From: a virus
IMG/VR virus record: IMGVR_UViG_3300015371_000048
Coordinates: 1-54,154 of that record
DNA: 54,154 bases
Reading direction: 5' to 3' (one strand)
The translations under genes were made by a program, and so were the position numbers. The notes beneath the pieces are model-generated. The model was not told where the DNA came from. It searched no databases and worked only from the letters and a program-made list of their open reading frames with translations. Below are positions 1 through 54,154 of the stretch, piece by piece. Within the stretch, counting starts at the first letter, position 1. Every line of letters starts with the position of its first letter.

Positions 1-3000
1 ACGATGCGGTTGAGGTTCTGGGCCTGCTCTGGCGATGCTAAATTAAGGGTATCGATAGCTTTCTGCGACAGTCCCATGTTCTTGGCTTTGGTTAAATTAG
101 AGGACTGCTGGATCATCTGACGGTTTTGATCCTGCAGGTTCATTAAAGCAGTATCGGCATCGGTAGTGATCCGGTTGAAGACCCGCTCCATCGGGTTGTA
201 GAAGCTCTTTGCTGCATCTTCGGCCTGACGTGCCATCTGGCGGTTGAAGTTCGCCTCAGACCGTAACTGCTGGGTGTGGAAGTCCTGCTGGCTGTGCTTC
301 ATCTGCAGGTGGAACGCATCAGTTGAACGAGTCCGCTGCGTGATGAAGTCGTCATAACCGCGCTTCATCTGAATATCAAACTGGTGCGCAGCTTGAATGA
401 TCTGGGCGAAGTAGTCCTGCCATTGGTCCCGCTGCGCCAGCATTTGGTTCTTGGCAGTATCCACCTGGCCTTGGGTACTCTGCGAGTTCCCCATCACGTT
501 GCGGTATTGCTGAACCACCGACATCGTGCCAGCAGTACGCCCAGAGAACCGAGTATTCGAGGCATTGGCGGCAGCAGCGAATTGCTTGGCAGCCTCAGCT
601 AACTGATACAGCCCGTTGGTGACGTCATTGCCAACCAGGTGTTGGACTTTATCTAATTCATTGCTCAGATTTACAAAACTCGACCCAGCTTGGCTGGCTT
701 GTTTGAGTAGATCAGCCATACCGGCGCGCTGAGCTTGCTCGTCACCAGGCTTAGCATATGCGGTAGCAATAGCAGTAGAGCCAGCAATTCTTTCACCAAG
801 CCCTGCAGAAGGGGCATTGGTAACCATCCGCTGGAACATGGTGGGCTCAGGATTGAGCCGCATATTGGCTAAGACATCGTTAGAGACAACGCCGCCAGAA
901 ATACCACCCAGATAGTCAGTACTAGAACTACTACTAATAGCCTGGCCGATCTTGGACTTTAATTGCGCCTCGGTAATATCACCACGCGCATATTGCTTGT
1001 ACCACTTGTTGATATCTAAGTTGTCCGCCTTGAAGCCAGGCGTCTGCGCTTTGATGTTCTTAACCAGCTCAGAAACAGCCTTTTCCCGAACATCGGCTCC
1101 ATGCTGAAGATTGGTACCGGTTTCTAACTTGCCGCCAGTAACCGCGCCAGCAATGTAGTTAATGTAATCCTGGTTCAGACTCTGCCTGGCATATCGATTG
1201 CCATAGATGTTCTCCTGGCCAACCGCCTGCTCTTGCAGTGTCTTCACAACGTTGGCAGCGAAGTCTTCACCCTTGGTGTTAGTCCTGAAGCCTCCGTGGT
1301 GCGACCAGCCCTCGGCAGAGAGATCGGTCTGATACTGAATAAGCGATCCAAAATTAGGACCAGAAGATTTGGTGTATTGATTAAGAATATCTTGCGCTTT
1401 CTTAGCACCGAACTTCTGGGTTAAGTCAACAGCCGCTAACTGTAACTGCTCTGGGCCCATATCTTGAGCCGCTAACAGCGAAGCCACCACGCTATTAGAG
1501 GTGTTATTACGTAACCCACTAATCGTGCTGCTAGTGAGTTTTCGCCCAGGAGAATGCGCAGCTGCAATAACCGCAGGAGTAATAGTGGCGGCTTCAGCCT
1601 GAGACTGGGGCTTCGGTAAAGCAGCGGTAGCTGTCTTCACAGCGTTGGTGAACAGATCCAGCGAAGACGTCGATTTACCTAATGCGACATTGTACTCATC
1701 TGCGACCGTCGCGCCTGCATCGGCCTTGTAATTACGCTCGTGCTGCCAAGCTCCATAAGCAGAAGTTCCTAAGCCAATACCAATCGGCAGCATGGCCCAA
1801 GGAGAGATAAGCGCGCTAGCTAAGCCTCGGCCAACACCCCGTAATCCAGCTCGGGCGATACCAGCAGTGCTGGTCACTGCAGTAAGAGATGACTGCGCCT
1901 CTAATTTAATGAAGGCTCGGACTAACTGACTGGAAGCGACAGTGAGTTCTTCCATTGCTTTTGTGGCCCGAGTACCACCAATGGCTTGCGCAGAAGCGGC
2001 AGCGCGTAATTTGTTATCGAAGTGCTCGGTGGCCTTGACCATGTTCTCAACGCCACGGCCCAGTTTCTTGCCACCCTCTTCGGCAATCTGCGCCATGTTG
2101 AGAACAGGCTTGTTGACTCCCTCAACACCGAATCCACGCATGCCTTGGGCATAGGCAGCTGGGTTAGCAAGAATTGTCTCGAATTGTCGTCTGGCTCCGG
2201 TAGACATTCGCCCAACGGCATCCAGAATAGGAGCAGGGCGCTGCAGCGTATCCGCACGGATGTTCGAGTAGTACTCAGCACCCGTATTGGCCATCCAGGT
2301 ACCGACATCTAGCGGAGCCCTAAGGATCCGTCCTGGAATTGATCTCCCCCGGCCAAACCCTTGCGGAAGCGCCTGGCCAACCTCAGAACCAAACCGGTAG
2401 AAGGGGCGCTGGTACCAACGAAGTTCGCCAGCCATCTCCCTTCTGGCCCACTCGTTATCTACAACACCGCCACCGGCAATAACTCGGCCAGCAGAAAGAC
2501 CCTCTTCGATACCGCGTACTGGACCTGACTTGCGCAGTAAGGAATAGGTTGCCAGCCCTGTCCTAGCTCCAGTAGCAAGGAGGGCAGTACCAATTAACCC
2601 TGCACCCACCGTGCCGATAGTTGCTAAGACCTGGGCACGGCCAGACATAATGCCGACCAGTCGATCAATACCACTAACTAGAGCATTGACTGGCTTTAAG
2701 GCATATTCGAATGCTTTAGCGAATGGCCCACCAACTGTGACAGCCATATCGCTGAAAGCGTTCTTTGTCTTGGTTAACTGGTCAGCTAAGTTATCGGTGG
2801 ACCGCTTGTAGGCTTGGTCCATCCCATTATCACTACCACCCAATGCAGCGCTAATTGACTGTCGAATACCACCAGACTGCGAAACAGCCTGCAGGGACCG
2901 CATAGCTCGAACCCCATCGAACCCGAGGGCGTCAAGAGTCTTGATCGCGTCAGGGCCTTGCTTGTTGATGGTCTCGAAGATCTGCGTTAAGGCTTCAGTT

Positions 3001-3821
3001 CGGCTGAGGTTCTTGAACTGATCAGCCGTCATCCCCAGTAAGTTGGCGTACTTGGCAATCGCAGGTGAGCCAGTAACCACCTGACGGGTGATATCCGACA
3101 GCATGGTGTTGAAGGTGTTGGCAGCCGCATAGCCATCCGCACCGGCCTTGGAGAAGGCAGTCGAGATACCTAAGACGGCTTTCTCAGAGATCCCTGCTGC
3201 ACGAGCAGCAGGAGCAATAGCCTGCGAGAAGCTCAGAACACTTTGTGCGCTAACACCAGCCTGGTGGGAAACCTTGAACAGCGCCGAAGCGAACTGGTCA
3301 ATCCTTCCCGCATCCAGGGTACCCATCTGGCGACCAAGTTCGACCAGACCAGTAGTTAACCCGCCAACACCCTCACCGGTAGCCCCAGCAAGCTTGATCA
3401 TTGACTTGGAGATGTCGTCAATGCTCCGGGTGGAGGTGACACCCAGTTTGGCAATGGTGGTCTCTAATTGGATAACTTCGCCACGAGAAACTGGGAAGTT
3501 TCGAGAGATAGACCGAACGCTCTTTTCGAAGTCCTCCATCTTGCGAGAAGACTTATCCGACATCGCATTCAGGGTGGAGAGCTGCTTCTCCATCCCGGCA
3601 TAGGCAGCCGTCGCACCTGCGATTATGGTTAATGAACCAGCCGAACCAAAGAGCAGTTTCTTACCGGCTGATTTAGCTAAATGGTCAAGTTTCTGGGAAA
3701 GCGAATCAATTTGCTGGCCGAAGGTAGCGGTCTGTTGCGAAGCCTGCTGGATCTGCGTGGTATAGGCAGAGGTGTCAGCTTGGAGCCTGACGGTTGCGTC
3801 CCTCTGCTGCTCGTCGCTCAC
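1..3821 (-). CDS. Tail tape measure protein, C-terminus beyond left edge
   Basis: This protein sets tail length during assembly and usually takes part in DNA passage. The frame is open from a GTG at 3821 to position 1, giving 1273 visible residues with the C-terminus missing. Residues about 74-330 match the phage minor tail/TP901-type tape measure core, including the segments RNFPVSRGEVIQLETTIAKL and SAFSKAGADGYAAANTFNTM. Two hydrophobic segments lie near residues 393-427 and 660-693. The visible C-terminal part is Gln/Arg-rich coiled coil with repeated QMKHSQQDFHTQQ-like units. The GTG start overlaps the chaperone extension by 47 nt and is preceded by AAGGCGGAG. The position directly after the frameshifted chaperones is canonical. 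Only the exact start is uncertain. Confidence 0.93.
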   Translation of the reverse strand, partial: MSDEQQRDATVRLQADTSAYTTQIQQASQQTATFGQQIDSLSQKLDHLAKSAGKKLLFGSAGSLTIIAGATAAYAGMEKQLSTLNAMSDKSSRKMEDFEKSVRSISRNFPVSRGEVIQLETTIAKLGVTSTRSIDDISKSMIKLAGATGEGVGGLTTGLVELGRQMGTLDAGRIDQFASALFKVSHQAGVSAQSVLSFSQAIAPAARAAGISEKAVLGISTAFSKAGADGYAAANTFNTMLSDITRQVVTGSPAIAKYANLLGMTADQFKNLSRTEALTQIFETINKQGPDAIKTLDALGFDGVRAMRSLQAVSQSGGIRQSISAALGGSDNGMDQAYKRSTDNLADQLTKTKNAFSDMAVTVGGPFAKAFEYALKPVNALVSGIDRLVGIMSGRAQVLATIGTVGAGLIGTALLATGARTGLATYSLLRKSGPVRGIEEGLSAGRVIAGGGVVDNEWARREMAGELRWYQRPFYRFGSEVGQALPQGFGRGRSIPGRILRAPLDVGTWMANTGAEYYSNIRADTLQRPAPILDAVGRMSTGARRQFETILANPAAYAQGMRGFGVEGVNKPVLNMAQIAEEGGKKLGRGVENMVKATEHFDNKLRAAASAQAIGGTRATKAMEELTVASSQLVRAFIKLEAQSSLTAVTSTAGIARAGLRGVGRGLASALISPWAMLPIGIGLGTSAYGAWQHERNYKADAGATVADEYNVALGKSTSSLDLFTNAVKTATAALPKPQSQAEAATITPAVIAAAHSPGRKLTSSTISGLRNNTSNSVVASLLAAQDMGPEQLQLAAVDLTQKFGAKKAQDILNQYTKSSGPNFGSLIQYQTDLSAEGWSHHGGFRTNTKGEDFAANVVKTLQEQAVGQENIYGNRYARQSLNQDYINYIAGAVTGGKLETGTNLQHGADVREKAVSELVKNIKAQTPGFKADNLDINKWYKQYARGDITEAQLKSKIGQAISSSSSTDYLGGISGGVVSNDVLANMRLNPEPTMFQRMVTNAPSAGLGERIAGSTAIATAYAKPGDEQAQRAGMADLLKQASQAGSSFVNLSNELDKVQHLVGNDVTNGLYQLAEAAKQFAAAANASNTRFSGRTAGTMSVVQQYRNVMGNSQSTQGQVDTAKNQMLAQRDQWQDYFAQIIQAAHQFDIQMKRGYDDFITQRTRSTDAFHLQMKHSQQDFHTQQLRSEANFNRQMARQAEDAAKSFYNPMERVFNRITTDADTALMNLQDQNRQMIQQSSNLTKAKNMGLSQKAIDTLNLASPEQAQNLNRI

Positions 3822-4580
3822 GCTCCGCCTTCCGCTTCTGGTCTACCAGCTGTTGCGCGTGATCTTGAGATCGAGCGGCAACTAATTTAACCGTCGTGCC
3901 CGGTACCTTTCCGGCAGTCTCTTCCAGCATGCTCTTTGAATAACAGCCAGGACAGAATTGCTCCATCGGGTAATAGGCGCGCTTATCCTCCTCCCACTCC
4001 CATTCTGCTGTACCGCACAAGGTGCACTTACTATTTTTCTCAATAGTAAATGCTAGGGCCTTGGCACGGTCGTCTGGGGACCAGGAGAGGAACTGCGAAT
4101 GGCTGAGGTTATGCTCGTCGCAATACAGTAACTCTAGATAGAAACTAGGGTCATACCTCAGACGGTTGCGGTAGGGCCCAGGCTCAGGCCGGTGTTGCAG
4201 ATGTTAACGGCCTCACTGAACAACGACATCACCTCGCCTCGGTTCCAGTCCCCCGAGTTCCAGATCTCTTCCCACTGGGCCTCAGTGAGCTCAGGATCCA
4301 GACAGACCTTCGACAGAAGCCGAGGCCCGAAGGTGTTGATGTTGTATTGCGAGCCCTCAGCACGTTGCTCCACGTTCGGAGGACAGGCGGTAAGCAGGGC
4401 GTCATAGGCCTTAGCGCCGATAGCACAAAACTCGAACTCGATCTCCTCGCCGTTTAAGACGAAGGGAACGGTCCGAGCTTGGCGCTTCTTACCGCGCAGC
4501 ATCTCAAAGGTGGCCTTTTTAGCAGCCTTGGACTGTGCCTGCTTGGCAGCCACTACTTGGACTTCAGAGTCACTGGGCAT
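3775..4580 (-). CDS. Tail assembly chaperone, frameshifted long form (gpGT-like)
   Basis: This is the predicted -1 frameshift product of the tail chaperone gene. Ribosomes read 136 codons of the short form, slip on GGGCCCT at 4173-4179, and continue in a frame that is open to the TGA at 3775, giving about 268 residues. The extension begins YRNRLRYDPSFYLELLYCDE and contains four cysteines in two CxxC pairs (CTLC and CPGC), which suggests a zinc knuckle. It ends in a Lys/Arg/Glu-rich helix. No independent start with a good ribosome site is seen for the extension; a short in-frame ORF of 81 residues exists at 3775-4020 but omits conserved-looking sequence upstream. The long form normally binds the tape measure protein, encoded next. 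Confidence 0.82.
4158..4580 (-). CDS. Tail assembly chaperone, short form (gpG-like)
   Basis: This 140-residue protein lies between the tail tube and the tape measure gene, where siphoviruses encode the G chaperone. The start is supported by AAGGAGGAG just upstream of the ATG. The N-terminal 40 residues are Lys/Ala-rich. The rest is a compact acidic domain (LNGEEIEFEFCAIGAKAYDA, then an ELTEAQWEEIW helix), as is usual for gpG-type proteins. It ends at a TGA five codons after the slippery heptamer. It should coat the tape measure protein before tail tube polymerisation. Sequence identity to named chaperones is not claimed; the assignment rests on position, size and the frameshift. Confidence 0.85.
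   Translation of the reverse strand: MPSDSEVQVVAAKQAQSKAAKKATFEMLRGKKRQARTVPFVLNGEEIEFEFCAIGAKAYDALLTACPPNVEQRAEGSQYNINTFGPRLLSKVCLDPELTEAQWEEIWNSGDWNRGEVMSLFSEAVNICNTGLSLGPTATV
4173..4179 (-). promoter_or_regulatory. -1 ribosomal frameshift slippery site GGGCCCT
   Basis: On the minus strand the heptamer GGGCCCT is positioned as G GGC CCT in the chaperone reading frame, which matches the X XXY YYZ rule for -1 slippage. Both P- and A-site tRNAs can re-pair as GGG and CCC. After slippage the new frame stays open for 132 codons to the TGA at 3775. The zero frame stops at 4158-4160. The arrangement matches the lambda G/GT system. Confidence 0.85.
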
Positions 4581-4594
4581 GACTCCTCCTTAGG

Positions 4595-5392
4595 TTATGA
4601 AGAGACGAGAGCGTTCTCGTTAGGCTCCACATTAACCGAACACACAATAGACATGGTTTGCACAGTGTTATTGGCCATGTTCGTGGCGGTCCGGGAGACC
4701 ACATCCACCGGCCAGACCTCAAGGTAGTCGTTCACGATGGGCTTCTGGTTTGTACCGTGCCCACCGAACCGGGAGATCAGGAAGTAGCCCCGAGTACCAC
4801 GCGGGAGGGTATTCCAGGCGACGTCGTTCTCGTCGTCCCGGTAGAAGTCAGCCGTGAAGGAAGCCTGCGAGGTACCCACGATGGACGTCTCGAACAGGGT
4901 GTCCAGGTTAGGCGTGGGGACCACGTTACCCGTAGAGGACGCAGTAAGGGACATCAGGAACGGGGTCAGCTCGACTGCGCTGTTGATGTCCGTGGTGGTC
5001 GGAGCCAGCGTGGTGGCCGGGTGACCCTGGGTCGTAGTGGCGATAGCGAGCGCCCCACCGGTAAGTGGAGTCGTCACCGCGCCAGTAAGCTGCGGCCAGC
5101 CCTTGGCTGCCTTGGTGCCCTGGAAGGTCACCGTCACTGCAGTAGCCAGCGTGCCAGCACAGGCCACGTTGCCAGAGCCGATAGAGGCCAGCCCCTCAAG
5201 GGCGGTCTGCACAGCGCTGTTAGCCGCGTTGTAGGCAATCGGGGAGGTGGTGTAACCACCGAAGGAAAGGGTGAAGGCACCAGCAGAGGCAGCTCCGACC
5301 GAGACGGTCTGGACCTCGTTGGCGGATCCGGAGCTAGTCACGCTGAGCGCGAAGCCCACCCAGGTTTGCTCGTTAGGGATAACCCTGGCCAT
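4595..5392 (-). CDS. Major tail tube protein with Ig-like insert
   Basis: This 265-residue protein sits between the tail terminator and the tail chaperones and has a strong ribosome site (GAGGAG, then ATG), which fits a highly expressed tube subunit. The ends look like a tail-tube fold: ATNMANNTVQTMSIVCSVNV near the C-terminus and SFTADFYRDDENDVAWNTL in the middle. Residues about 20-110 form a separate Ser/Thr/Gly-rich beta domain of the type recurrent in phage surface proteins (TLSFGGYTTSPIAYNAA, then VQTALEGLASIGSGN). It is apparently inserted near the N-terminus and may decorate the tail exterior. Codon use is GC-rich compared with neighbouring minor tail genes, as for the capsid gene. Confidence 0.88.
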   Translation of the reverse strand: MARVIPNEQTWVGFALSVTSSGSANEVQTVSVGAASAGAFTLSFGGYTTSPIAYNAANSAVQTALEGLASIGSGNVACAGTLATAVTVTFQGTKAAKGWPQLTGAVTTPLTGGALAIATTTQGHPATTLAPTTTDINSAVELTPFLMSLTASSTGNVVPTPNLDTLFETSIVGTSQASFTADFYRDDENDVAWNTLPRGTRGYFLISRFGGHGTNQKPIVNDYLEVWPVDVVSRTATNMANNTVQTMSIVCSVNVEPNENALVSS

Positions 5393-5610
5393 TACGTCTC
5401 CTCAGGCGTGACAGTCTTACTCTTTGACCTTACGGAAGCTGTCTCAGTTGAAGGTGGAGCAACATTTTCATCAGAAGGATTTTGATTTGATACGACTTCA
5501 ACGTCCTCAACCTCGTCAGTGCGCCAGCCTCTCGCCAGCCAGACATCCAGAGATTCAGGACGAACACGGGACTTGATATCGCCTAAGTAAATATTAACGT
5601 AATCAACCAT
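5392..5610 (-). CDS. Small protein between tail terminator and tail tube
   Basis: A 72-residue protein whose ATG shares a base with the previous stop and whose own stop abuts the tail tube start. The N-terminal half is folded-looking (MVDYVNIYLGDIKSRVRP, then WLARGWR). The C-terminal half is acidic and Ser/Thr-rich and probably disordered. I do not recognise the family. The N-terminal VWLARGWR resembles short sequences seen in small head-tail proteins of actinophages, but this is weak. Its place in the connector-to-tube series suggests a structural or assembly role. Confidence 0.75.
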   Translation of the reverse strand: MVDYVNIYLGDIKSRVRPESLDVWLARGWRTDEVEDVEVVSNQNPSDENVAPPSTETASVRSKSKTVTPEET

Positions 5611-6086
5611 CAGGACACCTTCCTTGTCAGCCAGACGGCAAAGACATCGGCTGCGATCATGGTGGCAGGATCGGTAGCCTCGTTCTTTCCGATACCACCA
5701 ATCGTGGTGTACCTAATCTGCTGGATCTTGCCATCATTACCCGTATAGGTGACGGTGGTATGTTTTAAAGTATCCAGCTTGGTGCGTAACCGATCCGCTA
5801 ATAACTCGACCTGGGCCCGGTCTAACCCGTAGTGGGTGAGCTGATAGGGCAGCTGGATGTCACCCTGTGGATCAGTCATCGGGCCACTGGAGATATTGGC
5901 CGTCAACGGCACCAGGATGGCGAACGGAAGATATGTTGAAGAGGGAAGACCGGGTTGACCGTTCCAGCCAGCCTGTAAGCCTGACTTCTTCTCGGTAGGC
6001 TGGTGCACGTCACCAATAGGAAAGTCTTCAGTACGCAGCGTAGACAAAAGAAGATCAGTGATCTCTTTCCGGCGAAGTGGCTTCAT
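5610..6086 (-). CDS. Tail terminator protein
   Basis: This 158-residue protein lies immediately before the small tail protein and tail tube and after the HK97 gp10-like gene, the usual position of the gpU-type tail terminator. The N-terminal helix (KEITDLLLSTLRT), a proline-rich beta region with LPFAILVPLTA, and the segment QVELLADRLRTKLDTL fit the alpha/beta fold of terminators. The protein would cap the tail tube and join it to the head connector. It overlaps the upstream gene by 4 nt. The assignment rests on position and fold-like features, not on a conserved catalytic motif. Confidence 0.78.
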   Translation of the reverse strand: MKPLRRKEITDLLLSTLRTEDFPIGDVHQPTEKKSGLQAGWNGQPGLPSSTYLPFAILVPLTANISSGPMTDPQGDIQLPYQLTHYGLDRAQVELLADRLRTKLDTLKHTTVTYTGNDGKIQQIRYTTIGGIGKNEATDPATMIAADVFAVWLTRKVS

Positions 6087-6559
6087 TTCTTCCCCTGCGT
6101 GATCTGTAATGCCCCCTGCTTAGCCAGTTGGTCAGCAAAGGGCCCCAGTGCCTGAATAAGCGCAGGTCGCATGAAAGGGTGCGCCGGGATACCAGGGTGG
6201 TGCACTTCCCTGGTGTAGACCGTCACACCGCCCTTTTTGAAGACCAGTACTCCATCAGGCTTCTTAGGTTTGATGGTATACATCTGACCACCAAATTCAC
6301 CACGGGTACCAGTACCGAACTCCTGATACACGCCGTAGGGCATGGAGGGATAGATCTCAACAGTATTGACGTCGATCCAGCGAATTTGAATAGATTGCTG
6401 CAGCGCACCAGTCTTATGTGGGGCTAGTGAAACTGCGTTGGCTTGGACTTGCTGAGCAGTTTCAGTAAGAATCTGGTGCACTGAATTGTTGATATCCAGC
6501 CCAGCAGCGTGAAGATCTTCAGCCAATGCGAAAATGTCAGCTGACGCAGCGGTAGGCAT
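6083..6559 (-). CDS. HK97 gp10-like head-tail/tail completion protein
   Basis: This 158-residue protein has the family signature of HK97 gp10-type proteins: an N-terminal helical region ending in LAPHKTGALQQSIQI, then YGVYQEFGTGTRG, and a C-terminal HPGIPAHPFMRPALIQAL. These proteins act at the head-tail interface during tail completion. The gene directly abuts the stopper gene upstream and overlaps the tail terminator gene by 4 nt, consistent with a translationally coupled connector set. Length is normal for the family. Confidence 0.86.
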   Translation of the reverse strand: MPTAASADIFALAEDLHAAGLDINNSVHQILTETAQQVQANAVSLAPHKTGALQQSIQIRWIDVNTVEIYPSMPYGVYQEFGTGTRGEFGGQMYTIKPKKPDGVLVFKKGGVTVYTREVHHPGIPAHPFMRPALIQALGPFADQLAKQGALQITQGKK

Positions 6560-7048
6560 TTAGTAGATCTCATTGTAGGTGTCAGCGAATCCGACATTGG
6601 TGCCTACTGGGTTAGTAAGACCGTCCTCCCAGAACCGCGAGCCAGCGTAAGCAGCACAGGTCAGAATGCGATGGGACTGTAATAATCCGCCACCGTTGAC
6701 ATCCAGGATGTGGAACGCCTGGTTGACCACTGAGGTATCGCCCTGGTCCGCAAGGACTAGCACCACATCATCCTGTCGAGGGATGGGTGCGTTGAAGGGG
6801 ATAGCTACATAAGTCGAGCTGTTGTTGTAGACGTTCTCCCCAACAATGGTCACACCAGCACTATTAATAGCCCAGATCCGGGCTTTGCCCTCATAGACCG
6901 TAGCGGTAGAAGTAAGCGTTACCTTGAGGGTCGAAGAATCCAGAACAGGGCCTGACGTGCGGACCACCCTAATGCGGTCCAACATGTTAGCATTAGCCCG
7001 AGTACGAGCGTACATCTGCGTACGCTCACGGAAGGGCTTCCTGTTCAT
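6560..7048 (-). CDS. Head-tail stopper-like protein (DUF6093 type)
   Basis: This 162-residue protein begins with a basic segment and RIRVVRTSGPVLDSST, followed by VYEGKARIW and later VAIPFNAPIPRQDDVVLVL. This pattern is familiar from actinophage head-to-tail stoppers of the DUF6093 type. It lies between the adaptor gene and the gp10-like gene, the expected stopper position. It would close the connector channel after packaging and provide the tail docking surface. It overlaps the upstream gene by 4 nt. Family assignment is from memory of sequence pattern plus gene order. Confidence 0.75.
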   Translation of the reverse strand: MNRKPFRERTQMYARTRANANMLDRIRVVRTSGPVLDSSTLKVTLTSTATVYEGKARIWAINSAGVTIVGENVYNNSSTYVAIPFNAPIPRQDDVVLVLADQGDTSVVNQAFHILDVNGGGLLQSHRILTCAAYAGSRFWEDGLTNPVGTNVGFADTYNEIY

Positions 7049-7533
7049 CGGTCCGCGTAGTACGGATACGGTGAATCAGGCGGTGGATTCTGTCCCCCAA
7101 AGTTCTGTTGGCCGCTACGCCGGTTATCATGCATCCCCTTGGCAAAGCTCAGTGGCTTGATAGTTTGATCAAAGTTGTCGTCCCATAAGGTACCGCCAGC
7201 AAAGGCTCCCGTTCCCGGGTTGAGCCCCATGGCGTTTTTGTGCATATAGCGAAGCTGGATGGCCAGCTGCTCATACTTGTTCTGGAGATCCTGTACTCCA
7301 ACGTTGACGCCATCTCCACTTACTGCCACGTCCCGTGCGAACTTCGAGGCAATAACGTCTGCCACAACAGACGCGGTGAAGAGCAGCGAACCGTAGAGCG
7401 GTTTCCAAGCATCGATGAGGTACTGAATCTCCTCATCAGAGAGCAGCGGGTCCGTTGAGTCAGTGTCCTGGACGTAGAACCGCACAGCGTCCAGATCGCT
7501 GTCGGTGGGGTCTCCACTATAATTCCAGGACAT
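7045..7533 (-). CDS. Head-tail adaptor (gp6/gp15-like connector)
   Basis: A 162-residue protein with an N-terminal helical domain typical of head completion adaptors: WNYSGDPTDSDLDAVRFYVQ, then LLSDEEIQYLIDAW and a helical segment SVVADVIASKFARDVAVSGD. The C-terminal third is Gly/Pro/Asn-rich and probably extended (GGQNPPPDSPYPYYADR). These adaptors bind the portal and extend the connector. The gene follows two short post-capsid genes and precedes the stopper, matching normal siphovirus order. Confidence 0.82.
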   Translation of the reverse strand: MSWNYSGDPTDSDLDAVRFYVQDTDSTDPLLSDEEIQYLIDAWKPLYGSLLFTASVVADVIASKFARDVAVSGDGVNVGVQDLQNKYEQLAIQLRYMHKNAMGLNPGTGAFAGGTLWDDNFDQTIKPLSFAKGMHDNRRSGQQNFGGQNPPPDSPYPYYADR

Positions 7534-7538
7534 GGTGA

Positions 7539-7712
7539 CTACTTCTTCTTCTTAGGAGCTGGCTCTTCCTTAGCCGGGACATCATCGTCAAGAGCAGCGT
7601 TCGGCGGCACAATCACTGCCTGCAGGTTCTCGGGCTCAGCATCGTAATCAGGATGCCCAGCACCGTTGTCTGCAGCAGGCGGTGCAGCTTGCTTCTCCTC
7701 GTAGTCACCCAT
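7539..7712 (-). CDS. Short Lys-tailed acidic protein, 57 aa
   Basis: A small gene filling the space between the adaptor gene and the post-capsid gene. The frame opens with MGDYEEKQAAPPAADNGAGH and ends in four lysines before TAG. It is rich in Ala, Pro, Glu and Asp and likely disordered. An AAGGAAGGTG segment lies 13-20 nt upstream of the ATG, inside the end of the preceding gene. Codon use (GCT, GAC, AAG, CCG) resembles the neighbouring structural genes. I do not recognise the family. It could be an assembly linker or a head-tail accessory protein. Confidence 0.65.
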   Translation of the reverse strand: MGDYEEKQAAPPAADNGAGHPDYDAEPENLQAVIVPPNAALDDDVPAKEEPAPKKKK

Positions 7713-7717
7713 GGGTA

Positions 7718-7984
7718 CTACACACCTTCCTTAGTAGGTACAACCTTGGGAGAACGCTTCTCAGCAACGACTCCCAGCTCGTCTGCGAGCTCTGGACAGT
7801 ATTTCCTGATGGCCTTCACGTACTCGTCATAGTCCACAGCCGCCTGCACGATGTTGCCGCAGTGGATGTGCGAGTCCAGTAGTGGCCAGGTGGGGGCCTC
7901 AGGAGCAAGCTCCCCAGGCATCCGCTTGCTGTCGCCAATGTCTAAGGGCTTACGAACGCGATAGGTCATAACGATGTTGGTCAT
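7718..7984 (-). CDS. Short protein downstream of major capsid gene
   Basis: An 88-residue protein of unknown family (MTNIVMTYRVRKPLDIGDSK at its start, then a WPLLDSHIHCGNIVQAAVDY segment and a charged C-terminus). The ATG at 7984 is preferred over an upstream in-frame start because AAGGAAAATAGAGTT precedes it, and because the longer form would run through the stem-loop at 8007-8044. Small proteins of this size between capsid and adaptor are common in actinophages and are usually unassigned. The CxxxxxxA-type core gives no catalytic hint. Confidence 0.75.
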   Translation of the reverse strand: MTNIVMTYRVRKPLDIGDSKRMPGELAPEAPTWPLLDSHIHCGNIVQAAVDYDEYVKAIRKYCPELADELGVVAEKRSPKVVPTKEGV

Positions 7985-8006
7985 AACTCTATTTTCCTTA
8001 CTGAAG

Positions 8007-8044
8007 TCAAGAGGCCCCACCACCGAAGTAGCGAGGCCTCTTGA
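8007..8044 (-). terminator. Strong stem-loop after major capsid gene
   Basis: A perfect 10-bp inverted repeat (TCAAGAGGCC and GGCCTCTTGA) with an 18-nt loop lies 20 nt after the major capsid stop codon on the minus strand. No U-run follows, so it may attenuate transcription or protect the 3' end of the capsid message rather than act as a classical intrinsic terminator. It would lower expression of downstream connector genes relative to capsid. Confidence 0.6.
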
Positions 8045-8064
8045 TTGGGTGCTGATGTTACGTA

Positions 8065-9066
8065 CTAGGCAACCGCGTTGATCAGGTAGACACCCATGTC
8101 AGGAGAGACGATCTTCTGGTCGTAGGTCATCTCGGCCTCGATGCGGTCCGAAGCGATGGGCTCCATCCGGAAGTTCTTGATCCGGACACCCTCGCCACCA
8201 CCAGAGCCCAGGTAGCCATTCCAGACGAAGGTGTAACCCGCGCTAGGAGTAAGCAGGGAGGGCGACGGCGGCGCGTAGCAGAAGAGCACCGACTTCTTGT
8301 TCACGATCCGGCTGTAGGAAGCGGCAGCATCCTGCGCAGCAGCATCCGGGATCTGCGGACCAGAAGCCTTCGTCGCCTTGGCGATGATCAGCTCATCCAC
8401 CCCGAAGAAGCTGGCAACCAGATCCTCGGTGATGACACCCTTCTGCGTGTACTTGATGCGGTCGAGGATGGCCGGGTGGTTCTTCAGGGCCTTCCAGACG
8501 TCCGTACCAACAACCATCTTATTGAACTCGAAGCCATTGAGCTCATCGAACGCCAGACCCCAGTCCGTGGTGTTCGCCAGCGGGTCCGAGGTGGCCGAGT
8601 TCCACTGCACGAACTGACCGGTGGTAGGACCGGAGGCAACACCCGTGTACTCAGTGGCCCAGACGCCGTTGGTGAAGTACTTCGACGCCCAGTCGATGTC
8701 CCGCTTGAGGAGCATCTGGTTGGTGAGGAACTTCGTAGCGTCCGAGTCAAGGTTGAAGTTGGAGTCGGCGTTGGCACGGAGCTGGTCGTCAATGTCCTTG
8801 TGCACCGCGTACACGTGGGCAAAGTAGCTATCCGTGGTCACGTTCCAGCCGACACCGGGCGACTCAGTGCTCGGTGCACGACGCTGAACGTCAGTCCGAC
8901 GCCAATCCGACTTCGAGTACTTCCAGTAAAGGTCGCTCTGCTTCTCGACCTTAACCTTGGGGAAGACCCGAGTCGCCAGGAAGCGCTTACTGTCCTGGAT
9001 ATACGCAACACTGACCGACGTCAGTGGCGCATTGACGTGAAGGTCACTCTGTGCGGGGTTCGGCAT
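8065..9066 (-). CDS. Major capsid protein (HK97 fold)
   Basis: This 333-residue protein has features of HK97-fold capsid proteins of the Mu/Bcep-like branch. The N-terminal arm contains SVAYIQDSKRFLATRVFPKV, the middle has NKMVVGTDVWKALKNHPAIL and then VTEDLVASFFGVDELIIAKA-like sequence, and the C-terminus has EAEMTYDQKIVSPDMGVYLI. A strong ribosome site (AAGGAGTAGGAA, then ATG) and GC-rich biased codons fit high expression. It directly follows the decoration protein gene and is followed by a stem-loop. It would form the icosahedral shell. No large N-terminal delta domain is visible, in line with a separate scaffold gene. Confidence 0.92.
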   Translation of the reverse strand: MPNPAQSDLHVNAPLTSVSVAYIQDSKRFLATRVFPKVKVEKQSDLYWKYSKSDWRRTDVQRRAPSTESPGVGWNVTTDSYFAHVYAVHKDIDDQLRANADSNFNLDSDATKFLTNQMLLKRDIDWASKYFTNGVWATEYTGVASGPTTGQFVQWNSATSDPLANTTDWGLAFDELNGFEFNKMVVGTDVWKALKNHPAILDRIKYTQKGVITEDLVASFFGVDELIIAKATKASGPQIPDAAAQDAAASYSRIVNKKSVLFCYAPPSPSLLTPSAGYTFVWNGYLGSGGGEGVRIKNFRMEPIASDRIEAEMTYDQKIVSPDMGVYLINAVA

Positions 9067-9076
9067 TTCCTACTCC

Positions 9077-9505
9077 TTATCGAAGGCGCAGCAGGCAGGG
9101 GAACAGGGCCCCAGCCGACGCCGATCCGAGAGCGACACCAACCTGCAGATCAGGGTCATCGGTACCAGCCACCCAGGTAACGCCTTTACCTGTGGAAGAC
9201 TCGACCTTGACACCATCTGCTGCAGTAACACCACCAGTACCAGCGACGACGAACGAAACACCGCCGATGGCCACCGTGGCAGCCATGTTGGTCACCTGGG
9301 GCTTGTTGTTGAGCACACCGACCACGACCTCGTTAGCCGCAGCAGTAGCAAGCCCACACTGATGAGCACCAGTGACCTTCACGAACTTGTAGAGATTCCC
9401 GGAGTTAGGGCTGAGCGACCCAGGCTGCCCGGGAACACCCGTGTAGACAGCAAGAGACGAGTCAGCGTCCAGGCTGATAGTCCTAAGACTCTCCTCGTAC
9501 GCCAT
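9077..9505 (-). CDS. Head decoration protein (DUF2190-like)
   Basis: This 142-residue protein is rich in Ala, Gly, Val and Thr. It has the beta-sandwich pattern of small capsid stabilising proteins: KFVKVTGAHQCGLATAAANE, then VVVGVLNNKPQ, a VAIGGVSFVVAGTGGVTAAD stretch, and QVGVALGSASAGALFPCLL at the end. This resembles the DUF2190/decoration family. The gene sits between scaffold and major capsid with a good ribosome site (AGGAGGG) and GC-rich codons. It would bind the outside of the expanded capsid. The decoration role is inferred from family pattern and position. Confidence 0.82.
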   Translation of the reverse strand: MAYEESLRTISLDADSSLAVYTGVPGQPGSLSPNSGNLYKFVKVTGAHQCGLATAAANEVVVGVLNNKPQVTNMAATVAIGGVSFVVAGTGGVTAADGVKVESSTGKGVTWVAGTDDPDLQVGVALGSASAGALFPCLLRLR

Positions 9506-9518
9506 GTGCTAGGCCCTC

Positions 9519-10295
9519 CTACCGGGTCCGGTTGCGCTGGTACTCGTCGTACGCAGCGGGGTTGTTAGCGAAGGCCTTAGCAATGGCCGCATCCCGAGAG
9601 ACATCGCCCTTCGAGACATCAGCGGCAAGGATGTCGTCCACGACACCGAACGGGTCGTAGGAGTTCTCCGCTCCACCGGCAGTGCCGAGCTCCTTGAATA
9701 CCTCACCAGCACTGGTCAGCGCCTTGTGCAGCACCACGCAGTCCTCGTAAGGAAGACTCTCAGCAGCACGCATGAGCACCGGGCCGAGCTCGTTCGGGGT
9801 AACCCCGCCGATCCCGTACTCCGCAGCCTTGCTGACGTACTCACGAGTCAGTCGCAGGTCGCGCTCAGCCTTGGCGATCTTCTCGGCCTCAGCAGCCCGA
9901 GCCTCAGCCTTGGCAACCTCGCCCATGGCCTTGCTGATCACATCGTCACGCTCAATGTCCGTGAAAGCCTTGGAAAGATCCTCACGAACCTGCTCAGCCA
10001 GGGACTTCGTAACCAGCTCCTCCTGAGGCTGCTCCTCAGTAACGAACTCGTACTCGTTGTCGTCGTTCTCATCCGTCACCACGAAACCGTTGCCGTCGCC
10101 GTCAAAGACGACCGACCCCAGCTCAAGGGTGTCCGGATCAACGACCGTGCCCTGGTCATCGAAATACGGCACCGCTACCTCCTCGGGAGCCTTCTTGGCG
10201 ATGGCAACTCGTGCGTGCTGGTTCGCAGGGCGATCCACCAGGGAGATCTCATCGATCTCCATGTCAGAAAGCACGTTGACCTTGCGCGATGCCAT
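9519..10295 (-). CDS. Capsid scaffold protein
   Basis: A 258-residue, highly acidic, helix-rich protein just upstream of decoration and capsid genes. Residues near 15-35 contain EIDEISLVDRPANQHARVAI, a sequence pattern common in phage protease/scaffold proteins. Residues about 105-160 are an Ala/Glu/Lys coiled coil (AEARAAEAEKIAKAERDLR). The C-terminal part contains SYDPFGVVDDILAADVSKGD, which includes the DPFG motif seen in neighbouring head proteins, and ends with YDEYQRNRTR, possibly the shell-binding tail. An in-frame TTG at 10301 is an alternative start; the ATG at 10295 lacks a clear ribosome site. The XkdF-type protease at 14.5-15.7 kb is the likely enzyme that removes it. Confidence 0.8.
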   Translation of the reverse strand: MASRKVNVLSDMEIDEISLVDRPANQHARVAIAKKAPEEVAVPYFDDQGTVVDPDTLELGSVVFDGDGNGFVVTDENDDNEYEFVTEEQPQEELVTKSLAEQVREDLSKAFTDIERDDVISKAMGEVAKAEARAAEAEKIAKAERDLRLTREYVSKAAEYGIGGVTPNELGPVLMRAAESLPYEDCVVLHKALTSAGEVFKELGTAGGAENSYDPFGVVDDILAADVSKGDVSRDAAIAKAFANNPAAYDEYQRNRTR

Positions 10296-10344
10296 AATCA
10301 AACAATAAATGTAGCTGCAGCAGGGTCGCTACAGACCTTTTAGC

Positions 10345-10803
10345 TTAGAATCTTGGTTTAATTGGCTTCGAGGAGTCGTAAGTTTCGCTTAGACTCTTTT
10401 GCAATTGCGCGTTGTAGCGCTTGATCCGACGATCAGCAGTCTTCTTACGCCGTGCTGCCACGAATCCCGCAGCACCGGCACCTGTCGCTGCCACGTAGAC
10501 CGGAAACCGTGGCTTGGCATGCATAGCGAAGTTCACAACAGACTTCTTGGGCCCGGGCTTCATCGCGGCCAGCTTCGCTTCGTGCGCGATCTTCTTCTCC
10601 GGATAATCCGAGTAATACGAATTTCTCAGTGCCGAAAGACCGAAGGCAGCACCAACACCACCAACTACACCACCAGCGACATCTTCTACTTTATTAGCGC
10701 GGTTCTTCATGTGTTGCTCGTGGATCTTGGCCTGAATCAGCTCATGGTCAGACTGAGACTTCTTTTTAGAAATCTCGTGGTCTACCCCAAAGGCTGACAG
10801 CAT
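10345..10803 (-). CDS. Glycine-zipper head protein with SAFGVDH N-terminus
   Basis: A basic 152-residue protein starting MLSAFGVDHEISKKK, nearly the same opening as the gene at 21063-21497. Two hydrophobic Gly/Ala segments follow (GGVVGGVGAAFGLSAL near residue 45 and YVAATGAGAAGFVAARRKK near residue 110), each ending in basic residues. The C-terminus is Lys/Arg-rich helix. The start shares a base with the upstream stop. I know no characterised family. The company of portal, protease and scaffold suggests a virion head component that may interact with membranes or DNA; this is inference. Confidence 0.82.
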   Translation of the reverse strand: MLSAFGVDHEISKKKSQSDHELIQAKIHEQHMKNRANKVEDVAGGVVGGVGAAFGLSALRNSYYSDYPEKKIAHEAKLAAMKPGPKKSVVNFAMHAKPRFPVYVAATGAGAAGFVAARRKKTADRRIKRYNAQLQKSLSETYDSSKPIKPRF

Positions 10804-11930
10804 TAGTACGAGTTCTTGCCCTGGTGCCGACCAATCCCATACAGACCAACCCCAGCTGCACCAGTACCGATCTTCTGGTTCCGAGTCAGGCTGGAGAAGC
10901 CAGTCTTCTGGCCAAGGGAAGAACCCAGTCCCTTGATCTTCTCACCAGTAGAAGCAGGCTTCATCGCAGGCCGAGCCAGCATGGGTGGCAGAACCGGCTT
11001 AAGTCCTGCTTTGGAGATCCCAAATGGATCAGCGTTCTTTGCCACTGGCTTAGGAGCAAGGGGTTTCACTACTTTACTACCTACTGGCATGGTGGCCTTG
11101 GAGTTCTGAATATTCTTCAGCGTCTTCATCTTTCGACCATGTGCAGCAAGATCGCCAAGATAGCCGAGGCCCTCAGCCTTTTCGATACTGAAAGGATCCA
11201 TGGACTTTTTCACGTCCTTCTTCTGGGCTTTGTAGTAACCCATACGGTTAGCTCGGCGCGTACCTAACGTATTACCAGTAATGTTACCGGCCACCCCACC
11301 AACACCCATGGCTGCAGGCCCAAACGGAATAGCAGCCATCTGCCCGACAGTGCCACCAGCAATAGAGCCAACCAGTTCATTACCGGCAGCATCAACCTTG
11401 TGACCCTTGCGCCCAGCAACTGCGCCGTGGATACCAGGAAAGAGCGCTGACGTGACAGCTCGGCCAGTACTTGGATTGCCCTTGGACTTGTGGTCCTTCT
11501 TCTTAGAAAGCTCGAAGGGATCCATGTTCTTCACCAATTCCTTCTTGCTTCGGTGTCGGGCAACGCCATAACCAGTACCAACCCCTGCGCCAGTAGCGAG
11601 GAGAGCCTTTTCCTTACCAGAAATCTCGCTCCACTTACGCTTCACGCCACCAGGCCAGGGCTTGATCTGGTCAGGAGGAGCATTGACTGGGGTCTGTGGT
11701 TTAGGGGCTTCAACTTTAATACTCTTAACCCCTTTAATAGGGGCGGTGGCATTGGGCTTAGCCAGGTTTTCTGCAGCTACCCCGAAGCGTGGCAGCTTGC
11801 TATATACGCCCTTTTTGATCTTCTTTTTCTTAGCCTTGATCTTGCCGCCGTATTCCTTGTCCCACTTCGAGGCGATCTCAGGGTGAACGGCATGCATGTA
11901 TCGGCGCTGCTTGTCAGATTTGTATGGCAT
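10803..11930 (-). CDS. Basic glycine-zipper head protein with three DPF motifs
   Basis: A 375-residue, very basic protein. The N-terminus MPYKSDKQRRYMHAVHPEIA resembles a short module found on many uncharacterised phage proteins. Glycine-zipper segments occur at about residues 108-125 (ALLATGAGVGTGYGVARHR), 184-225, and 352-368 (KIGTGAAGVGLYGIGRHQG). Between them a short motif recurs three times: MDPFELSKKK (136-145), MDPFSIEKAEG (244-254) and ADPFGISKAGL (300-310). The rest is Lys/Pro-rich. It is translationally coupled to its neighbours through shared stop/start bases. Function is unknown; repeated motif plus zipper units suggest an internal capsid protein that is bound or cut at the DPF sites. 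Confidence 0.82.
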   Translation of the reverse strand: MPYKSDKQRRYMHAVHPEIASKWDKEYGGKIKAKKKKIKKGVYSKLPRFGVAAENLAKPNATAPIKGVKSIKVEAPKPQTPVNAPPDQIKPWPGGVKRKWSEISGKEKALLATGAGVGTGYGVARHRSKKELVKNMDPFELSKKKDHKSKGNPSTGRAVTSALFPGIHGAVAGRKGHKVDAAGNELVGSIAGGTVGQMAAIPFGPAAMGVGGVAGNITGNTLGTRRANRMGYYKAQKKDVKKSMDPFSIEKAEGLGYLGDLAAHGRKMKTLKNIQNSKATMPVGSKVVKPLAPKPVAKNADPFGISKAGLKPVLPPMLARPAMKPASTGEKIKGLGSSLGQKTGFSSLTRNQKIGTGAAGVGLYGIGRHQGKNSY

Positions 11931-14266
11931 TAGTCAGGCTTCCGCTGCACAGGGATCAGCTTGTGACCGCCCTCTAACCGCCGCTCCATGCGTGCCATAC
12001 GACCAAGCTTATTACCGGCGTCTCGATAAATTGCCGCTTTCTCTTTCGATCCAGCAATGCGCGCTAACCGAGCATCCCGATACAACATGCCAGCCTTGTT
12101 GTGAGTCTTAGCTGCTCCAGAGGCCATCCGAGCAGGCACATACGACTTACGGATAGCTGGACGCGGCTTGACCTTAGGTCGCTTCACATAGCGGCGGTCG
12201 TGCTCGTAGTACGTGCCGCCTGCTCCAGTGAGCGCACCGGCAGCCACTAACGTCTTGCCGCCAGGAGTCAGCCCACCACCAGTACTCGTGACAATCTTCT
12301 GGCCATCGAACGTATGAACGATCTTTGACTTGGGCTTGAAGATCCAACCCCCTGAGGTCACCGTCTTCACCGCAGGGGCGTCATTAATAGTAATCTGCTC
12401 GACCTTTTTAGTACCCCGAGCCATATTGGCGATGTTCGAGGCAAGGCTCTTCTCAATGTGCTGGTCAAGCGGAACTAAGGACTTGGCCATTTTCATCTTC
12501 TTGTTCCGGTGATGGGCATATGCCATTCCTGCTCCCGCGCCAGCAGCCAGGGTTGCCGCATATACAGAATCCCTGGACTTGTAACCCAATAATCGTTGTG
12601 CGCGCCAGTGGGGGAGTTCTTTCGGGTACTTGGTGTAGATCTTGTCCCGGATGTGGAACGGGGTGTTCTTCTCAGGACGGGCCCCAGGAGCTAGACCAGC
12701 CTTTTGCTTGTGCTTGGCCCAGATGTCCTCTTGCTCGGGGGTCAGGCCCTTCTTGTTGCGCTGAACCTTCAGGTAGCCCTTGAGACCCTGACCACCGACG
12801 ATGTAGCCAGCCTCGGTACCCGCCGCTCCTGCGATCCCACCCAGAGCGAGATTCTTCTTCTCATCAGAAGTGGACTTCTTGGCAATCGGCTGGACCTTGG
12901 TGCGCTGCCGTAACTTGTGCGTGGCGTACCCACCAACCGTTAAGGCCGCAGCGACATTAGTTACCCGAGACGGGCTGACCAGTTCCCGGAAAGTAGTGGC
13001 CTTGGGGACGCTGGCAGCGACTGTCTTGGCTTTGGTTGCTTTAGCTGATGCCTTCTCGGCAGCCTGCTTGGCCCGTCGCTCTTGCTGCCCTGCGTAAGCC
13101 TTGGCCCAGTCATCGTCCGAACCAGGGAAGTTAATGGGTTTGGGTGGCAAGTTCTTTTGGATAGAACGCTTGGGCTTGAGGAACGTTAACTGGTCACGGT
13201 GGGTGAGAATACGCTGGTCACCCTTACCGATGACAGTGAACATCCCATTGCCGTGGTAGGCCCGGAACGACACCATGCCATGCGACTTGTGTAGGAAGGC
13301 ACGGGGACCAGTCCAGGGCAGCTCAGGCAGCATGGCTTTGCCAAAGTCATCCATTCGCATCTGGCGAAGCTCAATCTTGCGAGTCGGATACTGTACTGGC
13401 TTGTCCTTCCAGTACTCGCCCTCGCCTGGGGTCTTCTTGCCAGTTTTGGCATTGATCTGGAACCGACCGCGCTTAACTCCTGCTTTGACACGCTTAACCC
13501 GTAATTTGGGCCCGTACTTTGCAGCAGGAACTCCCTTGCTCACATCACCAGATACTGCCTTGATGACACGACGGCTAGCTGTCAGCGCCTCGCCCAGGTG
13601 GCGATTTTGTTTAGAGGCGATCCGGTAGACAGTGGCCTCGCCTTCCATATTCTGTGCTTGCTTTGGCCACTTCTTTTGATTCTGGCGATTGAACAAGAAC
13701 ATATCTCGGTCAATCCGAGCATTTTTGTATGCCGTCTGAGCATGCCGAGCTAAGACAGTTTTGGGATCGCCTAATTCTTTCTTGACCTTGCCTTTGCGCT
13801 TCTTCTCCTTGTAAGCCAGATACCCAATAGCGCCACCATAGCCAGCAAGACCAGCATTGCGAATACGAGCAGCTTTAGTAGCTTTGTTGCCCCATTTCTT
13901 TGCTTCATTTAAAGACTCGCCCGTGCGCTTCAGATGATAAAGAGTCTCTTCGCTCATCGGCACTGGACGTGCGATGGGCTTGTGCATCCGGTTGTAGTCC
14001 TCTAGCCGGATGAGAGCCTTGGAAGAAGATGGCTTGCCTAACGGCTTGCCCATGGTGGCAGTGGTCTCGTGTCGGAAGTCTCGCCGGTCATGTGCGGCAT
14101 TCCGCCTAAAAGTGGCTGACCTAAGCTGAGCGCTGAACTTGTGATAGTTAGCCTCATCTTGGTTCATGAGCTTTACTTCATGCGCAACAGCAGCAGTTAA
14201 CCCGCTGGCACCACCGGCACCTGCTACGACGTACTCACGCTTCTGTGGCTTCTTGTCAGAGGGCAT
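11930..14266 (-). CDS. Large basic multi-glycine-zipper head protein
   Basis: A 778-residue, strongly basic protein of unknown family. At least six Gly/Ala-rich hydrophobic segments end in His/Tyr/basic clusters, for example YVVAGAGGASGLTAAVAHEV near the start, AGLAGYGGAIGYLAYKEKKR near residue 160, GIAGAAGTEAGYIVGG near 480, AATLAAGAGAGMAYAHHRNK near 575 and VAAGALTGAGGTYYEHDRR near 690. Between them are Lys/Arg-rich stretches and short IxKS-like sequences. A central part (GRFQINAKTGKKTPGEGEYW) looks more globular. The ATG at 14266 is chosen because it overlaps the upstream stop by 11 nt; a TTG lies four codons upstream. Its size and basic charge fit a packaged internal protein. Confidence 0.82.
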   Translation of the reverse strand: MPSDKKPQKREYVVAGAGGASGLTAAVAHEVKLMNQDEANYHKFSAQLRSATFRRNAAHDRRDFRHETTATMGKPLGKPSSSKALIRLEDYNRMHKPIARPVPMSEETLYHLKRTGESLNEAKKWGNKATKAARIRNAGLAGYGGAIGYLAYKEKKRKGKVKKELGDPKTVLARHAQTAYKNARIDRDMFLFNRQNQKKWPKQAQNMEGEATVYRIASKQNRHLGEALTASRRVIKAVSGDVSKGVPAAKYGPKLRVKRVKAGVKRGRFQINAKTGKKTPGEGEYWKDKPVQYPTRKIELRQMRMDDFGKAMLPELPWTGPRAFLHKSHGMVSFRAYHGNGMFTVIGKGDQRILTHRDQLTFLKPKRSIQKNLPPKPINFPGSDDDWAKAYAGQQERRAKQAAEKASAKATKAKTVAASVPKATTFRELVSPSRVTNVAAALTVGGYATHKLRQRTKVQPIAKKSTSDEKKNLALGGIAGAAGTEAGYIVGGQGLKGYLKVQRNKKGLTPEQEDIWAKHKQKAGLAPGARPEKNTPFHIRDKIYTKYPKELPHWRAQRLLGYKSRDSVYAATLAAGAGAGMAYAHHRNKKMKMAKSLVPLDQHIEKSLASNIANMARGTKKVEQITINDAPAVKTVTSGGWIFKPKSKIVHTFDGQKIVTSTGGGLTPGGKTLVAAGALTGAGGTYYEHDRRYVKRPKVKPRPAIRKSYVPARMASGAAKTHNKAGMLYRDARLARIAGSKEKAAIYRDAGNKLGRMARMERRLEGGHKLIPVQRKPD

Positions 14267-14465
14267 GGTAAACACCAAAGGCAGACTTCTTCAGCCGACC
14301 TTTTGTGCCGGTCAGAACGTCAGAGAGCGTGATCTTAGGGTTACGAGTCTTTAGATACTCATAACGACGCATCAGCTGAGCCTGATCAGGCTGCATCGTG
14401 CCCCAGGGGCCTTCGACGCCTTTGATCCCTCTGACCCTAAGACGCGCTGCTTTGTTCACTACCAT
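14256..14465 (-). CDS. Short head-module protein ending in SAFGVYHAL
   Basis: A 69-residue basic protein between the protease gene and the large glycine-zipper gene. The body holds MQPDQAQLMRRYEYLKTRNP and an ITLSDVLTGTKG segment. The C-terminus, LKKSAFGVYHAL, carries nearly the same SAFGV(D/Y)H motif that opens the genes at 10803 and 21497. The stop overlaps the next gene start. No ribosome site stands out at the ATG, so translation may be coupled to the protease gene, whose stop is 7 nt upstream. No known family recognised. Confidence 0.72.
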   Translation of the reverse strand: MVVNKAARLRVRGIKGVEGPWGTMQPDQAQLMRRYEYLKTRNPKITLSDVLTGTKGRLKKSAFGVYHAL

Positions 14466-14472
14466 TGGCCGG

Positions 14473-15747
14473 TCAGTCCAGCTCTTTAGTGATGCGGCTG
14501 CCTTTGCCGTGAATGGAGAAAGCTAACCTTTCCCCGCTCTTAACCTTTGCCCATACGTCGTCATCTTTGATCTTGAACCCACACCACCATCCGGTAGGGA
14601 TGCTCTTCGCCGCCTCTTCCGAGAGCCCCATCTGCTGAAGCTTGTCGGGGGTGGCGATAAAGGATTCCACCAGATCAGAAGTGTGCTTGGGTGCATCGCC
14701 ATCCCTTTGATGCATGTCGCCGCCAATACGCGAACCCATCACGTAGGCGTAGGCAGACTTCTCGATCTCATCGATGGGAGCCCAGTCGTTCTGTAAGTCC
14801 ACAACGGGCTCACCGTCAATTTCACTCAGTGAGCACCAACCAAAAACCAGCCGCTTGTCTTCGTTGACCTTGGAGATCTCACCGTAGAAGCCGTAGTCAA
14901 CTTGATCATCAGCGGCTTTATTGACCTTCTTGCCCTGGTGATAACCAACCGCAGCCCCACCGGTAGCACCAGTGAGGACAGCAGCGCGCACCAGGTAGCG
15001 GGGACCAGCGGCCTTCTCTTCTTGCTGGTAGGCCCTCAGCATGGACCGACGCTGCCGCTTCACCGAAGGAAGACTGCGATAGGTAAAGTCAGCTAATCTA
15101 TTGGTCTGCTCCTTAGCGGCTCTGCCAGTAGCCTTGGTAGCAGCCCAGCCGAGTCCGATATCCCAAGGCTTGTTGCGGCTCATCCCAGCCCAACCCCGAG
15201 CAACGTTGCCAGCTTTACCCTTTTCAATAATCTCTAGGGCTTGCTCGGTAGTAATAAATCCTTGCCGCCTAGCCTCAACGACCTGCTCGTAGGCCTTGGC
15301 GACTTCCTTCTTTTTCTTGTGCGGGTCCTGGTTGGCCTTGTACTGACGGTGTAATGCTCGGGCCGCTAGTGCATCCGCGCCTAGCTCAGCCCCGTGAAGC
15401 CCTAACCATCCCGCTCCGACAGCAGCAGCGCCTAATGCTGCTTTCCGACCCGCAGGAACCTTGCCCAGCTTCTCCATGCCCGGGAGAGCATCCTGAACCG
15501 GGCCTTTAGGAGTTCGAAAGTTCTTGGGGTTGAACGAGCCACCGTGCTCTTTAACGGTCAGATAGGTAGCGTGCAGTCCCGCCGTACCAGCCAGAGCAGT
15601 GCCAGCCATGCCAACCTGAGCTAACCGGCGCTCCTTCTTACGCTGAGCGGGAGAGTTGACATGGACATCCGACTGGCTAGGGCCGAACTTGGCAACAAGC
15701 TCCCGCTGGTCGATGAAGTCACCACCGAGCAGGGTCGCGTAGTCCAT
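14473..15747 (-). CDS. XkdF-type prohead protease with glycine-zipper N-terminal region
   Basis: A 424-residue protein. The last about 145 residues match the XkdF-like serine protease domain (peptidase family S78_2): YGFYGEISKVNEDKRLVFGW, PVVDLQNDWAPIDEIEKSAY, GGDMHQRDG, TSDLVESFIATPDKLQQMGL and GWWCGFKIKDDDVWAKVKSG. The conserved His (MHQRDG) and Ser (VESF, or FSIHG near the end) are candidate catalytic residues. The first about 270 residues are unusual for the family: basic, with glycine-zipper segments (VGMAGTALAGTAGLHATYL, AALGAAAVGAGWLGLHGAE and VLTGATGGAAVGYHQGKK). The protease would cut scaffold and perhaps the other head proteins during capsid maturation. Confidence 0.85.
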   Translation of the reverse strand: MDYATLLGGDFIDQRELVAKFGPSQSDVHVNSPAQRKKERRLAQVGMAGTALAGTAGLHATYLTVKEHGGSFNPKNFRTPKGPVQDALPGMEKLGKVPAGRKAALGAAAVGAGWLGLHGAELGADALAARALHRQYKANQDPHKKKKEVAKAYEQVVEARRQGFITTEQALEIIEKGKAGNVARGWAGMSRNKPWDIGLGWAATKATGRAAKEQTNRLADFTYRSLPSVKRQRRSMLRAYQQEEKAAGPRYLVRAAVLTGATGGAAVGYHQGKKVNKAADDQVDYGFYGEISKVNEDKRLVFGWCSLSEIDGEPVVDLQNDWAPIDEIEKSAYAYVMGSRIGGDMHQRDGDAPKHTSDLVESFIATPDKLQQMGLSEEAAKSIPTGWWCGFKIKDDDVWAKVKSGERLAFSIHGKGSRITKELD

Positions 15748-15768
15748 AGGGATATTATTCCTTCTCTG

Positions 15769-17772
15769 TCACAGTGGAATGAGCTGGACTTCCATCCAAC
15801 CCTTTAATTTGCCCTGGGTGCCCTCTGGCGCAATGTTGCCCTGGTCAGTAATAAAGGAATGAGTGCGAATCTTCCGTACTGTATACAACCCAGTCAGTTT
15901 CGGGCTGAGTGGGTGTACTTCATTCTCCTGACCGTGGTAACCCTCAGGGAAGGTGAAGACGGCAGGTACTAATCGTTCAGAGTAGGAAGCGGCGTAAATA
16001 TCCGAACCGCTCTTGCGCAGCATGTCCACCACAGCAAGGTTGGCATCTGAACCCACCTCTGAAGCTTGGTGCATGAGCTCTTCACGCCGATCCCAGAAGG
16101 AGCCAGTGATATTAAGGTCATCAGCCACCTTCTCGACATTGGCATCAGAAAGATCCTCCAGCGCCCTTCGGGGGTTAAGCGCGACTTCTTCCTGAAGTCC
16201 GTACTCGAACTCGTCAGCTTCTTTATCGTCATCGTCATAGGGGGTCTCATCTTGATAACGAGACTCCAGCGCCCCACCGATATGGCTACCTAGCCCCATA
16301 TCCGGATCAACCACCGAACCAATGAGCGGGTGTCGGTTTTGGATATCTAAGCTAATGACCTGACCAACGTGGAACTCATGCCATTGCGAATCGGTAGGAC
16401 CGAGATCGCCCCTAGAAGTAGTCCAGACGCTGCCATAACCACGAAGTTCGTTGTAGTCGTCAACCGGCACATAGGCCAGTGCCCTGCTGGAACCTTCCTC
16501 CGGAGGCTTAGGAGGCTTACCGCCCTTTAAGCCAAGAATGAACTGCTGAATCAATAGAGGATTGGACTGCGTTAATGGATTATGTGCAGTAAGAGGATTG
16601 ACCTCAGTTAATAAATTGTGCTGGGTCTGCGCTAACGGATTCACCAACGGGTTGGCACCCTGCTTCAACGGGTTGGTGTCAATAAGCGGATTGATCTCAG
16701 GAGCAGTAATTTCTGTTTCCTGAGTGCGCTCCTCTACCCGGGAGAACCGGCCATGCCGATCCCGGTCATACATGTCCGTTCCGACCGCTTTGATAAGGGG
16801 TTGCGGAGCAGCAACATAATTAGTGTTATAGATCTGCTTCAGCTTCTTGCGGGGTTTCTTTGAAGCAACCACCACCTGCTGTTGCTGCGGCGGAGCCATC
16901 ACCCTGTCAAGGAAGATATTTTTCTCCAGCATCCCTTCGGTCTTGGGCAAAGCTAGTTCGAGTTGACATCTGCAGTTCGGATGCACGCCAGGGGCAAAAA
17001 CTTTTCCTGAAAATGTCTCGTACCACTCATTGAGCGGAATCTCTTCGTTGTCCAGTGGACCGCAGGTGGGACAGACCTTCTCATCCTCAGCAGTGCGCCA
17101 ACGCTTCTGCGTGCCCTGTGGAAGTTGACCAGTCTTCTCTAAGTGATCCCATAAGGCGACTTGGCCGATCTGACGCATCTGCCAGGCCTCGGTGTGACCA
17201 ATGATGTCAGCCCGTTGTAATAACTTCTTGTCCAGTTCCTTGATAGCCATTGGAGAGACTGCAGTCTGATACGGCCCCTCCTTGCCTCGTTGCGACAGGA
17301 TCCAGGAACGCATCTGATTTGGGTCTAATCCAAAGCCAGCGGCAGCCCTCTCCAACGCAATAGGCTCGGCCACCCCGTGGGCAAGCTCAGCCTCATAGGC
17401 CCCCTGGAAAGCCTCCATTGAGGTGTCGGTGAGATACCCGCCGAGAGTTAAAGCGGCAGACTCGGTGTAGTCATAGACCTCAGGCGCTAACAGACCCGCA
17501 GGCCCAAAAGCCCTTCGGATGTTCATCCGTAAGAGATGATGAAAGAGCCCAGTAGCTACTTCCCGCTGTACGGGCTCTCGGTTGCGCATCTTGGCTGACA
17601 TCAGCTTCCGCCATACCAAGAAAGCAGCTGCCAGAGCGATCACCAGATTACGAGTGTGGTGATTCCCTGACTCTGGGAGATTTGACTCCAAGAGATGGTT
17701 GTCGATGCCCAGCGGAGATTGACCGGCAGCAAGGAAATCTGCTCCCGGGTCAGTGAACAGCGGCTGGGTCAA
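15769..17772 (-). CDS. MuF-like minor head protein with NPL repeats
   Basis: A 667-residue protein. Residues about 100-275 are the phage Mu F/SPP1 gp7-like domain, ending with the diagnostic WRTAEDEKVCPTCGPLDNEE and PGVHPNCRCQLEL. A short hydrophobic helix (LVIALAAAFLVWRKLM) lies near residue 45. Residues about 360-406 are a run of NPL tripeptides (seven NPL and one NLL). The C-terminal 250 residues form a further domain of unknown type (ALAYVPVDDYNELRGYGSVW onward, with an acidic DDDDKEADEFEYG stretch). MuF proteins sit at the portal and are involved in head assembly or are ejected with DNA. The start codon is TTG, spaced after AAAGG; the gene abuts the one upstream. Confidence 0.86.
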   Translation of the reverse strand: MTQPLFTDPGADFLAAGQSPLGIDNHLLESNLPESGNHHTRNLVIALAAAFLVWRKLMSAKMRNREPVQREVATGLFHHLLRMNIRRAFGPAGLLAPEVYDYTESAALTLGGYLTDTSMEAFQGAYEAELAHGVAEPIALERAAAGFGLDPNQMRSWILSQRGKEGPYQTAVSPMAIKELDKKLLQRADIIGHTEAWQMRQIGQVALWDHLEKTGQLPQGTQKRWRTAEDEKVCPTCGPLDNEEIPLNEWYETFSGKVFAPGVHPNCRCQLELALPKTEGMLEKNIFLDRVMAPPQQQQVVVASKKPRKKLKQIYNTNYVAAPQPLIKAVGTDMYDRDRHGRFSRVEERTQETEITAPEINPLIDTNPLKQGANPLVNPLAQTQHNLLTEVNPLTAHNPLTQSNPLLIQQFILGLKGGKPPKPPEEGSSRALAYVPVDDYNELRGYGSVWTTSRGDLGPTDSQWHEFHVGQVISLDIQNRHPLIGSVVDPDMGLGSHIGGALESRYQDETPYDDDDKEADEFEYGLQEEVALNPRRALEDLSDANVEKVADDLNITGSFWDRREELMHQASEVGSDANLAVVDMLRKSGSDIYAASYSERLVPAVFTFPEGYHGQENEVHPLSPKLTGLYTVRKIRTHSFITDQGNIAPEGTQGKLKGWMEVQLIPL
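16555..16692 (-). repeat. NPL tripeptide repeat array inside the MuF-like gene
   Basis: Eight tripeptides, seven NPL and one NLL, are separated by one to five residues. Codons differ between copies (AATCCG, AACCCG, AATCCT, AATCCA; CTT, TTG, TTA, CTA), so the repeat is kept at protein level rather than by recent DNA duplication. It links the MuF domain to the C-terminal domain. Confidence 0.85.
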
Positions 17773-20700
17773 CTAAGACCTTTGCTGCGGGAATCCAGGC
17801 GGAGGCCAACCAGGCATCCCAGGAATTTGCTGGTGCAGTTCTTGCGGAGAAGGCATCCGGTGCTGTGCACGAGCCTGCGGAGTATTAATCCCGCCCTGCG
17901 GCTGATTCACCTGCATGATCATCGGACTCCCGAAGCCAAAGGCAGCCCGTTGCTCGTCTAGCCGAATACGCTCTTCCTCGGCCTTCTCGGCTTCCCGCCA
18001 CCTTCTAGCCGCCTGGCGAGCCTTGATGTTGTTCTTGATCCGCTGCTTCAGCTCATCAGTGAAGGCAGGGTCAACACCAATACCCTGGCTGCGCTTTAAG
18101 GTCTCGACATCCTTCTTGTAAGTCTCGTCCAGCGCTTCCTTCAGATCCTGACTGTCCGGGTTGCCAATATCAGCATTAATACCCAGGTGGCCCATCTGAC
18201 GACGGTAGGTGTCTAAGTACTCTTCAGGCTGCCTGCCAATGGCGTACTCACTACCGAAGTCGTACGTCTTCTCCGGGTTGGACAGCCCAGCAAAGTCGGA
18301 GTACTTGCCACCGATGTCAGCGGCATTCGGGTTGCGCAGGTTATTACGAACCTCGGTCGGAATCGTGAGGCCCTGCATGACCGGGTTGCTGGCCAGTCGG
18401 TCAACCTCTTGCAACAGGCGCTCTCGCGTCTTAGCCGGGTTGTCCTGGTAGGCAGCCAGCAGTTCATCCTTCGATCCGCCAAGTAAGGGGAAGCCAGCAC
18501 CCCGAACGTGATCGGTAGTAACCCCGGCAGGCAAGTTATTACGCACATAGTCATGCGCAGCCTCAACGGCGTTCTGACCCTTAATCTGCTGATCCAGATC
18601 AGAAGGAGTACCACCAGGCACGATGGGCTGAGTCCGACCCGAGTCCTCATACGGCTTCTTCGGGCCACCACGCTGCTGGAACTTGCCGCCCTGCGGACCA
18701 CCATTCTGCCAGCGAATCTGGTCAGCGGTGATCTTGCCAGTCTGCTTACCTTCGCGGGTGAGCTGAGCACCCACCCCGCCGATGGTGGTGTCGTAGTACC
18801 CGGCAAGGGCTCGTTCCGGACGGTTGAAGCGAGGCTTGACATAACCGATGTCGGAGCGGTTGGGCTGGAATGGCTGATAAGAGACATTGGCAATGTAATA
18901 CGGGAACTGCTCTCGCAGTGCCTTTAATGCCTTGTCGTAACCAGGACCATTGAGTTCAAGCGGCTTCTGCTCAGCCACGTACTCGACCTGCTTTTGCTCT
19001 GCGTACTTCTCCCACTGCGGCTGTAAGCCAGCCACCTGAATAACTTGCATGGGCGTAGCCACCGCAGCAGAGGCTTGTAAGCGAGCAGCCTCCTCATCCC
19101 ACTCCGGAGCACCTGGATAGGTTGGGTGGTGAATTTGACTCGATGCCACCTGGCGGTCCACATAGGACTGGGCAAAGTCAGTCCACGATGGGACGTGATC
19201 AGAGCCGTGCTTGCCCGGTAAAGCCTGGGCTCGGTCGTCTAAGAACTCAATGGCAAACTGCTGCTTGCGCGCCTGCGACATCTGTGGGTCGATGCGCTCT
19301 TCAGTCTTGAGCTCCTCAAGACGGTCCTCGAACTTCTTACGGTCTAATTTCGGGTTGTAGCGCTTCGCAGCCTCAGCCTTAAGCTCCACTAACCGGTCCT
19401 CAGGGATACCCGCCAGGGTGACCTCCTGGGACTTCACAGCGTCTAACAGGTGTCCGTAACGACCGACCATCCGAGCAGCTTTGTCGTTGTACCTTCTTGA
19501 CCCTCGGAAGGACTCATCGAAGTCAACGGTGTAGACGCCGTTGTGCGAGACGACTGTGACGCTCTTTGCTCCGGTGATGAGCCCTGCATAGATGTCTTCG
19601 GTAGTGGGCCCACCCCAGGCTCGGGTGCGGATGTACTCGCCACCTTTAACCCGAGAAAGTGTCTTGAGGTTGAATGGGAGGTACCAGTCTTCGCCGTACC
19701 CAACAGCCTGCGAGACGACTTTGCCATTTCGATCAATGATCATACCCTCGGATGGCGGAATGACCCCAGACTGGGCCTGCAGTCGAACCAGGTCTTTATC
19801 AGCTAACCGACCACGGAAATACTCGATAACAGGGGAAGCCTGGTGCTCCACCTGGATCCCATTACGGGAGACGTACTCCTTGTTGTACCCGTAGATGAGT
19901 GCATTACGAGCGCTCTCCGGGTTATCAAAGGCGCGACTGTAACCACTGACGGTGGCCTGTAAGACAGGATCCGGCTTGCGCTCCACACCTCGGTATCGGT
20001 AGGCAGCTCGGTCAGCGTGCGGGCCAATGACTTTATCTGCCTCAGAACCGTACTGGCCCACAAAGTCAGCAGACTGAATCGCCAGCCGCATTCGATTAGG
20101 AACAAGCGGCCCGATAGCAGAATCCAGCAAGCGTGAGCCTAAGTGCAGGCGTCGGTAGACCTTGGCCCGAGGATTACCAATCTCCTCGGGCTTTTGCGCG
20201 TTCCAGTCCCCTGCGAAAGAACCTAACCGGTCAGCACCCTTGAAACGACCAGCGTCATTACGCTCGAAAGCATTCGAGGCCAGTGTCCCGGCATTGTCAC
20301 CCAATGCCCCTGCCAGGTCGAAAGCTGCACCCTGTACATTGATATCGCCCATTTGCTGTTCGGCTCTTGGGTTAACCGCAACCGAGGCTCCAATGAGCCG
20401 ACCACCTTGAGCAAAGTGCCTAGCATCGATAGCTGGTTGCGGGTTGCCTGCTTCAACAACTGGCAGATCACTAACTGAGGTGTGCTGCACACCATGCTTT
20501 GTTTGATAGGTCAGTAATAACTTGCCCTCGTTGGCAGGCAGTGAAATAAAAGGCCGCAGTGCATTCTGCACCTGCATGTAGGCCTCTTGGTAGGCCAGCC
20601 GGTCCTGTTGCGACATCCGCTCAGGAGTGGGCGCAATACCTAACCTGTTGCCCTGCGCAGCGCTAACTGGCTTGGTCTTGCCGGAATAAGAAATACGGTG

Positions 20701-21066
20701 GTGCATGGTCCGGAACTGGCCACGGAAGTCACGGTCCTGCTGCGAGGCGTAGGCACGCCGCTGCGAAGGGGTGAAGTCAAAGTCCTTGGAGATATCCACC
20801 GACTTCTGGATCAGCTCAGAGACGTCCTCGCCGTTCTTAGCCCGTAAGACAGTTTCTCGGGCGAGGTTCTTCTTCAGCCGCTCAGCACGCTTCTGGACGA
20901 CCTCATCCACTCGATCTTGGATAATGTCGTGATGGGTGATCATGTCATACTGCAGCCCAGCGCCAGCGATGATGGCGGCATACAGCTTGGCCTCATCATC
21001 CGTCTCGCACTTCATGATCCGGTCATAGACACGCTTAGCAACCGGATCAATGGGGGTTAACTTCAC
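17773..21066 (-). CDS. Large head-module protein of unknown function, 1097 aa
   Basis: A 1097-residue soluble-looking protein between the small SAFGVDH gene and the MuF-like gene. The GTG start overlaps the upstream TGA and follows GGGGAAGCA. The N-terminal 150 residues are charged and helical (KRAERLKKNLARETVLRAKN). A mixed alpha/beta central part includes YGEDWYLPFNLKTLSRVKGG, RTRAWGGPTTEDIYAGLI and SVTVVSHNGVYTVDFDE, which suggest a folded, perhaps enzymatic or binding domain. The C-terminal 300 residues are helical and end in a Pro/Gln/Gly-rich tail (GMPGWPPPGFPQQRS). No catalytic signature is recognised. Its place suggests a virion internal or portal-associated protein. Confidence 0.85.
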   Translation of the reverse strand: MKLTPIDPVAKRVYDRIMKCETDDEAKLYAAIIAGAGLQYDMITHHDIIQDRVDEVVQKRAERLKKNLARETVLRAKNGEDVSELIQKSVDISKDFDFTPSQRRAYASQQDRDFRGQFRTMHHRISYSGKTKPVSAAQGNRLGIAPTPERMSQQDRLAYQEAYMQVQNALRPFISLPANEGKLLLTYQTKHGVQHTSVSDLPVVEAGNPQPAIDARHFAQGGRLIGASVAVNPRAEQQMGDINVQGAAFDLAGALGDNAGTLASNAFERNDAGRFKGADRLGSFAGDWNAQKPEEIGNPRAKVYRRLHLGSRLLDSAIGPLVPNRMRLAIQSADFVGQYGSEADKVIGPHADRAAYRYRGVERKPDPVLQATVSGYSRAFDNPESARNALIYGYNKEYVSRNGIQVEHQASPVIEYFRGRLADKDLVRLQAQSGVIPPSEGMIIDRNGKVVSQAVGYGEDWYLPFNLKTLSRVKGGEYIRTRAWGGPTTEDIYAGLITGAKSVTVVSHNGVYTVDFDESFRGSRRYNDKAARMVGRYGHLLDAVKSQEVTLAGIPEDRLVELKAEAAKRYNPKLDRKKFEDRLEELKTEERIDPQMSQARKQQFAIEFLDDRAQALPGKHGSDHVPSWTDFAQSYVDRQVASSQIHHPTYPGAPEWDEEAARLQASAAVATPMQVIQVAGLQPQWEKYAEQKQVEYVAEQKPLELNGPGYDKALKALREQFPYYIANVSYQPFQPNRSDIGYVKPRFNRPERALAGYYDTTIGGVGAQLTREGKQTGKITADQIRWQNGGPQGGKFQQRGGPKKPYEDSGRTQPIVPGGTPSDLDQQIKGQNAVEAAHDYVRNNLPAGVTTDHVRGAGFPLLGGSKDELLAAYQDNPAKTRERLLQEVDRLASNPVMQGLTIPTEVRNNLRNPNAADIGGKYSDFAGLSNPEKTYDFGSEYAIGRQPEEYLDTYRRQMGHLGINADIGNPDSQDLKEALDETYKKDVETLKRSQGIGVDPAFTDELKQRIKNNIKARQAARRWREAEKAEEERIRLDEQRAAFGFGSPMIMQVNQPQGGINTPQARAQHRMPSPQELHQQIPGMPGWPPPGFPQQRS

Positions 21067-21497
21067 TGCTTCCCCTTTTTGTGCGTCAACGAATAACCGG
21101 TAGCTGCTCCCCCTACTGTAGCTGCGGTGCCAAGAGCGACACCTGTCTTACCACGGTGGGTGTAGCCAAGGATGTGGAAAATATTAGAACCTGGCACTTC
21201 TTTAGGCATCTTGCGCATGTATTTCGCAGTGCGATTGCCGTATTTAGCAGTATGCACTGAATTGAAGCGGTCGTACTTACTACGCGACCAGCCTTTAGGC
21301 ACTAAGTACTCTTTGCCTTTGGAATTCTTAAAACGATTGAAATTGGTCTTCTGGTTGTAGTGCTTTAAGCCATAACCAGCGCCTTGGTAGACACCCTGAC
21401 CAGCAACAGCGCCACCAGCAATGGCGGCTACATCTTTTTCCTTCTGTCGGTCGGCCTTGGAGATAAAGCCGTGATCGACCCCGAATGCCGAGATCAT
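21063..21497 (-). CDS. Glycine-zipper head protein with SAFGVDH N-terminus (portal side)
   Basis: A basic 144-residue protein opening MISAFGVDHGFISKA, closely related in its start to the protein at 10345-10803. Glycine-zipper segments lie near residues 25-45 (AAIAGGAVAGQGVYQGAGYG) and 119-138 (TGVALGTAATVGGAATGYSL), the second ending in HKKGKQ. The middle is Tyr/Lys/Arg-rich (GWSRSKYDRFNSVHTAKYG). It overlaps the portal stop by 4 nt and the next start by 4 nt. No characterised family is recognised. It appears to be one of five related head-module proteins. Confidence 0.82.
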   Translation of the reverse strand: MISAFGVDHGFISKADRQKEKDVAAIAGGAVAGQGVYQGAGYGLKHYNQKTNFNRFKNSKGKEYLVPKGWSRSKYDRFNSVHTAKYGNRTAKYMRKMPKEVPGSNIFHILGYTHRGKTGVALGTAATVGGAATGYSLTHKKGKQ

Positions 21498-23206
21498 TTC
21501 TTCTTCTTAGCGGCCTTCAGCGCAGCCAGCTTCTGAGCGTGGGTCTGCTTTGCCTGGGACATGTTCTGCCGAGTCTGCATTCTTTGCGCAGTCTGGTTTT
21601 GGTTAAATTGGTCACGGCTCTGCCGCAGACCCATCTTGTGCTTGTCTTCAGCAAACTTCTGCTGTTGCTGCATGGCCTGCAGTTTGGTCTGATGCTGCTC
21701 ATCCTTTTGCTGCATCTGCTGTTGCTGCTGCATCATCTCCGGGTTAATGCCCTGATCCATCATCTGCATGGACATCACGCCCTGCTGAGCCTGCTGCTGC
21801 AGAGCCAGTAACTCCATCTGCTGCTGCGCCACTCTAAGAATGTCAGCCTGCTGCGACTCCAGCTCTAACTGCTTCTCAGCATCCTCATCTAGCTCAGGCA
21901 CCCGTGCAGCCTTGCGGATGAACTTCTCCATCTCAGCATCCGGGAACCAGTTCATCCCGGCAGAGGTGGTCTGCTGCAGGAAGGCCCCAAGCTGCGTTAA
22001 GTCCGGGGGATCGATGTCAGACGGTACGAGAGTGGGAAGCTCATCTGGCTTCCATCCGTTCGCCAGGAAGAGCCTCGGAATGGCGTGCCGATTGAAGACA
22101 TCGGCAATGCTTTGAGCGAATGAGTTAATTGCGGTACGGAACAGGCCGCTCTTGTCCGTGTGAAGAGCATACGAACCTTCGCCTTCATGACCAACGAGAA
22201 TAAAGTCCGCTAGCACGGTCATCAGCATTCTTTGCTCGTACCGCTGGATAATCCCAGAAGTATCGAACTGCCTGGACCCGCCAGAGGCAAGAAGCTGGAA
22301 ATCGAACAGCGGCTGCTTGGTGTCCTGATCGAATTCCGAAGGGATGAGAATACCTTCCTGCTCATCCCTACGCACTGAGCGCACCATCTTGCGGAAAGCC
22401 TCAACCATTTTAGCTTGATCGGTACCTGGCTTGGCATTGAGATAGCTAGCCGGAACCTTGCCGACCGGCATACCTGCTAGGTCACGCTCCGCACCGATGG
22501 CCTCAATTTCCTCGATGCGCTTCTTCATATACCAGGGCCGGTAGGCATTGCGTAAGACGCTTCGACCCTCGGGAGAGTTCTTCACCGAGTTAGAGCGGAA
22601 CAGCAGGCACTTCTCAATGGGCAGTACCACGGTTTTGTAATAAGGTGGCGACAGCTGAATCATCGCCTGAATACCACCCGACTCATCGAAGACCCACCTC
22701 TGTAAGGTCTCCTGGGAACGAATCGGGATCTTGCGCCAACCGATCTTTCCATCATTGAATTTAGACTTCTTGGTGGGATCTGTCTCCCACGGCCCCACTC
22801 GGCGCTTGTAGACGATCTCGTGGTAGGACCAGCCATACGGCAGCATGGTCAAGATCTCAGAAATGAGATCATCCCAAGAGTGCGACATATCTTTCATGCA
22901 CTCTTCGACAAACTCGGCAGCCTTTTTATCCTCTGCAGAGTCAGAGGCAGGCTCAACGCGCCAGTCAATCTGGCGAAGTAATCTATCTAAAGCGAACAGC
23001 AACGCCCCAATAATGGGGTCGTTGTCGGCCATCTCCCGATAGATCTGGACGGCCTTGCGACCTCGAAGTTGAGGCAGGAACTCCTCATCGAGGTAGCCAC
23101 CGGTCCTTTTAAGACCAGAAGAACCAAGCTCGATGGTAGGGCTGACCCGCTTGGGAACCTCATAGGGGACATCAAGATCGACGCCCTGATATTCCGGTCG
23201 GGTCAT
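21494..23206 (-). CDS. Portal protein (Mu gp29-like)
   Basis: A 570-residue portal, recognised from the DUF935/Mu gp29-type pattern: MADNDPIIGALLFALDRLLR, WRVEPASDSAEDKKAAEFVE, LPYGWSYHEIVYKRR, GRSVLRNAYRPWYMKKRIEE and FLANGWKPDELPTLVPSD. It forms the dodecameric ring for DNA entry and exit. The last about 130 residues are a Gln/Met-rich coiled coil (QQQADILRVAQQQMELLALQ and QMQQKDEQHQTKLQAMQQQQ) ending in a Lys-rich tail, longer than typical and perhaps reaching into the head. It directly follows the large terminase gene and has a GGGAGA ribosome site. Confidence 0.93.
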   Translation of the reverse strand: MTRPEYQGVDLDVPYEVPKRVSPTIELGSSGLKRTGGYLDEEFLPQLRGRKAVQIYREMADNDPIIGALLFALDRLLRQIDWRVEPASDSAEDKKAAEFVEECMKDMSHSWDDLISEILTMLPYGWSYHEIVYKRRVGPWETDPTKKSKFNDGKIGWRKIPIRSQETLQRWVFDESGGIQAMIQLSPPYYKTVVLPIEKCLLFRSNSVKNSPEGRSVLRNAYRPWYMKKRIEEIEAIGAERDLAGMPVGKVPASYLNAKPGTDQAKMVEAFRKMVRSVRRDEQEGILIPSEFDQDTKQPLFDFQLLASGGSRQFDTSGIIQRYEQRMLMTVLADFILVGHEGEGSYALHTDKSGLFRTAINSFAQSIADVFNRHAIPRLFLANGWKPDELPTLVPSDIDPPDLTQLGAFLQQTTSAGMNWFPDAEMEKFIRKAARVPELDEDAEKQLELESQQADILRVAQQQMELLALQQQAQQGVMSMQMMDQGINPEMMQQQQQMQQKDEQHQTKLQAMQQQQKFAEDKHKMGLRQSRDQFNQNQTAQRMQTRQNMSQAKQTHAQKLAALKAAKKKK

Positions 23207-23227
23207 AGGTTAATTCTCCCGTGTATG

Positions 23228-24769
23228 TCAGAGCACAAGGCTGAAGCGTGGATCGTCATCAATCCCGCTAATTCTTACATCACCAGTAAGGCTATTGGTG
23301 GCTTCGCCCTTCGGACGTTCGAAGACTTTCTGGTACCGGTTGGGAGAGCCATCCTTGAGCACGGTAATGGCTGCGACGTTGGGAACTGACCTCTTAGCCC
23401 GGTAATAACTTAATGCTAAAGCGCAAACAGTATCCGGCAGGTGGAAACCCTGAGCTTGGGCGTTGGAGTACAGATCTCCCACCTGGGCGTACTTCATCTC
23501 GGTATACGCCGAGGGGATCTTGGGGAACTGCATCAACCCAGGCGTCTCCACCCCAGAGACGAACTCCGAGAGCATCGAGGCACGCTTGTCACCGACCATC
23601 ATGAAACCGTGGGCACGGTAGTCAATATAATCCGTGACCACGTTACCTAACCCAGTGCGGTCATATTCACCCTGAGCGTTGTACTCAGCCATTGCCTCGT
23701 TGAACATGCCGATCATCACCGGATAGGGACGACGGTTCACTCGGGCGTAGTAGACCAGCTCCATCGGCTTGAGATCCACCCGCAGAACAGTGATAACAGT
23801 GTAGTCCTGCTCTTTAGCCCAGTCCGCGCCAATGACGTAGACGCCATCTCGTTCATAGTTCTTGAACTTATATTCCTCGAAGTCCTTCATCACTTTCTGG
23901 GCTAATGGCTCAAACGGCAGGCTCCAGACCCTTTCCACTGAGTCAGAGTCAAAGGCGCGGTTACCGATAGAAGGCTCACCGAGCTCATACTCAACCCGCC
24001 ACATCTCAGCGGGGATCATTGCCTTCTTTTCAGCGATGGCCTCTTCGGATAACCAGCCGTCTACTGGGTTGGCAGACTCTCGGTAGCACCAGGCGTATTT
24101 AGGGATGCCCTGCTCATCGGCACGTTTATAGATCTCAGTGAAGGTGCCCTGCGGGTTCTGCCAGGTGGAGCACATCACGGTATACGGCTTGACGATCTCA
24201 TTGAGATAGTTCTTCTGTGGCATCGGCTGACCAAGCGCAGCATCGAGGATGTCGAGGTCCATCTCATCGATCTCATCCAAAAGCAGCAAGGCAGGGTGCG
24301 GACCACGCACCGTCTTCTGTGAAGCAGTCAGAGGACGAATCCTGGCACCGTTGGTTAATTTAACATAAGTCGCGGTGTTGTCTGCGATCATGTATTGCGG
24401 GGCGTTGCGGTACTCCATCGCGGAGCGCATGTGCTCGTGGATGTTGATGGACTGGGCCATCGAGCCACCCAGCAGGTTGGCGTCACAACCTCGCATGTGG
24501 GTCTTTGTCAGACCCAGGATGGACAGCATGAAGCTTTTCCCGCTCAGACCTCGACTCCCATGCCATAAGGCGACGGACTGGACCGGAGAACTGGGATCCA
24601 GAGAGTTGCGCCCAAAATAGGCATCTGCGAAGGCCGTAAACGGCGGCACGTGATCGGGGCATACAGGAGTCCTCGGAATACGAGTACCCCACATCAGCTG
24701 GATTAGCCAGTACAGCTCATCGTCTGTCTGAGGGGGCCGTTCTAGAACGAACGGGTTAGTTGTTGTCAT
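23228..24769 (-). CDS. Terminase large subunit
   Basis: A 513-residue packaging motor. The ATPase domain has a Walker A-like WHGSRGLSGKS (K78) and a Walker B LLLLDEIDE (D165, E166), followed by a coupling motif near VMCSTWQNPQGT. The nuclease domain starts with VIGADWAKEQDYTVITVL (D316 is a likely metal ligand), with a further acidic site near VVTDYIDYRAHG. Length is normal. I place the start at the ATG at 24769, overlapping the previous stop by 14 nt; a GTG ten codons upstream is an alternative, and neither has a clear ribosome site. The portal gene follows. The candidate small subunit is 12.7 kb upstream at 37480-37986. Confidence 0.93.
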   Translation of the reverse strand: MTTTNPFVLERPPQTDDELYWLIQLMWGTRIPRTPVCPDHVPPFTAFADAYFGRNSLDPSSPVQSVALWHGSRGLSGKSFMLSILGLTKTHMRGCDANLLGGSMAQSINIHEHMRSAMEYRNAPQYMIADNTATYVKLTNGARIRPLTASQKTVRGPHPALLLLDEIDEMDLDILDAALGQPMPQKNYLNEIVKPYTVMCSTWQNPQGTFTEIYKRADEQGIPKYAWCYRESANPVDGWLSEEAIAEKKAMIPAEMWRVEYELGEPSIGNRAFDSDSVERVWSLPFEPLAQKVMKDFEEYKFKNYERDGVYVIGADWAKEQDYTVITVLRVDLKPMELVYYARVNRRPYPVMIGMFNEAMAEYNAQGEYDRTGLGNVVTDYIDYRAHGFMMVGDKRASMLSEFVSGVETPGLMQFPKIPSAYTEMKYAQVGDLYSNAQAQGFHLPDTVCALALSYYRAKRSVPNVAAITVLKDGSPNRYQKVFERPKGEATNSLTGDVRISGIDDDPRFSLVL

Positions 24770-25292
24770 GCCAAGGCCAGTGGAACAGTAAATTGGCACA
24801 GCTAGGCGAAGCCGGGAAGGCCGACTTGAAAATAGCTGCCTGGCGCTTGGCCTCAGCTAATTGCGCAGGAGTGGCATGCTTTAACTGCGGGTTGTTATTA
24901 AAGCTTTGATTGATCAGATCGTTGATCTTCTTGGACTGGATATTGCGGTCTAAGCACCGCTGGTAAGTGTCCTTGCGATAATGCACGTAAGAATTAAAAG
25001 CGAAGATAGAAACGGCCAACACACCCAGAGTCACTACAGCCATACCAATGGTGAGACGACGAGTGACTTTCAGATCCGCACGTACCGGTAGCGCAGCGTT
25101 GTCTACCTCTTGCTTGATGTCCTCTGGCTGGACAGCAGACTCGGCTAACTGACGTAGGGCGATTTGCTCTTCCTGCATGTGGTTGAGCGTGGTGAGCGCG
25201 CCAGATAAATTGGAGACCTGAGTGGACAGACTCAACGTGGCGGCCTTGAGCCCATCGACCTCAGCGGCAAGCTGCCGAACGGTCTCAGGCAT
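24756..25292 (-). CDS. Membrane protein with coiled coil in lysis region
   Basis: A 178-residue protein. The N-terminal 75 residues are coiled coil (VDGLKAATLSLSTQVSNLSG). One transmembrane helix follows (LTIGMAVVTLGVLAVSIFAF, about residues 80-99), and then a mostly helical C-terminal domain with two cysteines. A strong ribosome site (GGAGGACCATAAAG) precedes the ATG. Single-helix coiled-coil proteins near endolysin and holin genes are frequent in actinophages; they may be lysis accessory or envelope-disrupting proteins, but some are structural. The role here is not shown by the sequence. Confidence 0.78.
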   Translation of the reverse strand: MPETVRQLAAEVDGLKAATLSLSTQVSNLSGALTTLNHMQEEQIALRQLAESAVQPEDIKQEVDNAALPVRADLKVTRRLTIGMAVVTLGVLAVSIFAFNSYVHYRKDTYQRCLDRNIQSKKINDLINQSFNNNPQLKHATPAQLAEAKRQAAIFKSAFPASPSCANLLFHWPWHDNN

Positions 25293-25476
25293 CTTTATGG
25301 TCCTCCTGGCCTAACTCAACCTCAGTGTAATCTTCAGCATGTCCTAAGAATGCCTCGACCTTTGCTTGATGCGCTACTAGCTGTGACAGGATGGCTTCAG
25401 CCTGTATTACTAGTTTAAGCGTCTCTAGCAAGAGCTCCTTCACCTCTGGATCCCTGGGCCTGCGTCGGTCATTCAC
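25285..25476 (-). CDS. Small helical protein in lysis region
   Basis: A 63-residue charged protein (VNDRRRPRDPEVKELLLETL, then a helix VIQAEAILSQLVAHQAKVEA and an acidic tail). A longer 93-residue frame exists from 25566 but overlaps the upstream membrane protein by 98 nt. The GTG at 25476 overlaps the upstream TGA, matching the coupling used elsewhere in this genome, and is preferred. The next gene start overlaps its end by 8 nt. No family recognised; an accessory lysis role is possible only by position. Confidence 0.6.
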   Translation of the reverse strand: MNDRRRPRDPEVKELLLETLKLVIQAEAILSQLVAHQAKVEAFLGHAEDYTEVELGQEDHKDA

Positions 25477-25879
25477 CGATACCACCCGGGGGAACGATGG
25501 GAAATGGGTTGACGGGAAACGAAGCGCGTCGAGAGAGCTCTTGTACGTAAGCTGCTGAGAGGGCATTTGCTTGCACCAATGCTGGAATCATGCGCTCTTT
25601 GGTCAGATCTTGCAATTCATGCACGGTGTTCTTCAGATCGATAATATCTGCACGCTGCTGCGCAATAACGTCTTCTTTTGCTCTGAGTTCTCGTTCATAG
25701 GCAGCTCGGGCATCATCTAGCGCCCATTTCGGCACGATCCACTTCTTGGAAACGATCATCAAGAAGATGACGCCCAATAACCCAAATTGGGCAAAGTTGA
25801 ACCACTGGCTCAGCGAAACTCCATCTGGTCCGCTGGTATTGGTGGCCAGTAAAAGAGTGCCGAGGAGAGCAAACTTCAT
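25469..25879 (-). CDS. Membrane-anchored coiled-coil protein, holin-like candidate
   Basis: A 136-residue protein with an N-terminal hydrophobic segment (MKFALLGTLLLATNTSG), a transmembrane helix (FGLLGVIFLMIVSKKWIVP, about residues 32-50) and then a long coiled coil (RELRAKEDVIAQQRADIIDL). The arrangement of one or two membrane segments followed by a cytoplasmic coiled coil is common in actinophage lysis cassettes beside endolysin genes and is often annotated as holin or membrane protein. The C-terminus is Pro/Gly-rich. GGGGAG precedes the ATG. Confidence 0.75.
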   Translation of the reverse strand: MKFALLGTLLLATNTSGPDGVSLSQWFNFAQFGLLGVIFLMIVSKKWIVPKWALDDARAAYERELRAKEDVIAQQRADIIDLKNTVHELQDLTKERMIPALVQANALSAAYVQELSRRASFPVNPFPIVPPGGIGE

Positions 25880-25903
25880 CTCACGCTCCCCTAGTTAAGA
25901 GAA

Positions 25904-26221
25904 TTAGTCACCCACGGCAGGCGGCTGGTCATCAGGCACAACATCAGCCACCACAACCTCGTTATCGGCTGGAGCAGGCGCAGGACCACTTACGTAGGCA
26001 GGCTGCTTTGCCACACCCAGTAACCAGCCAAACCAAGCCCGGTGCCCCTCCATGTAGCGCACGAGCGCGTAATACGCTGCACCGATTCCTGCGCCCACAA
26101 GGGTCTGCAGCAGGGTGCCATCGATGTTGAAGCCATGGTTTGCCAGCCAAGTACCGAAGATGGTCACCAGGATGGGGATGTAGGTGCGGATATACGCAGG
26201 AAGCTGCGGGTTGTCGTTCAT
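25904..26221 (-). CDS. Holin candidate
   Basis: A 105-residue membrane protein immediately downstream of the endolysin gene with a very strong ribosome site (AGGAGGGGAG, then ATG). Two hydrophobic segments are seen: YIPILVTIFGTWLANHG (about residues 13-29) and LLQTLVGAGIGAAYYALVRY (37-56), then a Trp-containing amphipathic stretch and an acidic, proline-rich C-terminal tail. Size, two-helix topology and position fit a small holin that permeabilises the membrane to let the endolysin act. The neighbour at 25469-25879 is the competing candidate. Confidence 0.72.
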   Translation of the reverse strand: MNDNPQLPAYIRTYIPILVTIFGTWLANHGFNIDGTLLQTLVGAGIGAAYYALVRYMEGHRAWFGWLLGVAKQPAYVSGPAPAPADNEVVVADVVPDDQPPAVGD

Positions 26222-26229
26222 CTCCCCTC

Positions 26230-26913
26230 CTAGGGGTTGACGTAGAAACCGAGAAGCTGGGTGACCTTGCCAGTTTGCGCTTGAGCTAACTTGTACTGGG
26301 TGCGCTTGACTGCAGCCTCAGTACCGGTGCCGAACACCCCATCCACTGCGGTACCGGTGAAGCCCAGCCAGGTCTGCAGCTTCTTCACCTCAGGGTCAGG
26401 ATGGGCTTTAGAACCAACCCCGCGCTGTAAGACCTTGGTGAACCGCTGGTGATTGAGCTTGGCTGCCACAGCGTGGACCGCAGTGGAATTACCGTGGATC
26501 TCGTGGTGCATCTCATCGGGTGTGGTGGAGAAGTCACCACCCCACTTGATCACTCCATTGACCCACTTCTGGATCTTCCTTAACTGGGCGACCTGAACGC
26601 TGGAAAGCGTGTGCCGACGTCCGTTGGGGTGCTTGACGGCATTGACATCACACGCCGTACCCGAGGCGTGACAGGACAGCTGGGAGGGGTTGTTGACGTT
26701 CCTACGGTAGGAGTAGCCCCACTCGTCCTTGCCATCAGTCGCTAAAGACTCCACCCGCAGGTGGTAGTTGCCGAGGTAGAAGCGGAAGACGGTGGAGACG
26801 TCGCCCTTCTTCACGCCACCGGGAAACAGATGACCGGCAACCTTGAAGGTGGAATCGATGCCAATAGCCGAAGCTGTGGCTGACGCTGGCCAACCGTTAT
26901 ACGAGGTGCTCAT
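26230..26913 (-). CDS. Endolysin: M15 peptidase with peptidoglycan-binding domain
   Basis: A 227-residue lysin. Residues about 40-150 form a D-Ala-D-Ala carboxypeptidase/L-Ala-D-Glu endopeptidase-like M15 domain with zinc-binding SCHASGTACDVN (H82, D89) and PDEMHHEIHG (E134 and H137 as likely catalytic Glu and third ligand). Residues about 163-225 form a peptidoglycan-binding type 1 repeat (PEVKKLQTWLGF and AVDGVFGTGTEAAVKRTQ). It would cut cell-wall peptide cross-links at lysis. The ATG at 26913 is placed 6-7 nt after AAAGGA; a TTG and an ATG just upstream are in frame. There is no signal peptide, so export needs the holin encoded next. Confidence 0.92.
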   Translation of the reverse strand: MSTSYNGWPASATASAIGIDSTFKVAGHLFPGGVKKGDVSTVFRFYLGNYHLRVESLATDGKDEWGYSYRRNVNNPSQLSCHASGTACDVNAVKHPNGRRHTLSSVQVAQLRKIQKWVNGVIKWGGDFSTTPDEMHHEIHGNSTAVHAVAAKLNHQRFTKVLQRGVGSKAHPDPEVKKLQTWLGFTGTAVDGVFGTGTEAAVKRTQYKLAQAQTGKVTQLLGFYVNP

Positions 26914-26928
26914 CATCAATCCTTTACG

Positions 26929-26948
26929 ACTGGGCGGTCATACCCAGT
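26929..26948 (-). terminator. Small stem-loop before the endolysin gene
   Basis: A 6-bp stem (ACTGGG and CCCAGT) with an 8-nt loop lies in the short gap between the tail gene stop at 26961 and the endolysin ribosome site. No U-run follows. It could modulate endolysin expression or be chance. Confidence 0.3.
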
Positions 26949-26960
26949 ATCCGAGTGGTG

Positions 26961-27323
26961 TCAGAGCGTCCACACCACATCACCGATAGCGAGGGTGAGT
27001 CGTGCCGAGTTCGGCACAATTTGTGGAGTAATAGCTGACCATAAGGTAAGACTGCCACCGAACTTCATGGTGGCTAGCCCGATGTAGGTCACCGTACAAG
27101 CAGGGAGATTGTCGAAGACGATCAGGTTGGAGTTACCAAAAGACTTGCTTGACGGACTTGAGGGAGTAAAGAGCTGGCGTTCATACGACCCGCCTGAGAC
27201 CTCATCGACAAACGACCCGGTAACCCCAGGATCGGCCAGGAACAACCCGAGATACAGACTGCCAGCGTTGATCAGGGCTTGTAAGAACAGGTTGCCCTGA
27301 TAGTTCGTAACGATGCTGGCCAT
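26961..27323 (-). CDS. Small tail/fibre protein, GGSYxRQ family copy
   Basis: A 120-residue beta-rich protein carrying EVSGGSYERQLF and, later, IVFDNLPACTVTYIGLAT, the signature shared with the genes at 35057 and 45533. The N-terminal helix (FLQALINAGSLYLGLFLADP) and C-terminal SARLTLAIGDVVWTL complete the pattern. Proteins with GGSYxRQ are common near tail fibre genes in phages and are taken as virion surface or fibre-associated proteins. It lies between a minor tail protein and the endolysin. Its exact role is unknown. Confidence 0.8.
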   Translation of the reverse strand: MASIVTNYQGNLFLQALINAGSLYLGLFLADPGVTGSFVDEVSGGSYERQLFTPSSPSSKSFGNSNLIVFDNLPACTVTYIGLATMKFGGSLTLWSAITPQIVPNSARLTLAIGDVVWTL

Positions 27324-27326
27324 ACT

Positions 27327-29045
27327 TTAAAGATACCTATTAGAGCCACCACCGGTCTCCCCAATGCGAGGAGAGCGAGCCTGCTGGATCGAACCAGTCT
27401 GATTACTAGCCTCACCGGGGACGTTCAGTCGTGCTGAGGCGTTCTCGATTCCTAACTGGTCATCACGCTGGTTGAACCGCAGCGGAGGTGGAGTTTCGTC
27501 GGTAACAGGAAGCAGCAACCGATAACTTTGGGGTCGCCATGTCATTTCCCAGCCAATGCGGCCATGGGTGCCAAAGGGAAGATGAGCCCAGACAGTAAGA
27601 ATTGATCGATACTCTGATCCACCGTAATACGGGCTGCCATAGTTATTAATAACTTCTGACGGATCGACTGGTGCTCCAGTCATGGCTGCGTCTAAATAAC
27701 CTTTGGAAATAAGTGCAAACGCTAGTACATCCTCGGCGTCTAAACTATTAAATGGCCCATAAGACCGATCTGTGTGTTCATGCCACCATTGGTAATTCCA
27801 ATACCCTGGATAGTTATCCGCCCAGTAGATAGGTCGTTGCTCATATGGATCAGCGGACGTTGCACCGTCTAAATGATCAACTTCTGTTAAGTACGGGCGA
27901 ATATCTCGCTCAATATCAAATGGCCGTGGATATAAGCTAAAACCGCCTTGATTGTCGGTCCAGCGTGTACCTTCCCACGCTCCAGAACTAATTCGACAAA
28001 TTCGCGTACTTAGTTCATTAGATACAGCATCCAGGAGAAAAGGATAATCGATTGTAGTCGACCAGTTATAGTTAGCAGGGTCTCTAATCTCTTTATACGC
28101 TGTTGCGCCGCTAACAGCTTTCTCTACAACAAATCGCGCACTAATAAATTCAGCATCGTTACCATACTCAATACTTATCGAATCTGCCACTCGTGGATCG
28201 TCATAGGGATACCACTGCTCTTCTTTATATACTCGAAAGTCTAGAATAAATGCCGCGCCTTCCTGGCGACCTCCCATATACATACTGCCAATTGCTCCGT
28301 AGCCATTCCGCCTGGAATTACTCGCTACCACTACTGGTTCGCCATTGGCTGCATAGTAAGCGCTTGTTGTTTCAGTGCCATACCAGGTGCTAGGTAAACC
28401 GGATGGGCCATCGTATAATTCACGATAGCTGTAAACAGGATTTGTTTGAATACTGATATGCGGTGGATGAACATACGGTAAAATACTAACTCCGTTAGAA
28501 TACAAAGAAATGGTGCTAAAACTTTGCGCAGCATCAGTAAATGTTAACTGCGAAGGCCACTGTTGCCAGTCTGTCCATTTATAATGAGTAACGGTGGTAT
28601 TGAAATTGAAATGAAGCGTGCCATCAGCGGTATCGTCATAATTACCAACCTGGAAGTAATATTTTGTATCTGCTTCAGCGACTAATTGGACTCTTGAGTT
28701 GTAACTATAAAGATTGCCATCATCGTCATTAGAACCTACTAGAACCAAATCATTAAAGGTTGGATGATCTACTGTAGTTGTATAGATCTGAATCCAAGTA
28801 TCTAACCCAGCGTAAAACCCATCTCCAGCTGGAGAGTCCCAGGTATCCACAACGAACACACAAGAAGTTGGAGCTGTAAAACTTGGTGATGTCCAAGTAA
28901 ACCAAATCGTTCTGGTTCCAGAAGTAAGGAGCTGCTCGTTATCTTCAACAGTTGGCTCTGGATAACCAGGCCAAAGGGCAGGCTCCATCGAGTAATGATC
29001 GCCAATAAATCTGGCATTAGCCAGATTGTCATTATCCCAGGTCAC
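27327..29045 (-). CDS. Minor tail protein with PPC-like beta domain
   Basis: A 572-residue protein. Residues about 1-155 resemble a bacterial pre-peptidase C-terminal (PPC) beta-sandwich: NDNLANARFIGDHY, TSGTRTIWFTWTSP, VFVVDTWDS, TWIQIYTTT and YYFQVGNYDDTADGTLHFNF. The rest is Trp/Tyr/Asp-rich and beta-like, ending SIQQARSPRIGETGG. The gene is clearly AT-richer than its neighbours (lines near 28441-28640 run about 35-42% GC against about 58% near 29461). This suggests acquisition or fast diversification, typical for receptor-binding adhesins. It overlaps the upstream tail gene by 4 nt. A host-binding role is inferred. Confidence 0.8.
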   Translation of the reverse strand: MTWDNDNLANARFIGDHYSMEPALWPGYPEPTVEDNEQLLTSGTRTIWFTWTSPSFTAPTSCVFVVDTWDSPAGDGFYAGLDTWIQIYTTTVDHPTFNDLVLVGSNDDDGNLYSYNSRVQLVAEADTKYYFQVGNYDDTADGTLHFNFNTTVTHYKWTDWQQWPSQLTFTDAAQSFSTISLYSNGVSILPYVHPPHISIQTNPVYSYRELYDGPSGLPSTWYGTETTSAYYAANGEPVVVASNSRRNGYGAIGSMYMGGRQEGAAFILDFRVYKEEQWYPYDDPRVADSISIEYGNDAEFISARFVVEKAVSGATAYKEIRDPANYNWSTTIDYPFLLDAVSNELSTRICRISSGAWEGTRWTDNQGGFSLYPRPFDIERDIRPYLTEVDHLDGATSADPYEQRPIYWADNYPGYWNYQWWHEHTDRSYGPFNSLDAEDVLAFALISKGYLDAAMTGAPVDPSEVINNYGSPYYGGSEYRSILTVWAHLPFGTHGRIGWEMTWRPQSYRLLLPVTDETPPPLRFNQRDDQLGIENASARLNVPGEASNQTGSIQQARSPRIGETGGGSNRYL

Positions 29046-31729
29046 GTCCCTGGTTCCATTCTGTAAAGACGGCCCATGAAGTACACTGGCTCGGTGTACT
29101 CCGCATAGAACTCAGCGAAGATATTGAAGTAGCTCTTGGGGTACGTCTTACCTGGTAACTGCTGCTGGTTGGCGAACAGGCCGTTGTTCAGACAGTCCCA
29201 GTTCCAGGAAGCCTCATCTACCAGTAATCCGGTAGGGGAAGCGCCATCAGACTTCCGGCTGGGGAAGTACCCGGCAGGTTGATCTTTGTTGCCCCAGCCA
29301 ATGATCAGATCCGGACTCGCCGCTAAGAAGTTTCCCGCTGGGAGTAATGCGCCGTTGGCATCGGTGGTCTGGAACGCATTCGTGATGAAAGGAGAGGGAC
29401 CTTGACCGTCTCTCGGCATGTCCATCGGGGACGAATCCCCTTGGTTGTAGTAAAGCGACATGTGGAACTGGATCGGCAGAAGCTTGCCGTTGACGTCGAA
29501 AGCAGCCACCTCGACCCTTCGAATGGAGCCCTTCTGCCCCATGTAGATGGGGATCTGGCCACTCCATCGGTCGATACGGCGAGCCTTGTCCGCGTTGCAT
29601 CGCACGTACCACTGTGGGTACTGACGCGGCGGGTGCAGCTTTGTCCAGTACTCCCAGGGGAAGACAGTGTTGTGCGGACGGGTGCTGTGAAACTTGGTGG
29701 ACTTTTGCGGGATAAAGCCTGAGCCAGCGGTGTAGTCCCACGGAGCCATGGTGTCTTCGATCATTAAGTTGCGCTTGTTGATCTGTAATAACTTACTTGG
29801 GGTAAGCGGGTCCATGGTGCGAGCCCGGGCTTCCTCCAGCGTTAAGAGGTCACGGTAGCGCGTATCTAATGTTAAAGTCACGGTGTTCTGCTCAGGAGCA
29901 CCTTGGACTTGGGCGATGTGGAACCGCATCCCGGTCTCACCAGTGCCAGCGAAGCCCTTTAACAGGCAGGTCATGCCAGCTCGAATGGCCCACTTCGACA
30001 TGCCCGGGTCGAAGGTTAAGGTGATCTCGCCAGTCCAGCCAGGGATCTGATCTCTGGTTAAAGTCTGCTTGGCCGACGAGGTGGCTTGGTCCTGGCCGAA
30101 CCCAGAGCCGTACTTGATCAGGCTCTCCGAGACGAACCGCTTCTTATTCAAAGCGGGGTTGTCCGTCAGGGGGAAGACATCAGGCGAAGACGCTAATGGG
30201 GCGTATTCGGTCCTTGTCCCGTCGTTGGAGATCCGGGCATTACGCCAGGTTGAGCCATCAACCGCAGTGCCCTCACCGTAGATGATGTTGACCATCTGGG
30301 TGTTGTCTTTGGTGAATCGCCCAGTGATGCCAGTCTGGCCATACCAGAGCTCGAAGTCAGGAGTGCGGAACCTGTCCCGGACTTTGAGAACCGGCTTTCG
30401 GCCAGGCTCAGAGAGCACGGTCCACTGGTTCCCTACAGTGACCCCGGACTTCTCATCTACGAACATCACCGCTAACAGATCGGCACAGAAGTTCGTTAAG
30501 GCGTGATCCCAGGAACCGGTGTTCCTCGAAGAGTAGCCACTGTATTTAGTACCAGGGCGCGCATCCAAGGTATAGGCATTAGCCACCTTGTAGGCAGGGA
30601 CGACCTTGGTCCAGCCAACCGGGAACCGGACTTCTAGGCTCTTGGTACGTAAAGAAGGCCGTGAGACGTGTGAGAAGACGTCCGCAATTAATCTCTCGTG
30701 CGGGATAGGCCTAGGTGGATAAGCAGGCTTCTGCAGGTACCTATCCGCCTGGAAGAGAGACCCTTGGCACTGCACCGTCAAGTCGGAGTTCTGCCCGTCC
30801 ACAGAAGTCTCCAGGGAGGCGATATAGCCCTCCCAGACCACGACTCGTTGTGGTGGGATGCGCTGAGCTAAAGTACTGAAGGTAGAAGAATTGACGATAA
30901 TAGAATCATCAGACGTCTTCCGCAGTGAGAAGAGATATCCCCCTGGATTACTAATGGGCTGGGTTTCGCCGTCTACAAAGTCTTCGCCTGGGCTATTGAT
31001 GACACAGGCAGTGAGCTCATGATCTCCAGCAGGGAGCGTCACGGTAACGGTGTGGAAGGTCTTCCAGTTCTGGGTGTCCTCGATACCAATGATCTGGTCA
31101 TCGTCTAACCAAGCCGCGAAGATGTTGTCGGCAGTGATGTCTAAGGTGATCTGGGTTGAACTAGCTAAGTTAAAGGTCGTCCGGAATAGTCCCCTGGTGT
31201 AGGGGTGATCAGTCTCGGCAGGACCATGCGGCCCCGGCCATAACCAGTAGGCAGTGTTATCACTCCAGCTAGTCGGATAGCCAGCTTTCCTATTTGGTGG
31301 GTTAGTCGCGGTGACGGACATGTCCATTGGGGCAACCCAACCAGGATCCCCAACTGGTGGCATCCAGTGCTGTAGTAACGCACCGTAGTCAGAAGAGATA
31401 CAGAGCGTCTGCTGGTTAGTCCGAGGATCAATACAGTCGGCGTAGCTCAGGTCTCTTACCGGATAGGCGTATTGAAAGTAGATATCAACATCAGAGAAGT
31501 CATCTAGCCAGCCACCGACATCCTGAGCATCAAAGTCATCAAAGCCGCTGACCTGCGGGAATCTTAAAACCGCAGTGGCGTCCCCAAAGGGATCAGCCTT
31601 GGTCAGACTCTCGATGATGGTAGGCGCACCACGGACAGTCGTGATGTCCACCGGGTGGCCATCGGGCTTGCGCATAATGATGCGGAAGGCACCAGGTGCG
31701 TTCTCAACAGAGTCGAATGCCCAGCCCAT
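29042..31729 (-). CDS. Large minor tail protein (tail hub/Gp37-like)
   Basis: An 895-residue tail protein. The N-terminal 90 residues (GAFRIIMRKPDGHPVDITTV and DATAVLRFPQVSGFDDF) and the central region (VTVGNQWTVLSEPGRKPVLK, QMVNIIYGEGTAVDGSTWRN and FDPGMSKWAIRAGMTCLLKG) look like a siphovirus Gp37/Dit-associated hub fold that clamps the tail tip. Residues about 130-290 are an inserted carbohydrate-binding-like beta domain (TRGLFRTTFNLASSTQITLD and TVTLPAGDHELTACVINS, resembling PA14/lectin-type sandwiches). The C-terminal part is Trp/Tyr-rich. No strong ribosome site is visible. Minor tail identity is firm; the exact tail-tip role is inferred. Confidence 0.83.
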   Translation of the reverse strand: MGWAFDSVENAPGAFRIIMRKPDGHPVDITTVRGAPTIIESLTKADPFGDATAVLRFPQVSGFDDFDAQDVGGWLDDFSDVDIYFQYAYPVRDLSYADCIDPRTNQQTLCISSDYGALLQHWMPPVGDPGWVAPMDMSVTATNPPNRKAGYPTSWSDNTAYWLWPGPHGPAETDHPYTRGLFRTTFNLASSTQITLDITADNIFAAWLDDDQIIGIEDTQNWKTFHTVTVTLPAGDHELTACVINSPGEDFVDGETQPISNPGGYLFSLRKTSDDSIIVNSSTFSTLAQRIPPQRVVVWEGYIASLETSVDGQNSDLTVQCQGSLFQADRYLQKPAYPPRPIPHERLIADVFSHVSRPSLRTKSLEVRFPVGWTKVVPAYKVANAYTLDARPGTKYSGYSSRNTGSWDHALTNFCADLLAVMFVDEKSGVTVGNQWTVLSEPGRKPVLKVRDRFRTPDFELWYGQTGITGRFTKDNTQMVNIIYGEGTAVDGSTWRNARISNDGTRTEYAPLASSPDVFPLTDNPALNKKRFVSESLIKYGSGFGQDQATSSAKQTLTRDQIPGWTGEITLTFDPGMSKWAIRAGMTCLLKGFAGTGETGMRFHIAQVQGAPEQNTVTLTLDTRYRDLLTLEEARARTMDPLTPSKLLQINKRNLMIEDTMAPWDYTAGSGFIPQKSTKFHSTRPHNTVFPWEYWTKLHPPRQYPQWYVRCNADKARRIDRWSGQIPIYMGQKGSIRRVEVAAFDVNGKLLPIQFHMSLYYNQGDSSPMDMPRDGQGPSPFITNAFQTTDANGALLPAGNFLAASPDLIIGWGNKDQPAGYFPSRKSDGASPTGLLVDEASWNWDCLNNGLFANQQQLPGKTYPKSYFNIFAEFYAEYTEPVYFMGRLYRMEPGT

Positions 31730-31738
31730 AACTACATC

Positions 31739-33184
31739 TTAATAAAGGTTGAAGCGATAGGTAGCAGCTAACTGTCGATACTGCGCTCTGATTTGATCAG
31801 GAGTCAGCGCCTTATTGAAGTATCGAACCTCGAACAGACCCATGTGCGAGGCGTAGTTATCCGAGATGTGGTTCTGCGCCCTACCCATGATCACGTGTCT
31901 AATGGGGTGCACATCAACCCGACCTTTGGATAAGTTCTGCTTGTGGGTGTCCATCTCCGCCACATAGGAGTTGGCCCCATTGAAGACGGCAGCGTAGACC
32001 TTGGGACGTGGTGCCCAGGAGTGGTTGCACTTCATATAGCCAGACTTTAACGACTGGCGTGTTGTAGCGATAATAGAGTCCCGCTTGGCCAGGATCAGTG
32101 CTCGGGATGTCTGGCCATCATTGATTACGTGATCAGCTCTCACATACGGGATAGACGATCCTGGCAATGCTTTGCCGCTGTCTAATAAGAAGTGCCCGAA
32201 CTGGCCATTGGGGTAGGTTAATACGAAACCAGCAAAGATCCACGTATAGGGCTGTTTGACGGTAGCTCCAAGATCAAGCCACATGTGCTCGACATAGGTG
32301 TTGTTGAAGAACACCACTTTGCTATACGTGTAGTCGTTTGACCCCGCTCCATAGTGGATGTGCTTCCTTACCTTCGGGCGGTACGGAAATAGCGAGTGGA
32401 AGTCAGGCCCAGCACCATGCGAGGGCCAGGTCTCGAAGTAGTCCCCGGTGTAAGGAAGATCATTGGCCACCCAGCGATACGTGTGCGCAGGCGAGCCATG
32501 AACTGGCGTGACATCAGGGTCAAGAGCTGCATCCGCAGTGACGTGGATATGCGAAGGCCCATAGATGGCAGTCATCGAGCTCGTAGATTTGGCCCACCAA
32601 TGGGGAACGACAGGCTTGCCATTGATAATGGCAATCGCTGGAACGGTGACGTTGATCTGTGAGATAGCTCGTTGTTGAGTGTGTGCAGACTCCACCACTC
32701 GTAAGACGAAATACCCAGTGCTCGTGATGATGAGGTTGGCACCAGAGTCATCGTGCGCTGGTGGTGTGAGAGTGGATTCGCTATCTCCAGTAGGAGCTAC
32801 ACCTGGAGTAGAGAGATCGAAGACAAAACTGATAATAAAGTCGGTCGTAGTATCCGGCGTACCAGGACCGCTATCAATACCTAAGTGCGAAGTAGAACGT
32901 AAGTTCGTACGCGCATCTGGATCATTCTCAACAGCTAGCGTGGAGAACGAGATAAGAGTTGCACCATCAATAACAGCGGTATCGCCGCCAACTGTAAGCG
33001 TAGAAGTTGACGACAGCGTTGCTTGATCTTGGATATTAATACCAAAGTGCGACCCTAGAGCTGAGGTCGAAAGAAGCGCGACCGCGCCAAAAACCTGGTA
33101 AGACCTAAAATCCTTGCGGACATAGTGTGGTTGATTAGGCCTGAGAGCAAAGCCTGAGCCTGCTCTCCTGCCTGGCGGTCGCAT
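31739..33184 (-). CDS. Tail surface protein with LamG-like domain and STS repeats
   Basis: A 481-residue protein. The N-terminus RPPGRRAGSGFALRPNQP is a short module shared with the next two upstream genes. Residues about 36-106 are four repeats of about 19 residues with LxSTSxLxV pattern. The C-terminal half is a concanavalin/LamG-like lectin domain, with SYVAEMDTHKQNLSKG and the typical final strand SHMGLFEVRYFNKALTPDQI followed by YRQLAATYRF. Such domains in phage tails usually bind carbohydrates. The start shares a base with the upstream stop. Adhesion is inferred from fold. Confidence 0.8.
   Translation of the reverse strand: MRPPGRRAGSGFALRPNQPHYVRKDFRSYQVFGAVALLSTSALGSHFGINIQDQATLSSTSTLTVGGDTAVIDGATLISFSTLAVENDPDARTNLRSTSHLGIDSGPGTPDTTTDFIISFVFDLSTPGVAPTGDSESTLTPPAHDDSGANLIITSTGYFVLRVVESAHTQQRAISQINVTVPAIAIINGKPVVPHWWAKSTSSMTAIYGPSHIHVTADAALDPDVTPVHGSPAHTYRWVANDLPYTGDYFETWPSHGAGPDFHSLFPYRPKVRKHIHYGAGSNDYTYSKVVFFNNTYVEHMWLDLGATVKQPYTWIFAGFVLTYPNGQFGHFLLDSGKALPGSSIPYVRADHVINDGQTSRALILAKRDSIIATTRQSLKSGYMKCNHSWAPRPKVYAAVFNGANSYVAEMDTHKQNLSKGRVDVHPIRHVIMGRAQNHISDNYASHMGLFEVRYFNKALTPDQIRAQYRQLAATYRFNLY
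32867..33079 (-). repeat. Four ~19-residue LxSTSxLxV repeats within tail protein
   Basis: Units begin ALLSTSALGSHFG, TLSSTSTLTVGGD, TLISFSTLAVEND and NLRSTSHLGIDSG, spaced 16-20 residues apart. A fifth related unit (VTLFSTSTLTIDAEVHGD) is in the adjacent 70-residue gene at 33184-33396. DNA identity between units is low, so the similarity is at protein level, consistent with a beta-stack stalk. Confidence 0.7.
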
Positions 33185-33396
33185 TAGAACCTACTCGCAC
33201 TGATAGCCGCACGCCGATAGGTGGGCCTGTCTACATTCTGAGCTGGCTGTCGGTCACCATGTACTTCAGCATCAATAGTAAGCGTAGAAGTGCTGAACAA
33301 CGTCACAATAAGCGGGAAGTCAGCTTTTAAGGAATTAAGCGTCTTCGGGTGAAGGACAATACCTCTACCAGCCCTACGCCCTACTCCCCTCGCCAT
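33184..33396 (-). CDS. Miniature tail protein: docking module plus one STS repeat
   Basis: A 70-residue protein that begins RGVGRRAGRGIVLHPKTLN, the same kind of basic Gly/Arg module as its two neighbours, followed by a single repeat unit VTLFSTSTLTIDAEVHGD and a short Arg-rich tail. It looks like the N-terminal 50 residues of the 481-residue protein encoded next, without the lectin domain. It may be a remnant of a duplicated adhesin or a capping subunit. Start and stop share bases with neighbouring genes. Confidence 0.68.
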   Translation of the reverse strand: MARGVGRRAGRGIVLHPKTLNSLKADFPLIVTLFSTSTLTIDAEVHGDRQPAQNVDRPTYRRAAISASRF

Positions 33397-34022
33397 TAGA
33401 ACACCGCCGATCTAAACGGTGCCTGAATACGGGGCTGACGAGACTCATTGTTGCGGTTTAGTGGTTGAGCAATATAACCAAACAGTTGCATGGGCATCTT
33501 GTAGCCACCAGTGCCATCGGCATAAGCTCCGCCACCAGAGGACTGCTGGTATTGCCTAGCAACTACTACTCCAGAGCTGGTGTCACCATTGGAGACCAAA
33601 CCATCAGAGTTAGCGGTAACGGCGTAGATGGTGCCCTTCTCCAAATACACAGGCGTATAGAAATACACCGTGACAGGATTCTTCCCAATGCCTGGGTCTT
33701 TGGGTGTCCGACCACTCGCTAAGTAGGTCAAGGAGGCAGGCGTTACTCCAGTGGGATTAGTGACAATGCCCATCAATGTATTAGAGGCAATGCCTACGTC
33801 AAAGGGTGTGGTGTAGATAACGCACCCAGTGCAGATAATGGGCTGAGTTAACGTAAAGGGCGAAGCTTGCGCTAATGCAGTGTGGGCTTCCGACCCGCCG
33901 TTGACAATTGCTCCGACTACTGAACCTGGATACAGTCTGGGCTGATTGCGTAAGGTATTGGGAACAGGCCGAGTAGGACGAAGATTGAATCCCCGTCCTG
34001 GCCTATTACCTGATGGCCTCAA
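33396..34022 (-). CDS. Tail surface protein with shared basic N-terminus
   Basis: A 208-residue protein starting RPSGNRPGRGFNLRPTRP, related to the starts of the next two genes. The rest is beta-rich: SPFTLTQPIICTGCVIYTTP, VYLEKGTIYAVTANSDGLVS and a Gly/Ser-rich loop before YKMPMQLFGYIAQPLN. This pattern resembles a jelly-roll or choice-of-anchor type beta domain often seen in phage structural proteins. It overlaps the upstream gene by 4 nt. No enzymatic motif is visible. Confidence 0.75.
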   Translation of the reverse strand: MRPSGNRPGRGFNLRPTRPVPNTLRNQPRLYPGSVVGAIVNGGSEAHTALAQASPFTLTQPIICTGCVIYTTPFDVGIASNTLMGIVTNPTGVTPASLTYLASGRTPKDPGIGKNPVTVYFYTPVYLEKGTIYAVTANSDGLVSNGDTSSGVVVARQYQQSSGGGAYADGTGGYKMPMQLFGYIAQPLNRNNESRQPRIQAPFRSAVF

Positions 34023-34603
34023 TTGGTCGCTCGCATAAACGTAGCTCGCCTACTACGAGCTTGCTGCATCCGCAGAATGACCGTCTCGTTGTCAAGAGTG
34101 AAGTCATCTAGCCGAATAGCGCCGCCATAATCCCTAAGACCGTGCTTGGTGGCAGTGTTATTAAAAGATTGGGTCGTCTGTCCTACCTGAGAGCCATTGC
34201 GAAAGATTGTAATAAGATTGCCCTGAGTAATAACTTGAATGACATCCCCTGAAGAGACCGCAGGCATGCCAGTAATGATCTGAGTGTAAGAGCCTGACTG
34301 GACTCGATAGAGCAGCATCTGGCCTGAGTCACACTCGGTGAACCAGAGGTTATTTAAATCAACTGCTCGAAAGGTAATACCACCACCAGACGAGGTACCA
34401 CCGGTAACTACAAGCTGCGCGGTGATATTAGCTGAGCCAGTATCTACTGTCGCAAAAGCTTGTGTACCCGGGGAGTAGTTTCGGGCCTTGTTGGTGTCGA
34501 TACCCCAGGTGCCATTTAAGGCAGTCCAGGTCTGACCAGTGTCGGCAGTGCCTAGGCTAGAAGAGTTATCTGCCCTGTTGAAGGCGTCTGAGAGTGTCGC
34601 CAC
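34019..34603 (-). CDS. Concanavalin-like (LamG-type) tail adhesin
   Basis: A 194-residue protein with a compact lectin/glucanase-like beta sandwich: SDAFNRADNSSSLGTADTGQ at the start, GGGITFRAVDLNNLWFTECD in the middle, and ITIFRNGSQVGQTTQSFNNT followed by KHGLRDYGGAIRLDDFTLDN at the end. This is the typical layout of LamG-type domains in bacteriophage tails. The final 17 residues (QQARSRRATFMRATN) are basic and resemble the C-terminus of the protein at 27327-29045. Start is GTG. Carbohydrate binding is likely but unproven. Confidence 0.8.
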   Translation of the reverse strand: MATLSDAFNRADNSSSLGTADTGQTWTALNGTWGIDTNKARNYSPGTQAFATVDTGSANITAQLVVTGGTSSGGGITFRAVDLNNLWFTECDSGQMLLYRVQSGSYTQIITGMPAVSSGDVIQVITQGNLITIFRNGSQVGQTTQSFNNTATKHGLRDYGGAIRLDDFTLDNETVILRMQQARSRRATFMRATN

Positions 34604-34612
34604 CTCAACGGA

Positions 34613-35056
34613 CTACTCTTCAAAGGTGATGTACGCCGTAGTGTTCACGGTAGCCGGTGCATTGCAACGAATACCAATACGACCAGAGACCCCCACCACA
34701 GGCTCACGACCAAGCGGGAACTGCATCACAAAGAGGCCACCCGCAGGCGTGACATACCAAGACCGAAGGATGTCGCCAGCAGTGGGCTCGGCAGTAAATG
34801 TCTTGAGCGCGGTGGCAATAGCCGTCTCAGTCTGTGGGTTCTCATAGACAAAGGTCAGTGAGGAGCTTGTCCCAGCTGTGGTCTGCCTTAAGAGATCAAC
34901 AGCAACGGGGGTAGCTGAGCCCGACGTACCATCGAAGGAGACACCAATCTCCACGATGCGCACTGGCTTGGAGGAGCTAGCAACCACCTGAACAATGGTC
35001 TTGGTAGTAGACGCAGACAGCGCAACTGCTGAGTCCCTAGCGGTATACAGGGCCAT
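34613..35056 (-). CDS. Small beta-rich tail/virion protein
   Basis: A 147-residue protein with ASTTKTIVQVVASSSKPVRI, VEIGVSFDGTSGSATPVAVD and AGGLFVMQFPLGREPVVGV. Proteins of this pattern are frequent in phage tail regions and look like small trimeric or jelly-roll surface subunits. The gene sits in the same coupled run as the lectin-like tail proteins (10 nt from the next gene, abutting the previous one). No specific function is recognised. Confidence 0.75.
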   Translation of the reverse strand: MALYTARDSAVALSASTTKTIVQVVASSSKPVRIVEIGVSFDGTSGSATPVAVDLLRQTTAGTSSSLTFVYENPQTETAIATALKTFTAEPTAGDILRSWYVTPAGGLFVMQFPLGREPVVGVSGRIGIRCNAPATVNTTAYITFEE

Positions 35057-35428
35057 TTATGTTGCTCCCATGACGAGTTGTCCTGCGCTAAAAGTTACGG
35101 TATCACCAGGTGCAACAACGATGGCTGTTGGTGTAGGGGCATAAAAGAATCTATTACCACTAGCCACATCATCATGGACACCTGCGCCCTGAACTGTGCA
35201 GGCTGGCATCCCGATAAAGGACACATTGCTCGTGGTGGTAGTAGTAAATTGGTTGGTAGCTACTGCAGGTAAGACAAGCGTCTGTCGTGAGTACGAGCCA
35301 CCTGTGATCTCGATGAGACACTCAGTGTCGGCATACAGAGACAGGTAGAGATTGTCTGGTGCCACAAAGACGGTTGCGCCAGTGATGTGGTCGATCACTT
35401 TAGCTGCGAGATACTGATCGGTAGGCAT
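35057..35428 (-). CDS. Small tail/fibre protein, GGSYxRQ family copy
   Basis: A 123-residue protein with EITGGSYSRQTLVLP and NVSFIGMPACTVQGAGVHDD, matching the family also present at 26961-27323 and 45533-45925. The N-terminal helical part (DQYLAAKVIDHITGATVFV) and a C-terminal strand (PGDTVTFSAGQLVMG) complete the module. It shares a base with the upstream gene, itself a longer relative. It is probably a tail-tip or fibre attachment subunit. Confidence 0.8.
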   Translation of the reverse strand: MPTDQYLAAKVIDHITGATVFVAPDNLYLSLYADTECLIEITGGSYSRQTLVLPAVATNQFTTTTTSNVSFIGMPACTVQGAGVHDDVASGNRFFYAPTPTAIVVAPGDTVTFSAGQLVMGAT

Positions 35429-35877
35429 CAGACCACGATTCCAGACTGAGGACCAGAGAGGGAGACAGTTAGTCCGCCTCTAGGCACGATGAACTCTGCC
35501 CCTGCGGCAACGATCTGGGGAACAGCGAAGTCACCATAGAGATAGCAGTTGCCAATCAGCCCTGGATCATCCACTAAGGCCCAATTCCGCACTGTGCCCC
35601 AGCTGAAGGCCGCTAGCCCGAAGTTCATGTCATCACCAGAGACTACAAAGCCGCCATCAGCCAGATCCCAGGCAGGAGCAACCTGGCGTGAGTATCCGGT
35701 AGCGCCATAGGTGGGATCAGTGACCTTGACCTCTACCTCTAGCGCTAAGATAGTGCCATCAAAGCCTTGATCTGCATCATTGGTTAACAATGCCACATAT
35801 AAGGTCGGCAGTGCAACCCCAGCAAAGAGTGCATTGAGGAATGCATCGCGCCCATAGTCAGTGACGTCATTCGCCAT
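35428..35877 (-). CDS. Small tail/fibre protein, divergent GYSRQ family copy
   Basis: A 149-residue protein: YGRDAFLNALFAGVALPTLY, VALLTNDADQG, YGATGYSRQVAPAWDLADGG and AFSWGTVRNWALVDDPGLIG. It is a longer and more divergent relative of the adjacent GGSYxRQ protein. The ATG at 35877 is preferred over an in-frame ATG 60 nt upstream because GGTGAG precedes it and it overlaps the stop of a small zinc-ribbon gene by 11 nt. Likely virion tail component. Confidence 0.78.
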   Translation of the reverse strand: MANDVTDYGRDAFLNALFAGVALPTLYVALLTNDADQGFDGTILALEVEVKVTDPTYGATGYSRQVAPAWDLADGGFVVSGDDMNFGLAAFSWGTVRNWALVDDPGLIGNCYLYGDFAVPQIVAAGAEFIVPRGGLTVSLSGPQSGIVV

Positions 35878-36037
35878 AGAGCTCACCATCTTGGTGATCT
35901 GGGTTAGTGCAGTCCTCGTAGTTCCACCCTGCATCACATTTATGCATGATGACGTTATCGTCCAAGAAGAGGGCTAGCTGATTGTCTGTTGAGTGGATCT
36001 TCAGGCCACACTTGCAACAGGTGTAATCAAAGCTCAC
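35867..36037 (-). CDS. Small zinc-ribbon-like protein, 56 aa
   Basis: A short gene in the gap between two tail genes. The GTG at 36037 overlaps the upstream TGA (GTGA) and the gene ends in a TGA overlapping the next ATG by 11 nt. The protein starts MSFDYTCCKCGLKIHSTDNQ and continues with a second pair of cysteines (HKC, EDC), a C-C-C...C...C layout suitable for zinc. The tight coupling on both sides and cysteine spacing support a real gene. Role unknown. Confidence 0.68.
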   Translation of the reverse strand: MSFDYTCCKCGLKIHSTDNQLALFLDDNVIMHKCDAGWNYEDCTNPDHQDGELYGE

Positions 36038-36477
36038 AACACACCAACCTTGGGCACAGGCGAACGCGGCACAGTTAAGTTAACTTGGAACTGATTGGCC
36101 ACGAAGCGGTTGCCTTCCCACTTCATGCCATAGTCGGCTGTCTCGCAGGCATACACCCGATAGACGCCATTGACGCTGATCAGGATGTCAAAGTTGCTCT
36201 GTAGGACCGCAGCGATGAGCGCATCTACGTTGCCCTGGACCTCTACGTTGTTGTCCCCGAACACCTCTACGATGATGTTCTCCATGACTTTATTACGCTT
36301 GCGATAGGTGGTGATCTCATCATCCTGATAGATCGAACCCACCTGATTGCGCTGCCAGGTGACCTGTGCACCGAATGAACCAGGCGCAATAGCGTAGTTC
36401 ACGTGGTCATTGATGTTCAGATAGCCCAGCCCGAGTTGTGTCCGGGTGAGCTGAACATCAAGGTCTACATCTACCAC
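36034..36477 (-). CDS. Virion-associated protein of unknown function
   Basis: A 147-residue protein starting at a GTG after AAGGAGCAAC. It has acidic N-terminal VDVDLDVQLTRTQLGLGYLN, a central VTWQRNQVGSIYQDDEITTY and a C-terminal YGMKWEGNRFVANQFQVNLT. The pattern resembles small tail-region proteins that contain a tube-like beta core. It directly follows the 142-nt gap with a stem-loop, so it may start a separately tuned segment of the tail operon. Confidence 0.74.
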   Translation of the reverse strand: MVDVDLDVQLTRTQLGLGYLNINDHVNYAIAPGSFGAQVTWQRNQVGSIYQDDEITTYRKRNKVMENIIVEVFGDNNVEVQGNVDALIAAVLQSNFDILISVNGVYRVYACETADYGMKWEGNRFVANQFQVNLTVPRSPVPKVGVL

Positions 36478-36492
36478 GTTGCTCCTTATAGG

Positions 36493-36530
36493 GCCGGGAG
36501 GAGCGTTGCCCAGTGAACACCCCTCCCGGC
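36493..36530 (-). terminator. Stem-loop in 142-nt intergenic gap
   Basis: A perfect 9-bp inverted repeat (GCCGGGAGG and CCTCCCGGC) with a 20-nt loop lies in the longest intergenic gap of the window, 36478-36619. On the minus strand it is followed by CCTATAAGGAG, not a U-run, and it stands just before the ribosome site of the next gene. It may be an attenuator, an RNA processing site or a terminator without a U tract. I see no convincing promoter in the rest of the gap. Confidence 0.55.
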
Positions 36531-36619
36531 TTATTCAATTGTCTTGGGCTTGTCCACGCCTAGCGATTACTGTGCGTGAGCTATTTGGCACTATAGCTAA
36601 AGGAAATAGGGCCTTATGA

Positions 36620-36961
36620 CTACTGATTGTAAGTAACGTAGGTTTGCCCTGCTGAAGTGGTTGTAATGGTGCCGGTAGAGCCCGAGGTGGGGTTCCAAGC
36701 TCCAGTCTTGGTCTCTTTAGTGGCATATACCGCTTCATCACGCTCAGGCTCGTCGGTAATGAGGATCACGCTGTCCTTGGGCGCAGCAGACAAGATGCCA
36801 TTGGTCTGGATATCTAAGATCATCACCCAGTTGTCCTGTAAGACAAGCTTGCCGTAGACCTTGTGCACGCCTGAATGCACGCCTGGGTCGCTGTCTACAT
36901 AGATGGTCCAATGCTTGTTGTTGACGCCAGTAGGTTGATCGTTTTGCTTGTTGATAGCCAC
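36620..36961 (-). CDS. Virion-region protein of unknown function, 113 aa
   Basis: A 113-residue protein: NKHWTIYVDSDPGVHSGVHK, LVLQDNWVMILDIQTNG and SVILITDEPERDEAVYATKE, then a Ser/Thr/Gly-rich end. The start abuts the upstream stop. The composition is like small phage structural proteins. No recognisable motif. It is the last gene before the stem-loop gap, so it may close a transcription segment. Confidence 0.72.
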   Translation of the reverse strand: MAINKQNDQPTGVNNKHWTIYVDSDPGVHSGVHKVYGKLVLQDNWVMILDIQTNGILSAAPKDSVILITDEPERDEAVYATKETKTGAWNPTSGSTGTITTTSAGQTYVTYNQ

Positions 36962-37189
36962 TTACTCTCCAATACGGCGGGAATTGTGCATGATTGCTTG
37001 TCGTAAGGTGTCTTGAAAGGTCTCTACCATCCCTAGTGCTTCGATTGCGTGAAGTGTCGGTGTCTTGAACTCACGGTAATAGATTTGCCCATCTTGCCCA
37101 AGAACCTTGAGCAGAAAGATACCATCTACGACGAGCTCTTCATCCTTGAGTTCTGGAAGTCTGATTCCGCCCCACACAGCATCGGACAC
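36962..37189 (-). CDS. Small protein of unknown function, 75 aa
   Basis: The frame is open back to 37405 (147 residues), but that extension overlaps the zinc-finger gene at 37228-37437 and reads as its shadow. The GTG at 37189 has an AGGAGG site 5 nt upstream and follows the upstream stop by 38 nt, so I choose it. The protein (SDAVWGGIRLPELKDEELVV, then DGQIYYREFKTPTLHAIEAL) is a small mixed alpha/beta domain without known motif. Confidence 0.68.
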   Translation of the reverse strand: MSDAVWGGIRLPELKDEELVVDGIFLLKVLGQDGQIYYREFKTPTLHAIEALGMVETFQDTLRQAIMHNSRRIGE

Positions 37190-37227
37190 ATCTTCCTCCT
37201 TAGTTATCTTTGATAATACGAACCAGG

Positions 37228-37437
37228 TCAGGTAACGGGATCTGACCAGCCATCGAACCAGGACCACACTTTCCCGGTGGAGGGAAGTGGCGACTTGTGG
37301 AGCACACGCTCCCAGCAATCTCGTGAATGTCCTGCTGTGCCACCACAGAAGATCTTGTCGCCAATCTCTAGAGGAAGCGTTGGGTACTCTCCACAGAGTT
37401 GGCATTTATACGGGTTCACACGATGGCCCAGAACCAC
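37228..37437 (-). CDS. Small zinc-finger-like protein, 69 aa
   Basis: A 69-residue protein beginning with a GTG (a second GTG six codons in is also possible). It holds KCQLCGEYPTLPLEIGDKIF followed by CGGTAGHSRDC, giving a C-x2-C ... C ... H-x3-C zinc-binding pattern. The C-terminus is Trp-rich (KVWSWFDGWSDPVT). No strong ribosome site is visible. The gene lies just after the candidate small terminase. Function unknown. Confidence 0.62.
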   Translation of the reverse strand: MVLGHRVNPYKCQLCGEYPTLPLEIGDKIFCGGTAGHSRDCWERVLHKSPLPSTGKVWSWFDGWSDPVT

Positions 37438-37479
37438 ACAGTGAGCACTAAGCCCACGTAGAAGTGCAGCTCATTGACA

Positions 37480-37986
37480 CTAGGAGCCTTCCACCAGCCG
37501 TCGTAATGTCTCGACATACTGTTCTCCTGTACCTTGGATAATAATTGTCTTGTGCGTTGCGACGTCTTTGTTGATGTCGGCACTCTCCACCATACGGTGT
37601 TGCTGCGCGATTGTCTTCAGTACGAACTCAGCAGCTTTAATATCTTTCTCTACTACTGCGTCGTCCCAGTACGTTTGAATAAGCTTGTCAGTACGCTCAA
37701 GCTCAAGATCTAAGATCTGTTCCCTGAAGTTGGCATCGCGCTCCAGGGCTTCTCGTTGCTGGAAGAGCCTGACAGACATCTGCGCATGCTTGGCGTTGGG
37801 GTAGTCGCACATCTTGGCGGCTTCACGCCAGGTGTAGCCCTCCATACGGAGTCGTTGGCACCTATAGGCACGCTCAGCGTCAGACCAGTCGTCCTCGACC
37901 TCTACAAGCTCTGTAGGGGTTACTTTGCCCTCGTCAATGAGCTCAAGCTCAGACTTGACCTTTGGAGGAGGAGGCAGCTCTTGCAC
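37480..37986 (-). CDS. Candidate terminase small subunit / HTH protein
   Basis: A 168-residue protein. Residues about 40-75 form a helix-turn-helix (YRCQRLRMEGYTWREAAKMC, then AKHAQMSVRLFQQR). A long charged helix follows (LDLELERTDKLIQTYWDDAV), then KAAEFVLKTIAQQHRMV, which resembles the oligomerisation helix of small terminases (residue counts and KA(A/V)xxVLK pattern). The C-terminus TIIIQGTGEQYVETLRRLVE may contact the large subunit. No other candidate small terminase is seen in the window. The distance to the large subunit (12.7 kb) is unusual; a DNA-binding regulator is the alternative. Confidence 0.6.
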   Translation of the reverse strand: MQELPPPPKVKSELELIDEGKVTPTELVEVEDDWSDAERAYRCQRLRMEGYTWREAAKMCDYPNAKHAQMSVRLFQQREALERDANFREQILDLELERTDKLIQTYWDDAVVEKDIKAAEFVLKTIAQQHRMVESADINKDVATHKTIIIQGTGEQYVETLRRLVEGS

Positions 37987-38858
37987 TAGATCGGCGTCAC
38001 AGTCACGAGGTAGAGGATGGCACTGCCTTGGGTCGAATTGGGGTCGCCACCAACACCGCCAGCAAAGGTAGTGGGATCAGCTAACCCAGTGTCGGTGTCC
38101 ATCCCAGTGATGGTTAAGCCATTGCCGTTAGCACCTAGGTCCCCAACAAGCGTGAAAACTAACTTGGTGCCGTTATCGGTGACAGTCACCTTATCTGAGA
38201 ATGTGCTTGTCGTTGTCCCAGTAGCGGCACCAATAGCGTCAGCTAAGTCAGCCAGTGTGGTGTAAGTGTCCTGGACGATAGCAAAAGTCTCAGTGTCGTA
38301 GACGAAGTTATCGTTGGCCCCAGTTACCACTAAAGGCAGCGTAGGCGTGTTAGCTGCAGTCACAGCGGCATCAGTAGTGGCATTCGTACCATCCTGAGAC
38401 ACCACAATCTTGATGGGGTCACCAGTCAGGATCTTCTTTTCCGACTGGGCTGAGCTGTAATTGTCAAAGATATCTAGCCAAGCTGAACTAAAAGGCACAG
38501 CTCCAATATCGCCGGTCTTGAGCACCTTAAAAGCAAACCACACTGCGGCAGCTTGCGATAACGAGGGAGGCCACGCAGCAGCCAAATTAAGCGCAGTGGG
38601 CATAACCTCATCGAACCAACCATACTGGCTCTCAGTAAAGGTACTGATGTCGCAGAGCGAAGGATTATCGGCCACCCAAGGAGTATCAGCTACCACCCAG
38701 GCGTCTAACAGCACTTCTCCTGCAGTAGGGGTGTAGACCTCATAGCCAGTGAGGATGTTAGGTGAGTCATAAGCGAATGGGAATGCCCGGACTACTGGCT
38801 GCCCAGTGTTCTGCAGCACCTCTTCCACGTTCGGGCTATACCAGTTGTAGTTGCTCAC
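37986..38858 (-). CDS. Virion structural protein of unknown role
   Basis: A 290-residue acidic protein. The N-terminal half is Trp/Pro-rich and mixed (NWYSPNVEEVLQNTGQPVVR, WPPSLSQAAAVWFAFKVLKT). The C-terminal half is a Thr/Gly/Asp-rich beta region with TLADLADAIGAATG followed by a NGTKLVFTLVGDLGANGN strand, similar to flagellin hook IN-like motifs found in phage tail proteins. GTG start overlaps the upstream TGA. It is probably a tail or baseplate-associated protein; a specific role is not evident. Confidence 0.74.
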   Translation of the reverse strand: MSNYNWYSPNVEEVLQNTGQPVVRAFPFAYDSPNILTGYEVYTPTAGEVLLDAWVVADTPWVADNPSLCDISTFTESQYGWFDEVMPTALNLAAAWPPSLSQAAAVWFAFKVLKTGDIGAVPFSSAWLDIFDNYSSAQSEKKILTGDPIKIVVSQDGTNATTDAAVTAANTPTLPLVVTGANDNFVYDTETFAIVQDTYTTLADLADAIGAATGTTTSTFSDKVTVTDNGTKLVFTLVGDLGANGNGLTITGMDTDTGLADPTTFAGGVGGDPNSTQGSAILYLVTVTPI

Positions 38859-39040
38859 AGTCGCTCCATCTCCTGGATTGCCCTACGGGTGTTCCACTCA
38901 TCCAAAAGCATATCTAGCAGGTCATCATCAGGAGCACATCGCTTCATATTGGCCAACTTAATCATTGCCCTCATTAGCTCTTTGTCGCTCACATTGACCA
39001 GCTGCTCAGGCGTAACAGCGAGCTTGGTGGCCATGATCAC
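38855..39040 (-). CDS. Small helical protein, 61 aa
   Basis: A 61-residue protein of two or three helices (TPEQLVNVSDKELMRAMIKL and DDDLLDMLLDEWNTRRAIQE). The GTG at 39040 overlaps the WhiB-like stop; an ATG six nt further in is an equally possible start. It is coupled to the next gene by a 4-nt overlap. Unknown function; the proximity to the WhiB-like regulator is notable but not informative. Confidence 0.65.
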   Translation of the reverse strand: MIMATKLAVTPEQLVNVSDKELMRAMIKLANMKRCAPDDDLLDMLLDEWNTRRAIQEMERL

Positions 39041-39528
39041 ACGACCTCTTTGAACTCTTTGAGGGGGATCAATTCGACTACAGTATAAGTTAATCTACGA
39101 CTGTAACTTAATGTATTATCTCGGTTCTTGATGATGTTTTGGATAACTTGTTCTACGTCCTCTGGGTCATTCGAATCCATAATCTCCCAGATTCGCTTAC
39201 GTTGTCGAGTACTTGTGCCTGCCCAGATTCCGTACTCTTCTCGGTTGGCTTCTGGTCCCAGACCCAAGGCATTGCGCAGACATAATTCGAAGACTGGACA
39301 AGTTGCACAGATTTTCTTAGCGTCACTGAGCTTGATAGCAAGGGGTTTCTCTTCGCCATCCTCACTATCTCCGAAGAAGAAGTCATCTGTTTGCCCAGCA
39401 CAGGAGGCGTCGTCCCACCACTCTGGGTAGGGGATCCTTCGTTTCTTGGGGGGCTCATAGTCAGCATCCAGGATGGGCTCATCGTTTAAGGAGGACTGCA
39501 GGAAGAGTTCTGCTGATACCCAGCCCAT
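39037..39528 (-). CDS. WhiB-like iron-sulfur transcription factor
   Basis: A 163-residue protein with the four WhiB cysteines: C43 (DDASCAGQTD), C74 and C77 (KICATCPVFEL) and C83, that is C-x30-C-x2-C-x5-C, followed by the turn motif EYGIWAGTSTRQRKRIW and a C-terminal helical extension. WhiB-like proteins bind a 4Fe-4S cluster and act with sigma factors; they occur only in actinobacteria and their phages. The ATG at 39528, two bases after the RuvC-like stop, is preferred over a longer frame from 39564. It could redirect host transcription or regulate late genes. Confidence 0.9.
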   Translation of the reverse strand: MGWVSAELFLQSSLNDEPILDADYEPPKKRRIPYPEWWDDASCAGQTDDFFFGDSEDGEEKPLAIKLSDAKKICATCPVFELCLRNALGLGPEANREEYGIWAGTSTRQRKRIWEIMDSNDPEDVEQVIQNIIKNRDNTLSYSRRLTYTVVELIPLKEFKEVV

Positions 39529-39530
39529 CG

Positions 39531-40010
39531 TCAACCTGCTTTCAATCCGTAGAGGGCAATGCATACTGCGTCGATGTAGTTCTGATTGCCTTCACACTGC
39601 TCGTAGTAAGCAAGCTGTCGATCTTTAAGAAAGCTAGCAACATCCTCTTTGCTGAGTCCACCCTTGCCGCATACTTCCATCTTCCAGGTATCTACTGGCA
39701 CCAGCTGAGTAATTGCTGGGCACACAGAAAATAAAGCCCCAACCGTTTGGTGGAGCTTTCCATAGACTCGAAGATTCTTAGGCCCTGCTAATGGGGGCTC
39801 TTCAATGAAGATTTTATCTTTCTCATCAATAAATGTGGTGAAGTTCTTAGCTAAACTAGTGAGCTCTAGCCACCTATCACCAGGTTTTTGGTCTTCTACT
39901 TTGCCTTTGACAGGCACGCAGTGGTCGAACAACCACAATCTGCCCAGCCCAATACCGGCTAGGTGATAGCTGCGGACACCTATGTCCACACCCCATGTGA
40001 TCCGAGTCAC
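39531..40010 (-). CDS. RuvC-like Holliday junction resolvase
   Basis: A 159-residue RNase H-fold protein. The first strand WGVDIGVRSYHLAGI carries D9, IFIEEPPLAGPKNLR carries E70/E71 and QNYIDAVCIALYGLKAG carries D147, the expected acidic catalytic residues for RuvC-type resolvases. The middle segment VDTWKMEVCGKGGLSKEDV has the usual lysine-rich DNA-contact loop. Phage resolvases debranch DNA before or during packaging. The start is GTG. Placement beside tail genes is unusual but the motif set is convincing. Confidence 0.85.
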   Translation of the reverse strand: MTRITWGVDIGVRSYHLAGIGLGRLWLFDHCVPVKGKVEDQKPGDRWLELTSLAKNFTTFIDEKDKIFIEEPPLAGPKNLRVYGKLHQTVGALFSVCPAITQLVPVDTWKMEVCGKGGLSKEDVASFLKDRQLAYYEQCEGNQNYIDAVCIALYGLKAG

Positions 40011-40057
40011 ACGGCGAATGTAGCAAATAAATTACAGAGCGCAAGCACCCATTTGAA

Positions 40058-40357
40058 TTAGTCTTCGAGTGACTCAACTGTCTCGATTACAGCTAACTCA
40101 TCGATTCCTAACCGCTTGCGAAGCTCCCTGTTCTCGGTAGTGATCTGATTGATGATGGAGACCATTGTATTCTTCTCAGTGATCAGATCATTGATGCAGG
40201 CAGCAAACTGCACCTCGATATCCTCAAGGCGAGAGATTTCAGTGGTTTTAGCCTCAAGTCGTTGCTTGAGCATGCCGATATATGACTCGGGTGAGGGCTG
40301 CGGCAGCGGCGCAGGACGCTCACTGTCGTTGTGCGCATGCTCGTGGCTGTCAGACAT
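40058..40357 (-). CDS. Small coiled-coil protein after tail fibre
   Basis: A 99-residue protein starting MSDSHEHAHNDSERP. The ATG at 40357 is chosen over one at 40396 because AAGGAGAAAA directly precedes it. After a His/Asp/Pro-rich start, the body is coiled coil (LKQRLEAKTTEISRLEDIEV and INQITTENRELRKRLGIDEL) with an acidic tail. It is 38 nt downstream of the large tail fibre, so a fibre chaperone or connector is possible, but nothing in the sequence proves this. Confidence 0.7.
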   Translation of the reverse strand: MSDSHEHAHNDSERPAPLPQPSPESYIGMLKQRLEAKTTEISRLEDIEVQFAACINDLITEKNTMVSIINQITTENRELRKRLGIDELAVIETVESLED

Positions 40358-40395
40358 TTTTCTCCTTCGTTGAATCTTGCGGGTTGGGTTACTCA

Positions 40396-42282
40396 TTACG
40401 CCAACTCGAATCCACCGATGTTGAAGTGTACAGAAGCAATGGACGCACCGACGCCCCAGTTTGCAAAAGCCATGTCCGCCGCAACACGAACGGTTGTTCC
40501 TGAGGACACGATATTTGAGCCGACTGCTGCGTTATTGTTCTGCGCTCCGACCACCGTCGCAACTACGGCGGTCCACCCCGTGGGGAGACTAATCTGGATA
40601 ACTGCGGCAGCCGTGGCAGTCCCTGCAGTAAAGTTTCCGCGCAGGTAACCCGTCTTCCCGATTTTCTTGTAGAAGAAAGAACCCGCGCCGCTGGTGATAT
40701 TGGTGAACGTCGGGGTGTAAGACGTCCATGCCGACTGAGGGGAGACATAGACCAATCCAGTCGTCCCCAGCACGATTGACGACCCAGTGTTGTCGAGATT
40801 CCAGAATGAACCTGCATTGATGAGTCCTCGAATGACATACACCGACATGCCGAACAACTCGGCTTGCGTATCGGCGTCAGGTGCTCTGGAGGCAGCGCCG
40901 GACGCCGCCACGATGTAGATGCCGTTCTCCGCTGGAGCCGTCTGATTCTTGAGGAGGTAGCGGTCACCAGTGGCTAGGGAAACCCCGTCAATGACTGTTC
41001 CATTGACCAGGCCCGAGGCGATAACAACGTTTCCTACGCTCGCCCCCACCACCGGGTCCTTCCACAGCGGCCACGGTGTCGTGCCGTGGCTGTGGTCGCC
41101 CCTGGAGTACGTCGTCGCGGACCCGGCCGTGGAGGACAGCCCGTAGGTGGTGTTGTCGGTGACCGTACCGGATAGGTTGGCGTTTACTGCTGAATAAACA
41201 TGGCTGGTGCCTTCATAAATACCACCACCGGAATCAATTTTTGCCACGGTGCTACCACCGCTGGTCTGCCATTCCTGAATATTTCCAGGGGTAGTAGCTG
41301 CGGCTTTAATTTGTAAGCCCACACCGCTAGTGGGGCCCTGCATAATATTTGTGCCAACCGGAAAAGTAACCCCATTAGCAAGACTTAGTGTTACCGCACC
41401 AGTAGAAGCCGATGCCAGGATCTGATTAGCTGTACCTGCAGCAGTAGTAACAGGAGTAGCTGGGGTGCTGTGTACGTGATCTTCACGAGCAAAGTTGCCC
41501 GAGGTACCCACTACTGATGACAGTCCAAAGCTGTTCATCGCGGTAACTGTGGTGGCTGAGGTACCAGTAGTTGCCGCTACCCAAGTACCTGGTGAACCGC
41601 CAGCGGTACAGACCCATAATTTAGCATTTTGCGAAATAACATAATCACCAATAACAAAAGTTCCTGTAGTAGGCGCAACAGTGGCTGTTCCACCGACATA
41701 CCTAGTAGCAGTGGTTGCGCCCGTCAGACCAGCAGGGATAAGCGCAGTGCCAGTCACTGTAGAAGAAGTTGAGATTGATCCAGTAGCTACAAATGGCAGT
41801 GGTGTAAAGACACGGACGGGTCCAGCAAGAACAAGATCACGCGCCTGCGAGAATGCACTAACCTGACCAGCTGTGGTAGCCAAACCAATTTTTACCGTGT
41901 CGCTACCATCGGTATAGACGATATGCGGACTAGAAAGAGTCAGTGTAATAAGACCGGTCGTGCCGAGTGTGGTGACACCGCTAACTGCACCATTGAATAC
42001 AAATGCACCTGCAGGGAATGTGCCTGCACCGATATCCGCAGCAGTCAGCGTCACTGCGCCAGTGCGACCAGCAACGCTTTCAACTGTAGACGCATCAGTC
42101 CAGGTACCGGGAGTACCACCAGCAGTACAGATCCAGATCACACCGTTTTGGGCAACAACCCAGTCGCCAGTAACCCAAGTACCCGCTGCAGGAGAGCCAG
42201 AGGCCGTGCCGCCCACATACCGTGTGGCAGCCGTAGCGTTAGCTGTAGATACCGTAATAGGTACCTTGTAAGACTTACTCAT
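40396..42282 (-). CDS. Tail fibre with repeated beta modules and mosaic C-terminus
   Basis: A 628-residue fibre. It contains two copies of the module TRYVGGTASG...TGDWVVAQNGVIWICTAGG (residues about 20-62 and 185-235), two GDHSHG/EDHVHS-type motifs (NFAREDHVHSTP and TTYSRGDHSHGTT) and a GDRYLLKNQTAPAENGIYIV module also found in the next fibre. The C-terminal about 120 residues (WTSYTPTFTNITSGAGSFFY onward) form a receptor-binding-like knob. DNA base composition jumps from AT-poor (40396-41160) to AT-richer (41160-42000), pointing to a recombination joint. The fibre probably binds the host surface. Confidence 0.86.
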   Translation of the reverse strand: MSKSYKVPITVSTANATAATRYVGGTASGSPAAGTWVTGDWVVAQNGVIWICTAGGTPGTWTDASTVESVAGRTGAVTLTAADIGAGTFPAGAFVFNGAVSGVTTLGTTGLITLTLSSPHIVYTDGSDTVKIGLATTAGQVSAFSQARDLVLAGPVRVFTPLPFVATGSISTSSTVTGTALIPAGLTGATTATRYVGGTATVAPTTGTFVIGDYVISQNAKLWVCTAGGSPGTWVAATTGTSATTVTAMNSFGLSSVVGTSGNFAREDHVHSTPATPVTTAAGTANQILASASTGAVTLSLANGVTFPVGTNIMQGPTSGVGLQIKAAATTPGNIQEWQTSGGSTVAKIDSGGGIYEGTSHVYSAVNANLSGTVTDNTTYGLSSTAGSATTYSRGDHSHGTTPWPLWKDPVVGASVGNVVIASGLVNGTVIDGVSLATGDRYLLKNQTAPAENGIYIVAASGAASRAPDADTQAELFGMSVYVIRGLINAGSFWNLDNTGSSIVLGTTGLVYVSPQSAWTSYTPTFTNITSGAGSFFYKKIGKTGYLRGNFTAGTATAAAVIQISLPTGWTAVVATVVGAQNNNAAVGSNIVSSGTTVRVAADMAFANWGVGASIASVHFNIGGFELA

Positions 42283-42323
42283 GTCCCCGCTCTCGTGCTA
42301 TGTCGGGTTCGAACTATGAAATT

Positions 42324-44687
42324 TTAGCCAGTGACGACGACGCGGTACTGGTTTGAAGTAGGAGCCACGCTGAAGATTAAGGTCACGTTGTTGGCATCAG
42401 TGAGCTGGATGTCGCACTCAACCTCTTCGAACGTACCAGAGTTGAGGAACACCTGGCAGTTGACCCACTGATTTCCTAATGCATGGTTGGCCACGATAGT
42501 CGTCAGTGAGCCGTTACCAATTTGAGCAACGAACTTACGAGCAACGACTGAAGTGTTGATCGCAACGTCGTCAGCGTTGACTGTGATGCCGGTACCAGCA
42601 CCAACTGCGAAGACGTTGCCAGTTGCAGTAAGACCACCACCTGCAGTAGCAGTAGAGGCCCCAGAGAACTGGGTCCAGGTCATACCGGTCGTACCAAGAG
42701 TGATGCCACCTGTGGTGGTCATCGTCCAGGTCGTACCACCATTGGTCGTACCACGAGTCACAAAGGCAGTTGCGCCCTTGATATCCCCAGGGGTGTCTGA
42801 ATCAGTAGCACGAGTCAGGATGTAGGGCAGCGCAGCCGTACCAACCTGGGTAACGACATAAATGCCGTTGTTGGCAGTAGCCGCCTCGTTCTTGACAATA
42901 ACTCGGTCACCAGCGGTGACCTCAGTAGCCGTGGAGGCTGTGTAGGAACCAGTCGGCGCAGTACCCACGACAAAGGTGAATTGAGTCGTGGAGACCAGCG
43001 AGGCAATGGTCCAGGTGCCATTGATCACCGACCAAGTACCACCTGCTGCACCAGAGATGGTGACAATCTGGCCAACAGCTAAGTTGGCGTTAGAAGCCAC
43101 CGTTGCCGTAATGGTGGTGGTGACGTTGGTAGCTGCGGTAATGGTCTGTGAGGTGGCTGCACCAAGGTTCTGACCATCAATAGCCGCTAATACACCGTTG
43201 GCGTTAGCGGTAAGGGTCGCGCCAACACCATTTGTGCCGTTGTTATAGGTGTTTGCTGCTAATGCTGCAGTGGTGGCAACCTGAACTGCGTCTTTCCACG
43301 CTAATCCAGCAACAGAGTTATCAACATAGTTCTTAGTTGCGGCATCCTGGGCTGAAGTGGGGTCAGCCAGGCTGGTGATCTTCTGTGAGTTGAAAGAAAC
43401 GTTCGCGGTAGGCGCAGCAAGATCAGAGATCTTGATAGCCGAGTGGTCAGCTGCAACGTGTGTCGGCGTACCGTGAGTGTGGTCACCACGCGAATATGTA
43501 GAGGCAGCGCCAGCGCTAGAGGAAATACCATAGGACGTCTCGGCTGCCACCGTGCCCGAGGGGGAGATGGCACCGCCACCCACCTGGGTCCAGGTACCAG
43601 GCGAACCACCCGTCGTGCAGACCCAGATGGCACCGTTCTGAGCGATAATAAAGTCACCGAGAACGAAGGTACCTGACCCAGGTGCACCTGAGGCAGTCGC
43701 TCCGACGTATCGAGAAGCGGCTGTAGCGCCAGTCAGACCCGTCGAGACGTTGATAACTGCGGTGAAGTTACCCGCGACACTATGTGCACCAGTACCAGTG
43801 AGGTTGATGGTGCCCGAACCAGTGACTGCACCGTTAAGGGCAACAGTGGAGGAGAAGGTGTTACCAGCAGACCAGGTGTTGGTAGCGCCTAATAAGTAGT
43901 TAGCGGTCCTCGTCCAGGTACCCGGCGAGCCACCAGCAGTACAGACCCACATGGTGCCCGACTGGTCGACAATATAGTCACCAGTGACGAACGTACCGGA
44001 ACCAGGCGCACCAGAGGCAGTCGCGCCAACATACCTAGAGGCAGATGTTGCACCCGTAAGGCCAGAGGCGATGAGTGCTGTACCGGTGAAAGTACCGCCA
44101 ACAGAAGAGGTACCAGAACCGGTCAGGTTGATCGTGTTGTTACCAGTGACAGCAGCGTTGAAGACCTGCGCAGCAGTCCAGGTATTACCAGTACCTAAGA
44201 GGTAGTTACCAACCCGGATCCAGGTACCTGAGGTACCGCCAGACGTACAGACCCAGATCGTGCCGGTCTGGTCAACAATAAAGTCACCGGTCGAGAACGT
44301 ACCGGAGGCAGGTGCGCCAGAAGCTGTTGCGCCGACATATCGAGATGCTGCAGTAGCACCAGTAATGCCGGTAGAGATATGAACGGTGGCAGAGAACGTA
44401 CCACCCACCGAAGAGGCGCTGGAGCCAGTTAAGTTGATGGTGTTATTGCCGGTGACCGCACCGTTGAAGACGTTTGTAGACGTCCAAGTATTCGCAGAGC
44501 TCAGCAGTGATGTCGGCAGCAGTGAGACAGTGGCACCGTTGTTGCGAATCCTGACATCGTGCGCAACGTTCTGAACCCAGAGCTGGCCCTCAACCGGCGA
44601 TCCAGGGTCAGACGCAAGCTGGTGAACAGCGGCATTGCGCAGCTCATTCTGGTTCAGATCAATGGGAACGAGATACTTCTTCGCCAT
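42324..44687 (-). CDS. Large tail fibre built from three ~100-residue repeats
   Basis: A 787-residue fibre. The N-terminal MAKKYLVPIDLNQNELRNA resembles a phage fibre anchoring segment. Residues about 65-370 are three tandem units of roughly 100 residues, each with NTWTxxxxF, GNNTINLTG, SRYVGATASGAP, TGD(F/Y)IVDQ and WVCTxGGSPGTW. Then follow a TYSRGDHTHGTPTH motif and a GDRVIVKNEAATANNGIYVV module. The C-terminus (NVTLIFSVAPTSNQYRVVVT) is the typical short beta end seen in many phage fibres. It is related to the downstream fibre by shared modules. Confidence 0.88.
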   Translation of the reverse strand: MAKKYLVPIDLNQNELRNAAVHQLASDPGSPVEGQLWVQNVAHDVRIRNNGATVSLLPTSLLSSANTWTSTNVFNGAVTGNNTINLTGSSASSVGGTFSATVHISTGITGATAASRYVGATASGAPASGTFSTGDFIVDQTGTIWVCTSGGTSGTWIRVGNYLLGTGNTWTAAQVFNAAVTGNNTINLTGSGTSSVGGTFTGTALIASGLTGATSASRYVGATASGAPGSGTFVTGDYIVDQSGTMWVCTAGGSPGTWTRTANYLLGATNTWSAGNTFSSTVALNGAVTGSGTINLTGTGAHSVAGNFTAVINVSTGLTGATAASRYVGATASGAPGSGTFVLGDFIIAQNGAIWVCTTGGSPGTWTQVGGGAISPSGTVAAETSYGISSSAGAASTYSRGDHTHGTPTHVAADHSAIKISDLAAPTANVSFNSQKITSLADPTSAQDAATKNYVDNSVAGLAWKDAVQVATTAALAANTYNNGTNGVGATLTANANGVLAAIDGQNLGAATSQTITAATNVTTTITATVASNANLAVGQIVTISGAAGGTWSVINGTWTIASLVSTTQFTFVVGTAPTGSYTASTATEVTAGDRVIVKNEAATANNGIYVVTQVGTAALPYILTRATDSDTPGDIKGATAFVTRGTTNGGTTWTMTTTGGITLGTTGMTWTQFSGASTATAGGGLTATGNVFAVGAGTGITVNADDVAINTSVVARKFVAQIGNGSLTTIVANHALGNQWVNCQVFLNSGTFEEVECDIQLTDANNVTLIFSVAPTSNQYRVVVTG
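43576..44490 (-). repeat. Three tandem ~300-bp tail-fibre repeats
   Basis: Three consecutive units encode the pattern VFNGAVTGNNTINLTG ... SRYVGATASGAPxSGTF ... (D/A)Q(T/S/N)GxxWVCTxGGxxGTW. Unit length is about 100-105 codons. The units share long stretches at protein level and clear similarity at DNA level, so they may recombine. Boundaries are approximate, read from the translated pattern. Confidence 0.75.
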
Positions 44688-44694
44688 CTCTGCC

Positions 44695-45177
44695 TCAGCT
44701 CAGATACGCTACGCCGCCGAAGGCGGAGGTAAAGGTTAAAACAACGGTGTCAGTATCAATGTAAGTCGTCTCGCCTTCCACATTGCTGCCACCAGAATCA
44801 ATAATAGAAATATTAGGCATAAAGCCCAGATAGTGGACAATCGTCCAGGTATCAGATGGCACATTTTGAGTGTGGGTATAAGTGCCACCTGCTGAACCTG
44901 GAGGACCAGCTGGGCCTTGTGGTCCTGCGGGACCAGCCGAACCCACCGGCCCAATAGATCCAGGAGGGCCTTGTAAGCCAGGGACAGCTACCTCTAATAC
45001 CGATAAATCAGCTACCGGAGTAAGAACGATAGGGGTATCAATAACCTCTAAGGTGAGCTCTTCAGAGGTAAGAATGAGATCATCTGGACCCTCAATAACG
45101 AGAGTGGTCTCTTTCTGGACCTCAATGAGGGTGACCTCGGTATTGTCCAGCGTGATGTTGATTTCAGGCTCGGTCAT
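44695..45177 (-). CDS. Collagen-like tail fibre protein
   Basis: A 160-residue protein. The N-terminal 65 residues are acidic, Thr/Leu/Val-rich beta segments (EVTLIEVQKETTLVIEGPDD). Residues about 68-98 are nine to ten G-x-y triplets (GLQGPPGSIGPVGSAGPAG and onward), forming a short collagen-like triple helix. The C-terminal 60 residues (TWTIVHYLGFMPNISIIDSG) form a small beta domain common at fibre tips. The protein is expected to be a trimeric fibre or fibre connector. It overlaps its upstream neighbour by 4 nt. Confidence 0.85.
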   Translation of the reverse strand: MTEPEINITLDNTEVTLIEVQKETTLVIEGPDDLILTSEELTLEVIDTPIVLTPVADLSVLEVAVPGLQGPPGSIGPVGSAGPAGPQGPAGPPGSAGGTYTHTQNVPSDTWTIVHYLGFMPNISIIDSGGSNVEGETTYIDTDTVVLTFTSAFGGVAYLS

Positions 45178-45530
45178 GGGTCAATCCCAGGAGGCCTAGT
45201 GACGTTGGGGCTGACCTTAACCTTGCCCTCTAATAACCTAGTCACAAAGCTATCGGGACTGACGATCTCCAGGTCATACACACCAGAGGTAATCGTCAAT
45301 GCGGTCGTTCTCGCGTCATCGACCTCAATACGAATATGACCTGTGCTGTCAAAAGTAAAGTCAGCATCAGTGATGTCTAATGCAGCATCAGGAGAGGTCA
45401 TCGTCTCACGGATCTGCATGCGCCCACTATATCCAGTGAGGTCCATAGGCCCACTGGCATCGCTCAGCCTGAGAGCTAAGACAAAGGTGGCCCCTTTTTC
45501 CACCTCGATGGTGCGCTTAACGGCTGGCAT
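45174..45530 (-). CDS. Fibre-associated beta protein (BppU-like N-domain)
   Basis: A 118-residue protein with KGATFVLALRLSDASGPMDL, TGYSGRMQIRE, LDITDADFTFDSTGHIRIEV and LTITSGVYDLEIVSPD, a pattern seen in small baseplate or fibre-attachment proteins located next to collagen-like fibres. It would probably form a beta-sandwich that links fibre and baseplate. The gene is 2 nt after the GGSYxRQ protein and overlaps the collagen-like gene by 4 nt. Confidence 0.75.
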   Translation of the reverse strand: MPAVKRTIEVEKGATFVLALRLSDASGPMDLTGYSGRMQIRETMTSPDAALDITDADFTFDSTGHIRIEVDDARTTALTITSGVYDLEIVSPDSFVTRLLEGKVKVSPNVTRPPGIDP

Positions 45531-45532
45531 GG

Positions 45533-45925
45533 CTACGACGAAATCTGGTAGGTAAGATTACCAATCGCAATAGTGAAAGTATCACCAGAGTTCACAGTCT
45601 TGGCAGCCGAGAGCGTGCCGTACCAAAGCCGGTTGGTGCCTGCGTTGTCCCAGACATCCACCGAGGTAATGCCACCACCACCTACTGCAGGCATGTTGGC
45701 GTAAGTTAAAGTATTGGCGTTACTGCCTGGGGTACTCCCCGTTGCGACAGTCAACGAAGTAATGGCCTGTCGAGCGTAGGAACCGCCACTTACCTCAGTT
45801 CCCGCTGCGGTCGCTGTAGGCGTCGTGGTCGCAAGCGCCACCTTTGGGTTACCAGGGGCCGTGAACGCAGTACCACCCATGGACGCATTGGCCAGGGCGT
45901 TTGCGGCATACTGAGTAAGAGGCAT
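45533..45925 (-). CDS. Small tail/fibre protein, GGSYxRQ family copy
   Basis: A 130-residue Ala/Thr/Gly-rich protein: LTQYAANALANASMGGTAFT, EVSGGSYARQAITS, TLTYANMPAVGGGGITSVDV and KTVNSGDTFTIAIGNLTYQI. It is the best-conserved copy of the family that recurs at 26961 and 35057. Its place as the first gene of the fibre block supports a tail/fibre role. The start shares a base with the upstream stop. Confidence 0.8.
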   Translation of the reverse strand: MPLTQYAANALANASMGGTAFTAPGNPKVALATTTPTATAAGTEVSGGSYARQAITSLTVATGSTPGSNANTLTYANMPAVGGGGITSVDVWDNAGTNRLWYGTLSAAKTVNSGDTFTIAIGNLTYQISS

Positions 45926-46251
45926 CAGCTCGTAGCTTTTTCGATAGCAGCGGCATGTTCTGCGAAATTCTTCTGAATGTGCTTACGCAATGCATCCCCC
46001 TGGGCGTTTTTAGCCAGCTCCACCTGGGCTTTGCAGGTGCCGCAACCACTATCAGCCCCGCAGTGCATGTGGTGCTCAGTAATCCAGGGGCTGAGCAGCT
46101 CATCCAGCGCAGTAATGGGCAGATCGGTTGGCACTTTAGCTAACTGCTCTTGAGTAGGACGCCCCTGAGGCTTATTGAGGATGGTCCCGTGCCGTGGATG
46201 ATCATCCGCCTGGAAACAGATGTCACACACGCGCACGGGACCGCTAGCCAT
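45925..46251 (-). CDS. Small zinc-binding-type protein, 108 aa
   Basis: A 108-residue protein. Potential ligands: VCDICFQADDHPRHG near the N-terminus, and EHHMHCGADSGCGTCKAQVE in the middle, giving several Cys and His pairs. A C-terminal helix follows. The ATG at 46251 is preferred because AGGAG lies 5 nt upstream; a GTG two codons earlier would be too close to it. It is at the junction of the replication and fibre blocks. No known family recognised. Confidence 0.7.
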   Translation of the reverse strand: MASGPVRVCDICFQADDHPRHGTILNKPQGRPTQEQLAKVPTDLPITALDELLSPWITEHHMHCGADSGCGTCKAQVELAKNAQGDALRKHIQKNFAEHAAAIEKATS

Positions 46252-46289
46252 GAACACTCCTCATAGTTATCCCAACAATAACTCCACTG

Positions 46290-46814
46290 TCAGCTAGCCA
46301 GCCGGTAGAAATACTGGCCAGCCTCTCGCTTCTGCTCGATCTTACGAGTGCGGTTTTGAACCCAGTGCACATAGTGGTTAGCCGCATTGGCAGTGACACC
46401 AGCCTCAGTAGCCAGCTCATCCAGCGTGATCCAGCGCTGCTTGAGTAAAGTATGCATCTTCTCGCTAGGAGTCTGAATAGGCTTACGCTTAGCAACCTTG
46501 TTCGTACCTGGTGCTAAAGTAACCCCACTAGCCAACGGTCGCCACACCGGGATAGGCCGACCATGTGCCTTCTTCCGAAGCGAGTTCACATAGCCGTGCT
46601 TTTCAATGTATCCAAGATTCTTGGCTTTAGTGATGGGGCCATTCATCCTGGTCGGGCTGTCAGTCTTCATCCCAAGATGGGTGAGCTCAGCCCACACATC
46701 GTCAGCGGTGAAAGAACTACCAGCGTTAATCAGTCGAGTTACTACGTGGTAAGCAGCCTCGTCCCAGGTCATGGTGCGAATCTGGTCCACGTCATCAATG
46801 TCCATGATCGTCAT
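46290..46814 (-). CDS. Two-winged-helix DNA-binding protein
   Basis: A 174-residue protein with two HTH-like domains. The first (SFTADDVWAELTHLGMKTDS, then GPITKAKNLGYIEKHGYVNS) resembles a winged helix common in phage and integron proteins. The second (MHTLLKQRWITLDELATEAG, then VHWVQNRTRKIEQKREAGQY) is another HTH plus wing. The start has AAGGAG upstream and overlaps the previous gene by 4 nt. It may regulate the switch into fibre and late genes, as it lies at that border. Confidence 0.75.
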   Translation of the reverse strand: MTIMDIDDVDQIRTMTWDEAAYHVVTRLINAGSSFTADDVWAELTHLGMKTDSPTRMNGPITKAKNLGYIEKHGYVNSLRKKAHGRPIPVWRPLASGVTLAPGTNKVAKRKPIQTPSEKMHTLLKQRWITLDELATEAGVTANAANHYVHWVQNRTRKIEQKREAGQYFYRLAS

Positions 46815-47176
46815 CTCACACTCCTTGCTTTGGCGTTATTAATTTTCATACACTCTCGACAATATCTGCCGCCTTTTTTGTTAAGACGCCAAGCTGAATG
46901 TCCACGTATACAAAAATTTGGATCTAAATTTAACCACGGTCTAGCACTTCTATCAAAAGCTACATGACACTTGTGACACAAAGGAATATAGCTATCTAGA
47001 TTTGTACTGTACGCGCGCTTTTCAAAAAGCTCATCTGGATCGCCACCAACATAAGCCCAGTTAGCGGCTGGTAGGGAACAATGCGCGCAGCTCCACTCAG
47101 CCGCTGGACCTTTATCCCTCTTTAATCTTTCATGTACTGCTTTATATCCAGGCCTAGCTAATCTTGGATAACTCAT
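46811..47176 (-). CDS. HNH-like zinc-ribbon protein
   Basis: A 121-residue basic protein. Two zinc sites are visible: WSCAHCSLPAANWAYVGG with IPLCHKCHVAFDRSA, and NFCIRGHSAWRLN with GGRYCRECMKINNAKAR. The first part (STNLDSYIPLCHKCHVAFD) is typical of phage HNH-type homing or packaging-associated nucleases, but a clear His-Asn-His triad is not seen. The ATG at 47176 forms an ATGA overlap with the upstream stop; an in-frame ATG seven codons earlier is less likely. This short stretch is AT-richer than neighbours, hinting at mobility. Confidence 0.72.
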   Translation of the reverse strand: MSYPRLARPGYKAVHERLKRDKGPAAEWSCAHCSLPAANWAYVGGDPDELFEKRAYSTNLDSYIPLCHKCHVAFDRSARPWLNLDPNFCIRGHSAWRLNKKGGRYCRECMKINNAKARSVR

Positions 47177-47565
47177 CGCTCCAGCCTTGCCTGCCATAGT
47201 AAGGATTCCTGAGTAAGCCGTCGTGAGCCTAGTTCAGCTGCTCGTTTTGCCAACTCAATAAATGAATTTAGTGTTCCAGTTCTGAATTTCTGATAATCGG
47301 AACCTCGCTTGATGTCTCCTTTTCGCTCACCCGAATAAATAGCCATTTCAATTTCTCGGGCTCGGGAGTGGTAGGCAGTTGCGACCTCCTGAAGAGCCAG
47401 GAAAGGAGACTCCAGTGGGGAGTCTTTGCGCCCCATGAGGATGTCTGTGTAGTGCGCCAGCTCAGCTTCGAGTTCTTCAACAGAACCTAGTCCTAGCTCG
47501 GTAATTGCTTGAGTTACAGTATGCCCGAATTGGGTCTTCCTGATTTGAATACGATCTACTGGCAT
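47173..47565 (-). CDS. Helical protein of unknown function in replication block
   Basis: A 130-residue, mostly helical protein: FGHTVTQAITELGLGSVEEL, EAELAHYTDILMGRKDSPLE, SRAREIEMAIYSGERKGDIK and NSFIELAKRAAELGSRRLTQ. The start shares a base with the previous stop (TAATG). It is flanked by a Cas4-like nuclease group and an HNH-like gene, so a nucleic-acid or regulatory role is possible. No family recognised. Confidence 0.72.
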   Translation of the reverse strand: MPVDRIQIRKTQFGHTVTQAITELGLGSVEELEAELAHYTDILMGRKDSPLESPFLALQEVATAYHSRAREIEMAIYSGERKGDIKRGSDYQKFRTGTLNSFIELAKRAAELGSRRLTQESLLWQARLER

Positions 47566-47837
47566 TAGCCACCTGCGCTCAGACGACCTTTAGCAATAAT
47601 AAATTCCCATGCCTCGTCAAATGGCACCTCGACATAGGGATCTACACCCTGTGCAGCGTTGGGATCCTCGATAATATATTCGACCCGGAAGAGGAACTCG
47701 CCAGGAAGATCCTGATCGTCTCGACGGGCACTTGCCTCTAGCTTGTTCTGCATGTCTTCACGGACTTGAGCGAGAATAGAAGGATCCTTCTCGTAATCAG
47801 CACGGGGGACAATAACAGTCTCTCCGTAGAGCTTCAT
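47565..47837 (-). CDS. Small acidic protein downstream of the Cas4-like gene
   Basis: A 90-residue protein (MKLYGETVIVPRADYEKDPS, then GEFLFRVEYIIEDPNAAQGV and VEVPFDEAWEFIIAKGRLS). It overlaps the Cas4-like stop by ATGA at 47834-47837; an ATG three codons upstream lies too close to the ribosome site AAAGG. The size, acidity and beta segments suggest a small single-domain protein. Unknown function; coupling suggests a partner of the nuclease. Confidence 0.7.
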   Translation of the reverse strand: MKLYGETVIVPRADYEKDPSILAQVREDMQNKLEASARRDDQDLPGEFLFRVEYIIEDPNAAQGVDPYVEVPFDEAWEFIIAKGRLSAGG

Positions 47838-48607
47838 GATGGCCATCCTTTAATACTTAAACAGCTGTCGCGGAACGGGCATTGTTGGTACTCCGTACCT
47901 TCTCTTAGTTGGCACAGTGGCTTCACGTCCGGAAGCACCTTGACCCTAACACTTTCTCTTAGAAACGCAAGCTCTTCAGTGACTTCCTGCATCAACTCAT
48001 CGGTGAACTGAACCCGGAACTCTCGCCACTCACCATTATTCTTGTTTTCATACACAATACTGGCAGCGTGAAAGTCCGGGTTCAGCAACCGATACGACGC
48101 AACCTGCTGCTGATGATCTTTCCTAGGGCCCTGCGAGGTCACGTACTTGTAGCCGTTATCGTTGATGGTCTTGTACTCAAAGAGCGAGCCATCAAAGATG
48201 GTGCCATCCGCCGTACCCTGCAGGTCTAGCTCTTCCCTCGTCAGCGGTACTTCAGCTTGCGTCAGCCAACCCTCAGTCAGCCCAGCTAATTGCCACTTCA
48301 AGTGCATCATGTTGCCGGTGCTCAAGATGTTCGCCTGGGAAGATGTCCACCTCTGCGGTACTGCCTCGGTTCCAATCCGGGCCAGCACCCGCATGCGATG
48401 ACACTTCCCCGCCCCAGAGGGACGGAAGAAACTCTGCCTTGCCCGGTTCCCACCAACTTTCTTGCTCAGAAAGTCGTTCACATGCTGTACGGCTGACGTA
48501 CTGAACGTAGGGTTTGGGTTCTCTACGAGCCATTTTTCCATCCTCATGGTGATTGGTAGATCTTGTTGTACGGCACGGATCATGTTTTTGAGATTATGTG
48601 TCGCCAT
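47834..48607 (-). CDS. Cas4/RecB-like PD-(D/E)XK nuclease
   Basis: A 257-residue nuclease. The PD-(D/E)XK core reads TADGTI (D135), FEYKTI (E144, K146) and HQQQVASY (Q and Y of the RecB motif). An upstream H102 (TGNMMHLKWQ) matches the RecB-type histidine. Four cysteines, C69 (GKCHRMR) and C232, C243 and C249 (PLCQL, QQCPFRDSC), are placed as in Cas4/AddB iron-sulfur nucleases. It probably acts in recombination or DNA end processing during replication. AAAGGAAAAGT precedes the ATG. No CRISPR features are present, so this is not a defence locus. Confidence 0.88.
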   Translation of the reverse strand: MATHNLKNMIRAVQQDLPITMRMEKWLVENPNPTFSTSAVQHVNDFLSKKVGGNRARQSFFRPSGAGKCHRMRVLARIGTEAVPQRWTSSQANILSTGNMMHLKWQLAGLTEGWLTQAEVPLTREELDLQGTADGTIFDGSLFEYKTINDNGYKYVTSQGPRKDHQQQVASYRLLNPDFHAASIVYENKNNGEWREFRVQFTDELMQEVTEELAFLRESVRVKVLPDVKPLCQLREGTEYQQCPFRDSCLSIKGWPS

Positions 48608-48917
48608 ACTTTTCCTTTAAGTACTCATCTTGGCCGTAGTACTTTGGCCTGCCATTAATGGACACTACGTAACCATCGATGAGTAGCCCACCGACGTAGG
48701 CATCGATTCCATCGCTCTGCCGGTGATGCTTGCGACACAGCACAACTAGATGATAGTCCTCACCTGCCTTATCTAAGATGGTGCCACCACGAGCCCGGGT
48801 GAGCTTGTGATGGACCTCCACATCGTTATCGAAGCAACGGGTCCAGACACCGTTGACCTCAACTTCTGCCTCACAGCGGCCACCTGCTCGGTGCATAGCC
48901 TTGTCTCTAGCTTTCAT
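48594..48917 (-). CDS. HNH endonuclease
   Basis: A 107-residue protein with a compact HNH fold: GGRCEAEVEVNG and TRCFD (CxC-type pair), VEVHHKLTRARGGT (the HH step), then HLVVLCRKHHRQSDG. The ATG at 48917 is preceded by GGAGAG and overlaps the polymerase stop by 11 nt. A longer TTG-started frame from 48968 would overlap the polymerase by 62 nt and lacks a ribosome site. It may be a free-standing homing nuclease or an enzyme used with packaging or recombination. Confidence 0.82.
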   Translation of the reverse strand: MKARDKAMHRAGGRCEAEVEVNGVWTRCFDNDVEVHHKLTRARGGTILDKAGEDYHLVVLCRKHHRQSDGIDAYVGGLLIDGYVVSINGRPKYYGQDEYLKEKYGDT

Positions 48918-51600
48918 GACTCTCCACACCCAGGCAGCCCAGGGCTCCTGCTTCATAGAGCCGAGCAACGGTACCGACAGACAGATCCTTGTCCTTCAAG
49001 TAGGCCTTGAGTCCGGTGACTGGCGACTTAGGCCGGATCAACGTCTCACAGAAGTGCTCCATGGACTGAAAACCATCATCGGGTCGCAGACTGACAATTT
49101 CCTCTGCCTGGCGCTCACCGACGAATTTAATCGCCATCAATCCTTTGCGGATAGCCCGCTTCCGTCTGTCCACCGAGTAGGTGACTAGTGAGTCGTTGAC
49201 GGTGGCCTGTAGTACTCTAATATCACGATGTCTGGCTGCCTTGAGGTACAACGCCTCTTTCTTTGAGCCACTCTCTGCTGCAACAGCCAACAGCGCAGCA
49301 TAGAACTCCACCGGATGGTGAACGGCAAGATAGGCGCATCTATACGCGGTAATCCCATATGCAGTACTGTGCGCTTGGTTGAAGCCGTATTTAGAGAATC
49401 CTTCAATAGCATTCCACAGCCAGAGGAAGTCATCTTCGATCATGCCAGCAGCGGCAGCGAGCTTCTCTACCTCTCCCTGCGCTTCTCGCATGACTTTCTC
49501 AGCGTGTTCGATCTCGGCCTTCTGAGAAGCCTTGATCGCCTTAAGAAACGAGGTGAGATCATCAGAATTCATGCCAAGGTCGCGCAAGATGCCGATGACC
49601 TGCTCCTGAAAGAGCATGATGCCGTAGGTGTCTTCAGTGTGCTTTCGGATAATCTGATGACGACTCGGGATCTGCTCCTGATGATGTTTGCGCGCAATGT
49701 ACGATGCAGTCGCTCCACTATCCATCGTGGCTGGCCGGAACAACGCCATGGCGGCAATAATGTCAGTGATCTTGGTTGGCTTCAGATCCCGACAACCTCG
49801 TCTAGAGGACCCGCCTTCTAGCTGGAACACCCCATCGGTGTAGCCCTTGCCGATAGTCCCAAGAGCTTTGGTATCCCGGAGGGGGATCCAATCCAGCCCG
49901 TCATAGACGCTGCGCCCTAAGTTATCCATACACCTATGCAGGATGGAGAGGGTCTTCAGTCCCAGGACGTCTAGCTTGACGAGCCCCAGAGCTTCAATGT
50001 CATCCATTTCATATTGGGTGACCAGTCGCTCGGCGGAGGCGATCCACATGAGAGGGACGAGTCGTTCATAATCATGCGTTGTAGTAGTGACGACCAACCC
50101 AGCAGCGTGCGTTCCGTACGATTTTTTGGCTGAAGCTGAATCCAGAGCATAAAGTGCATCCTTGTCTTCTTGAGGGATATCAGCCCAAGTATTAATCTCT
50201 TGGCCAGTAATTCGCTTTCGAGCGAAGTAGGCGACTCTTAACGATCCTTGCGCCTCCTCACCTTCCTCGGTTATCTCGCCCCGTAATTTATAGTCCGCCC
50301 AGGTCCCGATCTGAATAGTGGCGAACCTTGTCTTCAGCCACTCAATGAGGTCTTTTCGTCGGTCGTATTCAATGTCCAGATCAATATCAGGGGGCTTTGT
50401 GCGATCCCGGCTAATGAAGCGATCAAAACGTAGACCCCATCGAAGAGGATCATGCTGGGTGATGTTGAGCAGCCAACACAGGACAGAGCCAGTTGCAGAT
50501 CCTCTAGCCTGGTAAAAGATCGCGTTACTTTGACACCAATCGGTAACTTCTGCGACGAGAATAAGGTAACCAGCCATTCCGGTGTCCCGGACAATCTCCA
50601 GCTCGCTATCCAGCCGTGTTTGGTAGGCAGGATTGGCTTTTCCTCTAGCAATGAGCTCAGCCTCGCATCGTTTGGCTAATACATCGTTCGGATCAGCCAC
50701 CGTGAATGGAATGTTGTAATGATAACTTTCCAATTCTGGGATAACTAATTCATGGGCTTCAAGCAAATCTGTGAGACCTGCGATCCCATCGTGCAGACGT
50801 GATCCAGAATGGTGCTGTTCGATCCACTGAGCATCAGCGAGATGGAAACCATCACCAGGGAAAACAGCGTCATCCTCATCAGTCCCGAATGCCACGATGC
50901 GCTTAAGTGTCTCGTGGATGGGCTTGTCTTCGAGATGGCAGTAATGGGAGTCCTGAGTAAGAACGACAGGTAGACCGAGTTCCACAGCCATACCATGAAG
51001 AACGCCAGCAAGACGATCATCAGACCATCCATCCCCGTGGTCAATATTATGATTCTGTAATTCGACATAGAACTTTGGGAACCAGTTGGCCATCAGCTTC
51101 AGGGTGGCCCGTACCTCGTCATTACTCTCATCGCCGTACTCGTGCACAATGCCCTGTGAGATATAGCTGAAGTAGCACCCCGAGGTAGCGGCGATGCCCT
51201 CCAACAGACCTTGATCGTGTAGTGCGGCAAGATCGCCAATATCGATCAATGGCTTGTTGTAGAAGTTTTTGTGGGTCAGCGTGGAGAGATTAACTAAGTT
51301 CTCGTAGCCCTTAGTCGTGTAGGCCACCACGCAGAAGTGGTGCCGCTTGGCCTTTTTCTGTTGCCGATCCGGAACGAAATACAGCTCACTCCCTGGAAAG
51401 GGCAGGATGCCATTCTTACGGCACTCCTTGTATAGCTGGACCGAGCCAGCCATATTGCCGTGATCAGTGAGACCTAATGCCGGTTGCCGATACTTGACGA
51501 CCGTACGCACCATGTCTGCCACTTCGGGCAGTGCGTCTTTATGCGAGTACTGCGAATGCGAATGTAGGTTCCAATAGGGCAATTGCTTGATAATTTTCAC
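48907..51600 (-). CDS. dnaE: DNA polymerase III alpha subunit (DnaE-type)
   Basis: An 897-residue C-family DNA polymerase. The N-terminal PHP domain keeps metal-type residues: LHSHSQYSHKDA (11-23), LTDHGNMAG (44-52), SELYFV and VVLTQDSHYCHLEDKPIHET (213-232). The palm has YQARGSATGS (363-372) and PPDIDLDIEYDRRK (403-416), with the third acidic segment LVKLDVLGLKTL (540-551). Fingers and a helix-hairpin-helix region follow, but there is no C-terminal OB fold or tau-binding domain, so it is shorter than the host enzyme (about 1160). The intact PHP domain may give proofreading. The start is GTG. This is the replicase of the phage. Confidence 0.95.
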   Translation of the reverse strand: MKIIKQLPYWNLHSHSQYSHKDALPEVADMVRTVVKYRQPALGLTDHGNMAGSVQLYKECRKNGILPFPGSELYFVPDRQQKKAKRHHFCVVAYTTKGYENLVNLSTLTHKNFYNKPLIDIGDLAALHDQGLLEGIAATSGCYFSYISQGIVHEYGDESNDEVRATLKLMANWFPKFYVELQNHNIDHGDGWSDDRLAGVLHGMAVELGLPVVLTQDSHYCHLEDKPIHETLKRIVAFGTDEDDAVFPGDGFHLADAQWIEQHHSGSRLHDGIAGLTDLLEAHELVIPELESYHYNIPFTVADPNDVLAKRCEAELIARGKANPAYQTRLDSELEIVRDTGMAGYLILVAEVTDWCQSNAIFYQARGSATGSVLCWLLNITQHDPLRWGLRFDRFISRDRTKPPDIDLDIEYDRRKDLIEWLKTRFATIQIGTWADYKLRGEITEEGEEAQGSLRVAYFARKRITGQEINTWADIPQEDKDALYALDSASAKKSYGTHAAGLVVTTTTHDYERLVPLMWIASAERLVTQYEMDDIEALGLVKLDVLGLKTLSILHRCMDNLGRSVYDGLDWIPLRDTKALGTIGKGYTDGVFQLEGGSSRRGCRDLKPTKITDIIAAMALFRPATMDSGATASYIARKHHQEQIPSRHQIIRKHTEDTYGIMLFQEQVIGILRDLGMNSDDLTSFLKAIKASQKAEIEHAEKVMREAQGEVEKLAAAAGMIEDDFLWLWNAIEGFSKYGFNQAHSTAYGITAYRCAYLAVHHPVEFYAALLAVAAESGSKKEALYLKAARHRDIRVLQATVNDSLVTYSVDRRKRAIRKGLMAIKFVGERQAEEIVSLRPDDGFQSMEHFCETLIRPKSPVTGLKAYLKDKDLSVGTVARLYEAGALGCLGVESHES

Positions 51601-51613
51601 TTGTTCTCGTCTC

Positions 51614-51630
51614 TGAACCCAAATGGTTCA
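51614..51630 (-). other. Small stem-loop before polymerase gene
   Basis: A 6-bp stem (TGAACC and GGTTCA) with a 5-nt loop lies just upstream of the polymerase start. Together with the larger stem-loop beside it, it forms a structured leader. A role in translational control is possible. Confidence 0.3.
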
Positions 51631-51637
51631 GGTAAGA

Positions 51638-51681
51638 CCTGGGGCGGAGCTCAGGGGGGTTGGAGAGAACCCCGCCCCAGG
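51638..51681 (-). terminator. Bulged stem-loop between ssDNA-binding protein and polymerase genes
   Basis: On the minus strand, an outer 8-bp stem (CCTGGGGC and GCCCCAGG) and an inner 6-bp stem (GGGGTT and AACCCC) with a 6-nt loop are separated by a 10-nt bulge. It lies 7 nt after the ssDNA-binding protein stop. No U-run follows. It may reduce read-through so the binding protein is made in excess over the polymerase. Confidence 0.55.
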
Positions 51682-51687
51682 CGTCAG

Positions 51688-52425
51688 TTATGCACCAAAG
51701 GTGCTGACCAGTCGATCTGCTAGCTCACGTGCGCTGTCATCGTCATCGAAATCTACCTTGTGCTCCTGGCACAGGCTACGAAGCTCAGACTTCGACATAG
51801 CGCGAATGTCTGCCTCGCTGTAGACCTCCTCCTTAGGAGTCTGCTTAAAATCCGCCTCAGGCCAGCCCTTATCACCAGGGGAAACCTGCGGCTCCTCGCC
51901 AACAGAGTTGATCGAGTCACCCGAGTTATCCTTGTACGCCTCGTTCAGGCAGTCCTGGATGTCGATATCTGCGCTCTTGAGCAGATCCTCCACATCAAGG
52001 GGATACCTGTCCTCGGAGTCCACGTCGTACTCGGTATCAAGCCCCGCACCAGACCGCATGATGGCGTAGTCACGAGTAGTAATACGGCCATCGTTTTTCT
52101 CGGCTCGGTTTACCATCTTGTCAGCAACCGAGACCGGCACCCGGAACGGGAGAACTCGCTTCTGCTCTACCAGATAGATCTGCGTAGCGTACTTTGTCTT
52201 AGCCTCTCGCACCTTCTGTACGGGGGAAGCACACCCTGGGCAGGAGTCCTCCTCGGTACACGGGAAGCTACGGCTGTTGGTGTTGTAGTGCTCGTAGAAC
52301 TTCAGCCACTCACTCGGCTCCTCTAAGAACCGTACGACGACCGAACCATTCTTGAAGTTCCTCAGATAGTTTCCTGAGCCCTTTACAGACTCAGCGGCAT
52401 CTTTACGCTTGGTTCCGAACTGCAT
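51688..52425 (-). CDS. Single-stranded DNA-binding protein (gp32-like)
   Basis: A 245-residue protein. Residues about 20-140 look like a T4 gp32-type OB fold: NYLRNFKNGSVVVRFLEEPS, WLKFYEHYNTNSRSFPC and a zinc-type CTEEDSCPGC cluster. A strongly acidic linker follows. The last about 45 residues (YSEADIRAMSKSELRSLCQE and DDDDSARELADRLVSTFGA) resemble a SAP/HeH helical domain, unusual for this family. It would coat ssDNA and help the polymerase and primase encoded on either side. GAAGGATAGAA precedes the ATG. Confidence 0.85.
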   Translation of the reverse strand: MQFGTKRKDAAESVKGSGNYLRNFKNGSVVVRFLEEPSEWLKFYEHYNTNSRSFPCTEEDSCPGCASPVQKVREAKTKYATQIYLVEQKRVLPFRVPVSVADKMVNRAEKNDGRITTRDYAIMRSGAGLDTEYDVDSEDRYPLDVEDLLKSADIDIQDCLNEAYKDNSGDSINSVGEEPQVSPGDKGWPEADFKQTPKEEVYSEADIRAMSKSELRSLCQEHKVDFDDDDSARELADRLVSTFGA

Positions 52426-52427
52426 TT

Positions 52428-52649
52428 CTATCCTTCTCTCTGCTTTTTATTGGCTGCTACAACAATCGCTGCTTGCTTCTCTACTTCTGCGATGACTTTC
52501 TGGGAAAGAATTCGGCTTGCTCGCTCCCAAGTACCTTCAATGTCTTCTACCGACTTGATGTGTTCTAGCGTTACCTCACATTTAATCCAGGATTTCAACC
52601 CATCGATCACTACCTCATGGGTTGCACCGAGGGTTACCTGATCTGTCAC
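52428..52649 (-). CDS. Small protein in replication block, 73 aa
   Basis: A 73-residue mixed alpha/beta protein (LGATHEVVIDGLKSWIKCEV, then SVEDIEGTWERASRILSQKV and a basic helical end). The GTG start overlaps the upstream stop (GTGA). It lies 2 nt before the ssDNA-binding protein gene. The wording resembles small phage proteins of unknown function; a replication accessory role is possible by position only. Confidence 0.7.
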   Translation of the reverse strand: MTDQVTLGATHEVVIDGLKSWIKCEVTLEHIKSVEDIEGTWERASRILSQKVIAEVEKQAAIVVAANKKQREG

Positions 52650-53107
52650 TCTTTTTTCTCCATCGCATCTAGTTCTGCTCTGACTGCTTCTAGCTTCGCT
52701 GCGACTTTCGTCGTATCCAATCCGTGTGCGATGAGCTCTGTCATGCGCTTGTGGTAGTAGTTGCTCTTTGAATACAGTTTTCCTCGTTGGGCGCGCTCTT
52801 CATCAGACCACTTACGCGGCCTACCTGGAGCCTTGGCCCTGCCAGTGTTCCGATAGATCTTCTTGCGCTCTTTAAGGTAAGCGCCGATCTTCTCGACGTC
52901 CTCTTTGGTGTAGAGGTAGATCTTTACCTTGCCGAAGTATGCACAGTACGACGGGCCAAGATCCTCCTCTTCCTTCAGCAGGCTCCGCAGCGTGGTGTGA
53001 CCCACCCCGAGTAACTCGGCAGCCTCTCGTACCATGTAGTATTCGCCGTCTAGGGACCGTACGAACCGCGTAGACGGATCGATCCGACTAGTCTTCATTG
53101 ACGGCAT
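52646..53107 (-). CDS. MerR/excise-like HTH DNA-binding protein
   Basis: A 153-residue protein. Residues about 20-70 form a MerR/HTH_17-type winged helix: YYMVREAAELLGVGHTTLRS, then KVKIYLYTKEDVEKIGAYLK. The middle is basic (GRAKAPGRPRKWSDEERAQR) and the C-terminus is a helix-rich tail (ATKVAAKLEAVRAELDAME-like). GGAGG lies six bases before the ATG. It overlaps the upstream gene by 20 nt. It is likely a transcription or replication regulator; there is no integrase nearby to support an excisionase role. Confidence 0.78.
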   Translation of the reverse strand: MPSMKTSRIDPSTRFVRSLDGEYYMVREAAELLGVGHTTLRSLLKEEEDLGPSYCAYFGKVKIYLYTKEDVEKIGAYLKERKKIYRNTGRAKAPGRPRKWSDEERAQRGKLYSKSNYYHKRMTELIAHGLDTTKVAAKLEAVRAELDAMEKKE

Positions 53108-53486
53108 CGGCCACCTCCGAGATCAAAGGGTAGGCCTTGTTGTATGACAGGTAGCTGGCCTTAGCCACTACCTCACCATCGATGACACCTTGCTGCACCA
53201 GGCTGTAGAGCAGCTTCTTGTTGAGCTTGCGCTCGGTGGCCTTGTTATAGACCCGCCGACCGACAGCCTTGATGAGCACCTTCTCATCGATGTTGATCAC
53301 TTCAGGGCGCACATAGGTCGCCTGATACACAGAATCTCCGACTTGCGCTACCTCGGTCTTCAGCGAGTGATGCTCCATGTACTGCGTGAGCTCTTGACGG
53401 CTCTTCTCGTACGCAGCCTCGGCCTCAACGTGCCTTCGCTTTAGGACGATCATGTTAGCGACAAGTTCATTAAATTCGTTGTCCAT
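53088..53486 (-). CDS. Helical protein of unknown function next to primase
   Basis: A 132-residue protein with an N-terminal coiled coil (NMIVLKRRHVEAEAAYEKSR and QELTQYMEHHSLKTE) and a mixed C-terminal domain (YQATYVRPEVINIDEKVLIK, then RKLNKKLLYSLVQQGVIDGE). It resembles the general layout of small phage proteins found next to nucleases or helicases, but I do not recognise it. It starts 25 nt after the primase stop. Confidence 0.72.
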   Translation of the reverse strand: MDNEFNELVANMIVLKRRHVEAEAAYEKSRQELTQYMEHHSLKTEVAQVGDSVYQATYVRPEVINIDEKVLIKAVGRRVYNKATERKLNKKLLYSLVQQGVIDGEVVAKASYLSYNKAYPLISEVADAVNED

Positions 53487-53511
53487 AGCTGCTACCTAAC
53501 CATGCGTTGGT

Positions 53512-54154
53512 TCAAAGTGCAAGAGGGTCAAGCAGAGTTTTTCGCTCTGCCCTCGGAACCTCTCCGATGTCCTTGTATTCACAGCCATCCCAGTCCACTA
53601 CGTGGACGTCATAGCCCAGGAGTGACAGCCGCGAACCGATCTGCTCGGTAGCAACCCTTCCGGCCTTGTCGTTGTCCAGTACCAGGGCGATTCTCTTGGG
53701 ACTGACCCGGTGGATGAGCTTAAGTTGGTCATTAGAAAGCTGGGCTCCGTACAGACCGAATGCTTCCACCCCCGCTTCCCAGCAAGCAACGACATCCATG
53801 GCACCCTCGCAGAGGAATACCACATCTCGTTGGTTGGCACTGTAATGAAATAACGTTTTGGATTTTTTGGGTCCGTGGGGATAGAGATATTTGGGTCCTT
53901 CAGACCCGAGATTTCGTCGTACCACGCCCCAGATGGTCTCATCAGGGCCTCTCATCGGGTAACAGGGCATCTGGTCCTGCCAGTGCCAGCCTAACTTGAA
54001 TTTATCGATAGCTGGCTTACAGAATCTCGTTAACCAGTAGTCGTCTTTGCCTTGAAACTGCTCTAGCCAGGACTCTGAGTAGGTCCGAAAACTCGTCTGC
54101 AGCAGCTCTTCAATGTCCCGGCCAAAGCGCCGGATATCCGACTCATGAACGTCG
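53512..54154 (-). CDS. DnaG-like primase with TOPRIM domain, N-terminus beyond right edge
   Basis: The frame is open to the right edge; 214 residues are visible and the N-terminus is missing. A basic N-proximal part (QTSFRTYSESWLEQFQ, then KPAIDKFKLGWHW) leads into a TOPRIM domain: VFLCEGAMDVVACWEAG (conserved Glu and Asp), and IALVLDNDKAGRVATEQIG (DxD-type metal site). The end is YDVHVVDWDGCEYKDIGEV. This is the catalytic half of a bacterial-type primase; the zinc-binding domain should be in the missing part. It should prime synthesis for the DnaE-type polymerase encoded downstream. Confidence 0.87.
   Translation of the reverse strand, partial: DVHESDIRRFGRDIEELLQTSFRTYSESWLEQFQGKDDYWLTRFCKPAIDKFKLGWHWQDQMPCYPMRGPDETIWGVVRRNLGSEGPKYLYPHGPKKSKTLFHYSANQRDVVFLCEGAMDVVACWEAGVEAFGLYGAQLSNDQLKLIHRVSPKRIALVLDNDKAGRVATEQIGSRLSLLGYDVHVVDWDGCEYKDIGEVPRAERKTLLDPLAL

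Follow-up and report, generated by a model that had tools for sequence, protein, structure and literature searches.

A short tag with the common form SAFGVDH is carried by many otherwise unrelated basic glycine-zipper proteins encoded among the head genes of a siphophage and of dozens of its relatives, and judged from the sequences it is most likely an address label that loads proteins into the particle for delivery to the next host cell. About 87 mutually unrelated protein bodies bear the tag, which occurs at N-termini, at C-termini and at internal junctions. Injected proteins are known for few phages because the rapid evolution of such cargo defeats homology searches. A tag that stays constant while the cargo changes would allow candidate injected proteins to be recognized from sequence, here in a group for which we found no cultured member. 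The phage is represented by the 54-kb IMG/VR virus record IMGVR_UViG_3300015371_000048, and we refer to its whole stretch of 54,154 nucleotides as the window.

The head genes of the window, from the terminase to the major capsid gene, are all on the minus strand, with the portal, scaffold and capsid genes as landmarks. The terminase gene (23228-24799) is followed by the portal gene (21494..23206; phrog_113, 5e-97; Portal_Mu, 2e-38) and, directly after it, the gene for a tagged basic glycine-zipper protein of 144 residues (21063..21497; net charge +18; zipper at 21081-21146), whose N-terminal tag MISAFGVDHGFISK (21456..21497) was recognized from its sequence, the pattern match and the family statistics. 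Next come a group-specific 1097-residue protein to which no fold could be assigned (17773..21066), a candidate partner of the tag system, and a MuF-like head morphogenesis protein (15769..17772; Phage_Mu_F, 1.8e-7). The prohead protease (14473..15747) combines a basic glycine-zipper region with three zippers (residues 1-285) and a Peptidase_S78_2 (XkdF) domain (residues 290-419; E 2e-17; 63.8 bits against a Pfam curated cut-off of 24), which bears out the earlier observation that one member of the set is fused to the protease. Between the protease gene and that of a 778-residue protein lies a basic ORF of 69 residues (14256..14465; net +10), overlooked in the preliminary description and ending in KKSAFGVYHAL, of which SAFGVYHAL, immediately before the stop codon, is a C-terminal tag (14256..14285). 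The 778-residue basic protein (11930..14266; net +98) has five zippers (14180-14233, 13811-13855, 12815-12850, 12509-12568 and 12206-12253) and no clear tag. The 375-residue basic protein (10803..11930; net +48; zippers at 11559-11606, 11412-11459, 11286-11339 and 10830-10871) is built from an N-terminal module followed by modules that each open with a variant internal tag, namely DPFELSK (11502..11522), whose alignment partner in relatives is SAFGVDHGGISK, DPFSIEK (11178..11198) and DPFGISK (11010..11030). The tagged basic protein of 152 residues (10345..10803; net +15; zippers at 10627-10680 and 10453-10506) starts with the tag MLSAFGVDHEISK (10765..10803; sequence and pattern match). The window thus holds two N-terminal tags, one C-terminal tag and three DPF variants. 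Beyond this region are the scaffold (9519..10301), conserved in 67 relatives and weakly matched in Pfam and PHROG, a small head protein (9077-9505) and the major capsid protein (8065..9066; phrog_1005, 1e-82), after which the module continues with neck, tail tube and tape measure (3-3821; phrog_13339, 1e-19) genes.

The tag was spotted by reading the proteins of relatives side by side, many of which start with M-x-SAFGV[DE]H-x-[IV]SK. Two window proteins start with M-x-SAFGVDH..ISK, and the core motif is [SND][AP]FG[VI][DE][HDR], which N-terminal copies extend by xx[IV]SK. Relatives were fetched by similarity to the portal (80 loci), the 1097-residue protein (39 loci) and the protease (75 loci). 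Counted over the loci fetched in these three ways, with the tag-fetched loci L199-L253 excluded, the core motif occurs 152 times in 8,623 ORFs; 200 versions of the motif with its residues reordered, searched in the same ORFs, gave 0.10 matches on average and never more than 3. All 152 occurrences are in net-basic ORFs, which make up 73% of the total, and 80% of the tagged ORFs in these loci contain a zipper segment, compared with 11% of all ORFs. In a scan of 40 whole records the tag pattern matched at 73 sites, spread over 27 records and almost always confined to a single strand of each, and the reversed pattern matched nowhere. A strict DNA form of the tag matches 56 stretches in IMG/VR while a reordered form matches none. 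Within the tag, information reaches 3.2 to 4.3 bits at most positions (4.3 at F and G) and falls to about 0.5 bits right after it, and third codon positions vary freely among synonymous codons; the signal is therefore a peptide and not a DNA element. Three matches in GTDB genomes, internal to unrelated proteins, were attributed to chance, and the exact motif was absent from 5.39 million open-access papers.

In total there are 165 unique tag instances of all forms, of which 155 lie within eight codons of the start. N-terminal tags mostly begin at the second residue after the methionine (M-x-S-A-F-G) and are preceded by a Shine-Dalgarno-like site in 68% of cases, as against 18% for any ATG. Removal of the tag from the 154 N-terminally tagged proteins leaves 87 families. 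C-terminal tags were found in 33 cases in relatives, for example KKNLSAFGVEH directly before the stop codon and KRDTTSAFGVDH...GQHRETEN, likewise at the end of its protein. The class of internal tags includes many proteins whose start had been set too far upstream, so that N-terminal cases are under-counted, and holds more than 10 true internal copies. These stand at junctions after lysine, in ORFs that resemble fused modules. The variant DPFx[ILV]SK occurs at internal positions, occupies the place of the tag in the module alignment and, outside the window, falls in basic zipper proteins in 11 of 12 cases, although such proteins account for 23% of residues.

Tag variants are specific to lineages, which differ in having H, D or R in the tag. 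Among unrelated bodies in multi-tag contig groups, which can include near relatives, two variable positions agree in 433 of 442 pairs (305 expected) and 434 of 442 pairs (333 expected), and the V/I position alternates freely. Such agreement suggests one receptor per phage, but could also stem from duplication of tagged genes. The scaffold was considered as the source of the tag and rejected, since the SYDPFGVVDDILAADVSKG found in the window scaffold is not conserved in the 67 related scaffolds. The N-terminus of the protease, FGDAVDPREAYDVSKMDASEVHVNG, was considered as a tag or capsid mimic, being similar to the DPF tag and also to the start of the capsid protein, QSDLHVNxPLT, but with the pattern used it was found in only 9 of 73 protease relatives.

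The zippers had been noticed before the tag. The preliminary description ascribed one design to five proteins, placed between portal and scaffold, with about 15 Gly/Ala segments ending in Tyr/His and Lys/Arg, and this part is borne out: the five ORFs (21063..21497, 14473..15747, 11930..14266, 10803..11930 and 10345..10803) are all present on the minus strand, after the portal and between MuF and scaffold, and a fixed rule finds exactly 15 segments, where 1,000 shuffles of each protein's own residues gave a mean of 0.91 and at most 5. The rule asks for at least 12 residues without D/E/K/R/N/Q, a Gly+Ala share of at least 40%, a mean hydropathy above 0.3 and at least two small-xxx-small pairs. 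Taken by itself, the 144-residue protein with its single segment is not significant (shuffle P 0.10). The end caps are also real, and one-sided. Over 195 non-redundant segments of the family, Tyr and His together account for 14.9% of residues at the last four positions, 3.7% at the first four and 1.5% in the middle. For Lys and Arg the share is 35% in the six residues that follow a segment, 29% in the six that precede it and 21% elsewhere. Glycine spacings of 4 and 8 are favoured (z 4.8 and 4.5), but spacings of 5 and 7 are raised as well, and the formal GxxxGxxxG pattern, present in 120 of the 195 segments compared with 108.5 after shuffling within segments, is not clearly enriched. "Zipper" is therefore a fair description and not a proven structure. 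AlphaFold2 predicts residues 131-250 of the 375-residue protein (26 sequences) as a hairpin of two long helices with a mean pLDDT of 77, a moderate confidence that makes the segments probably helical. The module fold has no match in the PDB, no profile of the Pfam glycine-zipper families matches a window protein, and Gly-zipper_YMGG matches one of 86 tagged proteins (1.4e-4).

The same arrangement recurs in relatives, and the view of the set as one system is supported. In the near group, with portals 54-68% identical, basic zipper proteins, most of which cannot be aligned, occupy the corresponding positions, and the protease has the zipper-containing N-terminal extension in 56 of its 73 relatives. 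A few modules can be aligned between and within phages, such as NPSxxR...FPGxHGAVAGRKGxK...GTRRANRxGYxK (26 sequences). Tagged genes lie mainly around the portal, protease, scaffold and capsid genes. In most of the 47 loci that have both protease and scaffold, the interval between the two is filled by tagged or zipper genes. Across these loci, 63 of the 114 ORFs in the interval carry the tag, the DPF variant or a zipper, and 83 of the 114 are clearly basic; in one locus (L163) three consecutive genes of the interval bear C-terminal tags. Loci from outside the group with a related protease (L019-L021, L060 and L194) have no ORF with tag, DPF variant or zipper between protease and scaffold. Complete or long records contain more tagged genes after the capsid gene and upstream of terminase or tail genes. 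The tag was absent from the cultured phages with related portals that we inspected, namely Arthrobacter phage Kovu, Microbacterium phage ValentiniPuff, Roseobacter phage CRP-6 and Pseudomonas phage phiMK, and tblastn with a 23-residue query, a weak search, returned no tag from cultured phages and plasmids. Neither the zipper module nor the 1097-residue protein has a match in 50,697 phage records, and a search of GTDB with the latter, aimed at the host, found no relative.

Most tagged bodies have no known domain. One is a GNAT above the Pfam cut-off, and three contain HExxH...EE[AG]RA, which has no Pfam match and is of the zincin kind described for polyvalent effectors of phages (PMC5512222); several others are small Lys/Gly/Ala proteins without zippers. 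In part, this content fits injected effectors. The ADP-ribosyltransferase-like appearance of one tagged protein (L238:3657-4127) was not confirmed. In one protein without the tag, a zipper tail is joined to a Dps-like ferritin (9e-14).

We consider it probable that the zipper proteins are head cargo, docked in the prohead by the tag and ejected with the DNA. Constancy of an end tag on variable cargo, beside the scaffold and protease genes, is what one would expect of a targeting signal. During prohead building the tag would bind one common head component, for which the scaffold, the portal, MuF, the 1097-residue protein and the capsid lining are candidates, and any protein tagged at one of its ends or at an internal junction would become enclosed. 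The bodies are basic and should therefore bind the DNA packaged around them, with which they would exit when a host is infected. The capped zipper hairpins probably make helix-helix contacts, which may join cargo molecules to one another or arise transiently at the host membrane on exit. The protease, with its own zippers, may use a related route into the prohead. Because the tag is also found at C-termini and internally, it cannot be only a removable propeptide and is more likely a docking motif. The absence of a clear tag from the 778-residue protein and the protease counts against docking, as do the tagged genes outside the portal-capsid interval, for example upstream of tail genes. Packaging, which the preliminary description deduced from gene order, is still the best reading and now has stronger grounds in a targeting-like tag, although we only infer it. 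The fuller proposal, that one tag per lineage, in any position, brings fast-changing unrelated proteins, many of them zippered, into the head to be injected, has in our judgement about an even chance of being right.

Other readings of the same proteins were weighed. The preliminary description regarded them as ejection proteins whose glycine-zipper helices form a channel through the host envelope, and such a channel would accord with real segments that have an interface-like Tyr/His-Lys/Arg end, with the predicted helical hairpin, with the genes' place in the head module and with the zipper's position, which is close to the C-terminus in 81 of the 100 tagged zipper proteins that are complete. 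However, only 3 of the 195 segments reach a hydropathy of 1.6 over 19 residues (median 1.04), so that by this check they lie below the usual transmembrane levels and are too weakly hydrophobic for classical membrane helices. Moreover, about a third of the tagged proteins have no zipper, and searches of Pfam and PHROG gave no match to an ejection or internal virion protein family. The tape measure gene implies a long tail, which makes a podovirus-type ejectosome unneeded, and the closest cultured portal relatives infect the Gram-positive Arthrobacter and Microbacterium, where no periplasmic conduit is required. The channel is thus not supported as proposed, and we regard it as unlikely. The several small Lys/Gly/Ala proteins without zippers, together with the strong positive charge and the position between protease and scaffold, would suit a structural function, in which the tag binds scaffold or capsid and the proteins form a prohead core, comparable to the T4 core proteins, or a DNA-condensing lining that is never delivered. 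This is conceivable, if somewhat unlikely, as 87 body families with turnover even among close relatives suit arms-race cargo better than an essential structure, and GNAT and zincin-like bodies are at odds with it too.

The tagged genes outside the capsid interval, and the occurrence of the motif at C-termini and internally as in docking motifs for soluble complexes, could also mean that the proteins act in the infected cell, outside the virion, with the motif recruiting them to a host or phage complex. The clustering of tagged genes among portal, protease, scaffold and capsid genes, with which they alternate, makes this distinctly improbable. Finally, the bodies are rich in Gly, Ala and Lys, and the similarity might reflect low-complexity composition or a nucleic-acid element only, the former having been named in the preliminary description as an outcome that would undo its proposal. 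Composition-matched shuffles and residue-order permutations fall short of the observed counts by two orders of magnitude, third codon positions vary, and the alignable modules keep residues other than Gly and Ala (H38, R27 and K48, for example), all of which contradicts it and leaves this explanation with hardly any probability.

If cargo loading is correct, the tag would mark injected effectors in uncultured phages from sequence alone. It can be fused to a reporter N- or C-terminally, for instance as SAFGVDHGEISK, giving a direct test of packaging of the kind carried out for T4 and P1, and, if functional at either terminus, it would offer a practical means of bringing proteins into the heads of long-tailed phages.

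Several known systems invite comparison. Podovirus ejection proteins (P22 gp7, gp16 and gp20, and the T7 inner core) are similar as internal basic or hydrophobic head proteins and are thought to leave with the DNA; the present proteins differ in having no match to these families, a long tail with a tape measure, and weak hydrophobicity. MuF polymorphic toxins and polyvalent proteins have effector domains, among them zincin-type peptidases and other enzymes, that are delivered from the head, as the present cargo would be, and their genes adjoin portal and MuF genes as here (PMC5576092, PMC5512222). In those systems, however, the effector is fused to MuF or the portal or lies within one giant protein, whereas here separate ORFs beside the MuF gene share a short tag and zipper modules. 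In P1, the large anti-restriction proteins that are injected owe their entry into the head to N-terminal residues, and a reporter is targeted when it carries just the 30 N-terminal residues of DarB (PMC9024508); the Dar proteins have no common N-terminal consensus in that study, in contrast to the single consensus seen here. The internal proteins of T4 (IPI, IPII and IPIII) and Alt carry a capsid targeting sequence (CTS), a stretch of about 10 residues without which they do not enter the prohead core and which is enough by itself for entry, and with Alt the cargo extends to enzymes (PMC9026906, PMC5694885). As in our phages, a short N-terminal peptide is attached to unrelated, often basic, small products of head genes, and here one such sequence precedes unrelated mature parts (155 tags, 87 body families). 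The T4 CTS is strictly an N-terminal propeptide, whereas 33 C-terminal and more than 10 internal copies occur here; the tag sequence appears different, about 87 families in one phage group carry it, and in place of T4 gp21 we find a siphophage with MuF and an XkdF-type protease. The earlier statement that no described system has this layout is nearly right, but T4 and P1 already provide examples of the principle, that of a capsid targeting sequence.

The prohead protease (14473-15747, − strand) has the N-terminus SQSDVHVNSP, which resembles the strictly conserved N-terminus of the major capsid protein, QSDLHVNxPLT (8065-9066, − strand). In part of the relatives the protease N-terminus is FGDAVDPREAYDVSKMDASEVHVNG, which is also similar to the DPF tag, the internal variant DPFx[ILV]SK of the shared SAFGVDH-type peptide tag.

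In the related locus L013 (19479-20399, + strand), a gene between those for the protease and the scaffold encodes a fusion in which a basic glycine-zipper tail is attached to a ferritin domain of the Dps-like type (Pfam Ferritin, 9e-14). Basic proteins from this phage group, some with the peptide tag and others without it (L145:618-1499, L183:204-980, L206:4903-5664, L009:4052-5697, and L011:2430-4220), contain a zincin-like motif, HExxH...EE[AG]RAD, and Pfam returned zero matches for them. By eye, a tagged protein of L238 (3657-4127, + strand) looks like a small ADP-ribosyltransferase, a likeness that Pfam and PDB sequence searches did not confirm. Visual comparison likewise picked out a short β-rich stretch common to the large basic 778-aa zipper protein (13170-13490, − strand) and a tagged 630-aa protein of L013 (5600-5750, + strand), reading xGRFRIxxKG...HRDQLTFLKPK / PRKDITFYKPK; it is perhaps an SH3-like domain.

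The phage also has a DNA polymerase III α subunit of its own, with a PHP domain (48907-51600, − strand), about 50–59% identical to its counterparts in several relatives. The 1097-aa protein of the portal-MuF interval (17773-21066, − strand) is kept by 61 relatives from the same phage group and has no match among 50,697 cultured phage records. The AlphaFold2 model of its core (pLDDT 91) found no match in the PDB; BFVD holds a single homologue, from an uncultured phage, and minor capsid proteins are weak matches.
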